DNA of 64,000 nt, taken from Lichenostomus cassidix (taxonomy: Eukaryota; Chordata; Aves; Passeriformes; Meliphagidae). Positions 1 to 64,000 of the stretch are shown here, in pieces. The notes under the pieces are model-generated. The model was given only the letters and a program-made list of their open reading frames with translations, searched no databases and was not told the origin of the DNA. The translations under genes were made by a program, and so were the position numbers. Every line of letters begins with the position of its first letter. Positions within the stretch are counted from its first letter, which is position 1. The stretch lies in contig CM039210.1 in NCBI GenBank assembly GCA_008360975.2, forward strand, positions 8,434,293 to 8,498,292, in the 5' to 3' direction.

Positions 1-669
1 GTAACTAACACCAAACAATATCCTATACCTCCTGCAGCCAAACAGGGAATTAATGCCGTAATTAAAAACTTAGAACACAGAAATATCATATTTAAAACAC
101 ATTCTGCTTTCAACTCCCCTGTCTGGCCAGAAAAAAAAAAAACAGATGGAAGCTGGAGATTAACAGTCAATTATCGAAGGTTGAACGCTAACAGGGGACC
201 CCTAGCAGCAGCCATTCCCAACATTGCAAACCTCACTTCCACACTGCAGGCTTCTGCTCACGAGTGGATGGCTGTTCTAGATATAAAAGACATGTTTTTC
301 ATGGTACCAATTCGAGAGGAAGACAAACCCAAATTTGCGTTCACTTGGGAAGGATTACAATACACATTTAATCGACTGCCTCAGGGCTATAAACACTCGC
401 CCACTATAGCTCACAATGCTTTAGCAGAACTCCTTCACCAAAAAAAAAAAGCCAGGAGTGCAAATGTATCAATACATCGATGATGTGTTAGTGGGGTTTA
501 AGGAAGAAAAAGCAGTAAGAATTGCCACACAAGACATATGGAATAAATTGAGCACAGGGGGAATAGAAGTACCTTTAACCAAATGCCAGGGACCTTCTAA
601 AGAAGTTAAGTTTTTGGGGGTTTGGTGGGTTTCGGGGAGAGCTGCCATTCCAGAGGAAACTGTTACAAA
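1..669 (+). pseudogene. Element Z pol, reverse-transcriptase part (class III ERV-L-like)
   Basis: Start of the window lies inside the reverse transcriptase of an old ERV-L-like element. Frame 1 reads the fingers and palm (NSPVWP, LTVNYR, VLDIKDMFF, LPQGYKHSPT). A run of A near 440-450 shifts the frame by one, after which the catalytic YIDD box appears near 473-484, followed by FLGVWW. The reading stops at 669, where provirus A is inserted; the same protein resumes at 8904 in register once A and one CAAA repeat are removed. The upstream part (protease, gag) is outside the window. The frameshift makes it non-functional. The class is inferred from box sequences and from the integrase end at 20477-20660. 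Confidence 0.85.
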
Positions 670-1630
670 TGAGAAAGAAGTGGTCAAATAGGTAACTCAA
701 GTTAACTATTGAGAGACAGAATATGTGAATTCTAAATCGTAGAAAAACTGGATTCCCTTAATCTTATCAAGATAAGAGGGACAAGAATCCGTTTGAAGCC
801 AGCACAGAAACCGCTGAATCATCTCATGAAGGACTGTGCATGCTCCAGAGGGAAAGGTGAAAAGTGCATTGTGATGAAGACTACTAGAATCTTCATCCTG
901 AAGGTGTCTTGGTGTTAACATAGGGTTAAAATGTTTCTAAAATTGGGATAGCTAGAAGTGGGCTTTGGGAATGGGGGTAGGTATTGTAGATCATGCGAAA
1001 CTGCACCTGGGGACCTGCATGTACAAGTTCATGGTGACATGAACACGAAGATTGCTCAGAAAATATTAGGAATTGTTTTAGCTAAATCATGCGGATTCAC
1101 ACCTGTGAAATAAAGCAGAAATATTGCAGGAAGAGGGGGCTTAAAGTCATACTTGGGGGAAAACAATGGAACAATATTAAGTTGATGATTAACATATGAT
1201 TATACAACTGTTATGTAAGGGAAGACTATAAAATGTATTTGCTTCAAATCAATGTTGAAGTCAGATTTAGGTACATCTTACCCCTGGCTTCCTGAGCTCA
1301 AATAAAATGCACCTGCATGTAATCTCCGTGATTATGTGTTATCCACGCTAACATTGGGGGTCTCCAAAGAAAACCGGGACATACAGAGCATGCGTAGCGC
1401 ACACGCTAATGATATTAATGACTTCCAAGAAATGATTTGTATAACCACTCCTATCCTCGGGAATGTAATGAGTATTCACGAATTTTACCTTTAACACTGT
1501 GTCTTTGGAGGTACTGAGGTGTGTATGTTCGGAGGAGTGAATTCCCCACAGCCGGTGCATCGAATAAAGCAAATACCCACTTCACTGACTTTATCTCTGA
1601 AGTGTCTCTGGGCTCGATTGGGGTGAATCA
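670..1630 (+). repeat. 5' LTR of A, interrupted by a solo LTR
   Basis: Begins TGAGAAAGAAG and ends near GAATCA, just before the primer-binding site. It matches 8384-8899 on both sides of an insertion at 913-1353. An AATAAA signal lies near 1563, giving the R/U5 boundary. The exact last bases are uncertain because the two LTRs differ there (GAATCA versus GAATCC). Confidence 0.85.
913..1353 (+). mobile_element. Solo LTR inserted in the 5' LTR of A
   Basis: 441 bp, starting TGTTAACA and ending CTAACA (TG...CA with inverted ends), flanked by TTGG at 909-912 and 1354-1357. The other LTR of A lacks it, so it arrived after A integrated. AATAAA near 1301 supports + orientation. Its family is not recognised. 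Confidence 0.85.
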
Positions 1631-1633
1631 AAT

Positions 1634-1651
1634 TGGCGACCCAGGTGGGAT
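1634..1651 (+). other. Primer-binding site of A
   Basis: TGGCGACCCAGGTGGGAT lies 3 bases after the LTR end, the expected place for tRNA primer pairing. It shares TGGCGACC with the equivalent site of B. The tRNA was not identified. Confidence 0.6.
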
Positions 1652-1879
1652 CCTAACTCTGCTCGGCTGCCGGATCCAGGGGTAAGCAGACCTCCCAGTT
1701 GCGACCCTGAATTTTCAGGGGGAGCTCAGCTGTCCTTTGGCTCACGGCGGGGGTAGACTGAGGACCATCTGCACCAAATTAAGGTATTTGCTACTTTTAC
1801 AAAAACAGAAATGCCTGTAGGTCTGGAGTACTAGTCCCCGAGGGTGGGTTGAGACTGGGTCTCCCAAAATTAGTCCCAG

Positions 1880-2031
1880 GCAAGGGGTTGGACCCCGGGG
1901 TTGGACCCCGCTGCCAGGAAAAAATACCTTTAAGGAGTTGAACCCCCGGGGTTGGAATCCGCTATAGTGAAAGATACCTTTGAGGGGTTGGACCCCCAGG
2001 GGTTGGACCCCCAGGGGTTGGACCCCACTGT
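1880..2031 (+). repeat. Array of short GGGGTTGGACCCC hairpin units in the leader of A
   Basis: About six copies or near copies of a 13-base unit in which GGGGT pairs with ACCCC around a 3-base loop. Copies near 1882, 1896, 1985, 2000 and 2015 are close to perfect; one near 1937 is diverged. They sit between the primer-binding site and the position expected for gag, where retroviral packaging and dimerisation hairpins lie. Confidence 0.75.
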
Positions 2032-2045
2032 ACTGCACCATCGTA

Positions 2046-3040
2046 CTGCTATTTTGTTCTGTCTGTCATTTTAAACAGTTGATTTGGAGTACTGGAGGGG
2101 GGCAGATTGTATTATTGAAGGGGAAAGATTTTAGCTACTGAATTGAGAACACCCAGACCCCAACGCCTTTCTAATGTTGTTCCATTTGATTTTGCTTTTG
2201 AAATCCTGTATTTTGTGTGTGGAAACCGTTGGGAAGCTTGGACTTAGTGCACTTGTATTAATTGTGAGAGTAAGTGATATTGTCTATTTGCTCAAGTGCT
2301 TTTGAATTTTTTTTAGTGTGTGCGTGTACTGTGTGTGCAAAATTTTACCTGTGTTAATTTGTATTTTTGCCGGCATATAAATTCATGCGGGGACGCCCGC
2401 GAGATAAAAATAACTAGTTGAATCTTATAAGTACCTCTTTGGAACTCCTGTGTGTAGCTGCTGAAATATGGTTGTGTAGAATGTTGTAGTAGAAGAAGGA
2501 AGAGAGGAGAAAGAAAAAGAATTGAGATGTTTTTCAGCACCTTCCCCCATCTTGCCCAAAATTTTGGCGGCTGACCCAGGGCCAGCTGCAGTCCCCTGTA
2601 TCCTCCACTTTTGGAGCGGTAGGAGTGAGCGCAGAGGTGCGTGGCTGGAAGCATGGGCGGGGGGGGCCTGTGGGGAGGTGTGATGCCGAGCTGGGACTGT
2701 GAGACAGCTGTGAGCTCAGCACCGGGAAGTCCCTGACCCTGCCACCCCCCGGGGAAGGGGCGGCTGTGGCCTCCCAGCCTCCATGAGGTTGCAGGACACC
2801 CCGGTCACCTGTGATGCTGCTGGCCATGCCTGCTGAGAGCACAGGAGGGGACAGGGCTGCTTTTGGACAAGGCAAAGAGAATATCTAGAAAATGTGGATT
2901 GTCTGTTAAGAGTTTTGTTTGGGTCACCAGAATGACTGTGAGACAATGAGCACCCCCAGGCAGTAGTGTGGGTGGGGGCTGGAGGAAGGGCAGAATAAGC
3001 CCCTGAATTAACTGGTTAGAAAGATACAGCAGATATATGT
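2046..3040. other. Unresolved interior of A (expected leader/gag)
   Basis: No gag reading frame can be followed. The first half is T/G rich; 2530-2880 is GC rich with short open frames in both directions that resemble no family I know. By position it should hold the end of the leader and matrix/capsid. Confidence 0.4.
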
Positions 3041-3049
3041 AAGAAAAGA

Positions 3050-3650
3050 TAAGGAAAAGGCAAAGGCAAAGATGATGCCAAAGGTATTACAGTCTCAAAA
3101 GAATAAACTGCCGGGCCCCCGGGACAGAGGAGACAGTGTTGGCCACCAGGACATGGCAAAAGAATTCCCTCCTCAGCAGGAGAAAGCGGATCAGAACAGC
3201 AGCTGATAAGAGATCAAAGTGCTATCTGCAGGGCAGAGAGACACTGAAAGCAGGAATGTCTGTAGAAGCAACTAAATCCTCAGGGGGAAGAAGTCCAGCA
3301 ATTAATAGAAATTAATTGTAAAGGATGTCAAGAGCTCCCATTATACCAGGAATGCCCCACACAAAAGCCCTTAATAACTTTTAAGGTGGGTCTAAATTGA
3401 AAAGAGATGTAAAAGCTCTTAATTCACTATGAATTTTATCCCCAAAAGAGAAAATTGTCAACAAAATCTTCAAATATTCAAGGGGTGAGTGAAAAAGATG
3501 ACATGTGCTCCTTATTCAGCTACTATTAGTAGATGTGGGGAATAAGTTTGAAATGCATGAATTTCTGTTTGTTCCTAATTGTAATTGTAATTTACTAGAA
3601 AGATTTGATGGCTAAAGTGAGAATGCATATTAATATTGTAAAGAACTACA
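3050..3650 (+). pseudogene. Gag nucleocapsid and protease remnant of A
   Basis: Around 3209-3260 one frame keeps the spacing of a CCHC zinc knuckle (C-X2-C-X4-H-X4-C) with the first Cys changed to Ser and a stop inside. About 30 codons on, KPLITFKVG matches the usual start of a gammaretroviral protease, and near 3560-3610 HEFLFVPNC resembles its C-terminal part. The DTGA active site is not found. Gag and pro in the same order and frame fit a class I element. Heavily decayed. Confidence 0.55.
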
Positions 3651-4400
3651 AAAACTAACACTGTGGTATCTTTGCCTGAGAGGTCATGCTGAAATAAACC
3701 CAAAAGTGTGGGCAGCCTCAAGGAAAATGGTATAATAGATAATGAAAATAAATCAATAGTAATAGTATAATTGGCTATTCTCTATTTAAAATAACGACAA
3801 AAATGTTATTGTGCTTAAAATACAAGTGCATGGTGAATTCAAAATTCTTTTGGTGTACATGAGGATTTGGAGTTTAGTTAAAAAAAACAAAACAAAAAAA
3901 CAAAACAAAACCCCCTAAAGTTCCATGTGTAAAAAACCCTCAGAAAATTAATTTGTATAAAAGATATACCAAATTTTGTAATTAACTATTTCACAGTTAA
4001 AGTCTCCTGCCTGGGTTACTCTGAGTGGTTGGGTTTTATGAACAAAGTTTTGCTCAAGTGCTTTTAAGTTCTTTAGCCTGAATTCAAGCAGCCAGACAAA
4101 CTGCCTCAGAGGAAATGCAAATTAACTGCTGAGGAGAAGAAATTTAGAACTGCTGAGGGGAAGGTGTGGACAAGGTGGGTCTCCCAGCCACTGTTCAGGC
4201 TGTTCAGGCAGCCAAGAGCGTGACAATGTGTGCCTAGTTCAAGTCCCCAAGGGGGTTCAGTCCTCTCTGCATGGTTTATTGTCATGAAAAGCCAGAATTG
4301 GCAGGTTAAAATCCTGAGGCCTATTCTGTAAAGTATACTGTTAGTTTGCAAGTAGCTTTTGCAGAAAGTGTTGTTCTCACATGCTTTGGGAATTTGGCAG
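3651..4400 (+). pseudogene. Decayed pol of A (RT region), barely readable
   Basis: Short islands such as NPKVWAASRK near 3700 resemble the protease-RT linker, but no RT box is recognisable. An A-rich low-complexity tract (A7 C A4 C pattern) lies at 3879-3912. Placement between protease and RNase H remnants is the main argument. Confidence 0.35.
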
Positions 4401-4960
4401 CCACTTTTGGAGAACACTGCAGCCTGATGCTAATTTTTGTAAATTGCCAGATCCAGTGGCTGGAGGCTATTCATTGTCTCAGAATGTAACCAGAGGCTGG
4501 CCGCATTATCTGCAAAGTTGTGCAGCCAGAGCTCTGATGGTAAATGAGGCCCGAGGGCTGACAATAGAAAAATATCTGATAAGTTTCACACCAAGCTGAA
4601 GATTTATTGACTCAAGGAGCATCTGGGTAGATGACCAGTGCGGTTATTGTACTGTGAATCTTGTTTAGTAAAACAAGAGGATTTAGAATTGAAAAACGAA
4701 GGGGTTTGACTCAGCCTCCTTGAGGGGGTTGAGGAGAACCCATGACTGCATGGCATTCAGGTGATAAATCTCCAGACCCGGGCTAGGGAAGATTTGTGAG
4801 GCACTCCCTGGCCTGAGGGAGGAAATGTGTTTGGTGGTTAGTCTTCAAGAGTGGTAGAAGAGTAAAAATTTGAAAGATACACTATTATTAATGGAAGAGA
4901 ATTAAAAGAAGTGAGACATTGCCTCTCACATAGTCAGCTCGAACAGCAGAGCTGTAGGTG
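4400..4960 (+). pseudogene. RT connection / RNase H remnant of A
   Basis: LPDPVAGG, GWPHYLQSCAARAL and EARGLTIEKY (about 4447-4600) resemble the connection segment before gammaretroviral RNase H; the corresponding segment of B at 13950-14060 reads similarly. Several stops follow and no RNase H active-site residue can be assigned. Confidence 0.5.
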
Positions 4961-6970
4961 CTTGTGAGATCCTGCGAACTATATCGAGGCAAGATAATGA
5001 ATATTTTTACTAATTCTAAATATGCATATAGAGTAATACATGCATTTAAGAAATTATGGAACAAAAGAGGTTTATTAACCTGCAGGAGTAAAACATTAGC
5101 TCATTAAATCTTAATTTCTCACCTATTGGAAACTTGATTTGTATAAGAATTTCCAATGGGAAGTTGAAAAAGGCAAGAATTCGTCCTTCTCCCCACTCTA
5201 ACATGTGTTATCACCGTGCAAGTTTGTTTTCTAAGTGTGTCCAGATGTGAGACAAGGAGCCACTCAAGCCACAGAAGCAAAAGAACAGCTGACTTCCCTC
5301 ACGACTGTGAGATCTACAGCCAGAGACTCCTCTCTAATGTGAAACTCCAGACAAAGAGGACACAAAAGAACCATATTGGACAATATAATATACAGTACAT
5401 CAATTAAAAGCTGCAACACCAAAATGAAACACATTAAATGGTTTTGCTTTTTGTATTTCCAGAACAGTGTTATCCACAGTCAGCTATCCTAGCAAAATCT
5501 TGTAATAATTGTAATGGCAAGTATGGCTTCAGATGCAAAGGGGTAAGTAAGCCAGAAAAAAAAAAGAGAAAGCTATATCCTTTTTAATGCATGCACATGA
5601 AACAACAGCCACATTAGCTTATGGACTTAAATCTAAATTTGCAAAATTGAAGTATAACAATAACAAAATTATTTTATTTTAAAATTAAAAGGTTTCAAAA
5701 AGATGGCTGGCTATTCTACTAAGTATTAGTAATTGTCACATTTCTAACTGTTGCTGTTACATGCATATTTGTTTGTCCAGTGTTTGAGAATGCTAAGCCC
5801 CACAAAAGGAAGATATTGCCTTTGAAAAATCGCTAAAAGTCATGGACCAATCTGCCAGGCTTTGGGCTCTGCAATTTAAAAGATGATTTTAAATTTAAAA
5901 TAGCAGTTACCATTCATATGATGCTTTCCTCTTTCCTTTCTCCTCTGTCTGCTAGAATTCCCACCAAAAAGGGAAGGGAGGATGGGTAGTTCAAACCCCA
6001 CTTCGTCAAGCTGCCGAGGCAGATTGTTAAAAGTGCCAGTTTTTTTCAGTAGCAGATTTGAGGTCCTAGAAAGAGCTCACAAAATCATATAGAAAAGATC
6101 CTGAATGTCTGTTAATTTTTGTGTGTAGCTAATATTTGTGAGCATATTTGTTCTGTGAATTGAAAGATAATCTAGATTTATGGAGAGTAAAATAAAGGAA
6201 TAGAAAAAAGGGGAGAAAGATAGCCTAATTAGATCACAAGCAAAGAAAACTAACAGTATGAGAGTATCATTTATGCTTTCCTCTTTCCTTTCTGCTCTGT
6301 TTGCTAAAAATTCCACCAAGGTAGGGAAGAAAAGTACCCCATTTTACAAGCAAGAAAAACTATCAGTAGTCCTGATCACTGTCTGAAGCCATGATGTGGG
6401 CTGCCAAAAACTGAAAAGATTAATGTCTCTGAGACACTTCAGGATGCCTCTGTGTGTGGTGTTTGTGGGGAAGGGGCAGGTCAGGCCTTGCCCTGGTGAG
6501 ACAGTGAACTGCTCCTCACCCCACCCCCAGAGCATCCCAACCCTGCAGTGAGGTCCAGCCATGCACACAGCAGAGGCAGTGCTCCATTCTCCCCATCCCT
6601 GACTCCAGAGAATCCCACTGGGGGATGGAAGGCCCAAGAAAGCCAAAGGAATTAACATCCCTCTTAGAATTTCTATAGATTCTGTCTTTCTTTTTCTTCA
6701 AAATAACTGCTCAAAATTCTAGACCTATAGGGGGGCTAATATGTAAAATAAAAATCAAACTAAGGTAAGACCAAAGCCCAAGAGTCAGCCAGTTCCCCCA
6801 GGGCAAGGTTGATATTAGATATATGAACACAGTGCCCATAAAGTTTTGCCCTTGGGATGGCAAGGTCGCTGTGCAATAAGACCAGTATTTCCCCACATAA
6901 GTGTTGTTCCTCACCTACAAGGCTTACTCCAAACTATTATCCAAATAGATGGACCCACCAGATTTAACAG
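4961..6970. other. Unresolved interior of A (expected integrase and env SU)
   Basis: AT-rich, stop-filled sequence. By position it should contain integrase and env surface domain, but no HHCC or DDE motif is visible. It contains a direct repeat: about 50 bases at 5923-5975 recur, diverged, at 6273-6325 (both start TTTCCTCTTTCCTTTCT). Confidence 0.4.
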
Positions 6971-6980
6971 CTTTGCCAAG

Positions 6981-7879
6981 TGTTTTATACCCTAGCTCGG
7001 AGTAAGTGAATGTTGGAGGTTGGGGAAGTTGGAATTTTCCTCCATCCTGTTACTAGGAGACAAATGGCTGGGTGCTCAGAGCTATTAAGAGAAAAGGGCT
7101 CTGGGCTGGGTGTGGTGTGGAGAGGAAGCTTTCCCGGCCAAAGGGACACTCGTTCGTGGGACACCGAGAGGAAAGTAGCTACTTTTGCTTCTGGCTGCGA
7201 CCATGGGAGATCCAACTGTGCTCTGCCTTCTCCTTCTGGCTGGGTGAGCTTTTGGCTGGGGAAAAGGCATGGGATCTAACCCTTTCCCCGCTGGGAACAC
7301 ACACCTTTCCCGGCTGCGCTTTGTTGCAGTTGCGGGGGAGCCCAGCTGTCCCTGCCACACGAGACCGTGGCATCTGCCGTGACTGCAGAGTCCCTGTCAC
7401 CTTGCTGGCTAGCCCGGGAGAGAGCCAGCCCCTGCCCCTGCTGCCCCGCTCGCCGCCCCAAGCTGCCTGCCTGCTTCTCAGCCCATCTGCCATTACCAGC
7501 TGCGTGAGGCTGACCTCACCCTGCCCCACAGCGCCACCTGCAGCTGCTCAGGAGTCATCGCACCTGCTCTGCCCAACCGGGAGCTCAACAGCACCCCTGC
7601 TGCTTGCGACCGTGATTACACCACACAGGAAAGTGCTCAGCAGCTCAAAAAGTCATCTGCTATTGGTTTCTGGTTTTGTCGGTTGTTGTTATTCTTGTTA
7701 TTGCTTGTTTACTCTGCCATAGATACTAGTAAAGAACTGTTATTCCTTTTCCCATACCTTTGCCTGAAAGCCCTTGATTTTCAAAATTAAAATAATTCGG
7801 AGGGAAGGGAGATCACATTCTCTGTCCTAAGGGAGGGTTCCACCTCTCTTAGCAGGCACCTGTCTTTCAAACCAAGACA
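6981..7879 (+). mobile_element. LTR inserted in env of A
   Basis: The 3' end ACCAAGACA at 7871-7879 and about 240 bases before it match the reverse complement of a 1-kb LTR at 27417-28449, including AAAGAACTGTTATTCC and GCCTGAAAGCCC. That other copy starts TGTCTTGG, which pairs with the CCAAGACA end here. The left boundary near 6981 is a guess, since similarity fades upstream. A long open frame at 7072-7722 is GC-rich LTR sequence, not a recognised protein. Confidence 0.6.
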
Positions 7880-7881
7880 GC

Positions 7882-8347
7882 GAACTAGAGAAATCAATAG
7901 TGAATCTTTCTGCCACTGTAGAGACCATAATGAATGCCACTACAGATGCCATAAGAGCACAGCAAATTGAGATTAAGAGCATCTCACAACTTGCCATGCA
8001 AAATAGACTCGCATTAGATTTGTTGTATTTGAATAAACGAATAGAAACAGATTTGCAGACAATTTTGGACAAAACTCGAACATTGCATCAGATCACTTTA
8101 GATGACACTTCTTGGGGGTTTAAAGAGGTATGGGACAAATTTACAGCATGGTTACCCAACTTAACCTGACTTAAACAATTGTTTGTAATAGTTATTTGTA
8201 TAATTGCATTGTTACTTACTGTTTGTATTAGTAGTTGTTGTATGGTATTATGTACTCGGAATTGCGATGCTTATGCTCAATGGCAAAAGTACAAACTTAG
8301 AAATAAGATAGAGAAAGGTACTTACTTTCATGACACACAAGACTTGT
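7882..8347 (+). pseudogene. Env transmembrane subunit remnant of A
   Basis: An open stretch to 8167 reads a heptad-like helix followed by MQNRLALDLL, the conserved core of gammaretroviral TM ectodomains. The disulfide motif (CX6CC) expected next is missing, replaced by a short helix. After a TGA at 8168 the same frame continues with a hydrophobic anchor (FVIVICIIALLLTVCISSCC) and a short polar tail ending at a stop near 8347. The N-terminal part is cut off by the LTR ending at 7879. Non-functional. Confidence 0.75.
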
Positions 8348-8365
8348 AAAGAATTACAAATTACA

Positions 8366-8383
8366 AAAAAGAAAAGGGGGGAT
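8366..8383 (+). other. Polypurine tract of A
   Basis: AAAAAGAAAAGGGGGGAT directly precedes the 3' LTR, as expected for the plus-strand primer. Confidence 0.8.
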
Positions 8384-8899
8384 TGAGAAAGAAGTGGTCA
8401 AATAGGTAACTCAAGTTAACTATTGAGAGACAGAATATGTGAATTCTAAATCCTAGAAAAACAGGATTCCCTTAATCTTATCAAGATAAGAGGGACAAGA
8501 ATCCTTTGAAGCCAGCACAGAAACCGCTGAATCATCTCATGAAGGACTGTGCATGCTCCAGAGGGAAAGGTGAAAAGTGCATTGTGATGAAGACTACTAG
8601 AATCTTCATCCTGGAGGGGTCTTGGGGGTCTCCAAAGAAAACCGGGACATACAAAGCATGCGTAGCGCACATGCTAATGATATTAATGACTTCCAAGAAA
8701 TGATTTGTATAACCACTCCTATCCTCGGGAATGTAATGAATATTCATGAATTTTACCTATAACACTGTGTCTTTGGAGGTACTGAGTTGAGTGTGTTCGG
8801 AGGAGAGAATTCCCCCACACCCGGTGCATCGAATAAAGCAAATACCCACTTCACTGACTTTGTCTCTGAAGTGTCTCTGAGCTCGATTGGGGCGAATCC
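8384..8899 (+). repeat. 3' LTR of A
   Basis: 516 bp, starts TGAGAAAGAAG, ends GAATCC, uninterrupted counterpart of 670-1630. AATAAA lies near 8832. It is followed by the CAAA TSD and then Z pol. Scattered differences from the 5' LTR show moderate age. Confidence 0.9.
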
Positions 8900-8903
8900 C
8901 AAA

Positions 8904-9795
8904 ATTAGACACCATGCCTACCTGCACAACTAAAAAGGAGCTGCAGCAGATCATGGGCACTCTGGGGTACTGGAGAAAGCATATTCCTGGGTTTTCTATA
9001 ATAGCAAGGCCCTTATATACGCTAATGAGAAAAAAATCAAGCCTGGGAAAGGGATGATGTTCACCAACAGGCTCTGCAAGCATTAATAGAGAAGCTAAAA
9101 ACTTACCAATCCCTTGGTCCAGTTCATCCCAGTGATCCCATAGTAGCTGAATGGGGTTTTGCTGAACATGGAACTTACTGTAACTTGTTTCAAAAGGGAC
9201 CTGTGGGGCTGAAACATCCTCTGGGATTCAGCTCCACAGCATTTAAAGACACTGAAAAAAGATATTCCCTCTGAGAGAAGGGACTTTTATCCCTTACCAG
9301 AGCTCTGAAACAAGTAGAAAAAATTCAACAGCAACAGCCTGTTAAGATTCAAGGACCCTTTAATTTGCTAGCTAGTGCCAGGAAAGGCTGTGCTCCGCCT
9401 GAGGGCATCGCACAAAGACCCGAAGTACACAAGTGGTTTGCATACCTTTCAGGAATCACAGACCAGATGGTTATCACTGAAGGGCCAACAAAGCCTACAA
9501 AATTGCATATTACTATCACTCCAGATGCACTGGCTTTACAACAGCCTTACAAGAGTAGCCCTATATCAGATGCCCCTGCGTTTACCCCAAATTCTGAGGT
9601 AAAATGTGTATGGTTTACTTATGCCTCAGCCAAACGTGTTGATGGTAAATGGAAATACAGAGCAGTGGCTCTGAATATTGAAAAAGGAGAGGAAGTGATA
9701 GAGAAAGGTTTAGGAAGTGCACAAGTGGGAGACTTAAAAGCTGTGTTACTGGCAGTAAAGGAAAAGGCAGAGAAAGTGTATGTGGATTCTTATGC
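8904..9795 (+). pseudogene. Element Z pol, RT thumb/connection and RNase H start
   Basis: Continues the protein cut at 669. It reads KKELQQIMGTLGYWRKHIP, the RT thumb region of ERV-L-like elements, then shifts frame near 9050 and continues through a connection domain with one TGA near 9272. The open stretch 9365-9795 covers the connection and the start of RNase H, ending at VDSYA where provirus B is inserted. The protein resumes at 19081 with VWAGATQW in the same frame. Confidence 0.8.
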
Positions 9796-10282
9796 TGTTG
9801 CAAAACCATGAATAAAGACTTTAGTAGTAGTCATGCTAAGGCTTGGAGGGATCAGTAGGCCTGAGTGTAAACAGTGTTGTGTAGCGAAGTTGCCAGTAGC
9901 GATCAAAAGGATCAATAGAGCATACTGATGAGGGTAGAAAGACTTGTCTAAGGAATGTAGCTATAGAACAGTTTGTTTATTTAAGTAATCTGCTAAGTGA
10001 AGTGTGTGATTTATCTAATAGGGTGTAGTAGATTAATGATGATAAAGAATGTTCAGTTAACAAAAAACAAAGTCACAATGTAATCATAAATCAGGTAGAT
10101 GTGTCTAGAAATCAAATTCATTGAGATGAAGCAATTTGGAAAGAAAACATATATATACTCAGTGATTTTGTAGCAGGTTGGGGCTCTGACTTTTGGACGC
10201 GAGTCCCAGGTCCCCAGGGCCCTCAATAAAGCACCGCACAAAATAACTTCGGTTGTTTTGTGTTTCCTCGGTTCGGGCAACA
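9796..10282 (+). repeat. 5' LTR of B
   Basis: 487 bp with inverted ends TGTTGC and GCAACA. A TATA-like ACATATATATACTC lies near 10147, and AATAAA near 10226 marks the R region. About seven substitutions separate it from 18590-19076. Confidence 0.95.
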
Positions 10283-10288
10283 GTTTTC

Positions 10289-10306
10289 TGGCGACCGCGG
10301 CAGGAC
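10289..10306 (+). other. Primer-binding site of B
   Basis: TGGCGACCGCGGCAGGAC, six bases after the LTR. tRNA not identified. Confidence 0.6.
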
Positions 10307-10464
10307 TCCGAAGGTGGCTGGGGCGGCTCACGTCCTGATCTACTCCACGCCGGCACCGGGTGATTCTCGGGGAGTCATCAGTTCGTGCCCGACCCCCGCG
10401 CCTGTCGGACAACTGCAGGAGGTAAGCCCGTAAGGTGCTTTATTTGTTTAATACTGGGTACCTG

Positions 10465-10560
10465 CCCATAAGACGAGGCGGCGAACCTCGCAGGGTTGGG
10501 TTATAGACGTCTTGGGGATGCCTAGGCGCTGACCATAAGACGAAGCGAAAGCTACGCAGG
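10465..10560 (+). other. Paired hairpins in the leader of B (candidate packaging signal)
   Basis: Two related units, at about 10465-10494 and 10532-10560, share CCATAAGACGARGCG and CGCAGG. The first folds CGAGG with CCTCG; the second can pair AGC with GCT around GAAA, a GNRA-type loop. They lie between the primer-binding site and gag, where gammaretroviral packaging hairpins sit. Role inferred from place and shape only. Confidence 0.45.
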
Positions 10561-10701
10561 TTCAGCACTTGCCCCTCACGGCGACGAGAAGTGGCAAGTT
10601 GGTTGGTTTGGTTGCTGTCCTCTTTCTATACTTGGTGCTGTTGATATCTGTATTCTCTGCATGTTACCTGTTATTCTCTGCATGTTACTTTCTGTTTTGC
10701 T

Positions 10702-12306
10702 ATGATGCCTTTTAAAACCTTTAAAGCATTGGTACAAGCTAATGGTAAAGTACCGGGGAACACCCCATTAGGATGCTTGCTGGGAAGATGGAAAAGTGCT
10801 GGGTTTTACCAAGACTTAAGCAAAGGAAAAATGATAGATTTTTGTAATCATGTGTGGCCTCTCTATGCTTCTGAGGGGGGACCGGAATGGCCTGTCAATG
10901 GTACTGTTGATGAGAACATAATTAATTCATTGATGTATTATCTAAGGGATAATGAGAAATGGGATGAGGTACCTTATTTGGATTTGTTCCGTTATTTGGG
11001 GTCTAAAACAGAATGGCAAAAGGAGTGTGGTATGCTATTGTTGCAAGCAGGGACTGATGAAAATGAATGTATTGGGTGCAAAGAGCGTGAAACCTGTGTG
11101 AAATGTGCAGTACGGTTTTCTAGTCAAGGTGAAGATTTATCTTTAATGGTTACCCCCCCTTGTCCTGTTCCCTCTGCTCCGCCGTGCAGAAGTAGGGAGG
11201 GAGACATAGATGATACTGATACTGATGAGGATGAGACTAATGAGGAAATTAATATACAATCCCCGGAAGGACTTGGAGTAAGTCATACCTCAGTCACCCT
11301 CCGTCCCCAAACTCCTTCCCCAAGCTCCCGAAGCATACAAAGAACCCCCATCGCGGCACGGACTAGACAGGGAAGGCGGAATCAAGAGGAACCCCGAATG
11401 ATAGCCCCCTTAAGGGAAGCCATGGGCCCCCGTGGTGAGAAAGTTATTATCAAAGTACCTTTTTCTCCAGGGGATTTGGTGATTTGGAAACAATCAGCTG
11501 GGAGTTATCGGGAGGACCCAGAATGGGTGGCCAGGGTGGTGAAGATGATAATTAAAACTCAGAATCCGGATTGGAATGATTTACAAGTGTTATTAGATAC
11601 ATTAATGGATTCTACAGAAAAAGAGATGGTCTTACGAGCAACCAAAGAACGAGCTAGGGAACAACTCCGGTTACGATTGATAATGGGGGAAACAATAGAT
11701 CAGTTGGTCCCTGGGGATGATCCAGAGTGGGATCCGAATGAGTTAGAAGGTTTACAGAGGTTAAAAAGGTATCAGGAATTATTGATTGAAGGCGTCCGGA
11801 CTGGGATGCCTAAAACCCTAAATTGGTCTAAGCTATACTCAATAAAACAAGAAAAGAATGAATCCCCTTCAGCATTTTTAGAGAGACTTAAAGAGGCAGC
11901 ACGGCGTTTCACTAGTTTGGATGTGGAGAAGGAAGAAGGTCAGTTACAATTGGCATTGTTGTTTATGAGACAGTCACAAGAGGATATTAGGAAAAAGTTG
12001 CAGAAATTAGAAGGGGAAGACACATGACGCTTAGATAAGCTGTTGGAGGTAGCTTGGAAAGTTTATAATAATAGAGAAAAGGAAACGGCTAAATGACAAC
12101 AAGCCGGAATTCTTGCAGTAATTCAGCAGTCTGCGGTTCGGGGGGGGTTAAGGGGCCGGGGAAGGGGAGGAAGGGGAATTGGACAGGGAAGGGGAGGATT
12201 CGCTCGGGGGAGAGGAGGATTTTTAGTCGCAGGGATGAGCCAGGGTAGACAGGAACAGTTGGGTCCTAATCAGTGTGCATTTTGTCGTCAATTCGGACAC
12301 TGGTAG
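10702..12306 (+). pseudogene. gag: gag of B
   Basis: Structural polyprotein that would assemble the particle under the plasma membrane. The ATG at 10702 opens 441 codons. MMPF lacks the Gly2 needed for myristoylation. Residues 1-130 look like matrix; residues 157-160 are PSAP, a late-domain motif known to recruit ESCRT; capsid follows from about 230, with a major-homology-like stretch near 383-402. A TGA at 12025 ends the frame, but the same frame continues through a second TGA (12094) into an R/G-rich segment and a single CCHC knuckle at 12274-12315 whose last spacer holds a TAG (12304). Both TGA codons are one C-to-T change from CGA. No separate gag terminator is seen before protease, which is in the same frame. 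Confidence 0.85.
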
Positions 12307-15300
12307 AATGAATGTCCGATAAGAAACGGGATTGGGATGAGTAATGTAGGGTTGATGGGAGGTTTCCCCGTACCGCCGGTAGATGGCGCCCAGACACAAG
12401 CACAGGCAATGATGTTAGGAAACTATAAGAATCAAAACAGACTAGACCGGGATCTGAAGGTGATAATAGAAATAGGCGGACAGGAGCAGGAATTTATGGT
12501 TGATACAGGGGCTACTCACTCAGTTTTAAATAAACGGTTGGGACCCATAAGTGACACAACTATACAGGTAATAGGAGCTACAGGACAATTGGAGGAAAGG
12601 CCTTTTCTACAACCCCTTAATTTAAAATTCGGAGGAAAGGAACTGGATCATCAGTTTTTGTATATGCCAAACTGCCCTCAGCCTCTGTTTGGATGGGATT
12701 TGCTGTCTCTATTAAATGCTAAAATTATATTTGAACAGGGTCGAGTTAAATTGGAAATTCCGGATGAAGAAATCGGGAAAATATTTGCAATAAAGGAAAT
12801 GGACCCGGCACCGATCCCAACAGAGATTGAACATGCAGTGGTACCCTGGGTTTGGGAGGCGGGAACTCCGGGAAAATCAAAGGTTGCCCAGCCGGTGGTA
12901 GTTGAGCTAAAAGAAGGAGCTAAACCAGTTAGGATAAAACAGTATCCCATTAAAGCAGAGGCTCGGCAGGGAGTAGCTCCGCTGATAGCACAGTTTACAG
13001 TGCAAGGATTATTAAAGGAATGTGAATCAGAGTATAATACTCCTATATTCCCGGTGAAGAAACCAAATGGTAAGTATAGATTAGTTCAAGATTTAAGGGC
13101 TATAAACGAGATAGTTAAAGACATTCACCCAGTGGTTGCCAACCCTTACACATTGTTAACATCTGTATCGGAACGATTTAAATGGTTCACTGTGATTGAT
13201 TTAAAGGATGCCTTCTTCTGCATCCCACTGGCAATAGAGAGCATGAAGTATTTTGCCTTTGAATGGGAAGAACCAATGACAGGAAGGAAGAAACAGCTCA
13301 CCTGGACCAGACTGCCTCAAGGATTCAAAAACAGCCCTACCATCTTTGGTAATCAATTGGCAAAGGAATTAGAAGAATGGAAAATGACTCAGGTGAGAGA
13401 ATCTCCATATTCTTATGTAGTATTGCAGTATGTAGATGATATTCTTTTGGCCACAGAAGATAAGAAGGTATGCCTCCGATTAACTGTTGCATTATTGAAT
13501 ATGTTGGGGCAAGCAGGATACAAGGTATCCAAGGAAAAAGTACAACTGGTCAGAGAAAGCGTCCTGTACCTAGGATGTGAGCTAACACAAGGCCTCAGAC
13601 GTTTGGGGGTTAATAGAATTGAAGCTATATGCTCCATTCTACTCCCTAGAAATCACCAGGAGTTAAGATCCTTTCTGGGAATGGTTGGATGGTGCAGGCT
13701 ATGGATTCCGAATTTCGGCCTGATAGCAAAACCCCTATATGAGGCTCTAAAAGAATCCCAATTGAAATGGAATACAAACAGGGAGAAGGAGTTCCAGGAT
13801 TTGAAACAAGCATTAAAAGAAGTCCCAGCCTTGGGGTTGCCAGATTTAAACAAAGACTTTCAATTATATGTGAATGAAAGGCAGAAACTAGCATTGGGAG
13901 TTCTAACCCAGAAGTTGGGATCCTGGAAGAGGCCTGTGGGATATTTCTCCAAACAACTGGACACTGTAAGTACCGGTTGGCCGTCATGCTTGCGGGCCGT
14001 TGCGGCTACGGTACTTCTCATTCAGGAAGCCAGGAAACTTACCATGGGAAAAAGAATGACGGTGTATGTTCCCCAGATGGTACTAGCTGTCTTGGAGCAA
14101 AAGGGGGGTCATTGGCTATCTTCCAGTAGAATGCTGCAGTATCAAGCTATTCTAAGAGAACAAGATGACATAGAACTCCAAACGACTAATCATATTAATC
14201 CAGCAGAGTTCCTCCACAGTGAGATGGAAGAACATGAGCTCTCCCATGACTGTGTGGAAGTGATTGAACAAGTTTATTCGAGCCGACCGGATTTGAAGGA
14301 TGAACCCCTGGATGCTCCAGACTGGGAATTATTTACCGATGGTTCCAGTTTTATGGAAAACGGTACCAGGTATGCGGGATATTCAGTGGTTACAGTTACT
14401 CGAGTTGTGGAGGAACAAGCCTTGCCACCAGGTATGTCAGCCCAAAAGGCTGAGATCATTGGACTCACTCGAGCCTTGATATTGAGCACTGAGAAAACGG
14501 TAAATATTTGGACTGATTCCAAGTATGCCTTTGGTGTGGTGCATGTTCACGGAGCACTATGGAAAGAAAGAGGACTTCTTAATTCCCAAGGGGCTGTAAT
14601 AAAACATCGCACAGAAGTGTTAGCATTGTTGGATGCTGTACACCGACCAGAGCAAGTGGCCATTATGCATGTCTAGGGACATCGGAATGAAGAAGGAAAA
14701 ATCTACCAAGGTAATCATTTAGCAGATGTAACTGCAAAGCAGGCAGCTCGTCAAGTATGGACTCAGATGGCTCTCATACCAACTAAGGTAAACCCTGTTA
14801 CACCTTATATGCAACAAGCTCCAAAGTATTCACAGGATGATGAGAAACTAGCCATGTTATTGAAAGCTCGGAAAGGAGCAACAGGATGGTACATAACCAA
14901 TACAGGACAAGTAGTTGTTCCCATACAGATAATGAAGGCCATCCTCATAGCTGAACATAACAAAAGTCATTGGGGAGCAGAAGCATTGGTACAATTTTTG
15001 AAGAATGAAATAATTTCCAATCAGATGTTAACGTTGGCAAAACGGGTGAATGCAATGTGCCCAGTTTGTTTAAAGAATAATCCTATTGTCAGGAAACAGA
15101 TTCAGATGGGAAAATTACAAGTAGGACCAGAACCGGGAGATTATTGGCAGGTGGATTTTTCAGAATTACCCAAAGCACAAGGGTATAAATATATCCTGGT
15201 GTATGTGTGTACCTTTTCAGGGTGGCCAGACGCCTTTCCGTGTAGGACTAATCAGGCAAAAGAAGTAGTGAGAACTCTCTTGAAAGAGATAATACCTAGA

Positions 15301-15960
15301 TTTGGAGTACCTTTGGGGTTGTCATCAGATAGGGGTCCTCACTTCATTGCTAATATTGTGCAGGATGTAGCACGGATGTTAGATATTGCTTGGAATCTCC
15401 ATACTCCTTGGAGACCGCAATCTAGTGGGCAAGTAGAAAGAATGAATCAAACTTTAAAGGGCCAAATTAAGAAAATCTGTCAAGAAGCCAAATTACAATG
15501 GCCTCAGGCTTTGCCACTTGCTCTCCTCCGAATTAGAATCAAGCCAAGGGAAAGATTAGGCGTGAGCCCCTATGAGATACTATATGGAAAACCTTACCAT
15601 GCAACTATTTTAAAAGGAGACCCGCATGTGGTAGGGGATCAGGCAGTATATAATTATGTTGTTTCTCTGCATAGAGTTCTCAGTGCCTTGTGTGGAGCCC
15701 TGCAGTGGAACAGACCTCTTCCACTGGAAAACCCTGTGCATGATGTTCAACCAGGAGACCAAGTATATGTGAAGAACTGGTTCACAGACCCACTGAGAGA
15801 ATCATGGGACGGCCCGTATCAGGTGATACTAACAACATTCACAGCAATCAAAGTGGCCGGAATCGACTCCTGGATACATTACACGCGAGTCAAGAAGATG
15901 CCAACTCAGTGGGAATCCCAAGTCGTGTCCCCCACGCGATTGATTTTACGAGCAAAATGA
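12307..15960 (+). pseudogene. pol: pol of B (protease, RT, RNase H, integrase)
   Basis: Enzymatic polyprotein, same frame as gag. Protease active site DTGA is at 12502-12513; RT boxes include LPQGFKNSPT and YVDD (13429-13440); RNase H begins with FTDGSS near 14333 and keeps WTDSKYA. A TAG at 14674-14676 interrupts RNase H; the frame resumes at once (GHRNEEGKIYQGNHLAD). Integrase keeps the zinc-binding CPVC, the catalytic WQVDF and SSDRGPHF aspartates and the glutamate in GQVERMN, then a C-terminal domain. Pol ends at 15960, overlapping the env ATG by four bases. With the one stop codon reverted it would be a full gammaretroviral pol; as present it makes no RNase H end or integrase. Confidence 0.9.
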
Positions 15961-18536
15961 AAATTGTAATTGCTGTATTTCTGGTTATGCTAAAAATATT
16001 ACCCGTTGATGAACATGTACTTGTCACTGTTTCAGATCCTGTAATCGGAGCAATGGAAGGAATGACTGTAAACTTGACTTGTGAAATCACTGATGACCAG
16101 GGAGCTGGAGTCGATGAGATAAGTACATATTGGAGCAAAGAGCAAACACTCACTAATGTTATCAATAGTACATTTTGGGATAAGGACACACAAAGAGGTA
16201 ATACCACATTACAACTTACCAATGTTAGCATGGAAAGTGCTGGGATATATACATGTCTGGTAAAAATTAGGTGGAGTTTTGATTATAAACGAATCGCACT
16301 AGGGGTTATGACATGGCAAAGCAACTTGGCAATAAAAGTCTCACCTTACCAAGCATCAATTGACATGTGGGATGGTCCACCCTCAAAAATAAATTGCTCA
16401 TTCACAGCCCAACATGAATGTAGCAGCATGTTCACGGTTACTTGGTGGAAATTAGCTAGACAGATAATGTGGGAAAGGCCGGAAGGAAAGAGTGACCTGC
16501 AGGCAGGAAGCAATAGTGGAATTGGATGGTTAAATGATACTCAGGCACGTGTAGGGAAAAATGAGGGATTATATCTCTGTGTGATAAGCTGTGGTTCTAT
16601 GATGGGGTACGGGAAGAGAGAAGTACAAGGAAAAAGTCATCTAATGGATGGGTTAAGACCTACCCATGGGATTTACCAGGCGGTCCGTGGTACTTCTGTA
16701 GTTTTAGTTTGCCAACCAGAGCGTGGAATTGTTTTCTCTGAATTTGGATAGTGGTTTAAGAAAGGAAATGTCCAGGAAGGGGGGAAATACCAATTAGAGA
16801 AGCGATTAGGAGGCATGTTAACTTTAGTGATACAGGATGTTCAACCAGAGGATGAAGGGACATATTGGTGTTGGATTGCCCAAGATGCATGGTGGACACA
16901 CGCTGTGACTTTGGTATCCCTTACTAGGGCACGAATAAATAAAAGAAGAATTAGAGATGTTGAAATTGGAAATAAAACCTGGGTTTTTCACCATAACCCA
17001 GAACAAGAAAACTTAATTGTAGGTTTAATTCGAGACTTTGGAGAAATGCAGAATGTTTCTAAAATCACTGCTTGTTTACCTCTGCCTCGAGCAGCGGGAG
17101 AACCAATTCCATGGGGAATAGTTCCCGTCACTGATTTGCCTGAGGCATATGTAAATGTAACTTGGAGCTGTAGATTGGTTCCTAATGAGTACTATGACTG
17201 GAAAGAGGGTTGTATGTTGGTCCGGAGGGTTACTGAACACCAATGCAGGCAGATGCCAGGATACTATGCATGGCTGACAACATCAAGAGGTAATAAGTGT
17301 GTTGTTTCAGGGCCTGTTTCAGAACCGTGTAACAAAGTGACTCTCAAGGAACAAAAGGTTAGAGAGGAAGAAGTCTGTCAAAATGTTACCCAGACCCAGT
17401 CTTTAGAAGACGAATGGGGAACAATTTGGGGACCAAGCCTTTTAGAAACATATAGCTACTTAGGACAAGTTAATTGGTGCATACAATGGACAGGAAGTAA
17501 AAACCAGACTTACACTGAGGTAATGAACCTCCAGACTACCAGACGGGAGAAGAGGGACCAAAAAGACATTTGGAATTGTACCCAAGTAATCACATGTGAC
17601 ACACCAAAAGATAAAATAGGGCTCGTACCAGTAAGAGTCTTGCTAAAATGGGGATGTGAATGTCGAGGATACAACCATACAATTACAGACCAAATTCAAG
17701 GAGATAAAAATGGGAAGAGAAACATCAATTGTAAATCTACTACTATCAGAAGTCCAGGAAACCTAGTTTGGGTTATGGGGCATGGAAAGTGGACCACCCA
17801 TATGCCAATAGATGGGCCTGTCACACAAATTACTTTAGGAATTCCGACCTTATGTCCGTTTTGGAAACAGTCTAATTTGACTCGACAATCAGCTAAGACT
17901 AAACGAGACTTGGATGATGAAAACGAATGGCATGAGCCAACCAGTGGAGTTAAATTCGGGTGGGCTTTGGAATCCTTGTTTGCACCTGTAGCTTCATATC
18001 GGAACAGGGATATGCTCTACAAACTAATGGGGCAGACTGAAAGATTGGCAGCAGCCACCAAGAAAGGATTTAAAGATTTCAATATTCAGTTACAGGCTAC
18101 CACAAGAATGACATTACAAAATAGAATGGCTCTTGACATGCTCCTATTGAAGGAACATGGAGTGTGTGGATATTTGAGCCAGAAAATTGATCATTGTTGC
18201 ATCCATATCCCAAATGTAACTATTGATGTGGAAAAGGACATTTCACAATTAGAACAAATAGAAGACAAAACAAAAGATCTCGAAAGGGAAGCAGAACATA
18301 ATTGGATTGGAGAAGTGTTTAGCTCTTTAGGAATCCAGGTATCTGGATGGATATCATCGGTGATTCAGTATGCGATAATGTTTTTGATTTTGATTCTAAT
18401 TATCTTTGGAGTCTATAAATGTATTTTAGGAACCATTGGAAGGGAGCGCCTACATACCCGAAGGCTGATCAATGCAATGACCAGGAATGCAACGTCTTCC
18501 ACACCTCCTCCAGCATATAGAGAAGAAAGACTTTGA
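15957..18536 (+). pseudogene. env: env of B with three N-terminal Ig-like domains
   Basis: ATG at 15957 overlaps the pol stop (ATGA). Frame runs 859 codons with one TAG at codon 265 (16749-16751). Signal peptide about 1-22. Three Ig-like modules follow: C42/W59/C100 with SAGIYTC, C147/W163/C208 with EGLYLC, and C252/W266/C305 with DEGTYWC. The stop lies inside the third. A basic KRR then leads to a surface core rich in Cys and N-glycosylation sites, a TKRD cleavage-like site, a fusion-peptide-like stretch, LQNRMALDML, a Cys cluster ending in CC (nine residues between first C and CC, not the usual six), a membrane anchor near residue 815 and a tail with PPAY. The TM half resembles class I ERV envelopes; the Ig part is unusual and suggests capture from a host receptor. 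Confidence 0.85.
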
Positions 18537-18576
18537 GATTTGAGCATCCTTGCAACTTGGAAATTGAAGAATGCTC

Positions 18577-18589
18577 AAAAGGGGGGACT
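18577..18589 (+). other. Polypurine tract of B
   Basis: AAAAGGGGGGACT-type tract immediately before the 3' LTR. Confidence 0.8.
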
Positions 18590-19076
18590 TGTTGCAAAAC
18601 CATGAATAAAGACTTTAGTAGTAGTCATGCTAAGGCTTGGAGGGATCAGTAGGCCTGAGTGTAAACAGTGTTGTGTAGCGAAGTTGCCAGTAGCGATCAA
18701 AAGGATCAATAGAGCATACTGATGAGGGTAGAAAGACTTATCTAAGGAATGTAGCTATAGAACAGTTTGTTTATTTAAGTAATCTGCTAAGTGGAGTGTG
18801 TGACTTATCTAATAGGGTGTAGTAGATTAATGATGATAAAGAATGTTCAGTTAACGAAAAACAAAGTCACAATGTAATCATAAATCAGGTAGATGTGTCT
18901 AGAAATCAAATTCGTTGAGATGAAGCAATTTGGAAAGAAAACATATATATACTCAGTGATTTTGTAGCAGGTTGGGGCTCTGACTTTTGGACGCGAGTCC
19001 CAGGTCCCCAGGGCCCTCAATAAAGCACCGCATAAAATAACTTCGGTTGTTTTGTGTTTCCTCAGTTCGGGCAACA
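18590..19076 (+). repeat. 3' LTR of B
   Basis: 487 bp, TGTTGC...GCAACA, about seven differences from the 5' LTR (near 1.4 percent), followed by the ATGC TSD. Confidence 0.95.
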
Positions 19077-19080
19077 ATGC

Positions 19081-19932
19081 TGTGTGGGCTGGGGCCACAC
19101 AGTGGTTGTGTCAGTGGCAAGCATTGAATTGGCAAGTGAATGGAAAAGCAGTTTGGCAGAAAGAGGATTGGGAGTGGCTATTAACAGAAGCTCAGAATTG
19201 GAAAATCCAAATAGGCTGGGTTAAAGCGCATTCAAATGACCAAACATTGCATTCATTCTGTGACAACAAAGTAGATCAGCTAACAAAAATAAAAAAGATA
19301 AAAAGTGATGAATTAGAGGACCCACAACACTGGTACAGATTAGCAGAATTTTTACATTGTAAGTTAGAACACACAGGCATAAGCACACTCTTTTTTGCAG
19401 CACAAAGTAGAGGATAGCCAATAACCAGAACAATGTGCAAAGACATTCTCACACAGTGTCCACAATGCCACCTGAGGCTCAAACAAAATCACCCAGATCA
19501 AACACCACCCTTACACATCAAAGATAATAAGGCACTTTGGTCAACCTGGCAAATAGATTATATTGGACCTTTAAAAACATCTAATGGTTATAAGTACTTA
19601 CTAACAGGGGTTGAAGTTGTATCTGGGCTATTAAAAGCCACAAAAAACAGACAGGCTAACACAGAAGCCACTATCTCAGGACTCAGCGAGTGGTTTTCTA
19701 GCCTTCCTATCCCAGACTTTATACAGAGTGACAATGGATCACATTTTACCAGCACAGCAGTACAAGATTGGGCCAGGAAGGAAGGTATCCAATCAATTTT
19801 CCACATACCTTATTATCCACAGGCAAACGGGATGGTGGAATGGGCCAATGGTTTGCTAAAATGTTTCCTCAAACCACAGAATTCTAACTGGGACAGACAG
19901 TTAGTTATCTTATGCACTGTACCAGATAAATA
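19081..19932 (+). pseudogene. Element Z pol, RNase H end and integrase core
   Basis: Resumes the Z protein after B: RNase H tail (VKAHSNDQ, DNKVDQLTK), then, after a TAG at 19415, integrase in the same frame with zinc-binding CPQC, catalytic WQIDYI and QSDNGSHF, and a degraded glutamate box (NGMVEWANG, where a VERxN-type sequence is usual). Ends at a stop near 19931; a further shifted piece (GVMGSPVSQAF) reads up to the solo LTR at 19985. Confidence 0.8.
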
Positions 19933-19984
19933 ATAGATATGGGGTGATGGGTAGCCCAGTTTCACAAGCTTTTTTGAGCCCTAT

Positions 19985-20472
19985 TGTTGCCCGAACCGAG
20001 GAAACATAAAACAACCGAAGTTATTTTATGCGGTGCTTTATTGAGGGCCCTGGGGACCTGAGGACTAATGTCCAAAGTCAGAGCCTCCCCCGCTACAAAA
20101 TCACTGAGTATATATATGTTTTCTTTCCAAATTGCTTCATCTCAATGAATTTGATTTCTAGACACATCTACCTGATTTATGATTACATTGTGACTTTGTT
20201 TTTCGTTAACTGAACATTCTTTATCATCATTAATCTACTACACCCTATTAGATAAGTCACACACTTCACTTAGCAGATCACTTAAATAAACAAACTGTTC
20301 TATAGCTACACATTCCTTAGACAAGTCTTTCTACCCTCATCAGTATGCTCTATTGATCCTTTGGATTGCTACTGGCAACTTCGCTACACAACACTGTTTA
20401 CACTCAGGCCTACTGATCCCTCCAAGCCTTAGCATGACTACTACTAAAGTCTTTATTCATGGTTTTGCAACA
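19985..20472 (-). mobile_element. Solo LTR of the B family, inverted, in Z integrase
   Basis: 488 bp, reverse complement of the B LTR (starts TGTTGCCCGAACC, ends GGTTTTGCAACA). CTAT at 19981-19984 and 20473-20476 is the 4-bp TSD. A solo LTR is what remains after recombination between the two LTRs of a provirus, so B's family inserted at least twice in this one old pol gene. Confidence 0.95.
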
Positions 20473-20476
20473 CTAT

Positions 20477-20660
20477 GTCTTTCCAAACAACTCCACATGA
20501 CAAAATTGAAACCTTCCAAAATAATCTAACAGTGGGCAAACCACTTATGGTAAAGCTACCCCAAATTAGGATTGTACCAATGATGCTGACAAATACTCAA
20601 GGGCCCATGGCCTGGGTAGCTACTGATTCTAATGGCCACCAGCATAAAATCAGTTCCTGA
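20477..20660 (+). pseudogene. Element Z integrase C-terminal domain
   Basis: Open stretch MSFQTTPHDKIETF...VGKPLMVKLPQ...GPMAWVATDSNG...HKISS, typical of the SH3-like C-terminal domain of ERV-L-type integrases; it continues the segment cut at 19984. No dUTPase or env follows; 20661-20785 holds no recognisable gene. Confidence 0.75.
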
Positions 20661-20785
20661 AGGGTATTCCCCACATTTTAAACTATAACAAATCTGGTTT
20701 TGCTCTGGGCAAAACCCTATTCCCTCATTGAAGCCTCGCAAACCGTCCCTACACTGCCCCCATTTGAGAGCAGTGAAAATAGCGA

Positions 20786-21655
20786 CGTGTTGGGAACTGA
20801 AGGCCAAAGAGAGAATAACTACTCTCAGGAAAACTTGTTTATCACTGTTTAAATTCTGCTGTTTTAGTTTTGTTAATAACCTTAAATATTTAACAATATC
20901 CTCACCAGATCAAAGACTAAGTGTGTACTCCGGACGTGAAACAAGAAACGCTTAAGCAGACGGAGAAAGAACTGTTTGCTATTTTGGGCGATATATATAT
21001 GTGTGTTTAGCTATGATTAGTTTTCATATATTTTGTAGTATATAAGTTGTTTAGCTCCTTGTTCTGTTCTCTCTTGTGTCTAATTGTCCTAGGTTGCAAT
21101 ATAGATGTATTTAAGTATTCTATTACCACCAGCTGTGGGCTGTTAGCTGCTATCACCTGCTAATGACCCACTCTGGATGACAGACAATGGGCCATCAGGG
21201 ACCCACCACATGACTCATGGACTTATCTCATCCCATTGTGGGATGCTCTGCCCAGGAGGGAGGAGCCAGGTGTTCCCACCTGGATATAACCTGGCCTTGG
21301 AAATGCCTGAGCTAGCCCTGTCTACTGGGTTCCCAGAGGACAAGAGCTACCACTGGACCTTCAGCTGGAGACCAGACCTTCACAGGATCACCGCTTGAAC
21401 TGAACTACCTCAGTTGGACTGCTACCACCACCCTAACAGGGTGTCAGGTTGTATCTGACCTTGTCAGTGCTTTTCCTTGTATTATTTCACTTATTTTTAC
21501 TTTCAATCTTGACTTGTGATCTCCCACTGGTTTGTTTTCAAGCCAATACACTAATAAATGGTAATCCATTTTATATCAGCCATCATTATAAGAACTTGCA
21601 CACGAGACTGGGTTTCTGGGGTGCTGGTTGCTCTAAATAGGTTAACTGCCAGTTG
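20786..21655 (+). repeat. LTR C, interrupted by a solo LTR
   Basis: Contains TATATAAG near 21040 and, on the far side of the insertion at 21085-21550, AATAAA near 21554 followed by a U5-like segment. The same sequence occurs inverted at 60036-60256. The left end (TGTTGGGAACTG at about 20786) and right end (near GTTGTCA, about 21655) are approximate, and no TSD was found. Confidence 0.5.
21085..21550 (+). mobile_element. Solo LTR inserted in LTR C
   Basis: 466 bp, TGTCCTAGG...CCAATACA, flanked by CTAAT at 21080-21084 and 21551-21555. The inverted relative at 60110-60150 reads straight across the site, confirming the insertion. A 5-bp TSD fits an ERV-L or similar element. Orientation not established; + is assumed. 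Confidence 0.85.
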
Positions 21656-21711
21656 TCACAGGCGTAGGCAACCAGTAAAAAATCTATCAACCCTGTCTCC
21701 AGTCATAACAG
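21645..21711 (+). pseudogene. Integrase-like scrap joined to LTR C
   Basis: About 65 bases match the segment next to the gammaretroviral integrase of element I (60030-59985, inverted). In both places it directly abuts the same LTR. Here it is cut off by the start of element E at about 21712. Confidence 0.4.
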
Positions 21712-22895
21712 TCCCTAGTGGAGGAACAGCTTGCCAAGGGTCACATTGTACCAACTAATAGCCCTTGAAACTCCCCTGTCTTTGTCATCCGGAAACCTGG
21801 AACAGACAAGTGGAGGCTCCTCCAAGACCTCAGCAAGATCAATGAGGTCATTGAGGATATGGGTCCCCTGCAGCCTGGCATGCCCTTGCTCTCAATGCTC
21901 CTCAAGCTGTGGAAGCTTGCCGTCATAGACATTAAAGACTGCTTCTTCACAATCCCCCTACACCCACATGACGTCCCCCTGTTTGCCTTCTCAGTGCCAT
22001 CCCTGAACCAGCAAGCCCTCCAGTGCAGGTACCACTGGTGCTTGCTACCCCAGGGAACGAAAAAATTCTCCGACCATCTGCCAGTGGAACATGGCCTGTG
22101 TCCTGTCCCCTGTCTGCAAAGAGTTCGCGGGTTGTATAATTCTTCACTACATGGACTATGTGTTAATCTGTGCACCAGATGATAAGTACCTGAATGTGAC
22201 TCTAGAAAAAACTATTCAAGCCATTGAAAAGGCAGTGTTTGAGATACAGCAGGAAAAGGTTCAGCGCACCTGCCTGTGGACTTACCTGGGACTCTGCATC
22301 AGTGAACAGACCATCGTACCCCAGCAGCTCACCATCAGGGACAACCTTAGGACCCTCCGGGACTTGCACCAGCTGTGTGATTCTATCAACTGGCTTCATC
22401 CTCTGCTGGGGGTTATGACGGAAGACCTCGTGCCACTGTTTAACCTCCTGAAAGGCTGCGAGGACCTGGACTCACCCCGAGTCATCACAGAGGAGGCCCG
22501 GGAGTCCATTGCTAAGGTACAGGTTGCCCTGTCACCAAGCCCATTGGACAAATCCTGAGTTACCCTTCAATTTCATCATTCTGGGTAAGTCACCCATGTT
22601 ACATGGGCTGATTTTTCAATGGGCCACAGCGCAAAAAACCCCACTTCTTATAATACAGTGGATCTACTTATTGCATCAGCCGTTCAAAACCATAACCATG
22701 CCGCAAGAACAGATAGCCCAACTAGTTATGAAAGCCAGAGCACACCTCCGTACCCTTGTGGGGCATGATTTCACCTGCATCTATTTGCCATTGGCCAATA
22801 ATACTCTAGAACACATACTCCAATCAAAAGAACACCACCAGTTCGCTCTGGACAGTTATCCAGGCAAGGTTTCAATTCACCATCCAAAACATAAA
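21712..22895 (+). pseudogene. pol of E, RT part
   Basis: Reads the RT from [12 protein letters not shown] through [13 protein letters not shown] and HWCLLPQGT to the thumb, matching G pol with several frameshifts (for example near 22080 and 22510). A TGA replaces a Trp codon at about 21770, the same codon that is TAG in G. The catalytic box reads YMDY (near 22151-22162) instead of YMDD, which removes an essential metal-binding aspartate. Interrupted at 22902 by a solo LTR. Confidence 0.85.
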
Positions 22896-22901
22896 TTGTT
22901 T

Positions 22902-23256
22902 TAAAGAGAAACGACAAGAGGGATCTCACGGCACTCTCAATATGAGATATAAAGTAAGCTCCATTTTATTTCACCAAACGAGAAACTTATATACTGTTAC
23001 AGATGTTTCTAATTATAGATACACACACCTGCAGTCTGCTCTCACACATTCAGGGATCCTCCTGTTAACTCCCTTATTCTTTTCTCATAACACTCCTGAC
23101 TCCTAATCTTTCTCATGGCATTCTTCCCACAGAACATTCTCAGGCAAACAAACCACTGTAGCTTGTTGGAATTTTACTGAAGCCTGACCATGCTGAAGCT
23201 TTGCTCAGGCCTGCTCAGTTAGCATGAGTTTTGCTGGAAAACTGCGTTTTCCAACA
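22902..23256 (-). mobile_element. Solo LTR of the F/H family in E pol
   Basis: 355 bp, begins TAAAGAGAAACG and ends GTTTTCCAACA, so it is inverted (LTR 5' end TGTTGGAAAACGC). Flanked by TTGTTT (22896-22901) and TTGTTC (23257-23262), a 6-bp TSD with one change. Removing it restores E pol between HKL and FNSAFHLAP. Matches the LTRs of F and H. Confidence 0.95.
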
Positions 23257-23262
23257 TTGTTC

Positions 23263-24660
23263 AATTCGGCTTTTCATTTGGCCCCAAAAGAACTCCAAAG
23301 TCGAACCCCTCTCAAGGCTCTAACAGTCTTTTCAGACAGCTCTGGGAGATCCCTAAAGTCAGTCATGACTTGGAAGGATCCCAGGATGAAGATGTGGGAG
23401 TCTGACGTCCAGGTGGTAGAGGGTTCCCCACACATTGCGGAGTTAGCAGCCGTTGTTAGAGCTTTCAAGAGGTTCGAAGAACCTATTAATGTGGTAACAG
23501 ATTCAGCTTATGTAGCTGGAGTAATTGCCAGAGCAGAACACGCTTGGTTAAAGGACATGTCCAACCCTAAATTGTATAAACTACTCTCAAAACTTGTTTT
23601 TCTACTCTCCCACAGAAGGCAGCCATTCCATGTGATGCATGTGAGGTCAGACACCGATCTCCCTGGGCCAATTGCCAAAGTAATTGGAGGGCAGACGCTC
23701 TTGCCATGCCAGTACAAGCTCTCAACATACCGGACGCTTTTGCTCAGGCAAAGCTAAGCCATCAATTTTACCATCAAAATGTACCAGCCCTCATGAGGAT
23801 GTTTAAACTGCCTTGAAACCAGGCAAGGGAAATTGTAGTGACCTGTGCTAACTGTCAGACCTACCGAGTGCCATCACTGGGGTCCGGGGTTAACCCCCGA
23901 GGTCTAGGTACCTGCGAAATATGGCAGACAGATGTAACCCATGTTCCCCAATTTGGAAGATTAAAATATGTACACGTCTCCATGGATACATTTTCTGGAG
24001 CTGTTTTTGCATCCGCCCATGCAGGAGAAAAGGCAAGAGATGTTATGAAGCACTTTTTCCTTGCTTTTTCTACCCTGGGCGTTCCTGCTGAAATAAAAAC
24101 CGATTATGGTCCAGCATACATCTCTAACAGACTTCAAGAATTTTTTAGCTTGTGGGGTATAAAACATACTATAAGCATTCCCCACTCCCCCACAGGCCAA
24201 TCTATAGTGAGAGGATCCATCAAACAATTAAGAGGGTCCTAGACCAACAATGGGGAAGGTCAGAGGTCAATCCTCCCATTTTGAGACTCTGTAAGGCCCT
24301 CTTTACAGTACATTTCTTGAACAATTTGTTCGATGAGCCAACCCCTCCATGTTCTGGCATTTTAGTAATTCGACTCAAGCCAAATTAAAAGAACAACCAC
24401 CAGTGTTAATCAAAGATCCAGAAAGCCATCAAATATCAGGCCCTTTTTCACTAATTGTATGGGGGAGGGGATACGCTTGTGTTTCCACACCTTCAGGACC
24501 CAAGTGGGTACCAGGAAAATATGTAAAGCCCTACCTCAGACCGTCGGTGACAGCTCTTGAGCAGACAAAAGATGACACCCCGGCCACTGATAAAGAAACC
24601 CCAGACAAGGAGACCTGTGCCGCTTGGAGAAGACGTCGGCACAAGATACCAGCCACGTGA
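23263..24660 (+). pseudogene. pol of E, RNase H and integrase
   Basis: RNase H with FSDSSGRS (G of the usual DGS lost), IAELAAVVRAF and VTDSAYVAG; then integrase with HQNVPALMRMF, CANCQ, WQTDVTHVP and KTDYGPAYIS (Asn-to-Tyr change next to the catalytic Asp). Frameshifts occur near 23690, 23810 and 24200. The C-terminal domain (IVWGRGYACVSTPSGP) ends PAT-stop at 24660, the same end as G pol. Confidence 0.85.
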
Positions 24661-24879
24661 ACATCTTATTATGCTGCCTTCAAGCAGTTCCCCAAACCCA
24701 CAAATCCCTTATCTCTTACCCTCATGTGTTTCCCTAACCCACAACTCCCTTACCTGTGTGTTATAAGAAAAAGGGGGGGATGAGAGGGGGAAAAGAAAAA
24801 AGTAATAGAGAACCATCTTTTAATAATCTTTGCTTGAAATCCCACAGAAAAAAAGACTACCCATACCTTTCTTACCACC

Positions 24880-25626
24880 ATGCCTGTAATTGCCTACCTC
24901 TGCATTCTCCTGCCCTCCTGGATCATGTTAGCATCAGAGGTCGCTGCGTGGATTGTCCTGCAGCCAAAAGCCAATATGTGGGTCACACTGGCAAAAGCAC
25001 TCCAGCAAGACCATATGTGCCTGTCTATGGGCAGCGTCAGTGACCCACTTTCGTCGTGCCTGGTGGGGATTCCTCTCTGTGAAGACGAACCGCCTTTCGC
25101 AAACCAGGTGCCCTACCAGGAGGACACTTGGGAGAAATGGGTAAACACACTGGTGACAGCACTGGAGGAACCCCACGAGTTGCTACTACTGGGGTCCTCC
25201 TGGGCTACCCATTGCCTCAAGTTTGTCTTCAGCCTGAAACGGGGGATGGCCTTATCCTGGTCAGAACACCATAAATTGAGTCATAGTACAATCGAGACAC
25301 CTTGAGAACAGGTTTACTCCATCAGTAATTGGTGCCAGGATGATAATCTCATCCTGGCAGAGTCATCCATGTGCCCCAAAGCGCTGCCTGCAGGTGTGTT
25401 GCTGATTTGCGGGAATCAGGCGTGGTCTGGAATCCCATCCCAGTTCCAGGGGGGACCATGCACTCTCGGCAGGCTTTCTGTACTAGCACCCAACAAGACC
25501 CAAATTCTATATCGGAGAAACCATACTCAATTGGCCCGCCAAAAGGGAAGAATACAGCAATTAGACCCAAATTGTGATAGCAAAATTATTAATTGGTCAT
25601 TGTCTAAAATGATCGCTGCACCATTT
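24880..25626 (+). pseudogene. env of E, signal peptide and SU
   Basis: Starts with the signal peptide MPVIAYLCILLPSW, as in G. The SU is short and reads through several small frame changes (a TGA near 25303, another shift near 25370) to NWSLSKMIAAPF at the SU/TM boundary, where an LTR is inserted. Close match to G env. Confidence 0.8.
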
Positions 25627-26252
25627 TGTTGCGGTTTAGAGGATGTTACAGCAGACTTTACCCTGGAGCTTCTCTACCCAGCCCGGTTCAGCGCCTCAGT
25701 GCTCCAAACCCTCTGTCCCAGGGCTGCACACTGCACTCTCACCGGCCGGGGAGCCATAAGACTAGCTCTGGTTCGTCTGCTTCCACAACCGGCGGTGATA
25801 ATGGAGGCGAGGAGGGTCTATACGTTGTGTCCATGGAAGATGTTTATTCGCATGGTGCAGCAGAGGCCAACGACCTCCCCGAGGCAGAGATGCCTCGAGG
25901 GCGAAGGCCTCACATGCACAGCCACATGTGGAGCATAAACACACGTGGAGCATAGACGGCAAGATGGCGGAGGGTAAGGGGTTTTATAGGGAAACAGAGA
26001 GGGGCAGGGACAGCACACTGGCCCAGTGACCTCTGGGTACAGGGGAGGTACAGGGGCGGAGTTAGGAGTACAGGAACCAATAGGGGAAACCCAAGGGAGT
26101 GGCCCACGTGGGGTTAGGGTATAGGAACCAATAGGGAAAACTGGGGGCGTGGCTAGGACTACGTGGAGTAGGGAAGGCAGGACAATAGGTGACAAGTACA
26201 GTCGTTAAGAAAGGGGTGTGGGGAACTTGCAGCTATTATCACAATAGCATTT
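25627..26252 (-). mobile_element. LTR inserted in env of E
   Basis: About 625 bp splits the fusion-peptide region; CATTT flanks both sides (25622-25626 and near 26253-26257). Reading the minus strand shows two CCAAT-box motifs (CCTATTGGTTCC), CTATAAAACCCC and GCGAATAAACATC in promoter-to-poly(A) order, ending CCGCAACA. The exact start is uncertain. Family not recognised. Confidence 0.7.
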
Positions 26253-26750
26253 CTCCAGCCTGGAGTGGCGGCAGCAAAAGCCTTGGGTGAACTTACCCAC
26301 CTTGAGTGCTGGCTAGGAAAGCATGCTAACATTACCTTGAGTGCCCTCTCTCAACTACTTGAGGATGAAGAAACCACCAGGCACACAACGCTGCAAAATA
26401 GAGTGGCCATCAACTTTCCTTTATTGGCCCATGGACATGGCTGTGAGGAATTTGAAGGTCTGTGTTGTTTTAACCTGTCATCTCATAGCCAGAGCATCCA
26501 CGTGACGATACAAAAAATGAAGGATCAAATCAAAGAACTAAAGCAAAGAACTAAAGATGGAAGGAGATGCAGACTGGCTTGAAGACCTTTTTGGACAATG
26601 GGGACTTAAAGGATGGTTGACATCCTTGGTCAAAGCTGGACTGTGGGTGATTCTAATAATTTTTATTGTTCTAAGCTTGTTTGGTTGCCTTAAGAAGTGC
26701 CTAGCTAAGCAGATGGGAGAGGCTTTTCCTTTAAACAGAGAAGGGGGAGA
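26253..26750 (+). pseudogene. env of E, TM subunit
   Basis: Fusion-peptide-like GVAAAKALGEL, LQNRVAINFPLLAHGHGC with a CX6CC motif (CEEFEGLCC), a helix, then a frameshift near 26570 and a membrane anchor (VILIIFIVLSLFGC). The sequence resembles alpharetrovirus TM. The polypurine tract AACAGAGAAGGGGGAGA ends at 26750. Confidence 0.85.
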
Positions 26751-27280
26751 TGTTGCACTGGATGAGACCACCTTGGGGGCTGCCGGGGAGCTGAGGGGTC
26801 CCAGGGCAGCAGAAACACGGTGTTGGGACAGCTCCGATGTTTGAAGTTACCCCCCTGAGTATTGGATGTTTTCTCCCTAGACTATGATAATCTTCCTATG
26901 TTGGTTGGCCTTGACCTGGTCCCTCACTCCACCCCTCTCTTCTCCCCATTGGTCGTTGTATCCCCCCGCCTTCTCCCCGCCCCTGTGCCCTCAGACTATT
27001 GGCCCAATATCTCTATATCAATGGTGACTCAGGGTCATTCACCCTCTTTCACTGCTGGACACTTTCGGGAATAAACCATTCTTCGGAACTCCAAGCGATT
27101 GAGCCCTTTGAATTCTTTGTCTCTGGTAAAACGCATGAGCTATCCAAAGCTCCCTGGGTGAGTGTGTGATGTGCCTCCCACCAGCACGGGTGAGAGAAGC
27201 TGTACTGGCCGGAGTGATCTCTCGGAGCCTTAGAGATGCTTTCAGTAAATGCAGAGGCCTATTCCACTCCACACCCCCCC
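26751..27280 (+). repeat. 3' LTR of E
   Basis: Starts TGTTGCACTGGATGAG right after the polypurine tract; AATAAA near 27071; ends about 27280 in a C run. Diverged relative of the G LTRs. No partner LTR is present because E is truncated. Confidence 0.8.
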
Positions 27281-27416
27281 TGTGTTATAATTATATATGT
27301 CTCTCCTGCAAGTTATTGACAGAAAATGTATATGCTTAATTTTTTTAAGAGTTGGGTGGAGAAATCAAGTTGGAATTGAGTTTTATTTTCTTTTGAAAAA
27401 TCACAGCTTTTCCGGT
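27281..27416. other. Flank with a short repeat
   Basis: No gene. Bases 27353-27416 plus 28456-28480 (contiguous before the LTR insertion) resemble 29989-30078 (AAATCAAGTTGGA, TTTTATTTTCTTTTGAAAAA, AGTATGAACAC). Confidence 0.4.
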
Positions 27417-28449
27417 GTCCTGATTTAAAGAACAGATGTCTGCCAAGAAAGGTGGGAACCTCCCTTGGAATGAAAAATATGACCTTCTTCCCTCTAAATT
27501 ATTATAGCTTTGAAATTACGGGGCTTTCAGGCAAAGATTTGGGAAAAGGAATAATAGTTCTTTACTACTGTATATATATGTATAACAAGACAAACAAACA
27601 ACTACAATGTCAGCAACAACAAACAGAAACCAGAAACCTAGTAACAGCCTTCTCTTGGCTGTCAAGCACTTTCCCCTTTGGTGTAGTTATAGTCACAGCC
27701 AGCAGGGGCGCTGTTTGCTCCCAACCAGGTAGGGCAGGTGTGATGATTCCCCCGTGGCTGCAGGGGGCGCTGTGGCGCGAGCTCAGCCGCCTCTCTCCAC
27801 GTGGATAATGGCAACTCAGCTGGCAGGAGAGAGAAGGGGCTTTCCTTTGCAAATCTCACTGTGGGGGCAGCTAGTCTCAGTGCCACTCGGGAAACTGAAT
27901 AGATCACAGCAGGAAACCTCAGTGCAATGGGCTGGGACAGCAGAGGCGGGCACACCGGGGGTGACAAAAAAAATGTAGCTGAAACTTCCCAGCCATAGCA
28001 GGAGCCACGGGGGTCAGGGGGACACTGGGTGTTGATGGCTGGTCCCAGGGTCAGGCTGAGCAGAGGGAGCGGCCCTGGTGGGGGACGGTGGGCTCCCTGG
28101 ACAGCACGCACTGGCTCTGGGCTCCCACGCAAGCAGAGGAGCGGAGAAGCAAGCTGGCAAGCCCAGTCACAGTGCCAAAGGAAAAGAAAAAAGAAACAGG
28201 CAAAACCCACAAGGCAACAGTATCTCCAGTCAGAGGCACTGTGCCACATGGTTGCTGAGACAATCGCCCCACCGGAAGGAAGCAGCCGCCCCTCACTCCC
28301 CAACCCTCGCGGGATCCTGGGCTGGCTCCTACCCATTGCAATACTCCTGCTCCAGGGGGCGGGGGGTGGGGGGAGTGACCATTCCAGACACAAAACAAAA
28401 CAAAAACAAACCAAAAAATGGACATGGGATAAAAGCCATTCCCAAGACA
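27417..28449 (-). mobile_element. 1-kb solo LTR, inverted
   Basis: Minus strand starts TGTCTTGGGAATGG and ends near AAATCA; flanked by TCCGGT (27411-27416) and ACCAGT (28450-28455), a diverged 6-bp TSD whose original form is seen near 30030 (ACCAGT). Related to the LTR at about 6981-7879. A 262-codon open frame on the minus strand (27662-28450) spans most of it but resembles no protein I know. Confidence 0.7.
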
Positions 28450-28455
28450 ACCAGT

Positions 28456-29129
28456 AAGTCTTGAAGTATGAACACTGTTAGCTTTTGTGATAAAAGCTTG
28501 TCTGCAAGCTCACTGACAAAGAATCCCAGAAAGACATGGAGAGGAAAAGCCAAAATAATAACACCCTGACCCAGCTCATCCCAGGTCCATCACAGGAGCT
28601 ATCAGCTCTGTGATGGGCCCTATCAAAGACCTATCTCCACAAGCACAGAGGAGCACAGAGGTGCCAAGGCAGGCAAAAACCCAAAGTAAGGACTTGGAGG
28701 AATAGATACCCTCTCCTAGGAGACCCTTAGCCCCATTGTCCAGATGTGACACCCATCAAGATGAGTCAACACTAGAGCACCTTTTGGAATGAGAGGTTGC
28801 TGCCTAGAGGGTGGTATGGAACAAATTATGGGATGCAGGGGAAGAGCATTTTGGGATTGCACGGGATTTATCATGGTATGTTTAGGGGAGGAGCCAAAGG
28901 TAAGAAAGGGGAGGGATTTAGGTGATATGGGGAGGAACAAATATGAGGACAATAGAGGGGTAAGGGGATAAAAGGATTTACTGCATGCAAATAGGTGATG
29001 ATTGGTGCATTTTCTTGGCCATGCCCTGCACCTGCTCAGTGCAGTTGGTCCTATCTTATTAAATTCCTTTCTTACTCTTTCATGGGTGAGGGATTCTCTA
29101 TGTGCTCTGTGTGTGTGCAAGTGTGTATT
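28456..29129. other. Intergenic, no gene seen
   Basis: G/A-rich sequence with short frames only. AATTCCTTTCTTACTC near 29060 and TATTAAATTCC near 29055 could be part of an old LTR, but no ends were found. Confidence 0.35.
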
Positions 29130-29740
29130 GGGGGAAAGTGTCATCAGACCATGGGTCAGAGGGCCTGCGTAACTATGGTGCAAGTCATTGGAGAAACTGG
29201 AGTGACTGGACTTCACTACCAGCAACTGGAGTAAGACCTTGGGTCATGGCATCCTGTGTGTCTGTGGTGTAAACAACTGGAGTGAGTGAGGGTCTGGGTG
29301 CCAGCAACTGGGCTGGGACTGCAGGTTGGAGGGCTTAGGTGCCAGTGACTGGAAAGACCGGAATGAGTGAAACTAAGTGTCACCCATTGGGGTTGGGACA
29401 GGGGTCAGAGGTCTATTTGTCTGATGCTAACCACTGGAGTGGGTGCAGGTGTGCAAGTGAGTGTGTGAGCAATAGCAAAGATCAAGCCAGACCAATTTGC
29501 GAGTAGATGAAGTGGCCTGGAAGCCAGGCATGTGTGTGTGTCTCTCTAAGGGTGAGAATGGCTACTGGGAGAGCAGGGAGTCACAGCCAGCTCTAGATGT
29601 GCATGTGAGACAATCAGCTCCAGCAACTGGAGTGGGACTGTGGCCTAGAGGGCTCATATGTTCACATGCCAGCAACTGAGAAGACTGGGATCCAGGAGTA
29701 GCTACTGGGCAGACAGAATGCCTGAGTCCAGCTGCTGGAG
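29130..29740. repeat. Degenerate tandem repeat tract
   Basis: Variants of CAGCAACTGGAGTGGGACT recur at irregular spacing (near 29220, 29270, 29303, 29344, 29432, 29620 and 29673), often preceded by GGTGC or TGCC and followed by a GAGGG-containing spacer. Looks like an eroded minisatellite with units of roughly 50-80 bases. Confidence 0.55.
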
Positions 29741-30835
29741 GGATCTACATTATACATATATATAGATATTCTCAGTAGTGGATCTCCATCCTGCTCAGCC
29801 AGAGTGAGGTGCTGTCTTTGTTATGGATGTGCTCTGTCTGTGATCTGTATGGCCAGGCATGTATATATATGGTGTATATACATGCTCTGTGTGCATATGC
29901 TTACTGGGAATACATTTTCAGTCTCGCTACTGGTTAGACTGGGGTATGTGAAGCTACACCTCACCTCTCAGGCTGTCAGATCCAGTGTGGAAATCAAGTT
30001 GGAGCTGAGAATCAAAGTTTTATTTTCTTTTGAAAAAATCCCAGCTTTACCAGTACCTCTTGCAGTATGAACACTTTCTACCTTTAATATCAAGCATTTC
30101 TATACCTTTATAAATATATACATATTTTTATAGGTATTTCATATTAAAGCTGTTTAAGCATTTCATTAAAATAATGCTTCTTTCATGTGCCATTATTTCT
30201 TTTTCTAGAGCAGAATATGGTATGTATTGAAACAATTATTGTTATAATTTTTTGCAGGAAATAATGCTATGTATAGTTGTAAGTGGAGGAATTTGGAGTA
30301 TATAGAATGCTCTGCTTTCCACCTTGTTTTAAGATTAACTGGCCTTCCTAAGAGGGTTGCATGGATTTCTACAAAATCTTAAGCTATTTGTGATAGAGTT
30401 CCTTAAACAATCACACTTGCTTTATTGGAGTTCAAACTCTAGTTTTGTGGTTAAGGACAAGCTGATGACTATGTCATTAATAAAATGATTGTGTGGTAAT
30501 GATATAACACATGCAAAGAATTGCAGAGAGCCAGAATGCTTTCACAGTGTGTTTATGTTGGCTAATGTGTTTGTTGATCAACAATAAAAGTGTAAAGTCA
30601 AAGGTAAGAATTCTCAAATTGCATTTCCTTTCAAAACAGTAATAAATAAACCAGAGTTCTCAGGTAGTAAAGGAAGCATACCTAGTATATCTCTATTGAA
30701 CCATTTACTAGTGCGGACAGATCAAGCCAAACTAGTTTTACATTTTCGCTGCATGGTGAGAAAATGGTTTATAACTGTTCTTACTCTGATGTTGGTCAGA
30801 TTTGTCACATTACCTCTAACAGTAAAGTACTCCGT
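29741..30835. other. AT-rich intergenic sequence
   Basis: No gene recognised. Holds the second copy (29989-30078) of the short repeat near 27353 and short ATATAT runs near 29755 and 29862. It is the left flank of provirus L; 37351 onward is the right flank. Confidence 0.4.
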
Positions 30836-30840
30836 GAGAA

Positions 30841-31430
30841 TGTCGTGGATTGATGATATGATAATCCTTTATCCCCTATCGTTGGCTTATATGCCCAAGA
30901 AAGAAAAAAATGTGTAAAAATGTGTGGTCCTGTCTCTTTAACTGCACCCAGCCGCAGAGAGAAACGCGGGTTGTTTTGAAAACATTTTCTCCAAGCCTTG
31001 CTCCGGGGGAGGATTCGTCGCCCGGCAGAGACTGCGTGCTGGACGCGGGTCGGAGTGAGCTTTGTTCCCGTTTTTTCCATTCTTCTTCTTTTTTCCTCGT
31101 TTGGACCCCTTCTCTTCGATCTGCTTCGCCACCCGGAGACCCAGGAGGGCCAGAGGACAGCAGAGCTCTCCAGGGAGCTCCACCCGGCCCCGGGTGGGGG
31201 GCAAGGAGGAGAGGGACTGCGTCTGAGAAAAGGACTTTTTAATCAGGTTGAATAACTGCCTTTCACCTTGTTTTTCCCCTTCCCCTGTGCCTTGTAGGGC
31301 ACTCTGCGTGGTTTTGTTAAATAAATAGTTTTTTCTTCACTTCCATCTAAGAGGTTCTGTTGGGGGTGGGGGAGGGGGTATCGGGGCCCTTCGCTCTCGG
31401 AGGAGAGAGTCTTATCATTAACCCGGGACA
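30841..31430 (+). repeat. 5' LTR of L
   Basis: 590 bp, TGTCGTGG...CCCGGGACA, with inverted TGTC/GACA ends and AATAAA near 31320. U3 is very short of AT-type promoter elements; the middle is GC and pyrimidine rich. Confidence 0.95.
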
Positions 31431-31434
31431 TATT

Positions 31435-31452
31435 TGGCGCCCAACTTACGGG
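31435..31452 (+). other. Primer-binding site of L
   Basis: TGGCGCCCAACTTACGGG, four bases after the LTR. The first 11 bases equal the tRNA-Lys type site; the rest diverges, so the primer is uncertain. Confidence 0.55.
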
Positions 31453-31568
31453 GCCTTGATTACTTGTTCTACACCTTTTGTGGGGTTAGAGAAAGTGAAG
31501 AAAAAGCCCTAATAATTGCATTCTGGTTTTAATCGCTTGGTATTGAATTACAGCCATCAGTAGTCACT

Positions 31569-33347
31569 ATGCTGTTTGATGGGAGGTTGTTTGATGTAAT
31601 ACTGTCTGTTTGGCACATAGGTTTGTTTCCCTACCAACAGGTAGGGGCAATCCTGTCCCTAATGTATAATTTCCACCAATCAGGGACACGACTCCGGATT
31701 GTTATAGTAATGTGTGTGATACTGACGATCTGTAAGAAGGTATGGGAAACAGTTAAAGATGTACATGCTCTGTTAGTTTCCTCCTCTAGTTTTAGTAACC
31801 TGTTTTGGAGTTTTGTTAGTAATATTACCCAACCTGTTAGAGAAGTAGAGGGTGAAGCTTCCTGGCTCCTCACCCATCTCTTTCCCTTTAAATCTGGTAT
31901 ATCAGCTTTTGAGAATATTCAGTTTCCCCTGGATGTTAAAGAGACCATTAACTTGGTAGTACAGGTGCTTTACCTAGGAGTTTCCGTGTATATGATGTTC
32001 AGTGTTACCAGAATGAGGGCTGAGAAGTCCAGAGGGGCTGAGCAGGAGCAGGCACCTAATCCAGATGTGAGGAAATTTGAATGGTGTGGAGTATGGGAGG
32101 ACATAGGTAAAACTTTAAAGAAATTCTCTGATCAAATAGACTGGGAATTTCCCCCTGGACAAATCCCGAGACCAGCTGAGGTGGGGAAGTATCTGAAAGA
32201 GAAGTGCAGAGACAACTGCAGTGCAATATGTTGGGCCCTGGCATATGCTTATCGTACACTGTCAGATATTATAGAACAGGAAGTAAGGGAGCCTAAGCCA
32301 ATGGCAGTTGCTCCTATTACAAGGAGCAGGAAAGCCCAATTTAAGACTGATCGCCCAGATGACAGTGGGGAGGGACCCTCAAGGCCAGCAACTGAGTCAG
32401 AGGTCATTGTTGAATCCATGAATGTGAGAGACCTTCACAGCCTAAGAAAAGATTATGTCCAACGAGATGATGAATCTGTGATTAGTTGGTTAGTCAGTCT
32501 TTGGGATGCTGCAGGCGATGTTACACTTCTAGATGCTACTGAGGCAAGGCATTTAGGGACTGTGTCACGTGACCCAGATATCAACCAAACTATACGAGAT
32601 GGGCCTGACTGCAGCAGCCTCTGGAGACGAGCTATCAGAGCTGCGAGGGACAGATACCTACATCCCGACGATCTCTATTCGCAACAAACCCAGTGGAGAA
32701 CCATAGAACAAGGGATTCAACGCTTGAGAGAAATGGCAGTGGTAGAAATTGTCTTCCCAGAGGACATAGCAAACCCAGATCCGATTATAGACCCAGATAG
32801 GATAGAATGTACACCTGTGATGTGGCGGAAACTCCTAAAGCTTGGGCCATCAGGGTATGCTTCTGCTTTAGCCATTATGAAGCAAGATGACGGGCATGAG
32901 ACTGTGCGTGATATGACAAGGAAACTCCGGGCGTATGCAGATGTCGTGCATAGCCCAATGAATGCAAGAATCTCAGCTGTGGAAACAAATCTGCAGAAAC
33001 TAGAAAATCAGATAGAGAAGAATCATGAGAAACTCAGTAAAGAGATTAAAGACAGCCTTCTCCAAATCTCAGCAGTACAGACCAGAGGTTCTGCTACCCC
33101 ACGCAGACGCTCCTCAGCTATGAGAACTGGATCTATCCCTCGACATGAGTTGTGGTATTTCCTGTGTGACAGTGGAGAAAACATGAACAGGTGGGATGGA
33201 CAACCCACTGCTGTCCTGGCACGACGAGTGCGTGAATTGAAGGAGGCCAAGACTCAGAGAAGGAACTCCACCAGAAGGGAAGTAGCTCTACTCAATATGT
33301 CTGATTCCGTTGAAGGAACCTCTAACACAAATACCCACCATGGTTAG
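31569..33347 (+). CDS. gag: gag of L with hydrophobic N-terminal segments
   Basis: 592 intact codons from ATG 31569 to TAG 33345-33347. Residues about 25-60 (LRIVIVMCVILTIC) and about 128-146 (INLVVQVLYLGVSVYMMF) are hydrophobic enough to span or dip into a membrane, unusual for a gag matrix region. Residues 260-480 resemble the ERV-L capsid; 470-510 form a predicted coiled coil (VETNLQKLENQIEKNHEKL), then a basic RRRSS segment. No CCHC knuckle is present. Pol follows in the same frame after the TAG, so a Gag-Pol fusion would need stop-codon readthrough. Intact in this copy; the function of the hydrophobic segments is unknown. Confidence 0.85.
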   Translation: MLFDGRLFDVILSVWHIGLFPYQQVGAILSLMYNFHQSGTRLRIVIVMCVILTICKKVWETVKDVHALLVSSSSFSNLFWSFVSNITQPVREVEGEASWLLTHLFPFKSGISAFENIQFPLDVKETINLVVQVLYLGVSVYMMFSVTRMRAEKSRGAEQEQAPNPDVRKFEWCGVWEDIGKTLKKFSDQIDWEFPPGQIPRPAEVGKYLKEKCRDNCSAICWALAYAYRTLSDIIEQEVREPKPMAVAPITRSRKAQFKTDRPDDSGEGPSRPATESEVIVESMNVRDLHSLRKDYVQRDDESVISWLVSLWDAAGDVTLLDATEARHLGTVSRDPDINQTIRDGPDCSSLWRRAIRAARDRYLHPDDLYSQQTQWRTIEQGIQRLREMAVVEIVFPEDIANPDPIIDPDRIECTPVMWRKLLKLGPSGYASALAIMKQDDGHETVRDMTRKLRAYADVVHSPMNARISAVETNLQKLENQIEKNHEKLSKEIKDSLLQISAVQTRGSATPRRRSSAMRTGSIPRHELWYFLCDSGENMNRWDGQPTAVLARRVRELKEAKTQRRNSTRREVALLNMSDSVEGTSNTNTHHG

Positions 33348-36300
33348 AGGGGCCCTGCCTCTAGCCAGGTAGAGGCCAGGGAAAACCGAAATTTTTGGAC
33401 AGTGTGGATTCGGTGGCCTGGCACATCAGAGCCACAAGAATACGAGGCTTTAGTTGACACTGGTGCACAATGCACGATAATCCCATCGCGACATGTGGGG
33501 ACAGAACCTATTTCTATTTCCGGCGTTACAGGAGGATCGCAAGACTTGACCCTCGTGAAAGCTGAGGTGAGCCTGACTGGAAGAGAGTGGAAAGAACATT
33601 CCATTGTGACTGGCCCAGAGGCTCCATGTATTTTGGGTATAGACTTCCTCCGAAATGGATATTTCAAAGACCCAAAGGGACTCAAGTGGGCATTTGGGAT
33701 AGCTGCTGTGGAGACAGAGGGCATAAAACAATTGAACACCTTGCCTGGACTGTCAGAGAACCCATCTGCAGTAGGACTCCTGAAAGGAGAAGAGCAACAA
33801 GTACCAATTGCAACCTCGATTGTGCACCGCCGACAGTACCGGACAACTCGTGATGCCGTGATTCCCATTCACAAACTAATCCGTGAGCTGGAGAGCCAAG
33901 GGGTGGTCAGCAGGACCCATTCATCCTTTAACAGCCCCATCTGGCCTGTGCGAAAATCTGAAGGAGAATGGAGATTGACTGTGGACTATCGTGCCTTGAA
34001 TGAGGTGACTCCACCTCTGAGTGCTGCTGTGACAGACATGCTGGAGCTCCAGTATGAGCTAGAGTCCAAGGCAGCAAAGTGGTATGCTACTATTGACATT
34101 GCAAATGCATTTTTCTCCATTCCTCTGGCAGCAGAGTGCAGACCTCAGTTTGCTTTCACCTGGAGGGGCGTGCAGTACACCTGGAACCGATTGCCCCAGG
34201 GGTGGAAACACAGTCCCACCATTTGTCATGGACTGATCCAGGCTGCACTGGAAAAGGGTGGGGCTCCAGACCATTTGCAATACATTGATGACATCATTGT
34301 GTGGGGAGACACAGCAGAAGAAGTATTTGAGAAAGGAAAGGAAGTAATCCAGATTCTCCTGGAAGCCGGTTTCGCTATAAAAAAGAGCAAAGTCAAAGGG
34401 CCTGCCAAAGAGATCCAGTTCCTAGGAGTGAAGTGGCAAGATGGACGGCGTCAGATTCCTACTGAGGTTATCAATAAAATCATCACAATGTCCCCCCCAA
34501 CCAACATGAAGGAGACACAAGCCTTCCTAGGCGCCATAGGCTTTTGGAGAATGCACATCCCTGAGTACAGCCAGATCGTGAGTCCTCTCTACCTCATAAC
34601 CCGCAAGAAGAACGATTTCCACTGGGGCCCTGAACAGCAGCAAGCCTTCACCCAGATCAAGCAGGAGATTGCTCATGCGGTAGCCCTTGGCCCAGTCAGG
34701 ACAGGGCCAGAAGTAAAGAATGTGCTTTACTCTGCAGCTGGGAGCCATGGCCTGTCCTGGAGCCTTTGGCAGAAGGTGCCTGGTGAGACCCGAGGTCGAC
34801 CACTGGGATTTTGGAGCCGAAGTTACAGAGGGTCTGAAGCCAACTACACCCCAACAGAGAAAGAAATCCTAGCAGCATATGAAGGAGTCCAAGCTGCCTC
34901 AGAGGTAATTGGCACAGAAGCACAACTCCTCCTGGCACCTCGACTACCGGTGCTGGGGTGGATGTTTAAAGCAGAGGTTCCCTCTACTCATCATGCCACC
35001 AATGGCACATGGAGCAAATGGATTGCCCTCATCACACAGTGCGCCCGTATGGGAAATCTGAATCGCCCTGGGATTTTGGAAATAATTACAAATTGGCCTG
35101 AAGGTGAAAATTTTAGTCTGACTGAGGAAGAGGAGCTGGAACAGGTGACCCGTGCAGAGGAAGCCCCACCATACAACCAACTGCCAGCAGATGAAACACG
35201 CTACGCTCTTTTCACTGATTGTTCCTGTCGTCTTGTAGGGACAAAACGAAAATGGAAAGCAGCTGTGTGGAGCCCCTCACGACGGGTTGCAGAAGCTAGG
35301 GAAGAAGAGGGGGGATCGAGCCAATTCGCTGAGCTCAAAGCCGTTCAGTTAGCCCTGGACATTGCTGAAAGAGAGAAATGGCCAAAGCTCTACCTTTATA
35401 CTGATTCATGGATGGTAGCCAATGCTCTGTGGGGTTGGCTGGAAAAGTGGAAGAAGGCTGGTTGGCAGCGTAGGGGAAAACCAATTTGGGCAGCTGAAGA
35501 GTGGAAAGACATTGCTAGTCGGGCAGAGAGACTACCTGTGAAGGTCCGCCATGTAGACGCCCATGTCCCCAAGAGTCGAGCTAATGAGGAACACCGAAAC
35601 AACGAACAGGTAGATCAGGCTGCAAAGATAAAGGTGTCCCAGGTAGACTTGGATTGGCAGCATAAAGGAGATTTATTCCTAGCTCGATGGGCCCATGATG
35701 CCTCAGGCCATCAGGGCAGAGATGCCACCTATAAGTGGGCACGAGACCGAGGGGTTGATCTAACCATGGACTGCATCTCTCAAGTTATCCATGACTGTGA
35801 AACATGTGCTGCCATCAAGCAAGCCAAGCGGGTGAAACCCCTGTGGTATGGTGGAAGGTGGTCAAAATATAAGTATGGAGAGGCCTGGCAGATTGATTAC
35901 ATCACACTGCCTCAAACCCGCCATGGCAAGCGCTATGTGCTCACAATGGTAGAAGCCACCACTGGGTGGCTGGAAACCTACCCTGTGCCTCATGCCACTG
36001 CTCGTAACACCATCCTGGGCCTTGAGAACCAAGTCCTGTGGAGGCATGGTACCCCTGAGAGTATTGAGTCAGATAACGGAACTCATTTTAAAAATAGCCT
36101 CATAAACAACTGGGCTAGAGACCATGGCATTGAGTGGGTGTACCACATTCCCTATCATGCACCAGCCGCTGGCAAAGTGGAACGGTATAATGGATTGTTA
36201 AAAACCACCCTAAAGGCATTGGGTGGGGGAACTTATAAGAATTGGGAGCGACATTGAGCAGAGGCCACCTGGTTAGTCAATACCCGAGGCTCCATCAACC

Positions 36301-36539
36301 GAGCAGGTCCTGCCCAATCTGAGCTTCTACATACAGTGGATGGAGATAAGGTCCCAGCAGTACATGCCAGAGGCTTGTTAGGGAAAACTGTCTGGATTGA
36401 TTCTGCCTCACATAAAGACAAACCCATCCGTGGGGTTGTCTTTGCCCAGGGACCAGGGTGTACTTGGTGGATAATGCAGGAAGATGGAAAAACACAATGT
36501 GTCCCTCAGGGAAATTTAATTTTGGGTGAAGGCCACATG
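33348..36539 (+). CDS. pol: pol of L (protease, RT, RNase H, integrase), one in-frame stop
   Basis: Open and in frame from the gag TAG. Protease DTGAQ near 33460; RT with LTVDYRALNE, LPQGWKHSPT and YIDD (near 34282); RNase H with LFTDCS, ELKAVQLAL, YTDSWMVAN and NNEQVDQA; integrase with GHQGRDATYKW and CETC, WQIDYI, ESDNGTHF and GKVERYNG. A TGA at 36255-36257 lies after the catalytic core; the C-terminal domain continues in frame to TAA near 36540 (GKTVWIDSA, GCTWWIMQEDG). The first pol codon is not an ATG, consistent with readthrough from gag. The stop would give an integrase without its C-terminal domain. Confidence 0.9.
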
Positions 36540-36596
36540 TAAGGTTGGGATGGCAACATACCACCGTTCACCGTTCGTGACATTATTTGTACATAG

Positions 36597-36699
36597 TTAT
36601 GTGTATATATGTATATATGTATATATGTATATATGTATATATGTATATATGTATGTGTGTATGTATGTATATAGGTGTATATATATATGTGTGTGTTTG
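36597..36699. repeat. TATG/TATA microsatellite before the 3' LTR of L
   Basis: GTATATAT units repeated about seven times, then TATG/TGTG variants, between pol and the polypurine tract. The reverse strand also shows an open frame through it, which is only repeat. Confidence 0.9.
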
Positions 36700-36743
36700 A
36701 AGTTGGAAGATGTTAAGGTGGGCCTTAAGCCAACGCTATGGAA

Positions 36744-36755
36744 TAAGGGGTGGAA
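36744..36755 (+). other. Polypurine tract of L
   Basis: AAGGGGTGGAA precedes the LTR start TGTCGTGG. Confidence 0.75.
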
Positions 36756-37345
36756 TGTCGTGGATTGATGATATGATAATCCTTTATCCCCTATCGTTGG
36801 CTTATATGCCCAAGAAAGAAAAAAATGTGTAAAAATGTGTGGTCCTGTCTCTTTAACTGCACCCAGCCGCAGAGAGAAACGCGGGTTGTTTTGAAAACAT
36901 TTTCTCCAAGCCTCGCTTCGGGGGAGGATTCGTCGCCCGGCAGAGACTGCGTGCTGGACGGGGGTCGGAGTGAGCTCTGTTCCCGTTTTTTCCATTCTTC
37001 TTCTTTTTTTCCTCGTTCGGACCCCTTCTCTTCGATCTGCTTTGCCACCCGGAGACCCAGGAGGGCCAGAGGACAGCAGAGCTCTCAGGGAGCTCCACCC
37101 GGCCCCGGGTGGGGGGCGAGGAGGAGAGGGACTGCGTCTGAGAAAAGGACTTTTTAATCAGGTTGAATAACTGCCTTTCACCTTGTTTTTCCCCTTCCCC
37201 TGTGCCTTGTAGGGCACTCTGCGTGGTTTTGTTAAATAAATAGTTTTTTCTTCACTTCCATCTAAGAGGTTCTGTTGGGGGTGGGGGAGGGGGTATCGGG
37301 GCCCTTCGCTCTCGGAGGAGAGAGTCTTATCATTAACCCGGGACA
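36756..37345 (+). repeat. 3' LTR of L
   Basis: 590 bp, same ends as the 5' LTR, differing at about nine bases plus two short length changes; followed by GAGAA. Confidence 0.95.
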
Positions 37346-37350
37346 GAGAA

Positions 37351-38842
37351 TTCTAAAATGTTTGCTCACTTCAGATGTGGAGACAAGACTGCCATTGGCT
37401 GAATCAGTAACTGTAGCAATGAGACATGGACAGTGCTTCTTGAGGAGAGAATCACTTTAATGCAGCTACAGACAGTCTTTTATACTATACAGCTAGGTAA
37501 AACTTTTATACTGTGCTAAAAATATTCCAGCTAAAATTATACTTGTTAGCATTCTTGTTTACTAAACAAACACACACTGGCTGTGTCCATATCCCCTATC
37601 ACCTCTCGTGCGGCTGTCCACGCGCTGTTCTGGCCTATGAGGATTCTGGTCAGGTGTCGATCACACAGGTGCTTATATAAGTTGTTTTTGCCTGCATGTC
37701 AGCTATAGTTTCCTAAAATGCTTTTTAGTGGGCAAGAGTGAGCAAAAGGCCTTTCACCTTATTCTATAGGATTTTTCTTGTCTCTTACAAGTAACATTAG
37801 TCCTGTATCTTGTATGTTTTTCTTAGGAATTATTTTTGGAAAACCCTTTAGATAACTTTAGAGGTGTTCTTTAACACTTATTTGTATGCATTTTTTAATT
37901 TAAATAATCCCATCTTAATGATGGAGAAATACAAAATATATCCTTTATAAAATTGTACAAACCATATAAACACCAAGGTCATGGAGGAAGGAGGGTAAGG
38001 AAGGGCTCTAGGCACAGGAGCAAAGATTCCCTTGCAATCTGTGTAATAGACCATTGTCTCAGTTTGAGACAAATTAGGGGGGTGAACGCTCCCAAATTCC
38101 GGGGAGCCCCTCTCCCACTCAGGTCCAGAAGTAATTTCCTTAGAGGAAAGTGAAAAGAAAAAATCTGTTTATTTAACAAAACAAAACAGAATGCCCACAA
38201 GGCACGTACAATGTTATCATTTTTCTGAGTAAGGCTGTACTTTCGAAAAATCCTGGCAAACTTATGCTTACATTAGAAAACTATTGACTGTGAAGCAGGC
38301 ATTTTCAATAATGCTTATAGTCATCACAGGTCACTCCTGAAGCTGACTTATGTGCAATCATGACATATTTTCCAAACCTTTAAAATCTTTCCGGTTAATC
38401 CTGCAGAAATTCAGCCCTCTAGAGTTCCATGTTTCTGTTATCTCATTCACCACTCTGTTGATTGCTTGCAAATTTTCAGTAGTTTTCTTGTAACAATGGA
38501 GTCAAAACGAGTTAAATTCTGCTGTATTTGAAACTTTTAAAGTAACACTTTCACCTTTGAATCTCGTTTTGGTAAATTTAAGGCTCAAAAGATGCAAAGG
38601 CATCCAAAGTGACTACTTCATTGAAGTCAAGGGAATTTTTTTCACAGGTATACATTGAACAATGTCTGTGTGCATGCGAGTGTAAAAGTGCTGCAGCAAA
38701 TGTACTAGGAATGCTGTTCTAGCTTCTTAAGTATTTTAAATTTGTAAGTTAGGCCTGTAAGTCAGTTGCTACTGTGTTATGGCAAATTCTATATTAATAA
38801 ATTGCTAAATAGTTTAATGTAAGTTATCTGTTAAGTTTCTAC
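37351..38842. other. Intergenic, possible inverted LTR remnants
   Basis: No gene recognised. 37440-37740 has features of an inverted LTR (CACTTTAATGC, TTTTATACT), and 38080-38160 includes GGGGGGTGAACGCTCCC, but ends and TSD could not be set. Confidence 0.3.
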
Positions 38843-39258
38843 TGGTCCCTGGAACTTGCCTGTTTTTGTCATTCAGAAAAAGAATGGTAAGTGGAGCTTG
38901 CTGCATGATTTGAGAAAAATTAATGTGGTGATGGGAGACGTGTGCCCTGCAGCCAGGGCTCCCACTGCTTTTTTACCATTCCACTGCATCCTGACAATGC
39001 TCCAAAATTTCTTTTTCTGTGTCAAGCCCTAATTTACAGGAACCCCTGAAACTGTTTCATTGGGTGATGCTACCACAAGGAATGAAAAACAGCCCAACCA
39101 TATGCCAGTGGTTTGTGGCACGTGTTTTGAGCTCTGTGCATCAGCTAGCGCCCGAGGCTCTCACATACCATTATATGGATGATATCCTTGTGGCTGCCTC
39201 CCAACCTCATGTTATGCAGAAATCCCTAGCCCTCACCACAGAGTTTGCCTGTTATTGA
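38843..39258 (+). pseudogene. RT fragment of K
   Basis: [24 protein letters not shown], then after a frame change HWVMLPQGMKNSPTICQWF and YHYMDDILVAAS with an intact YMDD (39172-39183). Betaretrovirus-like, similar to G and J. The frame ends abruptly near 39258 and nothing of the thumb, RNase H or early integrase follows. Confidence 0.8.
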
Positions 39259-39261
39259 AGC

Positions 39262-40250
39262 TACACTCTGTTAAGTGTTAGCTTTAAATTCTGTTAAGTC
39301 TAGGTGTTAAGGTTAAGTTCTGTTAAGTTTAAGTGATGTTATGTTTGAGTAAAGTTAAGTTTAAGCTCTGTTGTAATATGCTCATTTACTTTAAAGAATA
39401 CAGTTCTTCTGCTATGGAGATAAGATAAAGCTTTAAAACAGAAACCTTCCTGATGAAGATTTAACCATGTGAACATATGGTCTATTGGATCCTTGGTTTC
39501 GTCAAGAATTCTGTGGGTCTAGTTGTTCTACACTGGTTGATTAGTATTGCTATTCATAACAATCTTTGCCATTTTATCTTCCATAGGTAATACAGAAGAA
39601 TGGGTAACAATTTGAAATTATGGATATTATTAATTGTAAGATGCTTTGCTTTATTTTCATATATGCATAGATGTGTGAAAAATATATCTCACCTTTTTAG
39701 AATGGTTACTGTTACTGTATTAATGATTTTAGATATGTTGATAGTGTAATGACATGAATTCACTGAGCTTTTATAAAGAATATTATCCAGAAGATATTAT
39801 TTGATGTTACACATATGCATTCCTTTAGTTATTTGCAGTTTGTTTATGGTACCATTGATTACTTAGTAAAAATTAAATGGCAATGTCGGCTGCTTTAGAA
39901 AATTCCACATAACCTTGTGTAGTTATCTGCGAGAAGTGTATCATTTTAAGAGACTTTCCCAATTGATATTAATAGAGGCTTGTTTGTAGGATGTTTTAGG
40001 GAGACCCTCCCAGTCGAGGCCTAGGTTCTGGCCAAGCCCTGGCCCTGGCTGGATGGGAAGTATGCCATCAGTTCCAGTTGTTTCTTCACTAAAAATGTAA
40101 TTGAGTCACTCTGAGTTCCTGATTTGGGCTTATGAAAGCTGGACCCCCTTCAGGGTAAACTTGGAATCCTTGCTGGGGAAAGGTTCTCCAGGTCCTGCCT
40201 GTGAAATGAGGTTCCCCAGCGATTGCAGACTCTGGGTGATAGTAGAGTGC
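39262..40250 (+). repeat. F/H-type 3' interior sequence in K, direct orientation
   Basis: 39263-39370 is built from CTGTTAAGTTTAAG variants, and 39930-40240 matches the minus strand of F (about 41080-41350): TTGATATTAATAGAGGCTTG, GGTTCTGGCCAAGCC, GGGGAAAGGTTCTCCA. K thus carries the same noncoding module that fills F and H upstream of their polypurine tract. Confidence 0.65.
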
Positions 40251-40454
40251 TTAGGCAATTGATGATGTACTTTCCTAAATCACTATCCTTTCTCTCATGT
40301 ACCAATGTGTGCATGTAGAGCTGAGCATGTAGTAAGCTTATTGTTCTATTCCATGTATTGTTACACCTTTGTGTTGTTTTCATATTCATACCGAGAGAAG
40401 CACATTGCCAAAAACAAAAAGGGTGAGTATGGCTCCTCAAGAACAATTAGATAA

Positions 40455-40543
40455 CGCAATATTCACACTAAAACTTTTCGAATGCAGATCATCAGTTTTG
40501 ATCCCTGACAGAGCGATACTGCTCTGAAGGTCTGCATGTGCAG
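40455..40543 (+). pseudogene. Integrase fragment of K, left of F
   Basis: Short piece resembling the region just before the integrase C-terminal domain of G (reads AIFTLKLF); continues on the other side of F at 43762. Confidence 0.4.
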
Positions 40544-40903
40544 TAAAGAGAAACGAACGAGAGGGAACTCACAGGCAGTCTCAATATGCGATATAAAGTA
40601 AGCTCCCTTTTATTTCACCAAACGAGAGACTTATATACTGTTACAGAAGTTTCTATTCATAGATACACACACACACCTGCAGCTGTTCTCACACATTCAG
40701 GGATCTTCCTGCTAACTCCCTTATTCTTTTCTCATAACACTCCTGACTCCTAATCTTTCTCATGGCATTCTTCCCACAGAACATTCTCAGGCAAACAAAC
40801 CACTGCAGCTTGTTGGAATTTTACTGAGGCCTGACAATACTGAAGCTTTGCTCAGCCCTGCTCAGTTAGCATGAGTTTTGCTGGAAAACTGCGTTTTCCA
40901 ACA
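40544..40903 (-). repeat. 3' LTR of F
   Basis: 360 bp, begins TAAAGAGAAACG, ends TTTTCCAACA. On the minus strand it is preceded by the polypurine tract GAAACGGGAGAAC. AATAAA (minus strand) near 40612. Confidence 0.95.
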
Positions 40904-42200
40904 GTTCTCCCGTTTCGCTTGTGAGAACAGACGTTGTCTGTTATCAGATTAATTCGCTTTGCTATAAGTAATTCTCATTATTAGAATTGTTATAAGTTTA
41001 CCTAAGGAAATTTCATTAGTTATTTAGATATGTTGCCATGGTCTAGAAATTGTCATTGCTGAAAACATTCACTTCACAGGTAAAGCTTAGAGAACCTTTC
41101 CCGGGTAAGGACTCTAAGTTTACTTGGAAGAAGGTTTAGCTTTTATAAACTCAATTTGGTAAATGAAAATTAATTGATCACATTTTGATGCAGAATACTT
41201 TGAGACTCATGGCATGTTTCCCAGCCAGTTAGAACCAAAGCTTGGCCAGAGCTTAGGTGCTAAGTGGAAGGGTTTTCTTAGAACATCTTATAAACAAGCT
41301 TTGATTAATATCAATAAGGAGAGTGTCTTAACATGTTACCATTTTTGTAGATAGCTATATAAGGTAAGATGAAATATTTGAAAACAATAGATATTATTAC
41401 TTGACTTTAACTAAGAAAATAAAACTGCAAAGCTTTTGTGAATAATAATACAAACTAACAAATTTAAAACTTAAATTAATATCACTAAAAATGAATAAAA
41501 CTTAATCTTAATAAATCTTATTTTAAACTAACAAATTGGACTTAACTATAATGGAATTTAAAATTGATATCACTTTAACAACTTAACTCTAACAAGATTT
41601 AAAACTTAACAGAATTTAAAATTAACATCACTTAATATTACTCAACAGAATTTTAACTTTAACAGAACTTACAACTTAATAGAATTTAAATTCACTATTA
41701 CTTAACTTTAACAGAATCTATGCTTAACTAAAGATACTTAACAGGTAATTTAAACTATTCAGTATGACTTCACTCACAGGTTTTCATTCACACCTTAAAA
41801 CTCTCAAGAAATCAAAATCACTCTCTCATCAATCAGGCTTCATTTACACATTAAAGCATTCAACACACTCTCAGTAGGCCTACAATATTCACACATACAC
41901 ACAAATGCTTTAGTAAAATTCAATTTTTGTTCAAAGCTTTTAGTATTCAAGGTGTTATTTTTTATCAGGATAATATCTTATTACAATGCTTCTTTATTAG
42001 TAAATTGCTGGAAATAGGTTTTGGCCTGTTGGTCAATACGTGGCAATGGATGTTTCACCCTGCAAAGCGAATAATTAGAGGTTTTGGAGAGAATCTGCAG
42101 CTCCGATTCGGGTATCAGAGTGCTGTTTCTGCTGGCAACGCTGTTGGTTAGTTCTGGTTCGCTGCTGAAGCTGTCAATCATTTCCTCATCCTTGGGGAGG
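40904..42200 (-). other. Noncoding 3' interior of F, AT-rich repeat-like
   Basis: No open frame of interest. 41440-41760 is a degenerate array of TTAACAGAATTTAAA-type units. H (53881-55545) and K (39262-40250) carry the same module. 42005-42160 corresponds to the part of H that holds two extra host-like inserts. Confidence 0.7.
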
Positions 42201-42208
42201 AGTAGAGT

Positions 42209-43066
42209 TTAGAGTTTCACCACAGACGTCACAGTTGGGGCAGTAAAGAGGCGTGGATGGCTCGCGGCTCCGCCCACCAGGGTACCCTCTGGGACTTCCG
42301 CTCTGGTTGTCATTTGGCCGGAAGCCACGGTTGGAACAACTTCCGCCACAAGTCTCCTTTGTGTGGCGTGCCGCAGGGTAGGGGCCGCCGCTGCTCCTGG
42401 GTCACTGGTCACTTTCTGTTTGTTCTTTTTGTTTCTGCAAGCTTCTGTACTGTGAGTATCTTTGTTGCAGCAGGAACACCAAACTCTTTCATTACAATTC
42501 TTCCGCATGTGTCTCTCACTCCTGCATCGGTAACATCGGGATGATTTCTGGTTACTCTGTTTCTTTACCCGCAATATCGGAGCTCGTTCTAACAGGAACA
42601 GATTTTTCATCCAATCGAGTAACTTTGTATTCTCGGCTACCAGCAGCGGCACCGTGCGCCCTCTCTCCCCCCCCCTCCCTGGCGGGGGGGGTTTCCCTGG
42701 CTGCGCGGCTGCCGAAGTTCCCCGCATAGCAAAACCAGCAGAGTAACTCATAGGTTTCTCTCTGCTCCATGCAGCTGTTATGTCCTGTGCCGTGAGCCAC
42801 GCAAGGTTTTGCTCCGTGGCGTGTATTTGTAAGCAGGCTACAACTTTACTCCATGGTTTGCTAAGCTTTCTTGCTATTTTATCACAGTTCAAAAGCAAAA
42901 CAGCTCCGTAATTCAGCCACTCTCCCACACTGAATACTGTAATAGGATTTGTAAAAAATCCATAAGCTTGTCCTACTGCCATCAGGCCAGCCAAATGTAA
43001 CAGGCTACTGAGTTTGTGCTTTTCTAAAAAGCATAACAATAAAATTTGGGCTACCTCTGATTCCAT
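42209..43066 (-). CDS. gag: Mini-gag of F
   Basis: 285 intact codons. The N-terminal 110 residues (FLEKHKLSSLLHLAGLM, WSKVVACLQIHATEQ) look like a matrix-type helical domain. A Pro/Gly-rich linker follows, and the C-terminus has two CCHC knuckles with correct spacing (CYRCRSERHMRKNC and CSCCNKDTHSTEAC) and Lys-rich flanks. Most of a capsid is absent; H retains about 40 extra residues here (QYITELGNFTTKN onward). It could bind element RNA and join particles of a helper. Similarity to a named gag family is not recognised. Confidence 0.75.
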   Translation of the reverse strand: MESEVAQILLLCFLEKHKLSSLLHLAGLMAVGQAYGFFTNPITVFSVGEWLNYGAVLLLNCDKIARKLSKPWSKVVACLQIHATEQNLAWLTAQDITAAWSREKPMSYSAGFAMRGTSAAAQPGKPPPPGRGGERGRTVPLLVAENTKLLDWMKNLFLLERAPILRVKKQSNQKSSRCYRCRSERHMRKNCNERVWCSCCNKDTHSTEACRNKKNKQKVTSDPGAAAAPTLRHATQRRLVAEVVPTVASGQMTTRAEVPEGTLVGGAASHPRLFTAPTVTSVVKL

Positions 43067-43381
43067 TTTTGGTCCAGCTGGTTTTCGGGGTCCTGGTCAA
43101 CACCGTCTAAGCACTGTATTGAAGCTCGCAAGTTGCCAGAGTTTGTTTTTCAGGGTCCTGGTCAACACCGTCTAAGCACTTTATTGAAGCTCGCTAGTTG
43201 CCAGAGTTTGTGCAGCTTTTCCGAGTATTAGCCCATCCGGAAGCGGGTCTTTTTCAGCCCAGGCTTTCATAGCCCCCCGGCGCTGCTCTGGGGCCTCTCC
43301 GGTCTCGTCGCTCTCTGGGCAGGGTCGTAAAATCCATTGTCAGGGTTCGTAGTCGTCGGTTCTAAATCCTGCTAGCTCCGT

Positions 43382-43399
43382 ATCACGTCGGGGTCACCA
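43382..43399 (-). other. Primer-binding site of F (tRNA-Trp type)
   Basis: Minus strand TGGTGACCCCGACGTGAT, two bases from the LTR. This is the tRNA-Trp site known from avian leukosis/sarcoma viruses. Confidence 0.9.
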
Positions 43400-43401
43400 T
43401 T

Positions 43402-43761
43402 TAAAGAGAAACGAACGAGAGGGAACTCACAGGCAGTCTCAATATGAGATATAAAGTAAGCTCCCTTTTATTTCACCAAACGAGAGACTTATATACTGTT
43501 ACAGAAGTTTCTATTCATAGATACACACACACACCTGCAGCTGTTCTCACACATTCAGGGATCTTCCTGCTAACTCCCTTATTCTTTTCTCATAACACTC
43601 CTGACTCCTAATCTTTCTCATGGCATTCTTCCCACAGAACATTCTCAGGCAAACAAACCACTGCAGCTTGTTGGAATTTTACTGAGGCCTGACAATACTG
43701 AAGCTTTGCTCAGCCCTGCTCAGTTAGCATGAGTTTTGCTGGAAAACTGCGTTTTCCAACA
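43402..43761 (-). repeat. 5' LTR of F
   Basis: 360 bp; differs from the 3' LTR by GAGATA versus GCGATA at one base as far as I can see. Confidence 0.95.
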
Positions 43762-43767
43762 GTGCAG

Positions 43768-43960
43768 AACCAATTTCCAAAAGTTTTATGTAAGGATCCA
43801 CAATTGGGTGCTCAGTGACAAGGCCCAGATGATTTACTAACCTGGGGAAGAGGGTATGCATGTGTTCTATCACTAACAGGTCCAAAGCAGTTACCTGCTC
43901 GTCCGGCAAAAACTGCCCCATGAGTCTGAAGGACCAGTCCAACGACTCGATACCCCAGCT
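43768..43960 (+). pseudogene. Integrase C-terminal domain of K
   Basis: Reads VLCKDPQLGAQ, then TWGRGYACVLSLTGPKQLPA, closely matching the G integrase tail (IVWGRGYACVSTPSGPKW). One in-frame TGA near 43818. Confirms K as a betaretrovirus-like pol and sets its orientation. Confidence 0.8.
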
Positions 43961-44253
43961 AAAGACACAACATCAACCATCAGCACACAGGTGAACCCAG
44001 AGATAACATGAGGGATGTTGAAGCAACTACAACAAAGAACTGACATCCTGATGCACAGTGTAGGAACGGCACCAGCCCCAGAGAACACCTTCCTGGCCTA
44101 CCTAGCTAGCAACGGTACCATAAGAATTCTGCGATTCCTCTGGACAAACATTGATTGCCTCTGGGGAGACGAGGCTCAGTGAGAGAAAAAATTACCTAAT
44201 CAGCATCCAGCCCTCACAGGCAAGGCAGGAGCAGGGGCAGGGTTGCCAGGACC
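43961..44253 (+). other. Junction region of K between pol and the host fragment
   Basis: A readable stretch (ILMHSVGTAPAPENTFLAYL, then ASNGTIRILRFL) may be the pol end or env leader; it ends at a TGA near 44179. The last 70 bases resemble a GC-rich 5' UTR running into ATG 44254. Confidence 0.35.
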
Positions 44254-44590
44254 ATGGGGCTGTGCCTGGAAGCTTACAGAGGCAGCCTGCCAACAGAGAC
44301 CTTGTGTCCCACAGCACCCACTATCATATTGTTGTGTCCCTGCTGACCTTCTTCAGCTATTTCCTGCTCCATGCTTCCAGAAAGACATTCAGTTATGTCA
44401 AAGTTAGCATTTCCAGCTAGTGGACTTCTCTCCTGCCTAAACAGCATGGCCCCCGAGCTCTGGCCATGAGCTCTGGAAGAGAAGCCACTTACTTCCAAGT
44501 ACAGAAGAAGCAGCTCTCTTCCTGGGGACACTGGACACCACTATTTTGGTTTCCCATGCTGTGGGCCTCTTTGCCTGTGGCATGGCAGTT
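44254..44590 (+). pseudogene. SLC37A3: SLC37A3-like host fragment inside K
   Basis: ATG 44254 opens RGSLP, then (after a frame change) HIVVSLLTFFSYFLLHASRK and KTFSYVKVSIS, a TAG at 44418, and in a third frame FLGTLDTTILVSHAVGLF. These match, in order, the N-terminus and first membrane segments of SLC37A3, an ER-type sugar-phosphate exchanger family member. About 110 codons are present without intron-like gaps, suggesting an origin from spliced mRNA. It lies where env should be and runs directly into an env TM tail. Frameshifts and the stop make it a pseudogene. Identification is from memory of the family, not a search. Confidence 0.75.
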
Positions 44591-44753
44591 TTTGACAGGT
44601 TTTTATTGATTGTAATCTGTATACTATGTATTTTATCCTGTGTCCAGCAGATGATCAATAATAGTCCTGATAAGGTAATGGCTTTGCAGGTGCAGACTGT
44701 TTTAGCATTAAGGTATATGAACCCTTCACGCAGAAAACAAAAAAGGGAGAGAT
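44591..44753 (+). pseudogene. Env TM tail and polypurine tract of K
   Basis: In frame with the last host segment, FLLIVICILCILSCVQQM is a membrane-anchor-like stretch followed by a polar tail (SRRKQKRER). AAAACAAAAAAGGGAGAGA at about 44735-44753 is the polypurine tract. Confidence 0.6.
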
Positions 44754-44941
44754 GTTGCGGAGCAGAGCAACAGGCCTTTAAAGCCAAAGCGACCTTCTGT
44801 CTCTGGTCTGGAAAAAGCCCTGGGACCAGTGAAAAACATCCTGGTGACAGGGGAAGTGGTCACAGGGGAAGTGGAAAGAGTGCACTGTGGGCCTGTGAAC
44901 TGCTGGACCTGTCAGAAGTGAGGAACACCATTTGTTACCTT
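44754..44941 (+). repeat. Partial 3' LTR of K
   Basis: Starts TGTTGCGGAGCAGAG right after the polypurine tract; cut at 44941 by the LTR of element I. The remainder should lie beyond I and J, outside the window. Confidence 0.6.
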
Positions 44942-45378
44942 TGATGCCTTAAAGCTGATACAAATAAGAGGCAGACATAGCAGTATAGGAAAAAAGGGTA
45001 TTACCTTGGTTTTAATAGGATCCCAGGTGCCCCCTCGTCAAAGGTGGAATCACACCGAGGAGCACACCCGTGTACAATGCGTATACAATTTTATGGACCT
45101 CACAAATTAGCATATCTACCTAAAATCCTCCAATAAGAAACTTAACAAATGAAGTGATTGTCCTCCTATTCTAATTATCCCCCCAAGTGAGACAACAGCC
45201 TAGTTAACAAAAACACGTTCCAGAGAGGAGGCTCCATCCAATGTTGGAGCTTTCGTTTTGAGATAGTTATAAATGTTTCATCTTCCCCCCAGAGAACCCC
45301 CAAACTAAGCTAAATATCAGACTACAAGAGTTATAAACATGTAGGGCTAAGGTACAAGGAGTGTTTGCAAAGGGTACA
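44942..45378 (-). repeat. 3' LTR of element I, first part
   Basis: Starts TGATGCCTT, inverted match of the other end (GGCATCA at 57233-57239). Interrupted after GGTACA (45373-45378) by G and H; the LTR continues at 57184. Total LTR length 493 bp (or 492 if edges differ by a base). Confidence 0.8.
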
Positions 45379-45888
45379 GGAGGAGGGGTGGAACCAGGCC
45401 TCTGCGTTTACCGAAAGTGTCTCCAGGCTATCGAGAGATCACTCCAGCCAGCACTGCCTGGTGCTGTACAGAAAAGCCCTTCTCACACCCGTGCCGGTGT
45501 AAGGCACATATTCTCACTCACCCACGGAGTTGGATAACTCGTGCGTTACCAAAGACAAAGAATTCAGAGCGCTCAGTCAGCCGGAGGTTCCAGAGTTTAT
45601 TCTGAAGGGTTCCAGGGTGAAAGAGGGCGAGACACCCCAGCCGTCTACATTTAAAGGGGCGGCTGGAGGGTCAGGGGAGAGGAGGCGGGGGGAACACCAC
45701 AACCACTGGGAGGAGGAAGGGTTGCAATCAGGGGTTAGGTTACAGCTGGGGGGATTTACATAATTTGGGGAGGAACCATCGTGTTCTCCAGGGGGGAGGA
45801 CTAAGAAGGCTTCCACCAGTGGGGTTCTGCTGTGTTGGAACCACTCAGCTCCTCAGCAGTTCCTGAGATGGTATCACCCACCCCAACA
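45379..45888 (-). repeat. 3' LTR of G
   Basis: 510 bp. Minus strand starts TGTTGGGGTGGGTG and ends CACCCCTCCTCC. Followed inward by the polypurine tract (minus strand AAAGAAGGGGGAGT). Confidence 0.95.
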
Positions 45889-47120
45889 ACTCCCCCTTCT
45901 TTATTTAAAGGAAAGGCCTCCCCTACTTGCTTAGTTAAACACTTCTTGAGGCAACCGAACAAGCTTAGAACAAGGAAAATTATTAGGATCACCCACAGTC
46001 CAGTTTTGACTAAGGATGCTAGTCATCCCTGAAGTCCCCACTGTCCAAAAAGATCGCCAATCCAGTCTGTTTCTTTTTCTGTCTTCAGTTCTTTGATTTG
46101 ATCCTTTATTTTCTGTATCGTCGCATGGATGCTCTGGCTGTGAGATGACAGGTTAAAGCAACACAGTCCCTCGAATTCCTCACAGCCATGTCCATGGGCC
46201 AATAAAAGAAAATCGATGGCTGCTCTGTTTTGCAGTGTTGCATGCCTGGTGGTTTCTTCATCTTCAAGAAGCTGAGAGAGGGCACTCGAGGTTAGGTTAG
46301 CATGCTTTCCGAGCCAGCACTCAAGGTGGCTAAGTTCACCTAAGGCTTTTGCTGCTGCTACTCCAGGCAGGAAAAACGATGCAGCAATCCTTTTAGACAA
46401 TGACCAATTGATAATTTCGCTATCACAATTAGAATCTAATTGTTGTATATTTATTTTTTGGCGGGCCAATCGAGTATGGTTTCTCCAATGCAGAATTTGG
46501 GTTTTGTTGGGTGCTAGTACAGAAAGCCTGCCAAGAGTGCACGGTCCCCCTTGGAGCTGGGATGGGATTCCAGACCACGCCTGATTCCCACAAATCAGGA
46601 ACATACCTTTGGGCAGCATTTTGGGGTGTACAGATGACTCTGTTGGGATGACCTTTTTATCCTGACACCAATTACTGACAGAGTAAACCTTTCCCTGGGG
46701 TGTTGCTTTTCTACTATGACTTAATTTCTGGTGTTCTGACCAGGATAATGCCATCCCTCTTTTCGGGCTGAAGACAAACTTGAGGCAAAGGGTAGCCTGG
46801 GAGGACCCCAATAGTAGTAATTCGTGGGGTTCCTCTGGTGCTGTTGCCAGCGTGCTTACCCATTTTTCCCAAGCTTCTTTCTGGGGGAGCACCTCGTTTG
46901 CAAAAGGCAGTTCATCTTTGTGGAGAGGGATCCCCACCAGGCATGATGAAAGTGGGTCACTGACGCTGCCCATAGACAGGCACATATGGTCTTGCTGGAG
47001 TGCTTTTGCCAATGTAACCCACATATTGGTCTTTGGCTGAGGGACAATCCATGCGACAACCTCTGGTGGTAACAGGATGCAGGAGGTCAGGAGAATGCAG
47101 AGGTAGGCAATTACAGGCAT
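45801..47120 (-). pseudogene. env: env of G, stop before the membrane anchor
   Basis: Signal peptide MPVIAYLCILLTSC; short SU of about 230 residues with several N-glycosylation sites; SU/TM boundary at NWSLSKRIAASFF; fusion-peptide-like GVAAAKALGEL; LQNRAAIDFLLLAHGHGC with CX6CC (CEEFEGLCC); then DWIGDLFGQWGLQG and a TGA at 46023-46025. The same frame continues with the anchor VILIIFLVLSLFGC and tail, ending at 45801 inside the LTR. E has TGG at the stop position. As it stands G would make a 365-residue Env lacking its membrane anchor. Confidence 0.9.
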
Positions 47121-47338
47121 GGTGGTAAGAGAGGTATAGGTAGTCCTTTTTTCTGTGGGATTTCAAGCAAAAATCATTAAAAGATGGTTTTCTGTTACTT
47201 CTTTCTTTTTTCCCCCTCATCCCCCCTTTTTTTTATAAGACACAGGTAATAAGGTTGTGGGTTAGGGAAACACATGAGGGTAACAGATAAGGGATTTGTG
47301 GGTTTGGGGAACTGCTTGAAGGCGGCACAAATAGCTGT

Positions 47339-50043
47339 TCACGTGGCTGGAATCTTGCGCCGACGTCTTCTCCAAGCGGCACTGGTTTCTTTGTCTGGAG
47401 TTTCTTTGTCAGTGTCTGGTGTGTCATCTTTCGCCTGCTCAGGAGCTGTCACTGACGGTCGGAGGTAGGGCTTTACATATTTTCCTGGTATCCACTTGGG
47501 TCCTGAAGGTGTGGAAACACAAGCATATCCCCTCCCCCATACAATTAGTGAAAAAGGGCCTGATATTTGATGGCTTTCTGGATCTTTGATTAACACTGGT
47601 GGTTGTTCTTTTAATTTGGCTTGGGTCGAATTGGTAAAATGCCGGAACACAGGGGGGTCAGGCTCTTCAAACGAACTGTTTAAGAAATTTATTGTAAAAA
47701 GGGCTTTGCAGAGTCTCATAATGGGAGAATTGAGTTCTGACCCTCCCCGCTGTTGGTCTAGGACCCTCTTAATTGTCTGGTGGGTCCTCTCAACTATGGA
47801 TTGTCCTGTGGGGGAGTGGGGGATACCTGTAATGTGTTTGATGCCCCATGAGCTAAAAAACTCTTGAAGTTTGTTAGAGATGTATGCTGGACCGTTGTCA
47901 GTTTTTATCTCAGCAGGAACGCCCAGGGTAGCAAAAGCAAGGAGAAAGTGCTGTATAACATCTCTTGCCTTTTCTCCTGCATGGGCAGATGCAAAAACAG
48001 CTCCAGAAAACGTGTCTACAGAAACGTGCACATATTTCAATCTGCCAAACTGGGGGACATGGGTTACATCTGTTTGCCAGACTTCACAGCTGCCTAGACC
48101 TCGGGGGTTAACTCCAGACCCTAATGATGGCACTTGGTAGCTCTGACAGCTAGGACAGGTTGCTACAATTGCCCTTGCCTGGTTTCGGGGTAATTTAAAC
48201 ATTCTCATGAGTGCTGGTACATTCTGATGGTAAAATTGATGGCTCAGCTTTGCCTGAGCAAAGGTGTCTGGAATGTTAGGAGCTTTCACCGGCATAGCTA
48301 GAGCGTCTGCCCTCCGATTCCCTTCAGCAACTGGTCCAGGGAGATCGGTGTGTGACCTTACATGCATCACATGGAACGGCTGCTTTCTGTGGGACAGCAG
48401 AAAAACAAGTTTTGAGAGCAGTTTATACAATTTAGGATTTGACACTTCTTTTAGCCAGGCATGTTCTGCTCTGGCGACTACTCCAGCTACATAAGCTGAA
48501 TCTGTTACCAGATTAATAGGTTCTTCGAACATCTCAAAAGCTCTAACAGCAGCCGCAAGTTCCGCAATTTGCGGTGAGCCTTCGATTATTTGGATATCGT
48601 GCTCCCACACTTGCGTTTCGGGATGTTTCCAAGTCACGACTGACTTATGGGATTTCCCGGAGCCATCCGTAAAAACAGTTAGAGCCTTGAGAGGGGTTCG
48701 ACTTTGGAGTTCTTTTGGGGCCAAATGAAAAGCCGAATTGAATAATTTGTGTTTTGGATGATGATTTGAAATCTTGCCTGGATAACTATCCAGAGCAACT
48801 TGAAGGTGTTCATTTGTTTGGAGTATGTTTGCTAAGGATTCACTTTCCAATGACGGATAGATGCAGGTGAAATCACACCCTGCAAGGGTACGGAGGCGTG
48901 CTCTGGCTCTCATAATTAGTTGAGCCACTAGTTCCTTTCTTGTTGTTATGGTTTTGAGCGGCTGATGTGGTAAGAAAATCCACTCTATTATAAGAAGTGG
49001 GTCTTTTTGTGCAGTGTCCCATTGAAAAATCAGTCCATACAGCCTAGGTGACTCACCCAGAACGATGAAATTAAAAGGCAACTCAGGACTTGTCCGATGG
49101 GCTTGGCGAGAAGACAGGGCAAGCTGTACCTTAGCGATGGATTCCCGGGCCTCCTCTGTGATGACTCGGGGCGAGTCCAGGTGGTCACAGCCTTTCAGGA
49201 GGTTAAACAGCGGAGCAAGGTCTTGCGTAGTAATTCCCAGCAGAGGACGAATCCAGTTTATAGAACCACACAGTTGGTGCAAGTCCCGGAGTGTCTTTGG
49301 GTTGTCTTTGATGGTGAGCTGCTGGGGTACGATAATCCGTTCGCTGATGCGGAGTCCCAGGTAGGTCCACGGGCAGGTACGCTGAATCTTTTCCTGCTGG
49401 ATCTCAAACCCTGCTTTCTCAATGGCTTGAATAGTTTTTTCTAGAGTTAAGTTCAGGTATTTATCATTTGGTGCACAAATCAACACATCATCCATGTAGT
49501 GGAGAATGATAGAACGTGCAAACTCTTTGCGGATGGGGGACAGGACGCGAGCCACGTACCATTGGCAAATAGTTGGAGAATTTTTCATACCCTGGGGTAA
49601 CACACACCAGTGGTGTCTGCGCTCGGGGGCTTCCTGGTTTAGGGATGGCACGGAGAAAGCAAACCGAGGAGCATCACTTGGGTGTAGGGGGATTGTGAAG
49701 AAACAGTCCTTAATGTCAATGACAGCAAGCTTCCAATTCCTAGGAAGCATTGAGGGCGAGGGCAGGCCAGGCTGTAGGGGTCCCATATCTTCAATGACTT
49801 CATTGATTTTCCTGAGGTCTTGGAGGAGCCTCCATTTGTCTTTTCCAGGTTTCCGTATGACAAAGACAGGGGAGTTCTAAGGGCTATTAGATGGTACAAT
49901 ATGACCTTTGGCGAGCTGTTCTTCTACTAGGGATTCTAAAGCGCTGAGCTTCTCTGTGCTTAGGGGCCACTGGGTCACCCACACGGGGTCGCTTGTCTTC
50001 CAGGTTAGAGGCGGGGTGGAGTGCACCCCAGTGGCCCCAACTA
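47339..50043 (-). pseudogene. pol: pol of G (RT, RNase H, integrase)
   Basis: Frame begins in the pro overlap, passes [19 protein letters not shown] and meets a TAG at 49877-49879 (Trp in K and J). From 49876 on, 845 codons are open: [31 protein letters not shown] intact; RNase H with FTDGSGKS, ELAAAVRAF, TDSAYVAG and GNRRADALA; integrase with the HQ-type zinc region and CPSC, WQTDVTHVP, KTDNGPAYIS and QSIVERTHQ; C-terminal IVWGRGYACV. All catalytic residues are present, so the TAG is the only visible lesion. Confidence 0.9.
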
Positions 50044-50835
50044 AAAATCCTGAGATGGAGGTGGGATTACCAGCTGAGTCCCCCACTGGGTGAGGAGATC
50101 TCTGCCCCAGAGGGTAAAACCAGAGTCAATCACGTACGGGCGGATGGTGGCTGTGTGACCCTCAGGGCTTTCTATGATGATATTATTTGTACTCCTCTGG
50201 GAAGTTGCTGACCCTCCTATGCCTGTGATTCTGCCGCCTGCTGGTTTGGTCTTCCAGTCCTGGGGCCATTCTGCTCGAGAAATGATGGTTACATCGGCCC
50301 CTGTGTCTACCATCCCCGTCAGGTAAGCAGTGGATTTATCATTGTGTAGTTTACAATGCATCATGGGCTTGTCTGCGCCTACAACTTCTGCCCACCATAT
50401 GGAAGGTGTTCTGTGGCACCTGGGGTGGTTTTCAGGTAGTATGATAGCTTGTGCTACCACCTGACCCTTTGATAGAAACCAGGGAGTGTTGTTACAGGAG
50501 ACAGAAATTTGTACTTGTCCATTGGGGTCTATTTTGTGCACCTCAGGTAAAATAAAAAGTTCGGGTGGACCATGCTTAGTGTCCCCGACTACTAGAATGT
50601 CCACAGTCCTGTCAAAAGGTTTTTCAAAGCCCACATATATGTGTTGTTGATTTCCATTGCGGAAGTGGTGTGTATCAGTACTTACAAGACAGAGTCTCTT
50701 GTCCGTTCCGCTGTGTGGTGTGCTGTTATCATCCATGGCAGGGGTGGCAGGGCAGGGAGAGACGGCTGTAGAATTTGTGTCCCGGCGCGGAGCCGTGCCG
50801 CGCTTCAACGTTCGTTTCCCTGGTCCTTCTGATGG
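50041..50835 (-). CDS. pro: pro of G with dUTPase-like N-terminal segment
   Basis: Entered by -1 frameshift from gag. The N-terminal 130 residues include [18 protein letters not shown] and [12 protein letters not shown], which look like the later motifs of retroviral dUTPases, while the substrate-binding motifs are not recognisable, so it is probably a degenerate dUTPase. Protease follows with [11 protein letters not shown] and the flap/C-terminal GRDLLTQWG. Stop at 50041-50043. Intact in this copy; protease activity expected, dUTPase doubtful. Confidence 0.8.
50044..50050 (-). other. Candidate pro-pol frameshift site of G
   Basis: Minus strand GGATTTT immediately before the pro stop, read G GAT TTT; the mouse mammary tumour virus site at this junction is G GAU UUA. 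A -1 slip enters the pol frame (GFLVGATG). Confidence 0.6.
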
Positions 50836-52679
50836 TGATGCTGGCAGGGACAGCCTGGGGGCACGGCTTCAGTATTATTGTTAGTATTTCTCTTAACACG
50901 CTTTGGTTTAGGGCAGTCTTTGGCAATGTGTTCAAAACTCCCACAATTATAACATCTCCGTGGGGGTTTCTGAGATGCTGCTAGTGCTTCTGCTACCCCT
51001 TTTGAAACTGCTTGGGCTATGGCTGCCTCAGGAGATGCTAATTTGGTGCAAGCCTCAATCATCTGATCGAGGGTAGGAGGTGGGTCTAGTGGGAGTGCCT
51101 GGAGGACTTTTTTACAACTCTCATTAGCATTCGCCATAGCTAATGCACGCAGCAGCTCCTTTTGGGCTTCTGGATTCCCAACTTGCTTTTCAACTGACTC
51201 TTTTAGTCTATCGAAGAATTTTATAAAGGACTCATCGATAGTTTGTTTTATGGTGGAGAAATTCAGAGAGGGAGTGGAATCCGAGGGGGTTGAGAGCAAA
51301 GCTCTGTCAGCCTCTCTTTTGATATCTTCTAAAATCAGTTCAGGCAATTGTCTCGCCTGATCCTGGGGTTTAACCAGGTTTCCTTCCCCGCAAAGATCAT
51401 CCAGTGTTATGTGAGCCCTGTTGGGATCTCTGTGATATACCTGGAGGAGGTCTTTTAATTGTTTTCTCCAAGTTCTGTCCCACAGCATGTATTCTCCAGG
51501 TGACAGAAGGCATGCCATAAGATTTTTTATATCATGTGGGACCAGTACATTCGCAGCAAAGGTAGCTTGGAGTAGGTTCTTAAAGTAAGGGGAGTTACGC
51601 CCAAAATCCTTCCCTGCCTTGCACATCTCTTTTATCTGTGCATATGGGAGGGCATCCCAGCGGGGGTTCCCTCCAGCTCTATTATAATGGACTGGCGCAG
51701 CAGTGACAGAGATTTTGTTGGCTATTTCCCAGTGCCCCTCGTGTGCTGCTTGTCTGCGTATTTCAAGCCAGGGATCCTCTTCAGAATCGCTGCTTTCCTC
51801 ATCCGAAGAAGAGCAGGCAGCCCGAGGCCGGTGCCGGCGGGGCTGGCTCTTCCTCGGTCGCTGGCTGGCTCCGTTGCCGTGGGAACCGGGGAGGAGCGGG
51901 GCTGCAGGAGCAGTGCTGCAGGGGAGGGGGGGGTGAACGAGGGAGGGACCCGCTCCCGGGTGGGAGCTCCCCGCGGGGGGCAGGGCCGACGCAGGGACGA
52001 CACCCGACACCGTGGGGGGGGGTGAACCCGGCGCAGGGATACCCGATGATGCAAGGGGCGGGGCCGATGCCAGCCCGGGAATTTTAAGCCGATAAGGATC
52101 AGGCATGCTAGCTTGTATCTCCACGTGGTCCGCGCCATATGGACCCGCGGGGGGGGGTAACGCGTGGTTTGTGCCGTCTCGTGAGAAACATGGAGTCAAG
52201 GTAGGGAGGTTTTGGGGAGCTGGGAAGAGGGTGAGGGACAGGCTCGAGCCGGGCTGGCCAGACCCGGCTGGAGCAGGGGATAGGGGAGAGAGCGCTCCTC
52301 CCCCCTGGGGTTCCGAGGGTTTGGGGACAGCGGGGGAGGGGACAGACACGGGGGAGGCAGCACGAGAGAGATCTGAATTTTTAGGCAGAACTGTTTCAGT
52401 CTTGGCGTTCTTAACAGACTTATAAATCACTACAAACAAAGGGAGAAAATTAGCAACCTTTCGATCCCCAGCCTGTGTGAGAACAGTCAGCTCGTGTCCG
52501 ATTTTATTCCAGAAGCAAAGAGACTTAACAGTAGCTACAGAAACATTTGGAAAGATGTTAAAAATCCAGCGAACAAAACATTTTAAATTCCCCTTAGAGA
52601 ACTGGGAATTATCTGACTTAAGAGTAGTTTTAAGGGAGGTATAAAGCTCTGATTGAGGACGGGTTAACTTCCCACCCAT
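50805..52679 (-). CDS. gag: gag of G
   Basis: Start chosen at ATG 52677-52679 because it gives Met-Gly-Gly-Lys, a myristoylation context; an upstream in-frame ATG at 52748 would add a hydrophobic leader. 624 residues: matrix 1-100, Pro-rich linker 120-290, acidic SSDEESSDSEED, capsid with a major homology region (IKQTIDESFIKFFDRL), and one CCHC knuckle CYNCGSFEHIAKDC followed by basic residues. Intact. Ends in a GGGAAAC slip site overlapping pro. Confidence 0.9.
   Translation of the reverse strand: MGGKLTRPQSELYTSLKTTLKSDNSQFSKGNLKCFVRWIFNIFPNVSVATVKSLCFWNKIGHELTVLTQAGDRKVANFLPLFVVIYKSVKNAKTETVLPKNSDLSRAASPVSVPSPAVPKPSEPQGGGALSPLSPAPAGSGQPGSSLSLTLFPAPQNLPTLTPCFSRDGTNHALPPPAGPYGADHVEIQASMPDPYRLKIPGLASAPPLASSGIPAPGSPPPTVSGVVPASALPPAGSSHPGAGPSLVHPPLPCSTAPAAPLLPGSHGNGASQRPRKSQPRRHRPRAACSSSDEESSDSEEDPWLEIRRQAAHEGHWEIANKISVTAAPVHYNRAGGNPRWDALPYAQIKEMCKAGKDFGRNSPYFKNLLQATFAANVLVPHDIKNLMACLLSPGEYMLWDRTWRKQLKDLLQVYHRDPNRAHITLDDLCGEGNLVKPQDQARQLPELILEDIKREADRALLSTPSDSTPSLNFSTIKQTIDESFIKFFDRLKESVEKQVGNPEAQKELLRALAMANANESCKKVLQALPLDPPPTLDQMIEACTKLASPEAAIAQAVSKGVAEALAASQKPPRRCYNCGSFEHIAKDCPKPKRVKRNTNNNTEAVPPGCPCQHHHQKDQGNER
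50814..50820 (-). other. Candidate gag-pro frameshift site of G
   Basis: Minus strand GGGAAAC in register G GGA AAC, nine bases before the gag stop; a slippery heptamer known from type D betaretroviruses. A -1 shift continues as [13 protein letters not shown] into pro. Confidence 0.8.
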
Positions 52680-52976
52680 ATTCCCCAAATAAATTCTTCC
52701 CAACACCGAAAGAAAAAAATTAAGGAGAAAAACAAAAGAAGGATTCACCCCAGCAAAGCCTCACTTACCACCTCGAGGCTTCCGAGAGTGTAAAAAAAAT
52801 TTCGGCGTGGTTCTCTGGTTTGGCCGATTTCTCCTGTCCCAGACAAACGGAGATTTCTCGGCTGCCTCTTTAAACAGATCTAATAAAACTTAGACCTGTT
52901 TTCGAGGGAAGTAGCTGCTCCGATCGTGACATCTATGGCATAAAGCCTTCCGAGACACTTTCAGGGATTTTTCAGG

Positions 52977-52994
52977 TCCCTGTATCGAGCGCCA
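52977..52994 (-). other. Primer-binding site of G
   Basis: Minus strand TGGCGCTCGATACAGGGA. It lies 14 bases from the LTR edge defined by the TSD, longer than the usual 0-6. tRNA not identified. Confidence 0.55.
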
Positions 52995-53008
52995 CTCAAC
53001 GCGGAGGG

Positions 53009-53519
53009 GGAGGAGGGGTGGAACCAGGCCTCTGCGTTTACCGAAAGTGTCTCTATGGCTATCGAGAGATCACTCCAGCCAGCACTGCCTGGTGCTGTAC
53101 AGAAAAGCCCTTCTCACACCCGTGCCGGTGTAAGGCACATATTCTCACTCACCCAAGGAGTTGGATAACTCGTGCGTTACCAAAGACAAAGAATTCAGAG
53201 CGCTCAGTCAGCCGGAGGTTCCAGAGTTTATTCTGAAGGGTTCCAGGGTGAAAGAGGGCGAGACACCCCAGCCGTCTACATTTAAAGGGGCGGCTGGAGG
53301 GTCAGGGGAGAGGAGGCGGGGGGAACACCACAACCAATGGGAGGAGGAAGGGTTGCAATCAGGGGTTAGGTTACAGCTGGGGGGATTTACATAATTTGGG
53401 GAGGAACCATCGTGTTCTCCAGGGGGGAGGACTAAGAAGGCTTCCACCAGTGGGGTTCTGCTGTGTTGGAACCACTCAGCTCCTCAGCAGTTCCTGAGAT
53501 GGTATCACCCACCCCAACA
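53009..53519 (-). repeat. 5' LTR of G
   Basis: 511 bp; differs from the 3' LTR at about five positions (near 53053-53056, 53156 and 53337). TSD GGTACA follows at 53520. Confidence 0.95.
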
Positions 53520-53525
53520 GGTACA

Positions 53526-53880
53526 TAACATCGCGACGAGAGGGAACTCACGGCAGTCTCAATATGAGATATAGAGTAAGCTCCATTTTATTTCACCAAA
53601 CGAGAAACTTATATACTGTTACAGAAGTTACTATTTATAGCTACACACACACCTGCAGTCTGTTCTCACACATTCAGGGATCCTCCTGGTAACTCCCTTT
53701 TTCTTTCTCATAACACTTCTGACTCCCTATTCTTTCCCATGACATTCTTCTCACAGAACATTCTCAGGTAAACAAGCCACTGTAGCTTGTTAGGATTTTA
53801 CTGAGGCCTGCGTATGCTGAGGCTTTGTTCAGGCCTGTTTAGTTAGCATAAGTTTTGCTGGAAAACTGCGTTTTCCAACA
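53526..53880 (-). repeat. 3' LTR of H
   Basis: 355 bp, TAACATCGCGACG...TTTTCCAACA. Followed inward by the polypurine tract (minus strand AAACGGGGGAAC). Confidence 0.95.
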
Positions 53881-54990
53881 GTTCCCCCGTTTCGCTTGTG
53901 AGAACAGACGTTGTCTGTTATCAGATTAATTTGCTTTGCTATAAGTAATTCTTATTATTAAAATTGTTATAAATTTACTTAAGGAAATTTCACTAGTTAT
54001 TTAGATATGTTGCCATGGTCTAGGAACTGTCGTTGCTGAAAACATTCACTTCACAGGTAAAGCTTGGAGAACCTTTTCCGGACAAGGACTCCAAGTTTAC
54101 TTGGAAGAAGGTTTAGCTTTTATAAACTCAATTTGGTAAATCAAAATTATTTGATCACATTTTGATGCAAAACACTTGGGACTCATGGCATGTTTCCCAG
54201 CCAGTTAGAACTAAAGCTTGGCCAGAGCTTAGGTGCTAAGTGGAAGGGTTTTCTTGTTCATCAAGCTTTGATTAATATCAATAAGGAGAGTGTCTTAACA
54301 TGTTACCATTTTTGTAGATAGCTATATAAGGTGAGATGAAATATTTGAAAACAGTAGATATTACTATTTGACTTTAACTAAGGAAGATAAAGTGCAAAGC
54401 TTTTTGTGAGCAATGATATAAACTAACAAATTTAAAGCTTAAAATTAATATCACTGAAAATGAATAAGGCTTAATCTTAATAAATCTGCTTTTAAACTAA
54501 CAAATAGGACTTAACTATAATGGAATTTAAAATTGATATCACTTTAACAACTTAACTCTAACAAAATTTAAATCTTAACAGAATTTAAAATTAACATCAC
54601 TTAATATTACTTAACAGAATTTTAACTTTAACAGAATTTACAACTTAATAGAATTTAAATTCACTATTACTTAACTTTAACAGAATCTATGCTTAACCAA
54701 AAGTACTTAACAGGTAGTTTAAACTATTCAGTATAACTTCACTCACAGGTTTTCATTCACACATCAAAACTCTCAAAAAATCAAAATCACACTCTCATCA
54801 GTCACAGGCTTCATCTACACATTAAAGCACTCAACACACTCTCAGTAGGCCTACAATATTCACACATACACACAAATGCTTTAGCAAAATTCAGCTTTCG
54901 TTTAAGGCTTTTAGTATTCAAGGTGTTATTTTTTATCAGGATAATATCTTGTTACAATGCTTCTTTATTAGTAAATCGCTGGAAATAGGT
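53881..54990 (-). other. Noncoding AT-rich interior of H
   Basis: Matches F 40904-42015 almost base for base, including the TTAACAGAATTTAAA array (54420-54730). No frame of interest. Confidence 0.75.
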
Positions 54991-54996
54991 TTTGGT

Positions 54997-55207
54997 CTCG
55001 GTGTCAGTGCAGCCAGGCTGAAGGAAGAGCCGATCTGCTCCATTTGCTTGGACATTTTCAGGGAGTTTCAGTTGCTGAAGCTGCAGCAGGTGGTGAAGGT
55101 TTGCCCGGACAAGTGCTTACAGAAGAAGCCAAGCTCAGAGACATTTTCCTGAAACTCTGGAAAAGCTGAAAAGTCACAAGGTTATACTGGATCAGCTATA
55201 GCAAGGC
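54997..55207 (+). pseudogene. RING/TRIM-like fragment inserted in H
   Basis: Absent from F. On the plus strand it reads ARLKEEPICSICLDIFREF, the start of a RING finger as found at TRIM N-termini (CxxC then LDIF), then LQQVVKVCPDKC, a stop, and in another frame LEKLKSHKVILDQL. Only the first Cys pair of a RING remains. Direction is opposite to the gag of H. Source gene not identified. Confidence 0.45.
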
Positions 55208-55284
55208 TGTGCTGCTGGTTAACATGGGGCAATGGGTGTTTCACCCTGCAAAGCGAATAATTAGAGGTTTTGGAGAGAACAGCT

Positions 55285-55462
55285 GGAGAACGTGTTCAAA
55301 GATTTGTATCTGTAGCTGGAGAGCACAGCGGGACCGCTGCCGCCATGGGGAACGACATGGACGTGATTCCCGAGCGGGAGATGAAGGATCTCCAGTTCAG
55401 AGCACTGAAGAAGATTCGCATCTTTGAAACTCTTAAAAGTTCTCCATGACTACAAAAGAAAC
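55285..55462 (+). pseudogene. NUP214: NUP214-like fragment inserted in H
   Basis: Longer than the corresponding part of F. On the plus strand GCCGCCATGG (ATG near 55345) opens [18 protein letters not shown] then [11 protein letters not shown], matching the extreme N-terminus of the nucleoporin NUP214 as I recall it, preceded by a GC-rich 5'-UTR-like stretch. Homology fades after about 30 codons; a stop follows. Direction is opposite to the gag of H. Not expected to be functional. Confidence 0.75.
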
Positions 55463-55547
55463 AACTCCATTCTGTATCAGACTGCTGTTTCTGCTGGCAA
55501 CGCTGTTGGTTAGTTCTGGTTTGCTGCTGAAGCTGTCAATCATTTCC

Positions 55548-56623
55548 TCATCCTTGGGGAGGAGTAGAGTTTAGAGTCTCATCATAGACATCACCGTTGG
55601 GGCAGTGAAGGAGGCGTGGATGGCTCATGGCTCCGCCCACCGGGGCACCCTCTGGGACCTCTGTTTTCGTTGTCATTCGGCCGGAAACCACGGTTGGAGC
55701 AACTTCCGCCACAGGTCTGTTTGTGTGGTCCGCAGGCGGCGCGCAGTGAAGGGTAGGGGCCGCCGCTGCTACTCGGTCACTGGTCACTTTCTGTTTGTTC
55801 TTTTTGTTTCTACAAGCTTCTGTGCTGTGAGTATCTCTGTTGCAGGGGGAACACCAAACTTTTTCGTTACAGTTCTTTCTTATGTGTTTTTTACTCCCAC
55901 ATCGATAACATTGGGATGATTTCTGGTTACTCTGTTTCTTTACCCGCGATATTTGAGCTTTTTCTAACATTGTATTCAGTTGTTCTGGCAAAAGTTCAAC
56001 AGTGACTCTCTCAAACAAAGCAGCTAAGATGTTTTTCGTTGTAAAATTGCCAAGCTCTGTGATATATTGAGACAGGAATAGCTTTTTCATCCAATCGAAT
56101 AACTTTGTATTCTCGGCTGTCGGCAGCGGCACGGAGCGCCCTCTCTCCCCCCCCTCCCTGGCAGGGGGGGCTTCCCTGGCTGCGCTGCGGCTGCCGAAGT
56201 TTTACGCATATTAAAAGCGGCACAGTAACTCACAGGTTTTTCTCTGCTCCATGCGGCTGTTATGTCCTGTGCCGTGAGCCACACAAGGTTTTGCTCCGTG
56301 GCATGTTTCTGTAAGCAGGCTACGACTTTACTCCATGGCTTGCCAAGTTTTCTTGCAATTTTATCACAGTCCAAAAGTAAAATAGCTCTGTAATTCAACC
56401 ACTCTCCCACACTGAATACTGTAATAGGATTTGTAAAAAATCCATAAGCTTGTCCCACTGCCATCAGGCCAGCCAAATGTGACAGGCTGCCTTTGCTAAG
56501 TCCGTGCTTTTCTAAAAAGCATAACAATAAAAATTGGGCTACCTCTGTTTCCATTATGGTCCAGCTGGTTTTCAGGGTCCTGGTCGCCGCCGTCCACATT
56601 CTGCTGGAGCTCGCGGTCGCCAC
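55548..56623 (-). pseudogene. gag: Mini-gag of H
   Basis: Two overlapping frames: 56623-56087 (matrix-type part, METEVAQFLLLCFLEKHGLS) and 56132-55548 (capsid tail and two CCHC knuckles CYRCGSKKHIRKNC and CSPCNRDTHSTEAC). The break lies in the C/G-run near 56147-56170. Contains about 40 residues (QYITELGNFTTKN to QLNTMLEK) that F lacks. Otherwise the same protein as in F. Confidence 0.75.
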
Positions 56624-56802
56624 AGTATGTGCAGTTCACCGAAGTGTAACCCCCATGGTAGGCAGGTCCTATTCGGCCTGTGCCGCTGGATCTCCCCCGA
56701 TTCGGGCGAAGATCTTGACACACCGTCGCTGCACAGCTCCGACGCCTCTCCGTTCCCGCCGCTCTCAGAAGCAGGGTCGTAAAACTCTGCTGTTGGTGTC
56801 CG

Positions 56803-56820
56803 TAGTCGTCGGAGTCACCA
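56803..56820 (-). other. Primer-binding site of H
   Basis: Minus strand TGGTGACTCCGACGACTA, two bases from the LTR; a mutated form of the tRNA-Trp site seen in F. Confidence 0.75.
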
Positions 56821-56822
56821 TT

Positions 56823-57177
56823 TAACATCGCGACGAGAGGGAACTCACGGCAGTCTCAATATGAGATATAGAGTAAGCTCCATTTTATTTCACCAAACGA
56901 GAAACTTATATACTGTTACAGAAGTTACTATTTATAGCTACACACACACCTGCAGTCTGTTCTCACACATTCAGGGATCCTCCTGGTAACTCCCTTTTTC
57001 TTTCTCATAACACTTCTGACTCCCTATTCTTTCCCATGACATTCTTCTCACAGAACATTCTCAGGTAAACAAGTCACTGTAGCTTGTTAGGATTTTACTG
57101 AGGCCTGAGTATGCTGAGGCCCTGCTCAGGTATATTCAGTTAGCATAAGTTTTGCTGGAAAACTGCGTTTTCCAACA
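56823..57177 (-). repeat. 5' LTR of H
   Basis: 355 bp, about eight differences from the 3' LTR, clustered near 57120-57140; TSD GGTACA follows. Confidence 0.95.
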
Positions 57178-57183
57178 GGTACA

Positions 57184-57239
57184 AGGAAAGGGAAAGGATA
57201 TAAAAATGTATAAAAAGGGCAAAAAAACATCAGGCATCA
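57184..57239 (-). repeat. 3' LTR of element I, second part
   Basis: Continuation of 44942-45378 after G and H; ends CATCAGGCATCA. The minus-strand polypurine tract AAAAAGGGGGGAAATGA lies next to it (about 57238-57254). Confidence 0.75.
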
Positions 57240-57254
57240 TTTCCCCCCTTTTTA

Positions 57255-57700
57255 GAGACTAACCAGACTTTACCTTGTCTAGTCTCTCCACTATACTAAC
57301 TATAGCACCAGTTTACACAACCAGCTATAGCAAAAATAATAACTACAATTACAACTATTATAAATGCTTTTTTTTATCCAGGCCCTGTTTAGTAACCATG
57401 AAGTGAGGGTGTGGAAGATATGGTCGAATTTCAAGGCATAGTTTCTGGAACCCACTTCATATAGAATTTGAGTCCTCTTCTAAATTTTCTTCAAATCTTT
57501 CTTAATTTTTCAATTGCCAGTTACTACATCCATCTAGAGGTGGTAATTGGGTACAGATCCAGCAATTGCTCATATCAAGAGCTCTGGATATATTTTGGAT
57601 CACAGTGTTGTGCAACTTTTGGCTGAATTTTGCGTCATGGTTACCAATTGGGCAAACAACAGACATGTAAAGAACAATTTAAACCACATCATCTTGATTT
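57255..57700 (-). pseudogene. env remnant of element I
   Basis: Minus strand gives a signal peptide (MQIKMMWFKLFFTCLLFAQL), a surface fragment with NCWICTQLP (the CWIC-type motif of gammaretroviral SU), then jumps to a TM end (HTLTSWLLNRAW, IIVVIVVIIFAIAGCVNWC). Most of SU and the TM ectodomain is deleted, and frames alternate. Confidence 0.65.
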
Positions 57701-57727
57701 GCATCAGTCTCTGTTTTTTCGATGGTC

Positions 57728-58012
57728 TCAGGGGCAGAAGCTTTCTTCATTCTGGAGTAGTGGATACACGGTCTTTTTCCAGCAACCTTTTCTAGCAGTG
57801 AGGGTGGTCAGTAAAACTTGGAATGGTCTCTTCCACTTAGCTTGGAAGGGGTCGCTGTCCCACCACTTGATATAGACCCAGTTTCCAGGCTGAAATGGGT
57901 GAGCAGGGGTTTCCAATCCTATAGGTTTAGACAGCACAACGAATCTCTGGAGCTTCTGCAAAGTGGAGCTTAAAGCCGTTAAGTATTTTTCTAAATCAAT
58001 TTTACCCTTCAT
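57728..58012 (-). pseudogene. Integrase C-terminal domain of element I
   Basis: LSSTLQKLQRFVVLSKPIGL, HPFQPGNWVYIKWW and RPFQVLLTTLTARK are the usual order of the gammaretroviral integrase tail; the tail of B at 15650-15900 reads similarly. Separated from its catalytic core by an insertion. Confidence 0.8.
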
Positions 58013-58038
58013 GTGAATTTCTCCTGGGATATGTCAGG

Positions 58039-59350
58039 GTTTGACCCTGACTAAATGCCAGGCACCCCTGCTCTCTCCTGCCACAGACATGCAGGAGAGG
58101 GGAAAGAAAAAACTGTTAAACACACCGAATTCATGAGTTACGTGAGATAGGACACTGGTAGGAGGACGCATGGAAGAAGGGCAGACAGGCTCCAAACTTA
58201 AAGTTGCAAAGTGATTTAATTACCTAACAGAGTCGGAGGATAAATGAGAGGTAAAAATAAGGTTTTCAGACACCGTTTGTTCACTCACCCCCCCTCCCTC
58301 TTAAGACACCATTTTCTACTCACTCCCGTCCCTCCATACAACCAACAGCTTGGGTAGGGGGGCAGGGTATGGGGTATTTTCTTAGTCCAGTCCATAAATC
58401 TATTCATCACTACAATTCTTCTGCTGCAAATACTGTTTCTCTGCTCATTCTTTCTCTCTTAAGACAGTTTCTCCAATCACCCCTCTCCCTCTTAAGAAGC
58501 TGTTTCTCCGCTCACCCCCCTCCCTCTTTCCAACCAACAGCATGGGCAGGGGGCAGGATAAGGGCTTTTTTCTCTGGTCAGTCTGTCAGGGAAAGGGGTC
58601 CTCCACTTAGCCATGGGGTCCCTCCTACGAGAGACAGTCCTCTGGGAACTTCTTTGGCGTGGGTCTAATCTCACAAGCAGCATCCTGCCCGAATTCTGCT
58701 GCAACATGAGTCCTCTTGTCCATAAGGTGAAGACTCTCCCGAGCTGAGGCCAGGCTGCTTCCATGCCAGGAGCAAGGCCTTTCTCTCCCTTGCAAGGCCT
58801 TTGAAGCTTTAACTCTTTAGATGAGACTCCCACTGGATCACAGCTTCTTTCAGGCATCCACCTGCTCCTCTGGTGTGGGCACCTCCCCACCTGCTGTGGG
58901 TGGATTTCTGCACCCCTGTGGACTCCATGGGCTGCAGGGGGACCACCTGCTCCCCCCACGGTCTTCACCACAGCTAACAGAGGGTTTTCAGCTCTGGCAG
59001 CTGGAGAACCTCCTCCCCTACCTTTTCCACTGACCTTGGTGTCTCCATGTTTTTCTCCCTTCACATATTTTTACTTCCTCCTCCTCCTCTAACTAAAAAG
59101 AAGTGCGTGACTACTTTGATTTAATTTCTTCTTAAATATGTTTTCACAAAGGCATAACTAGCACCTCTAATTGGCCCAAACTTGGCCAGCAGCATGTCCA
59201 TCACTCTCAGAGCCATCAGAGATTGGCTCTGCTGGACTTGATGTAAAACTTCCAGAACTTTCACTCAGGACACACAGGAGCCATCTTTGTGCCACTCCCC
59301 ACCCCTCAGACACTTCTTCAGGCCTACTACAACAGCTTTTGAGGGGCCCA
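58039..59350. mobile_element. Insertion in integrase of element I, probable solo LTR or other interspersed repeat
   Basis: About 1.3 kb separates the two integrase parts. It begins near TGTCAGGGTTTGACCC and includes GGTCTTCACCACAG, CACTGACCTTGGTGTCT and CCTTGGCCAGCAGC-like segments that I associate with a widespread avian interspersed repeat. Internal CTCCCTCTTAAGA units recur near 58300, 58460 and 58485. Exact ends, orientation and family not settled. Confidence 0.5.
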
Positions 59351-59365
59351 AATTTCTCTTAGATG

Positions 59366-60030
59366 TTAAAAATACCTTGCTGATGTTCTGGGCCAATCAA
59401 AACCACCACAGATAAGTGGAACCTGATATGGTCTGCCATATAAGATTTCATAGGGACTTATATTGTCCCTTCGCCTTGGTTGTATGTGGACCCTCAGTAA
59501 GGCTATAGGCAAAGCCTGAACCCATGCCATAGATGTTTCTTGGCAGATCTTACTAATCTGGGCTTTGAGGGTTCTATTCATACATTCAACTTTCTACTTG
59601 CTTGGGGGCTGTATGGTGTGTGCAAGTCCCAAGTAAGTCCCAAAATCTTGCTAACTTCCCCGATCACCCTTGCAACAAAATGTGGTCCTCTATCTGATGA
59701 CATTTCCAAAGGAACCCCGAACCTTGGAATTATATGGTTGAGCAAGGCTTTCACTACTTCCTTTTCTGCATTGGTGTGACAGGGATAAGCTTCAGGCTAC
59801 CCACGTAACATTTCAACCAAAACCAGTACATATTTTTATTTTTCCTTGAGTGACATTTCAGCAAAATCTATTTGCCAGTAATGTCCCGGGAGAGGCCCTA
59901 CCTTGGTCACTCATAGCATTACACTCTTGCTTGTGTCAGGGCTGTTTTTGCAACAGGTTTCACACTTGCTTGTTACAGATTGCACTTGTTACAAGTGGAG
60001 ACAGAGGGTGGATAGATTTTACCAGCTGTT
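59366..60030 (-). pseudogene. Integrase core of element I
   Basis: Open piece 59581-59366 reads MNRTLKAQISKICQE, ALPIALLRVHIQP and NISPYEILYGRPYQ, matching B at 15440-15590. Upstream, in broken frames, are FCWKC-type scraps, EIDHILLQ-like remnants of the second Asp box and a Cys-rich zinc region. Strongly decayed. Confidence 0.75.
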
Positions 60031-60035
60031 TAGGC

Positions 60036-60256
60036 CTATGACAACTAGTGATCAACCTATTCAGAGCAACCAGCACCCCAAAAACTCAGTCTCACTCACA
60101 AGTCCTTATAAAGACGGCCGATTTAGGTCTAATATAAAATAGATTACTGTTTATTAGACACAAGAGAGAACAGAGCAAAGAACCAAACAACTTATTACTA
60201 CACAATACATGCAAAGCTACTCATAGCTAAACAAACATATATATATATATATATAT
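60036..60256 (-). repeat. Inverted copy of LTR C, truncated
   Basis: Minus strand matches 20985-21080 and 21551-21655, reading through the site where the other copy has a solo LTR. It abuts the integrase region of I exactly as LTR C abuts its integrase-like scrap. Cut at an (AT)n tract by the LTR of J. Confidence 0.65.
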
Positions 60257-60259
60257 ATA

Positions 60260-60654
60260 TAACGAACGGCGAAAGGAAACAAGCAGCAGTCTCAATGTGA
60301 GATATAAAGCAAGCTTCATTTATTTAAACGCGTGTGCTCTTTATATACTGTTACAGTGCTTATATTTATTAATCACTAATCTACTCGTTAATTGCAGCAG
60401 TTACAGCTTACATTTCTTCTACATTCCATTCTCACATCCACAGGGTTTACCCCTCATTCTTTGTTAATCATAAGTTCCCTCCCGTACATTCCTTACACAG
60501 CTGCATCTTTTTGATATTTTCTCACGAGGAATTCTCAGGGAAGCAAGCTACTGCGGCCTGTATATGGCCTGACTGCTACTTAGCTTAACAATGATCTTGC
60601 TCGCACAAACCTTCTAATAATTCATGTCCGTGATCTTGAAGCCATTGTGTAACA
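60260..60654 (-). repeat. 3' LTR of J
   Basis: About 395 bp; minus strand starts TGTTACACAATGG directly after the polypurine tract (GAAAAGGGGGAAT) and ends near TTCGTTA. The left edge lies against an AT repeat, so it is uncertain by a few bases. Confidence 0.75.
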
Positions 60655-62159
60655 ATTCCCCCTTTTCTCTTTTGGGCGAGCAGGATCCCGTTAGTTGTTT
60701 GATTAATTTGCTTAACAACACACTTATAAGTAATTTTCACTACAATAACTATCAATATAAGAATTCCTAGCCAACGTAGACCTTCTTTAAGCAAGGATAT
60801 CAGCCATGGTGACAGACCTCCAAACAGGGATGATAACCATTTGTCTAAAGGATTGACATCAACTGTAATTGTAGAGGTGTGTTTTTTCAACCACTCTAGT
60901 TGCTTATGGATGGAATTGCTATGATCTGACAAATTAAAGCAGCACATCCCTTCAAAGTCTTTACAACCATGGCCTTGAGCTAACAATAAAAAATCAATAG
61001 CAGCTCGATTTTGAAGCACGGCATGTCGCAAACTCTTTTGGTCAAGCAGCAATTGGGAAATAATATTAGTAGTAACATTTGCTTGTTTAACTGTCCAACA
61101 TGCTAGTTTCTCAATTTGCCTAAGGGCTCTTGCAGCGGCTATTCTGGGGGTGAACAGGGAGGTGAACACCTTAGCTGTTACTGACCATAATTCAACATCA
61201 TCTTTGCACCGTGAGTCTAGTTGGTGAGACAGAGAACGCTGCTGGCGCTTTGGCTCAGCGACTACGCTAAGCCACATGCGTTGGTAGGGTGCTAAAAGAG
61301 TTAGTTCTCCTAAATAGCATGGCCCTCCAAAGACGTTATGAGGGACTCCTTGCCATGCTCTGTCTCCACATATTAAGAACACAGATGGAGGTAACGCTTT
61401 GGGTGTTCTGTTGTTCCAAATTGTAATCGGTGGTTCTCTCATTTCAGCTCCCAAAGCACCCAAGCTCTGATTAGCAGTGTTGTTACTTCCGCAATAGCCG
61501 CCTTTAACAGTGTATGAGTATTCTGCTATATTTATCGGGCTGACATTTGTCCAGCCTTCGTTAGAGTGACTTAGATCTGGGTTTGGGTTTCGTTGTCCAC
61601 TTCGCACACACATGTAACTGCGCCCTATATATTTAATTTCTGCCGGGCCTTGCCACAGGCCTGTGCATGGGTCGCGATACATAACTATCATGGGTGCTTT
61701 ATGCTCTGAAGCTGCAGCTCGGCCATGCACCTGTGCAGGAGGAGAATCCTGGTCTGAAAAAATACACAAATAGTTTAACACAAACAATGTTTTAGACAGC
61801 TTTTCACAAACATCACAGATATCATTGAACTTGTCCAAGTATCGTTTCAAGGTTTGATTTGCTCGCTCGACAATGGCTTGCCCTGTTGGTGAATGGGGAA
61901 TGCCTGTTACATGCTTGACCCCCCACTGTTGACAGAATTGTCGCATTTTTTCACTGACATAGGCGGGCCCATTGTCGGTTTTGATCTGTTGAGGCACTCC
62001 CATAACTGCAAAACAGCTTGTCAAATGCCATATGACGTGGGAAGCCTTCTCTCCTGTCTGAGCCGTGGCCCACAGAAATCTGCTGTATGTGTCGATTGTA
62101 ACATGCACATACTTTAGTCGGCCAAACACTGCTGGACATGGGTGATATCCATTTGCCAA
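60585..62159 (-). pseudogene. Fused integrase-env frame of J
   Basis: 524 open codons. Residues 1-180 are integrase (FGRLKYVHVTIDTYS, KTDNGPAYVS, QAIVERANQT and GPAEIKYIGRSYMCV). Near residue 185 the frame passes without a stop into env SU (GWTNVSPINIAEYSYT, GDRAWQGVPHN), losing the integrase end and the Env signal peptide. TM follows: LQNRAAIDFLLLAQGHGC with CX6CC (CKDFEGMCC), an anchor (GILILIVIVVKITYKCVV) and a tail that extends into the LTR. TM strongly resembles alpharetroviruses. A deletion most likely made the fusion; a chimeric protein would be non-functional as Env because it lacks a signal peptide. Confidence 0.85.
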
Positions 62160-62926
62160 AGTTCACAAGGGCCTAAACCTCGTGGATTCACCCCAATTCC
62201 TAGGCCTGGCCCATGATGGCTACAACTAGGACAAGCTCTGACAATGCCTCTTGCTTCTTCCATAGTTATTTTAAACTGGTGGAAGAGTCCCTTGGCATTT
62301 TGATGAAAAGTGTTGTGAGCTTCTCTGGCTTTAACAAATTCGCTCAGTGGTACTGCTACGGAAACCAAACGATCCACTCTCTCATTGCCTTCTCCAAGGC
62401 CTTTCGACCATTTGTGGCTTCGTATATGAATGACAGCATAGGCACATTCTCGCTGATAAATTGCAGCCTGCAGCTGTCTCAGGAGTTCAAACAGTCGTTT
62501 ATTTTGGCAGTCTTTAAGTCGGGCATCCTCGATACGTTGCACTATGCCGGTGACATACATGGAGTCAAAAACTACATTTAACTCTGTAGAGTGCCAGTTC
62601 ACAAAGGCCCAGATGACTGCTGCCAGTTCCAGGGTTTGCAGTGAGTCTTCTTCTTTCGCGGCTAATAGGTGATGATGCCATTTACCATCTTGCATCCGAG
62701 TTGCCGCTGCACATCGAGATTTCCTTCCTGCATCTGTAAAAACTGTTACTGCATTTTGCAATGGGCGTTCACTCCTTTTTGGTATTGTAATCCAATCTTG
62801 GTTACTCACCCAGCACAGGGTGGTAGACTGCAGTGGCTCCACATTAATTTCCACTGCCTGGGACAGCAGGCTAATTTGCAGCGCTTGTGAATGCTGAAGG
62901 TACCACTCGAGATCTCGTCGTTTCAT
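62114..62926 (-). pseudogene. RNase H and integrase N-terminus of J
   Basis: RT end, then RNase H with VFTDAGRKS, LELAAVIWAF, VFDSMYVTG and GNERVDRL, then integrase zinc domain (AHNTFHQNAKGLFHQF, CPSC) and the first catalytic Asp in WQMDITHVQ. A frameshift near 62120-62140 separates it from the rest of integrase at 62159. Confidence 0.85.
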
Positions 62927-63085
62927 TGGTAGGTAGTTTCTGGCTCTTGGCTTGTTAACTGTAAAATCCTGGTGCGGCCCTTCTGGATCAATTCTGCTAT
63001 GTTTTCAACTTTTTGTTGAATTGTAGTTTTGGGCTGAATGCTGGTAAACAGCCATTCTAATATTTTCACCTTATTCTCCCCCTTT

Positions 63086-63856
63086 TTATTTTTGCACTGC
63101 GTCAGTGCACCAAGGAGTTGTTTTTTTGCCGCTTAAAATTGTAAGGTCCATGGGAATGTCTGAGTCGCAACAGTCGACCCAGCGCTGTGCGATCTGTGTA
63201 CCGATCTTCTGAATAATCTGCTGTTGCACTGGGGTGGGATGCACTGTCCATGCTGGGTCGGTGCCTTGTAGCAATGGTTGCAAAGCATGAATGTCATCAT
63301 TTGAGATGCCAACAACTGGACGTAACCATTGAATGTCTCCCAGGAGGTGCTGTGCGTCAAGAAACGTCTTCACCTGAGTGTTAAGCTGTAATTTTTGTGG
63401 TCTCACATGCCCTTTTGTTATTTGCCATCCCAAGTATTTCCAAACAGGGTTACGTTGGATTTTTTCAGGAGCAACAATTAGTCCGTGTCTGCTTAACTGC
63501 TGCTGTAGCATGTTTTCTTGGCTGCTAGTAAAGGCTGAGGCCTGGGCAAATAAAATGTCATCCATGTAGTGATAGATCAATGTTTCAGGCCATGCCGTAC
63601 GAATGGGCTGTAGTGCATTGGCCACAAACAGCTGGCACAGGGTGGGGCTATTTTTCATTCCCTGTGGCAGAACAGTCCATTCAAATCTTAGGAAAGGGGC
63701 TTCTCTGTTAATCGTCAGTAGGGTAAAAGCAAATCGTGCAGTGTCCACTGGATGCAGTCGAATTGTAAAAAAGCAGTCTTTCAGGTCAATGATCAGCAGG
63801 TGCCATCCCTCAGGAAGCATGGCAGGGTTTGGCAATCCAGGCTGGAGGGCCCCCAT
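63086..63856 (-). pseudogene. RT of J
   Basis: 256 open codons: LLIIDLKDCFFTIRLHP, LPQGMKNSPTLCQLF, YMDD (in YHYMDDIL), PEKIQ and a thumb (GDIQWLRPVVG). Frameshifts separate it from RNase H (62927-63085) and from the upstream fingers, which read on to the window end ([10 protein letters not shown] near 63930). Confidence 0.85.
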
Positions 63857-64000
63857 TGCTTCATTTATGCATTAACTGCTCGCAGGTCGTGTAACAGTCT
63901 ATATTTGCCGGATTTTTTCTTGATGACAAAGATGGGCATATTCCAGGGGCTCGTGGAAGGTCGCAAATGTCCTTGTTGCAGTTGTTCTTGTACTAAAAGC

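What the first reader, a model, noticed from the sequence alone, without database searches (positions are those of the whole stretch)
15957..16920. Retroviral envelope with three immunoglobulin-like domains at its N-terminus
The env of B opens with a signal peptide, then three Cys-Trp-Cys modules with the Ig signature before the second Cys (SAGIYTC, EGLYLC, DEGTYWC) and spacings of 58, 61 and 53 residues. They share one frame with a recognisable SU-TM; the pol stop and env ATG overlap, so the Ig part is not a later insertion next to env but its N-terminus. I know of no retroviral Env built this way, though I cannot search. A receptor-derived head could redirect or mask receptor binding, or act on immune ligands.
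Basis: partly seen in the sequence, partly recalled or inferred. Interest (0 to 1): 0.95.

Follow-up and report, generated by a model that had tools for sequence, protein, structure and literature searches.

The report
Bird retrovirus envelope with Ig head
Bird genomes carry retroviruses whose envelope protein begins with up to three antibody-like domains, and bird poxviruses carry the same three-domain piece as a separate protein, most likely taken from these retroviruses.

Summary
The Ig head is real. Residues 21-118 and 126-224 of the env frame are predicted as Ig folds; Ig1 and the second half of Ig3 pass Pfam cut-offs, Ig2 does not. That genome (1.10 Gb, unnamed) gives 48 head matches, 11 in a full-length open frame. 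Database relatives from passerines, a mousebird and a parrot carry 3, 2, 1 or 0 Ig domains before one SU-TM. Two new points. An RXXR motif lies between head and SU in 26 of 32 rows (shuffle mean 11) and 37 of 37 own copies, so the head may be cut loose. Outside these envs, the only close relatives found of the three-Ig head are stand-alone avipoxvirus proteins (38-50% identity) that end where the RXXR lies and nest, with moderate support, inside the env heads. No close host donor was found. Most likely: a captured Ig module released from Env, acting on immune or adhesion receptors, later taken by avipoxviruses. Release and function are inferred.

The parts
9796..10282 (+). 5' LTR (487 bp, TGTTGC...GCAACA)
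   Evidence: 98.6% to the 3' LTR, 7 mismatches in 487; 4-bp duplication ATGC at both flanks, read by eye
10702..12027 (+). gag frame (interrupted)
   Evidence: Gag_p30 3.9e-34
12337..14676 (+). pol frame: protease, RT, RNase H
   Evidence: RVP, RVT_1, RNase_H; best PDB chain 4hkq_A, RT/RNase H p80, 4.1e-183
14767..15960 (+). integrase frame; its stop overlaps the env ATG
   Evidence: rve, MLVIN_C
15957..16016 (+). env start and signal peptide (approximate)
   Evidence: helix predicted at residues 2-13; ATG here in 35 of 35 copies that could be read
16017..16310 (+). Ig domain 1 (V/B7-like)
16332..16628 (+). Ig domain 2, with a second Cys pair
   Evidence: strands within 126-224; conserved Cys; no Pfam match above cut-off
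16650..16748 (+). Ig domain 3, first part, up to the stop
   Evidence: alignment to relatives
16749..16751 (+). in-frame stop inside Ig domain 3, private to this copy
   Evidence: 1 of 37 copies
16752..16922 (+). Ig domain 3, second part
   Evidence: V-set 6.6e-6, residues 5-43 of piece 2
16944..16955 (+). RRIR: RXXR, possible proprotein-convertase site between head and SU
   Evidence: RXXR in 37 of 37 own copies, window included
17007..17894 (+). SU core (starts ENLIVGLIRDF)
   Evidence: conserved start across relatives
17895..17906 (+). KTKR, SU/TM cleavage site
   Evidence: many relatives have RXKR here
17907..18536 (+). TM subunit with immunosuppressive-type stretch, CX9CC (18165-18200), membrane span and tail
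   Evidence: TLV_coat 3.9e-5
18590..19076 (+). 3' LTR

Best explanation
The window holds a young, broken copy of a gammaretrovirus-like bird provirus. Its Env family is tripartite: signal peptide and an array of up to three Ig domains, then an RXXR linker, then a gamma-type SU and TM. SHOWN by sequence: the architecture, its spread in birds, purifying selection on the head similar to that on SU and TM, and homology of the head to stand-alone avipoxvirus proteins. INFERRED: (1) the Ig module was captured from an IgSF gene (Ig1 is most B7/PD-L-like) and placed in front of an Ig-less SU; (2) a cellular furin-type protease cuts the linker, and because all eight head cysteines can pair inside the domains the head is held to SU only weakly or is shed; (3) the free head binds a bird cell-surface or immune receptor, as decoy or modulator; (4) avipoxviruses took this unit from such a retrovirus and keep it as a secreted protein. 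My odds: architecture 0.97, retrovirus-to-pox direction 0.8, cleavage 0.65, soluble modulator as the main role 0.45.
For: Pfam and AlphaFold support Ig. Relatives with 3, 2, 1 or no Ig domains share one SU-TM. RXXR lies in the 45 residues before SU in 26 of 32 rows, window included (2000 shuffles: mean 11.0, highest 20), also where Ig domains are missing, and in 37 of 37 own copies. The four three-Ig heads with a complete N-terminus have 8 Cys each; of 8 pox proteins counted 4 have 8 and 4 have 9. The P0001 model gives three Ig domains at block pLDDT 78-95, then residues 377-429 under 50, a loose linker (whole-model mean 66.7, SU-TM poorly predicted). Head pN/pS is 0.31 (0.16-0.60), SU 0.26 (0.13-0.53), TM 0.29 (0.14-0.71) in 22 stop-free copies. 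Complete pox proteins end soon after Ig3. The 12 pox rows form one clade (100/99) next to heads from Pipra, Manacus and Myiozetetes (98/97); AU test against pox outside: p 0.020 with 31 rows. Leaders before the signal peptide match column by column: 0 of 5000 permutations by BLOSUM, 1 of 5000 by identity. BFVD structural top hit is SWPV1-183 at 4.0e-25, the next 2.8e-11. In the host genome the best matches of a pox protein outside the proviral heads have E 0.0146 and higher (98 candidates scored).
Confidence: 0.6

Rival explanations
1. The Ig head stays on the virion as the receptor-binding domain: it sets tropism, and cleavage in the linker only primes it.
For: It is the outermost part of Env in sequence order, Ig modules often bind cell-surface proteins (general knowledge), and its constraint is similar to that of SU and TM.
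Against: The number of Ig domains varies from 3 to 1 and Ig-less relatives exist with a homologous SU. RXXR and an even number of Cys would let it go. Avipoxviruses carry the module without SU or TM.
Confidence: 0.27
2. The head is a cap or chaperone for SU during transport, removed by the convertase, in the way recalled for alphavirus E3 or flavivirus prM.
For: It sits before a basic cleavage motif.
Against: Ig-less relatives do without it; a chaperone for SU would be of no use to a poxvirus.
Confidence: 0.12
3. Both viruses captured the module separately from one host IgSF gene that is now lost or unsampled; there was no retrovirus-to-pox transfer.
For: AU p 0.053 in the smaller set; the donor is unknown.
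Against: Pox nests inside the env heads; the leaders match before the signal peptide; in this bird genome the best matches outside proviral heads have E 0.0146 and higher.
Confidence: 0.15
4. The Ig look is an ordinary gammaretroviral SU receptor-binding domain (itself a beta sandwich) or chance.
For: MLV-type RBDs are described as Ig-like folds (recalled).
Against: Canonical Ig motifs above Pfam cut-offs, separate domains in the models, and an SU shared with Ig-less relatives follows.
Confidence: 0.01

Closest known systems
Avipoxvirus 'Ig-like domain protein' (SWPV1-183, SWPV2-155, CRPV-108, Mudlarkpox, Albatrosspox, Finch pox, Cheloniid pox 1)
   Same: Homologous over nearly the whole three-Ig head; the 8 pox hits are 38-50% identical to P0001; conserved Cys and leader
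   Different: Stand-alone, no SU or TM, ends soon after Ig3; annotated only as 'Ig-like domain protein' in the passages seen of PMC8151833
Gamma-type Env (MLV, REV, syncytins)
   Same: TLV_coat TM, SU/TM basic site, overlap with pol, similar immunosuppressive stretch
   Different: Ig array at the N-terminus; CX9CC instead of CX6CC; CXC and no CXXC in SU
CrocERV31 with captured nectin3 (PMC4299795, passages read)
   Same: An ERV that captured an IgSF protein with three Ig domains
   Different: There nectin3 replaces env; here the Ig array is fused to a complete Env
Foamy virus Env (leader-SU-TM), recalled
   Same: Convertase site between an N-terminal piece and SU
   Different: The foamy leader is a short membrane-spanning peptide, not an ectodomain of Ig folds; no homology tested
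B7-family ligands (PD-L2, PD-L1, B7-H6, CD276)
   Same: Highest-ranked solved fold for Ig1 and among the best profile hits of the Ig1 part
   Different: 20-26% identity; rows tied with other Ig proteins; no test of Ig2 or Ig3 against the B7 domain order

Membership tests
Gamma-type retroviral Env | TM homologous to TLV_coat | tested here: met
   23.0 bits, cut-off 22.5, E 3.9e-5
Gamma-type retroviral Env | basic SU/TM cleavage site | tested here: met
   KTKR in window, RXKR in many relatives
Gamma-type retroviral Env | CX6CC in TM | tested here: not met
   CX9CC in 12 of 13 rows, window and emu included; P0009 has neither
Gamma-type retroviral Env | CXXC in SU | tested here: not met
   no CXXC in 13 of 13 rows; CXC in 13 of 13
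Gammaretrovirus-like (class I) ERV | RT nearest to MLV/XMRV, Gag_p30, MLV-type integrase C-terminus, 4-bp duplication | tested here: met
   (that 4hkq is XMRV is recalled)
Immunoglobulin superfamily domain | sequence above Pfam cut-off and Ig fold | tested here: met
   Ig1 and the second half of Ig3 by Pfam, Ig2 not; Ig1 and Ig2 by predicted fold; all three predicted in P0001
Avipox Ig-like protein family | homology over three Ig domains | tested here: met
B7 family ligand | IgV-IgC pair that binds a CD28-family receptor | tested here: inconclusive
   Ig1 fold similar to PD-L2 but tied with other Ig folds; binding not testable
Tripartite Env with convertase-cleaved N-terminal part (foamy type) | cleavage between N-terminal part and SU | not testable with these tools
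   motif only: 26 of 32 rows, 37 of 37 copies

The most novel reading that the evidence does not exclude
A retroviral Env precursor that also makes a second, soluble product: a three-Ig, B7-like immune or adhesion modulator cut from its N-terminus, which avipoxviruses stole as a ready-made unit. This would be a gene passing from host to retrovirus to poxvirus.
Probability: 0.42. Interest if true: 0.95.

Novelty: new variant of a known kind. Interest (0 to 1): 0.88.

Why it matters
Retroviral Envs are thought of as SU plus TM. A bird lineage with an add-on Ig head that comes in 3, 2, 1 or 0 copies, with a possible built-in cleavage motif, is a natural experiment on how an entry protein gains domains. 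The head's reappearance in avipoxviruses gives a directly testable retrovirus-to-poxvirus gene transfer and would explain the origin of a poxvirus gene family annotated only as 'Ig-like domain protein'. Finding the bound bird receptor would show whether both viruses act on the same target.

Tried and rejected
Chance or ordinary RBD: rejected. Private fusion or assembly artefact: rejected (48 matches in the genome, relatives in other birds). Idea that the window had lost a start codon 16 codons upstream that other relatives share: rejected as a private loss, since 0 of 35 own copies that could be read have ATG there and 35 of 35 have the 15957 ATG. Host donor: not found by two protein searches, which reach only relatives that share short exact words and have a similar length, nor by a six-frame search of the host genome; what the weak matches there are was not looked at. 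The PDB profile search gave generic Ig proteins. Viral-contig scans found nothing. P0020 and P0063 look like chimeric gene models (another ERV's pol, or a C-type lectin part, joined to ERV pieces); P0063 was left out of the trees, and P0020 is one of the 32 rows but in no tree. P0055, P0067 and P0069 carry no SU part and were taken as env heads by similarity alone; P0065, counted as pox, comes from an unnamed contig and is so by similarity. Ig domains within the head: hhalign probabilities Ig1-Ig3 93%, Ig1-Ig2 77%, Ig2-Ig3 26%, so simple triplication is not shown. VIA-align rows span residues 18-217; families not listed there are not excluded. First pN/pS run with all 37 copies gave 0.33/0.49/0.61 for head/SU/TM; I attribute the higher SU and TM values to frame-broken and incomplete copies and used the 22 stop-free ones, dropping 15; 11 of 48 matches (partial, split, or near a contig end) were never fetched. 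The 22 include copies whose frame break the alignment hides. Leader test: 6 retroviral and 8 pox rows picked by eye after seeing the sequences; P0016, P0014 and four of the 12 pox rows were left out, and two pox leaders are identical. Ig counts per protein were read by eye; three of the seven 3-Ig proteins (P0003, P0024, P0035) start inside Ig1, and some NCBI gene models may have lost domains through false introns.

Literature: six answered searches (one search gave 0 papers), seen as listings. Papers: passages of PMC4299795, PMC9967133, PMC10072453 and PMC8151833. No paper was read whole.

Full report
WHAT IS THERE. A provirus spans 9796-19076: LTRs of 487 bp that differ at 7 sites, a 4-bp target duplication, gag, pol and integrase frames, and env. 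Its RT is closest among solved structures to chain 4hkq_A, RT/RNase H p80 (4.1e-183; XMRV by recall), and the integrase ends in an MLV-type C-terminal domain. The frames of gag, pol and env are interrupted, so this copy is defective.

THE HEAD. The env frame starts at 15957, overlapping the pol stop. Piece 1 (264 residues, to the stop at 16749) passes Pfam Ig cut-offs over Ig1 (ig 1.4e-9, Ig_3 2.8e-9, V-set 1.6e-6), and piece 2 begins with the second half of a V-set domain (6.6e-6); Ig2 has no Pfam match above a cut-off. AlphaFold on piece 1 with 19 relatives gives two Ig-type sandwiches, residues 21-118 and 126-224, mean pLDDT 83 for the piece. In the database relative P0001 (Pipra filicauda) three Ig domains are predicted (about 70-168, 178-279, 291-374), followed by a stretch 377-429 of low confidence and then SU; the whole model is weak (mean pLDDT 66.7, pTM 0.42), the Ig part is not.

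HOW COMMON. In the host genome piece 1 finds 48 matches (some are pieces of one copy), 36 on C32; most are 95-99% identical, and 11 of 48 lie in a 930-codon open frame, the full length of this Env with its upstream open codons. Among 22 stop-free copies of the 37 fetched, pN/pS is 0.31 in the head (0.16-0.60), 0.26 in SU (0.13-0.53) and 0.29 in TM (0.14-0.71), so the head was kept under constraint similar to the rest while the family spread. Eight of ten copies examined for this share a frame break soon after the head (the eight were chosen because or 74 pointed to it, the other two as controls), which leaves the head plus linker as an open frame.

RELATIVES. Piece 2 finds 50 proteins among 7996 scored candidates; those with a named host are birds, apart from weak hits P0048 and P0049 (a pipefish, an Aeromonas bin). 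By eye, 7 carry three Ig domains, 6 two, 8 one, 2 a broken one, 5 none with the N-terminus present; the other 22 lack the N-terminus, look like chimeric models or are the three weak hits. In the SU-TM tree the eight 2- and 3-Ig rows and six of the seven 1-Ig rows fall in one clade (99/100); the Ig-less passerine rows lie in another (100/99), and the kakapo row with one Ig lies outside both, unresolved. So gain against loss of single domains is not settled. The same host genome also holds env matches at 37-54% identity to SU-TM; I looked at four, and the three with a readable N-terminus have no Ig.

A CLEAVAGE MOTIF BETWEEN HEAD AND SU. In the 45 residues before the SU core, RXXR occurs in 26 of 32 rows (2000 shuffles: mean 11.0, maximum 20); the loose form [RK]XXR or KRR in 30 of 32 (mean 16.6, maximum 24); the strong form RX[KR]R in 9 of 32 (mean 2.1, maximum 8). 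The rows are related, so these are not independent trials. The motif persists when Ig domains are missing, and in 37 of 37 own copies. The four three-Ig heads with a complete N-terminus have 8 cysteines each, an even number that fits pairs within domains. Hence my inference that a furin-type protease can separate the head from SU. Against it: most sites are of the weaker form, and the three Ig-less copies read in this genome lack RXXR.

POXVIRUSES. A profile of the three-Ig head finds 14 proteins: 8 avipoxvirus proteins of 240-384 residues and 6 env heads or ERV gene models. A pox-led profile finds 17: 11 pox (one from an unnamed contig), 5 env heads and one unrelated Ig protein at 4.1e-3. The pox proteins that reach Ig3 end soon after it. 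All 12 pox rows form one clade (100/99) inside the env heads, next to heads of Pipra, Manacus and Myiozetetes (98/97, which also warns of long branches). Forcing pox outside lowers the likelihood: p-AU 0.0197 with 31 rows, 0.0526 with 23 rows. The 18-residue leader before the hydrophobic core also matches column by column. In the whole bird genome a pox head finds proviral heads at E of about 1e-12 or better; the best stretches elsewhere have E 0.0146 and higher. A structural search of viral proteins ranks SWPV1-183 first at 4.0e-25, with the next at 2.8e-11. The simplest reading is one capture by an avipoxvirus from a retrovirus, then duplication: SWPV2 alone has ORF074 and ORF155 in these lists.

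MECHANISM. Ig1 resembles B7-family V domains in sequence profile and fold, but the match is tied within about one Z with KIT and others. I think the head is a captured Ig module that acts on a bird cell-surface or immune receptor, shed or loosely held after linker cleavage; its independent life in poxviruses is the strongest hint that it works without SU-TM. Shown: architecture, constraint, homology. Inferred: cleavage, shedding, target.

WHAT IS KNOWN. A crocodile ERV with captured nectin3 in place of env is published (PMC4299795, passages). The review of gamma-type Envs mentions no Ig array in the passages I read; 'Ig-like' does not occur in it (PMC9967133). The avipox genes are annotated as 'Ig-like domain protein' (PMC8151833, passages). 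Six answered searches showed no Ig-headed Env; six others failed, so novelty in print is not established.

VERDICT. Observation partly confirmed (stop missed); interpretation supported and extended by the linker motif and the poxvirus homologues.

Noticed in passing
9365-9811 and 19052-19933: The provirus seems to sit inside another ERV: an RNase H-like frame is cut at the 5' LTR and appears to go on after the 3' LTR, followed by an integrase-like frame (by eye).
   Followed up: partly
19985-20472, minus strand: A further LTR of the same family, about 96% identical.
   Followed up: no
18165-18200 and relatives: The env family, Ig-less emu included, has CX9CC in TM (12 of 13 rows) and CXC without CXXC in SU (13 of 13), unlike the usual gamma-type pattern.
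   Followed up: partly
G000:C32: 36 of 48 head matches lie on this 24.1-Mb contig, 12 in the other 1.08 Gb; it could be an ERV-rich W chromosome (inference).
   Followed up: no
L003, L005, L010, L014, L019, L023, L032, L035: These copies share one frame break soon after the head, so a defective form that keeps the Ig head open has itself multiplied.
   Followed up: partly
L040, L041, L043: Ig-less env copies in the same genome, with RTKE or RTKG where the Ig family has RXXR.
   Followed up: partly
21572-26826 and 45813-49933; 40544-43906 and 53526-57122: Long repeats, inverted and direct, probably further ERV copies in the same window.
   Followed up: no
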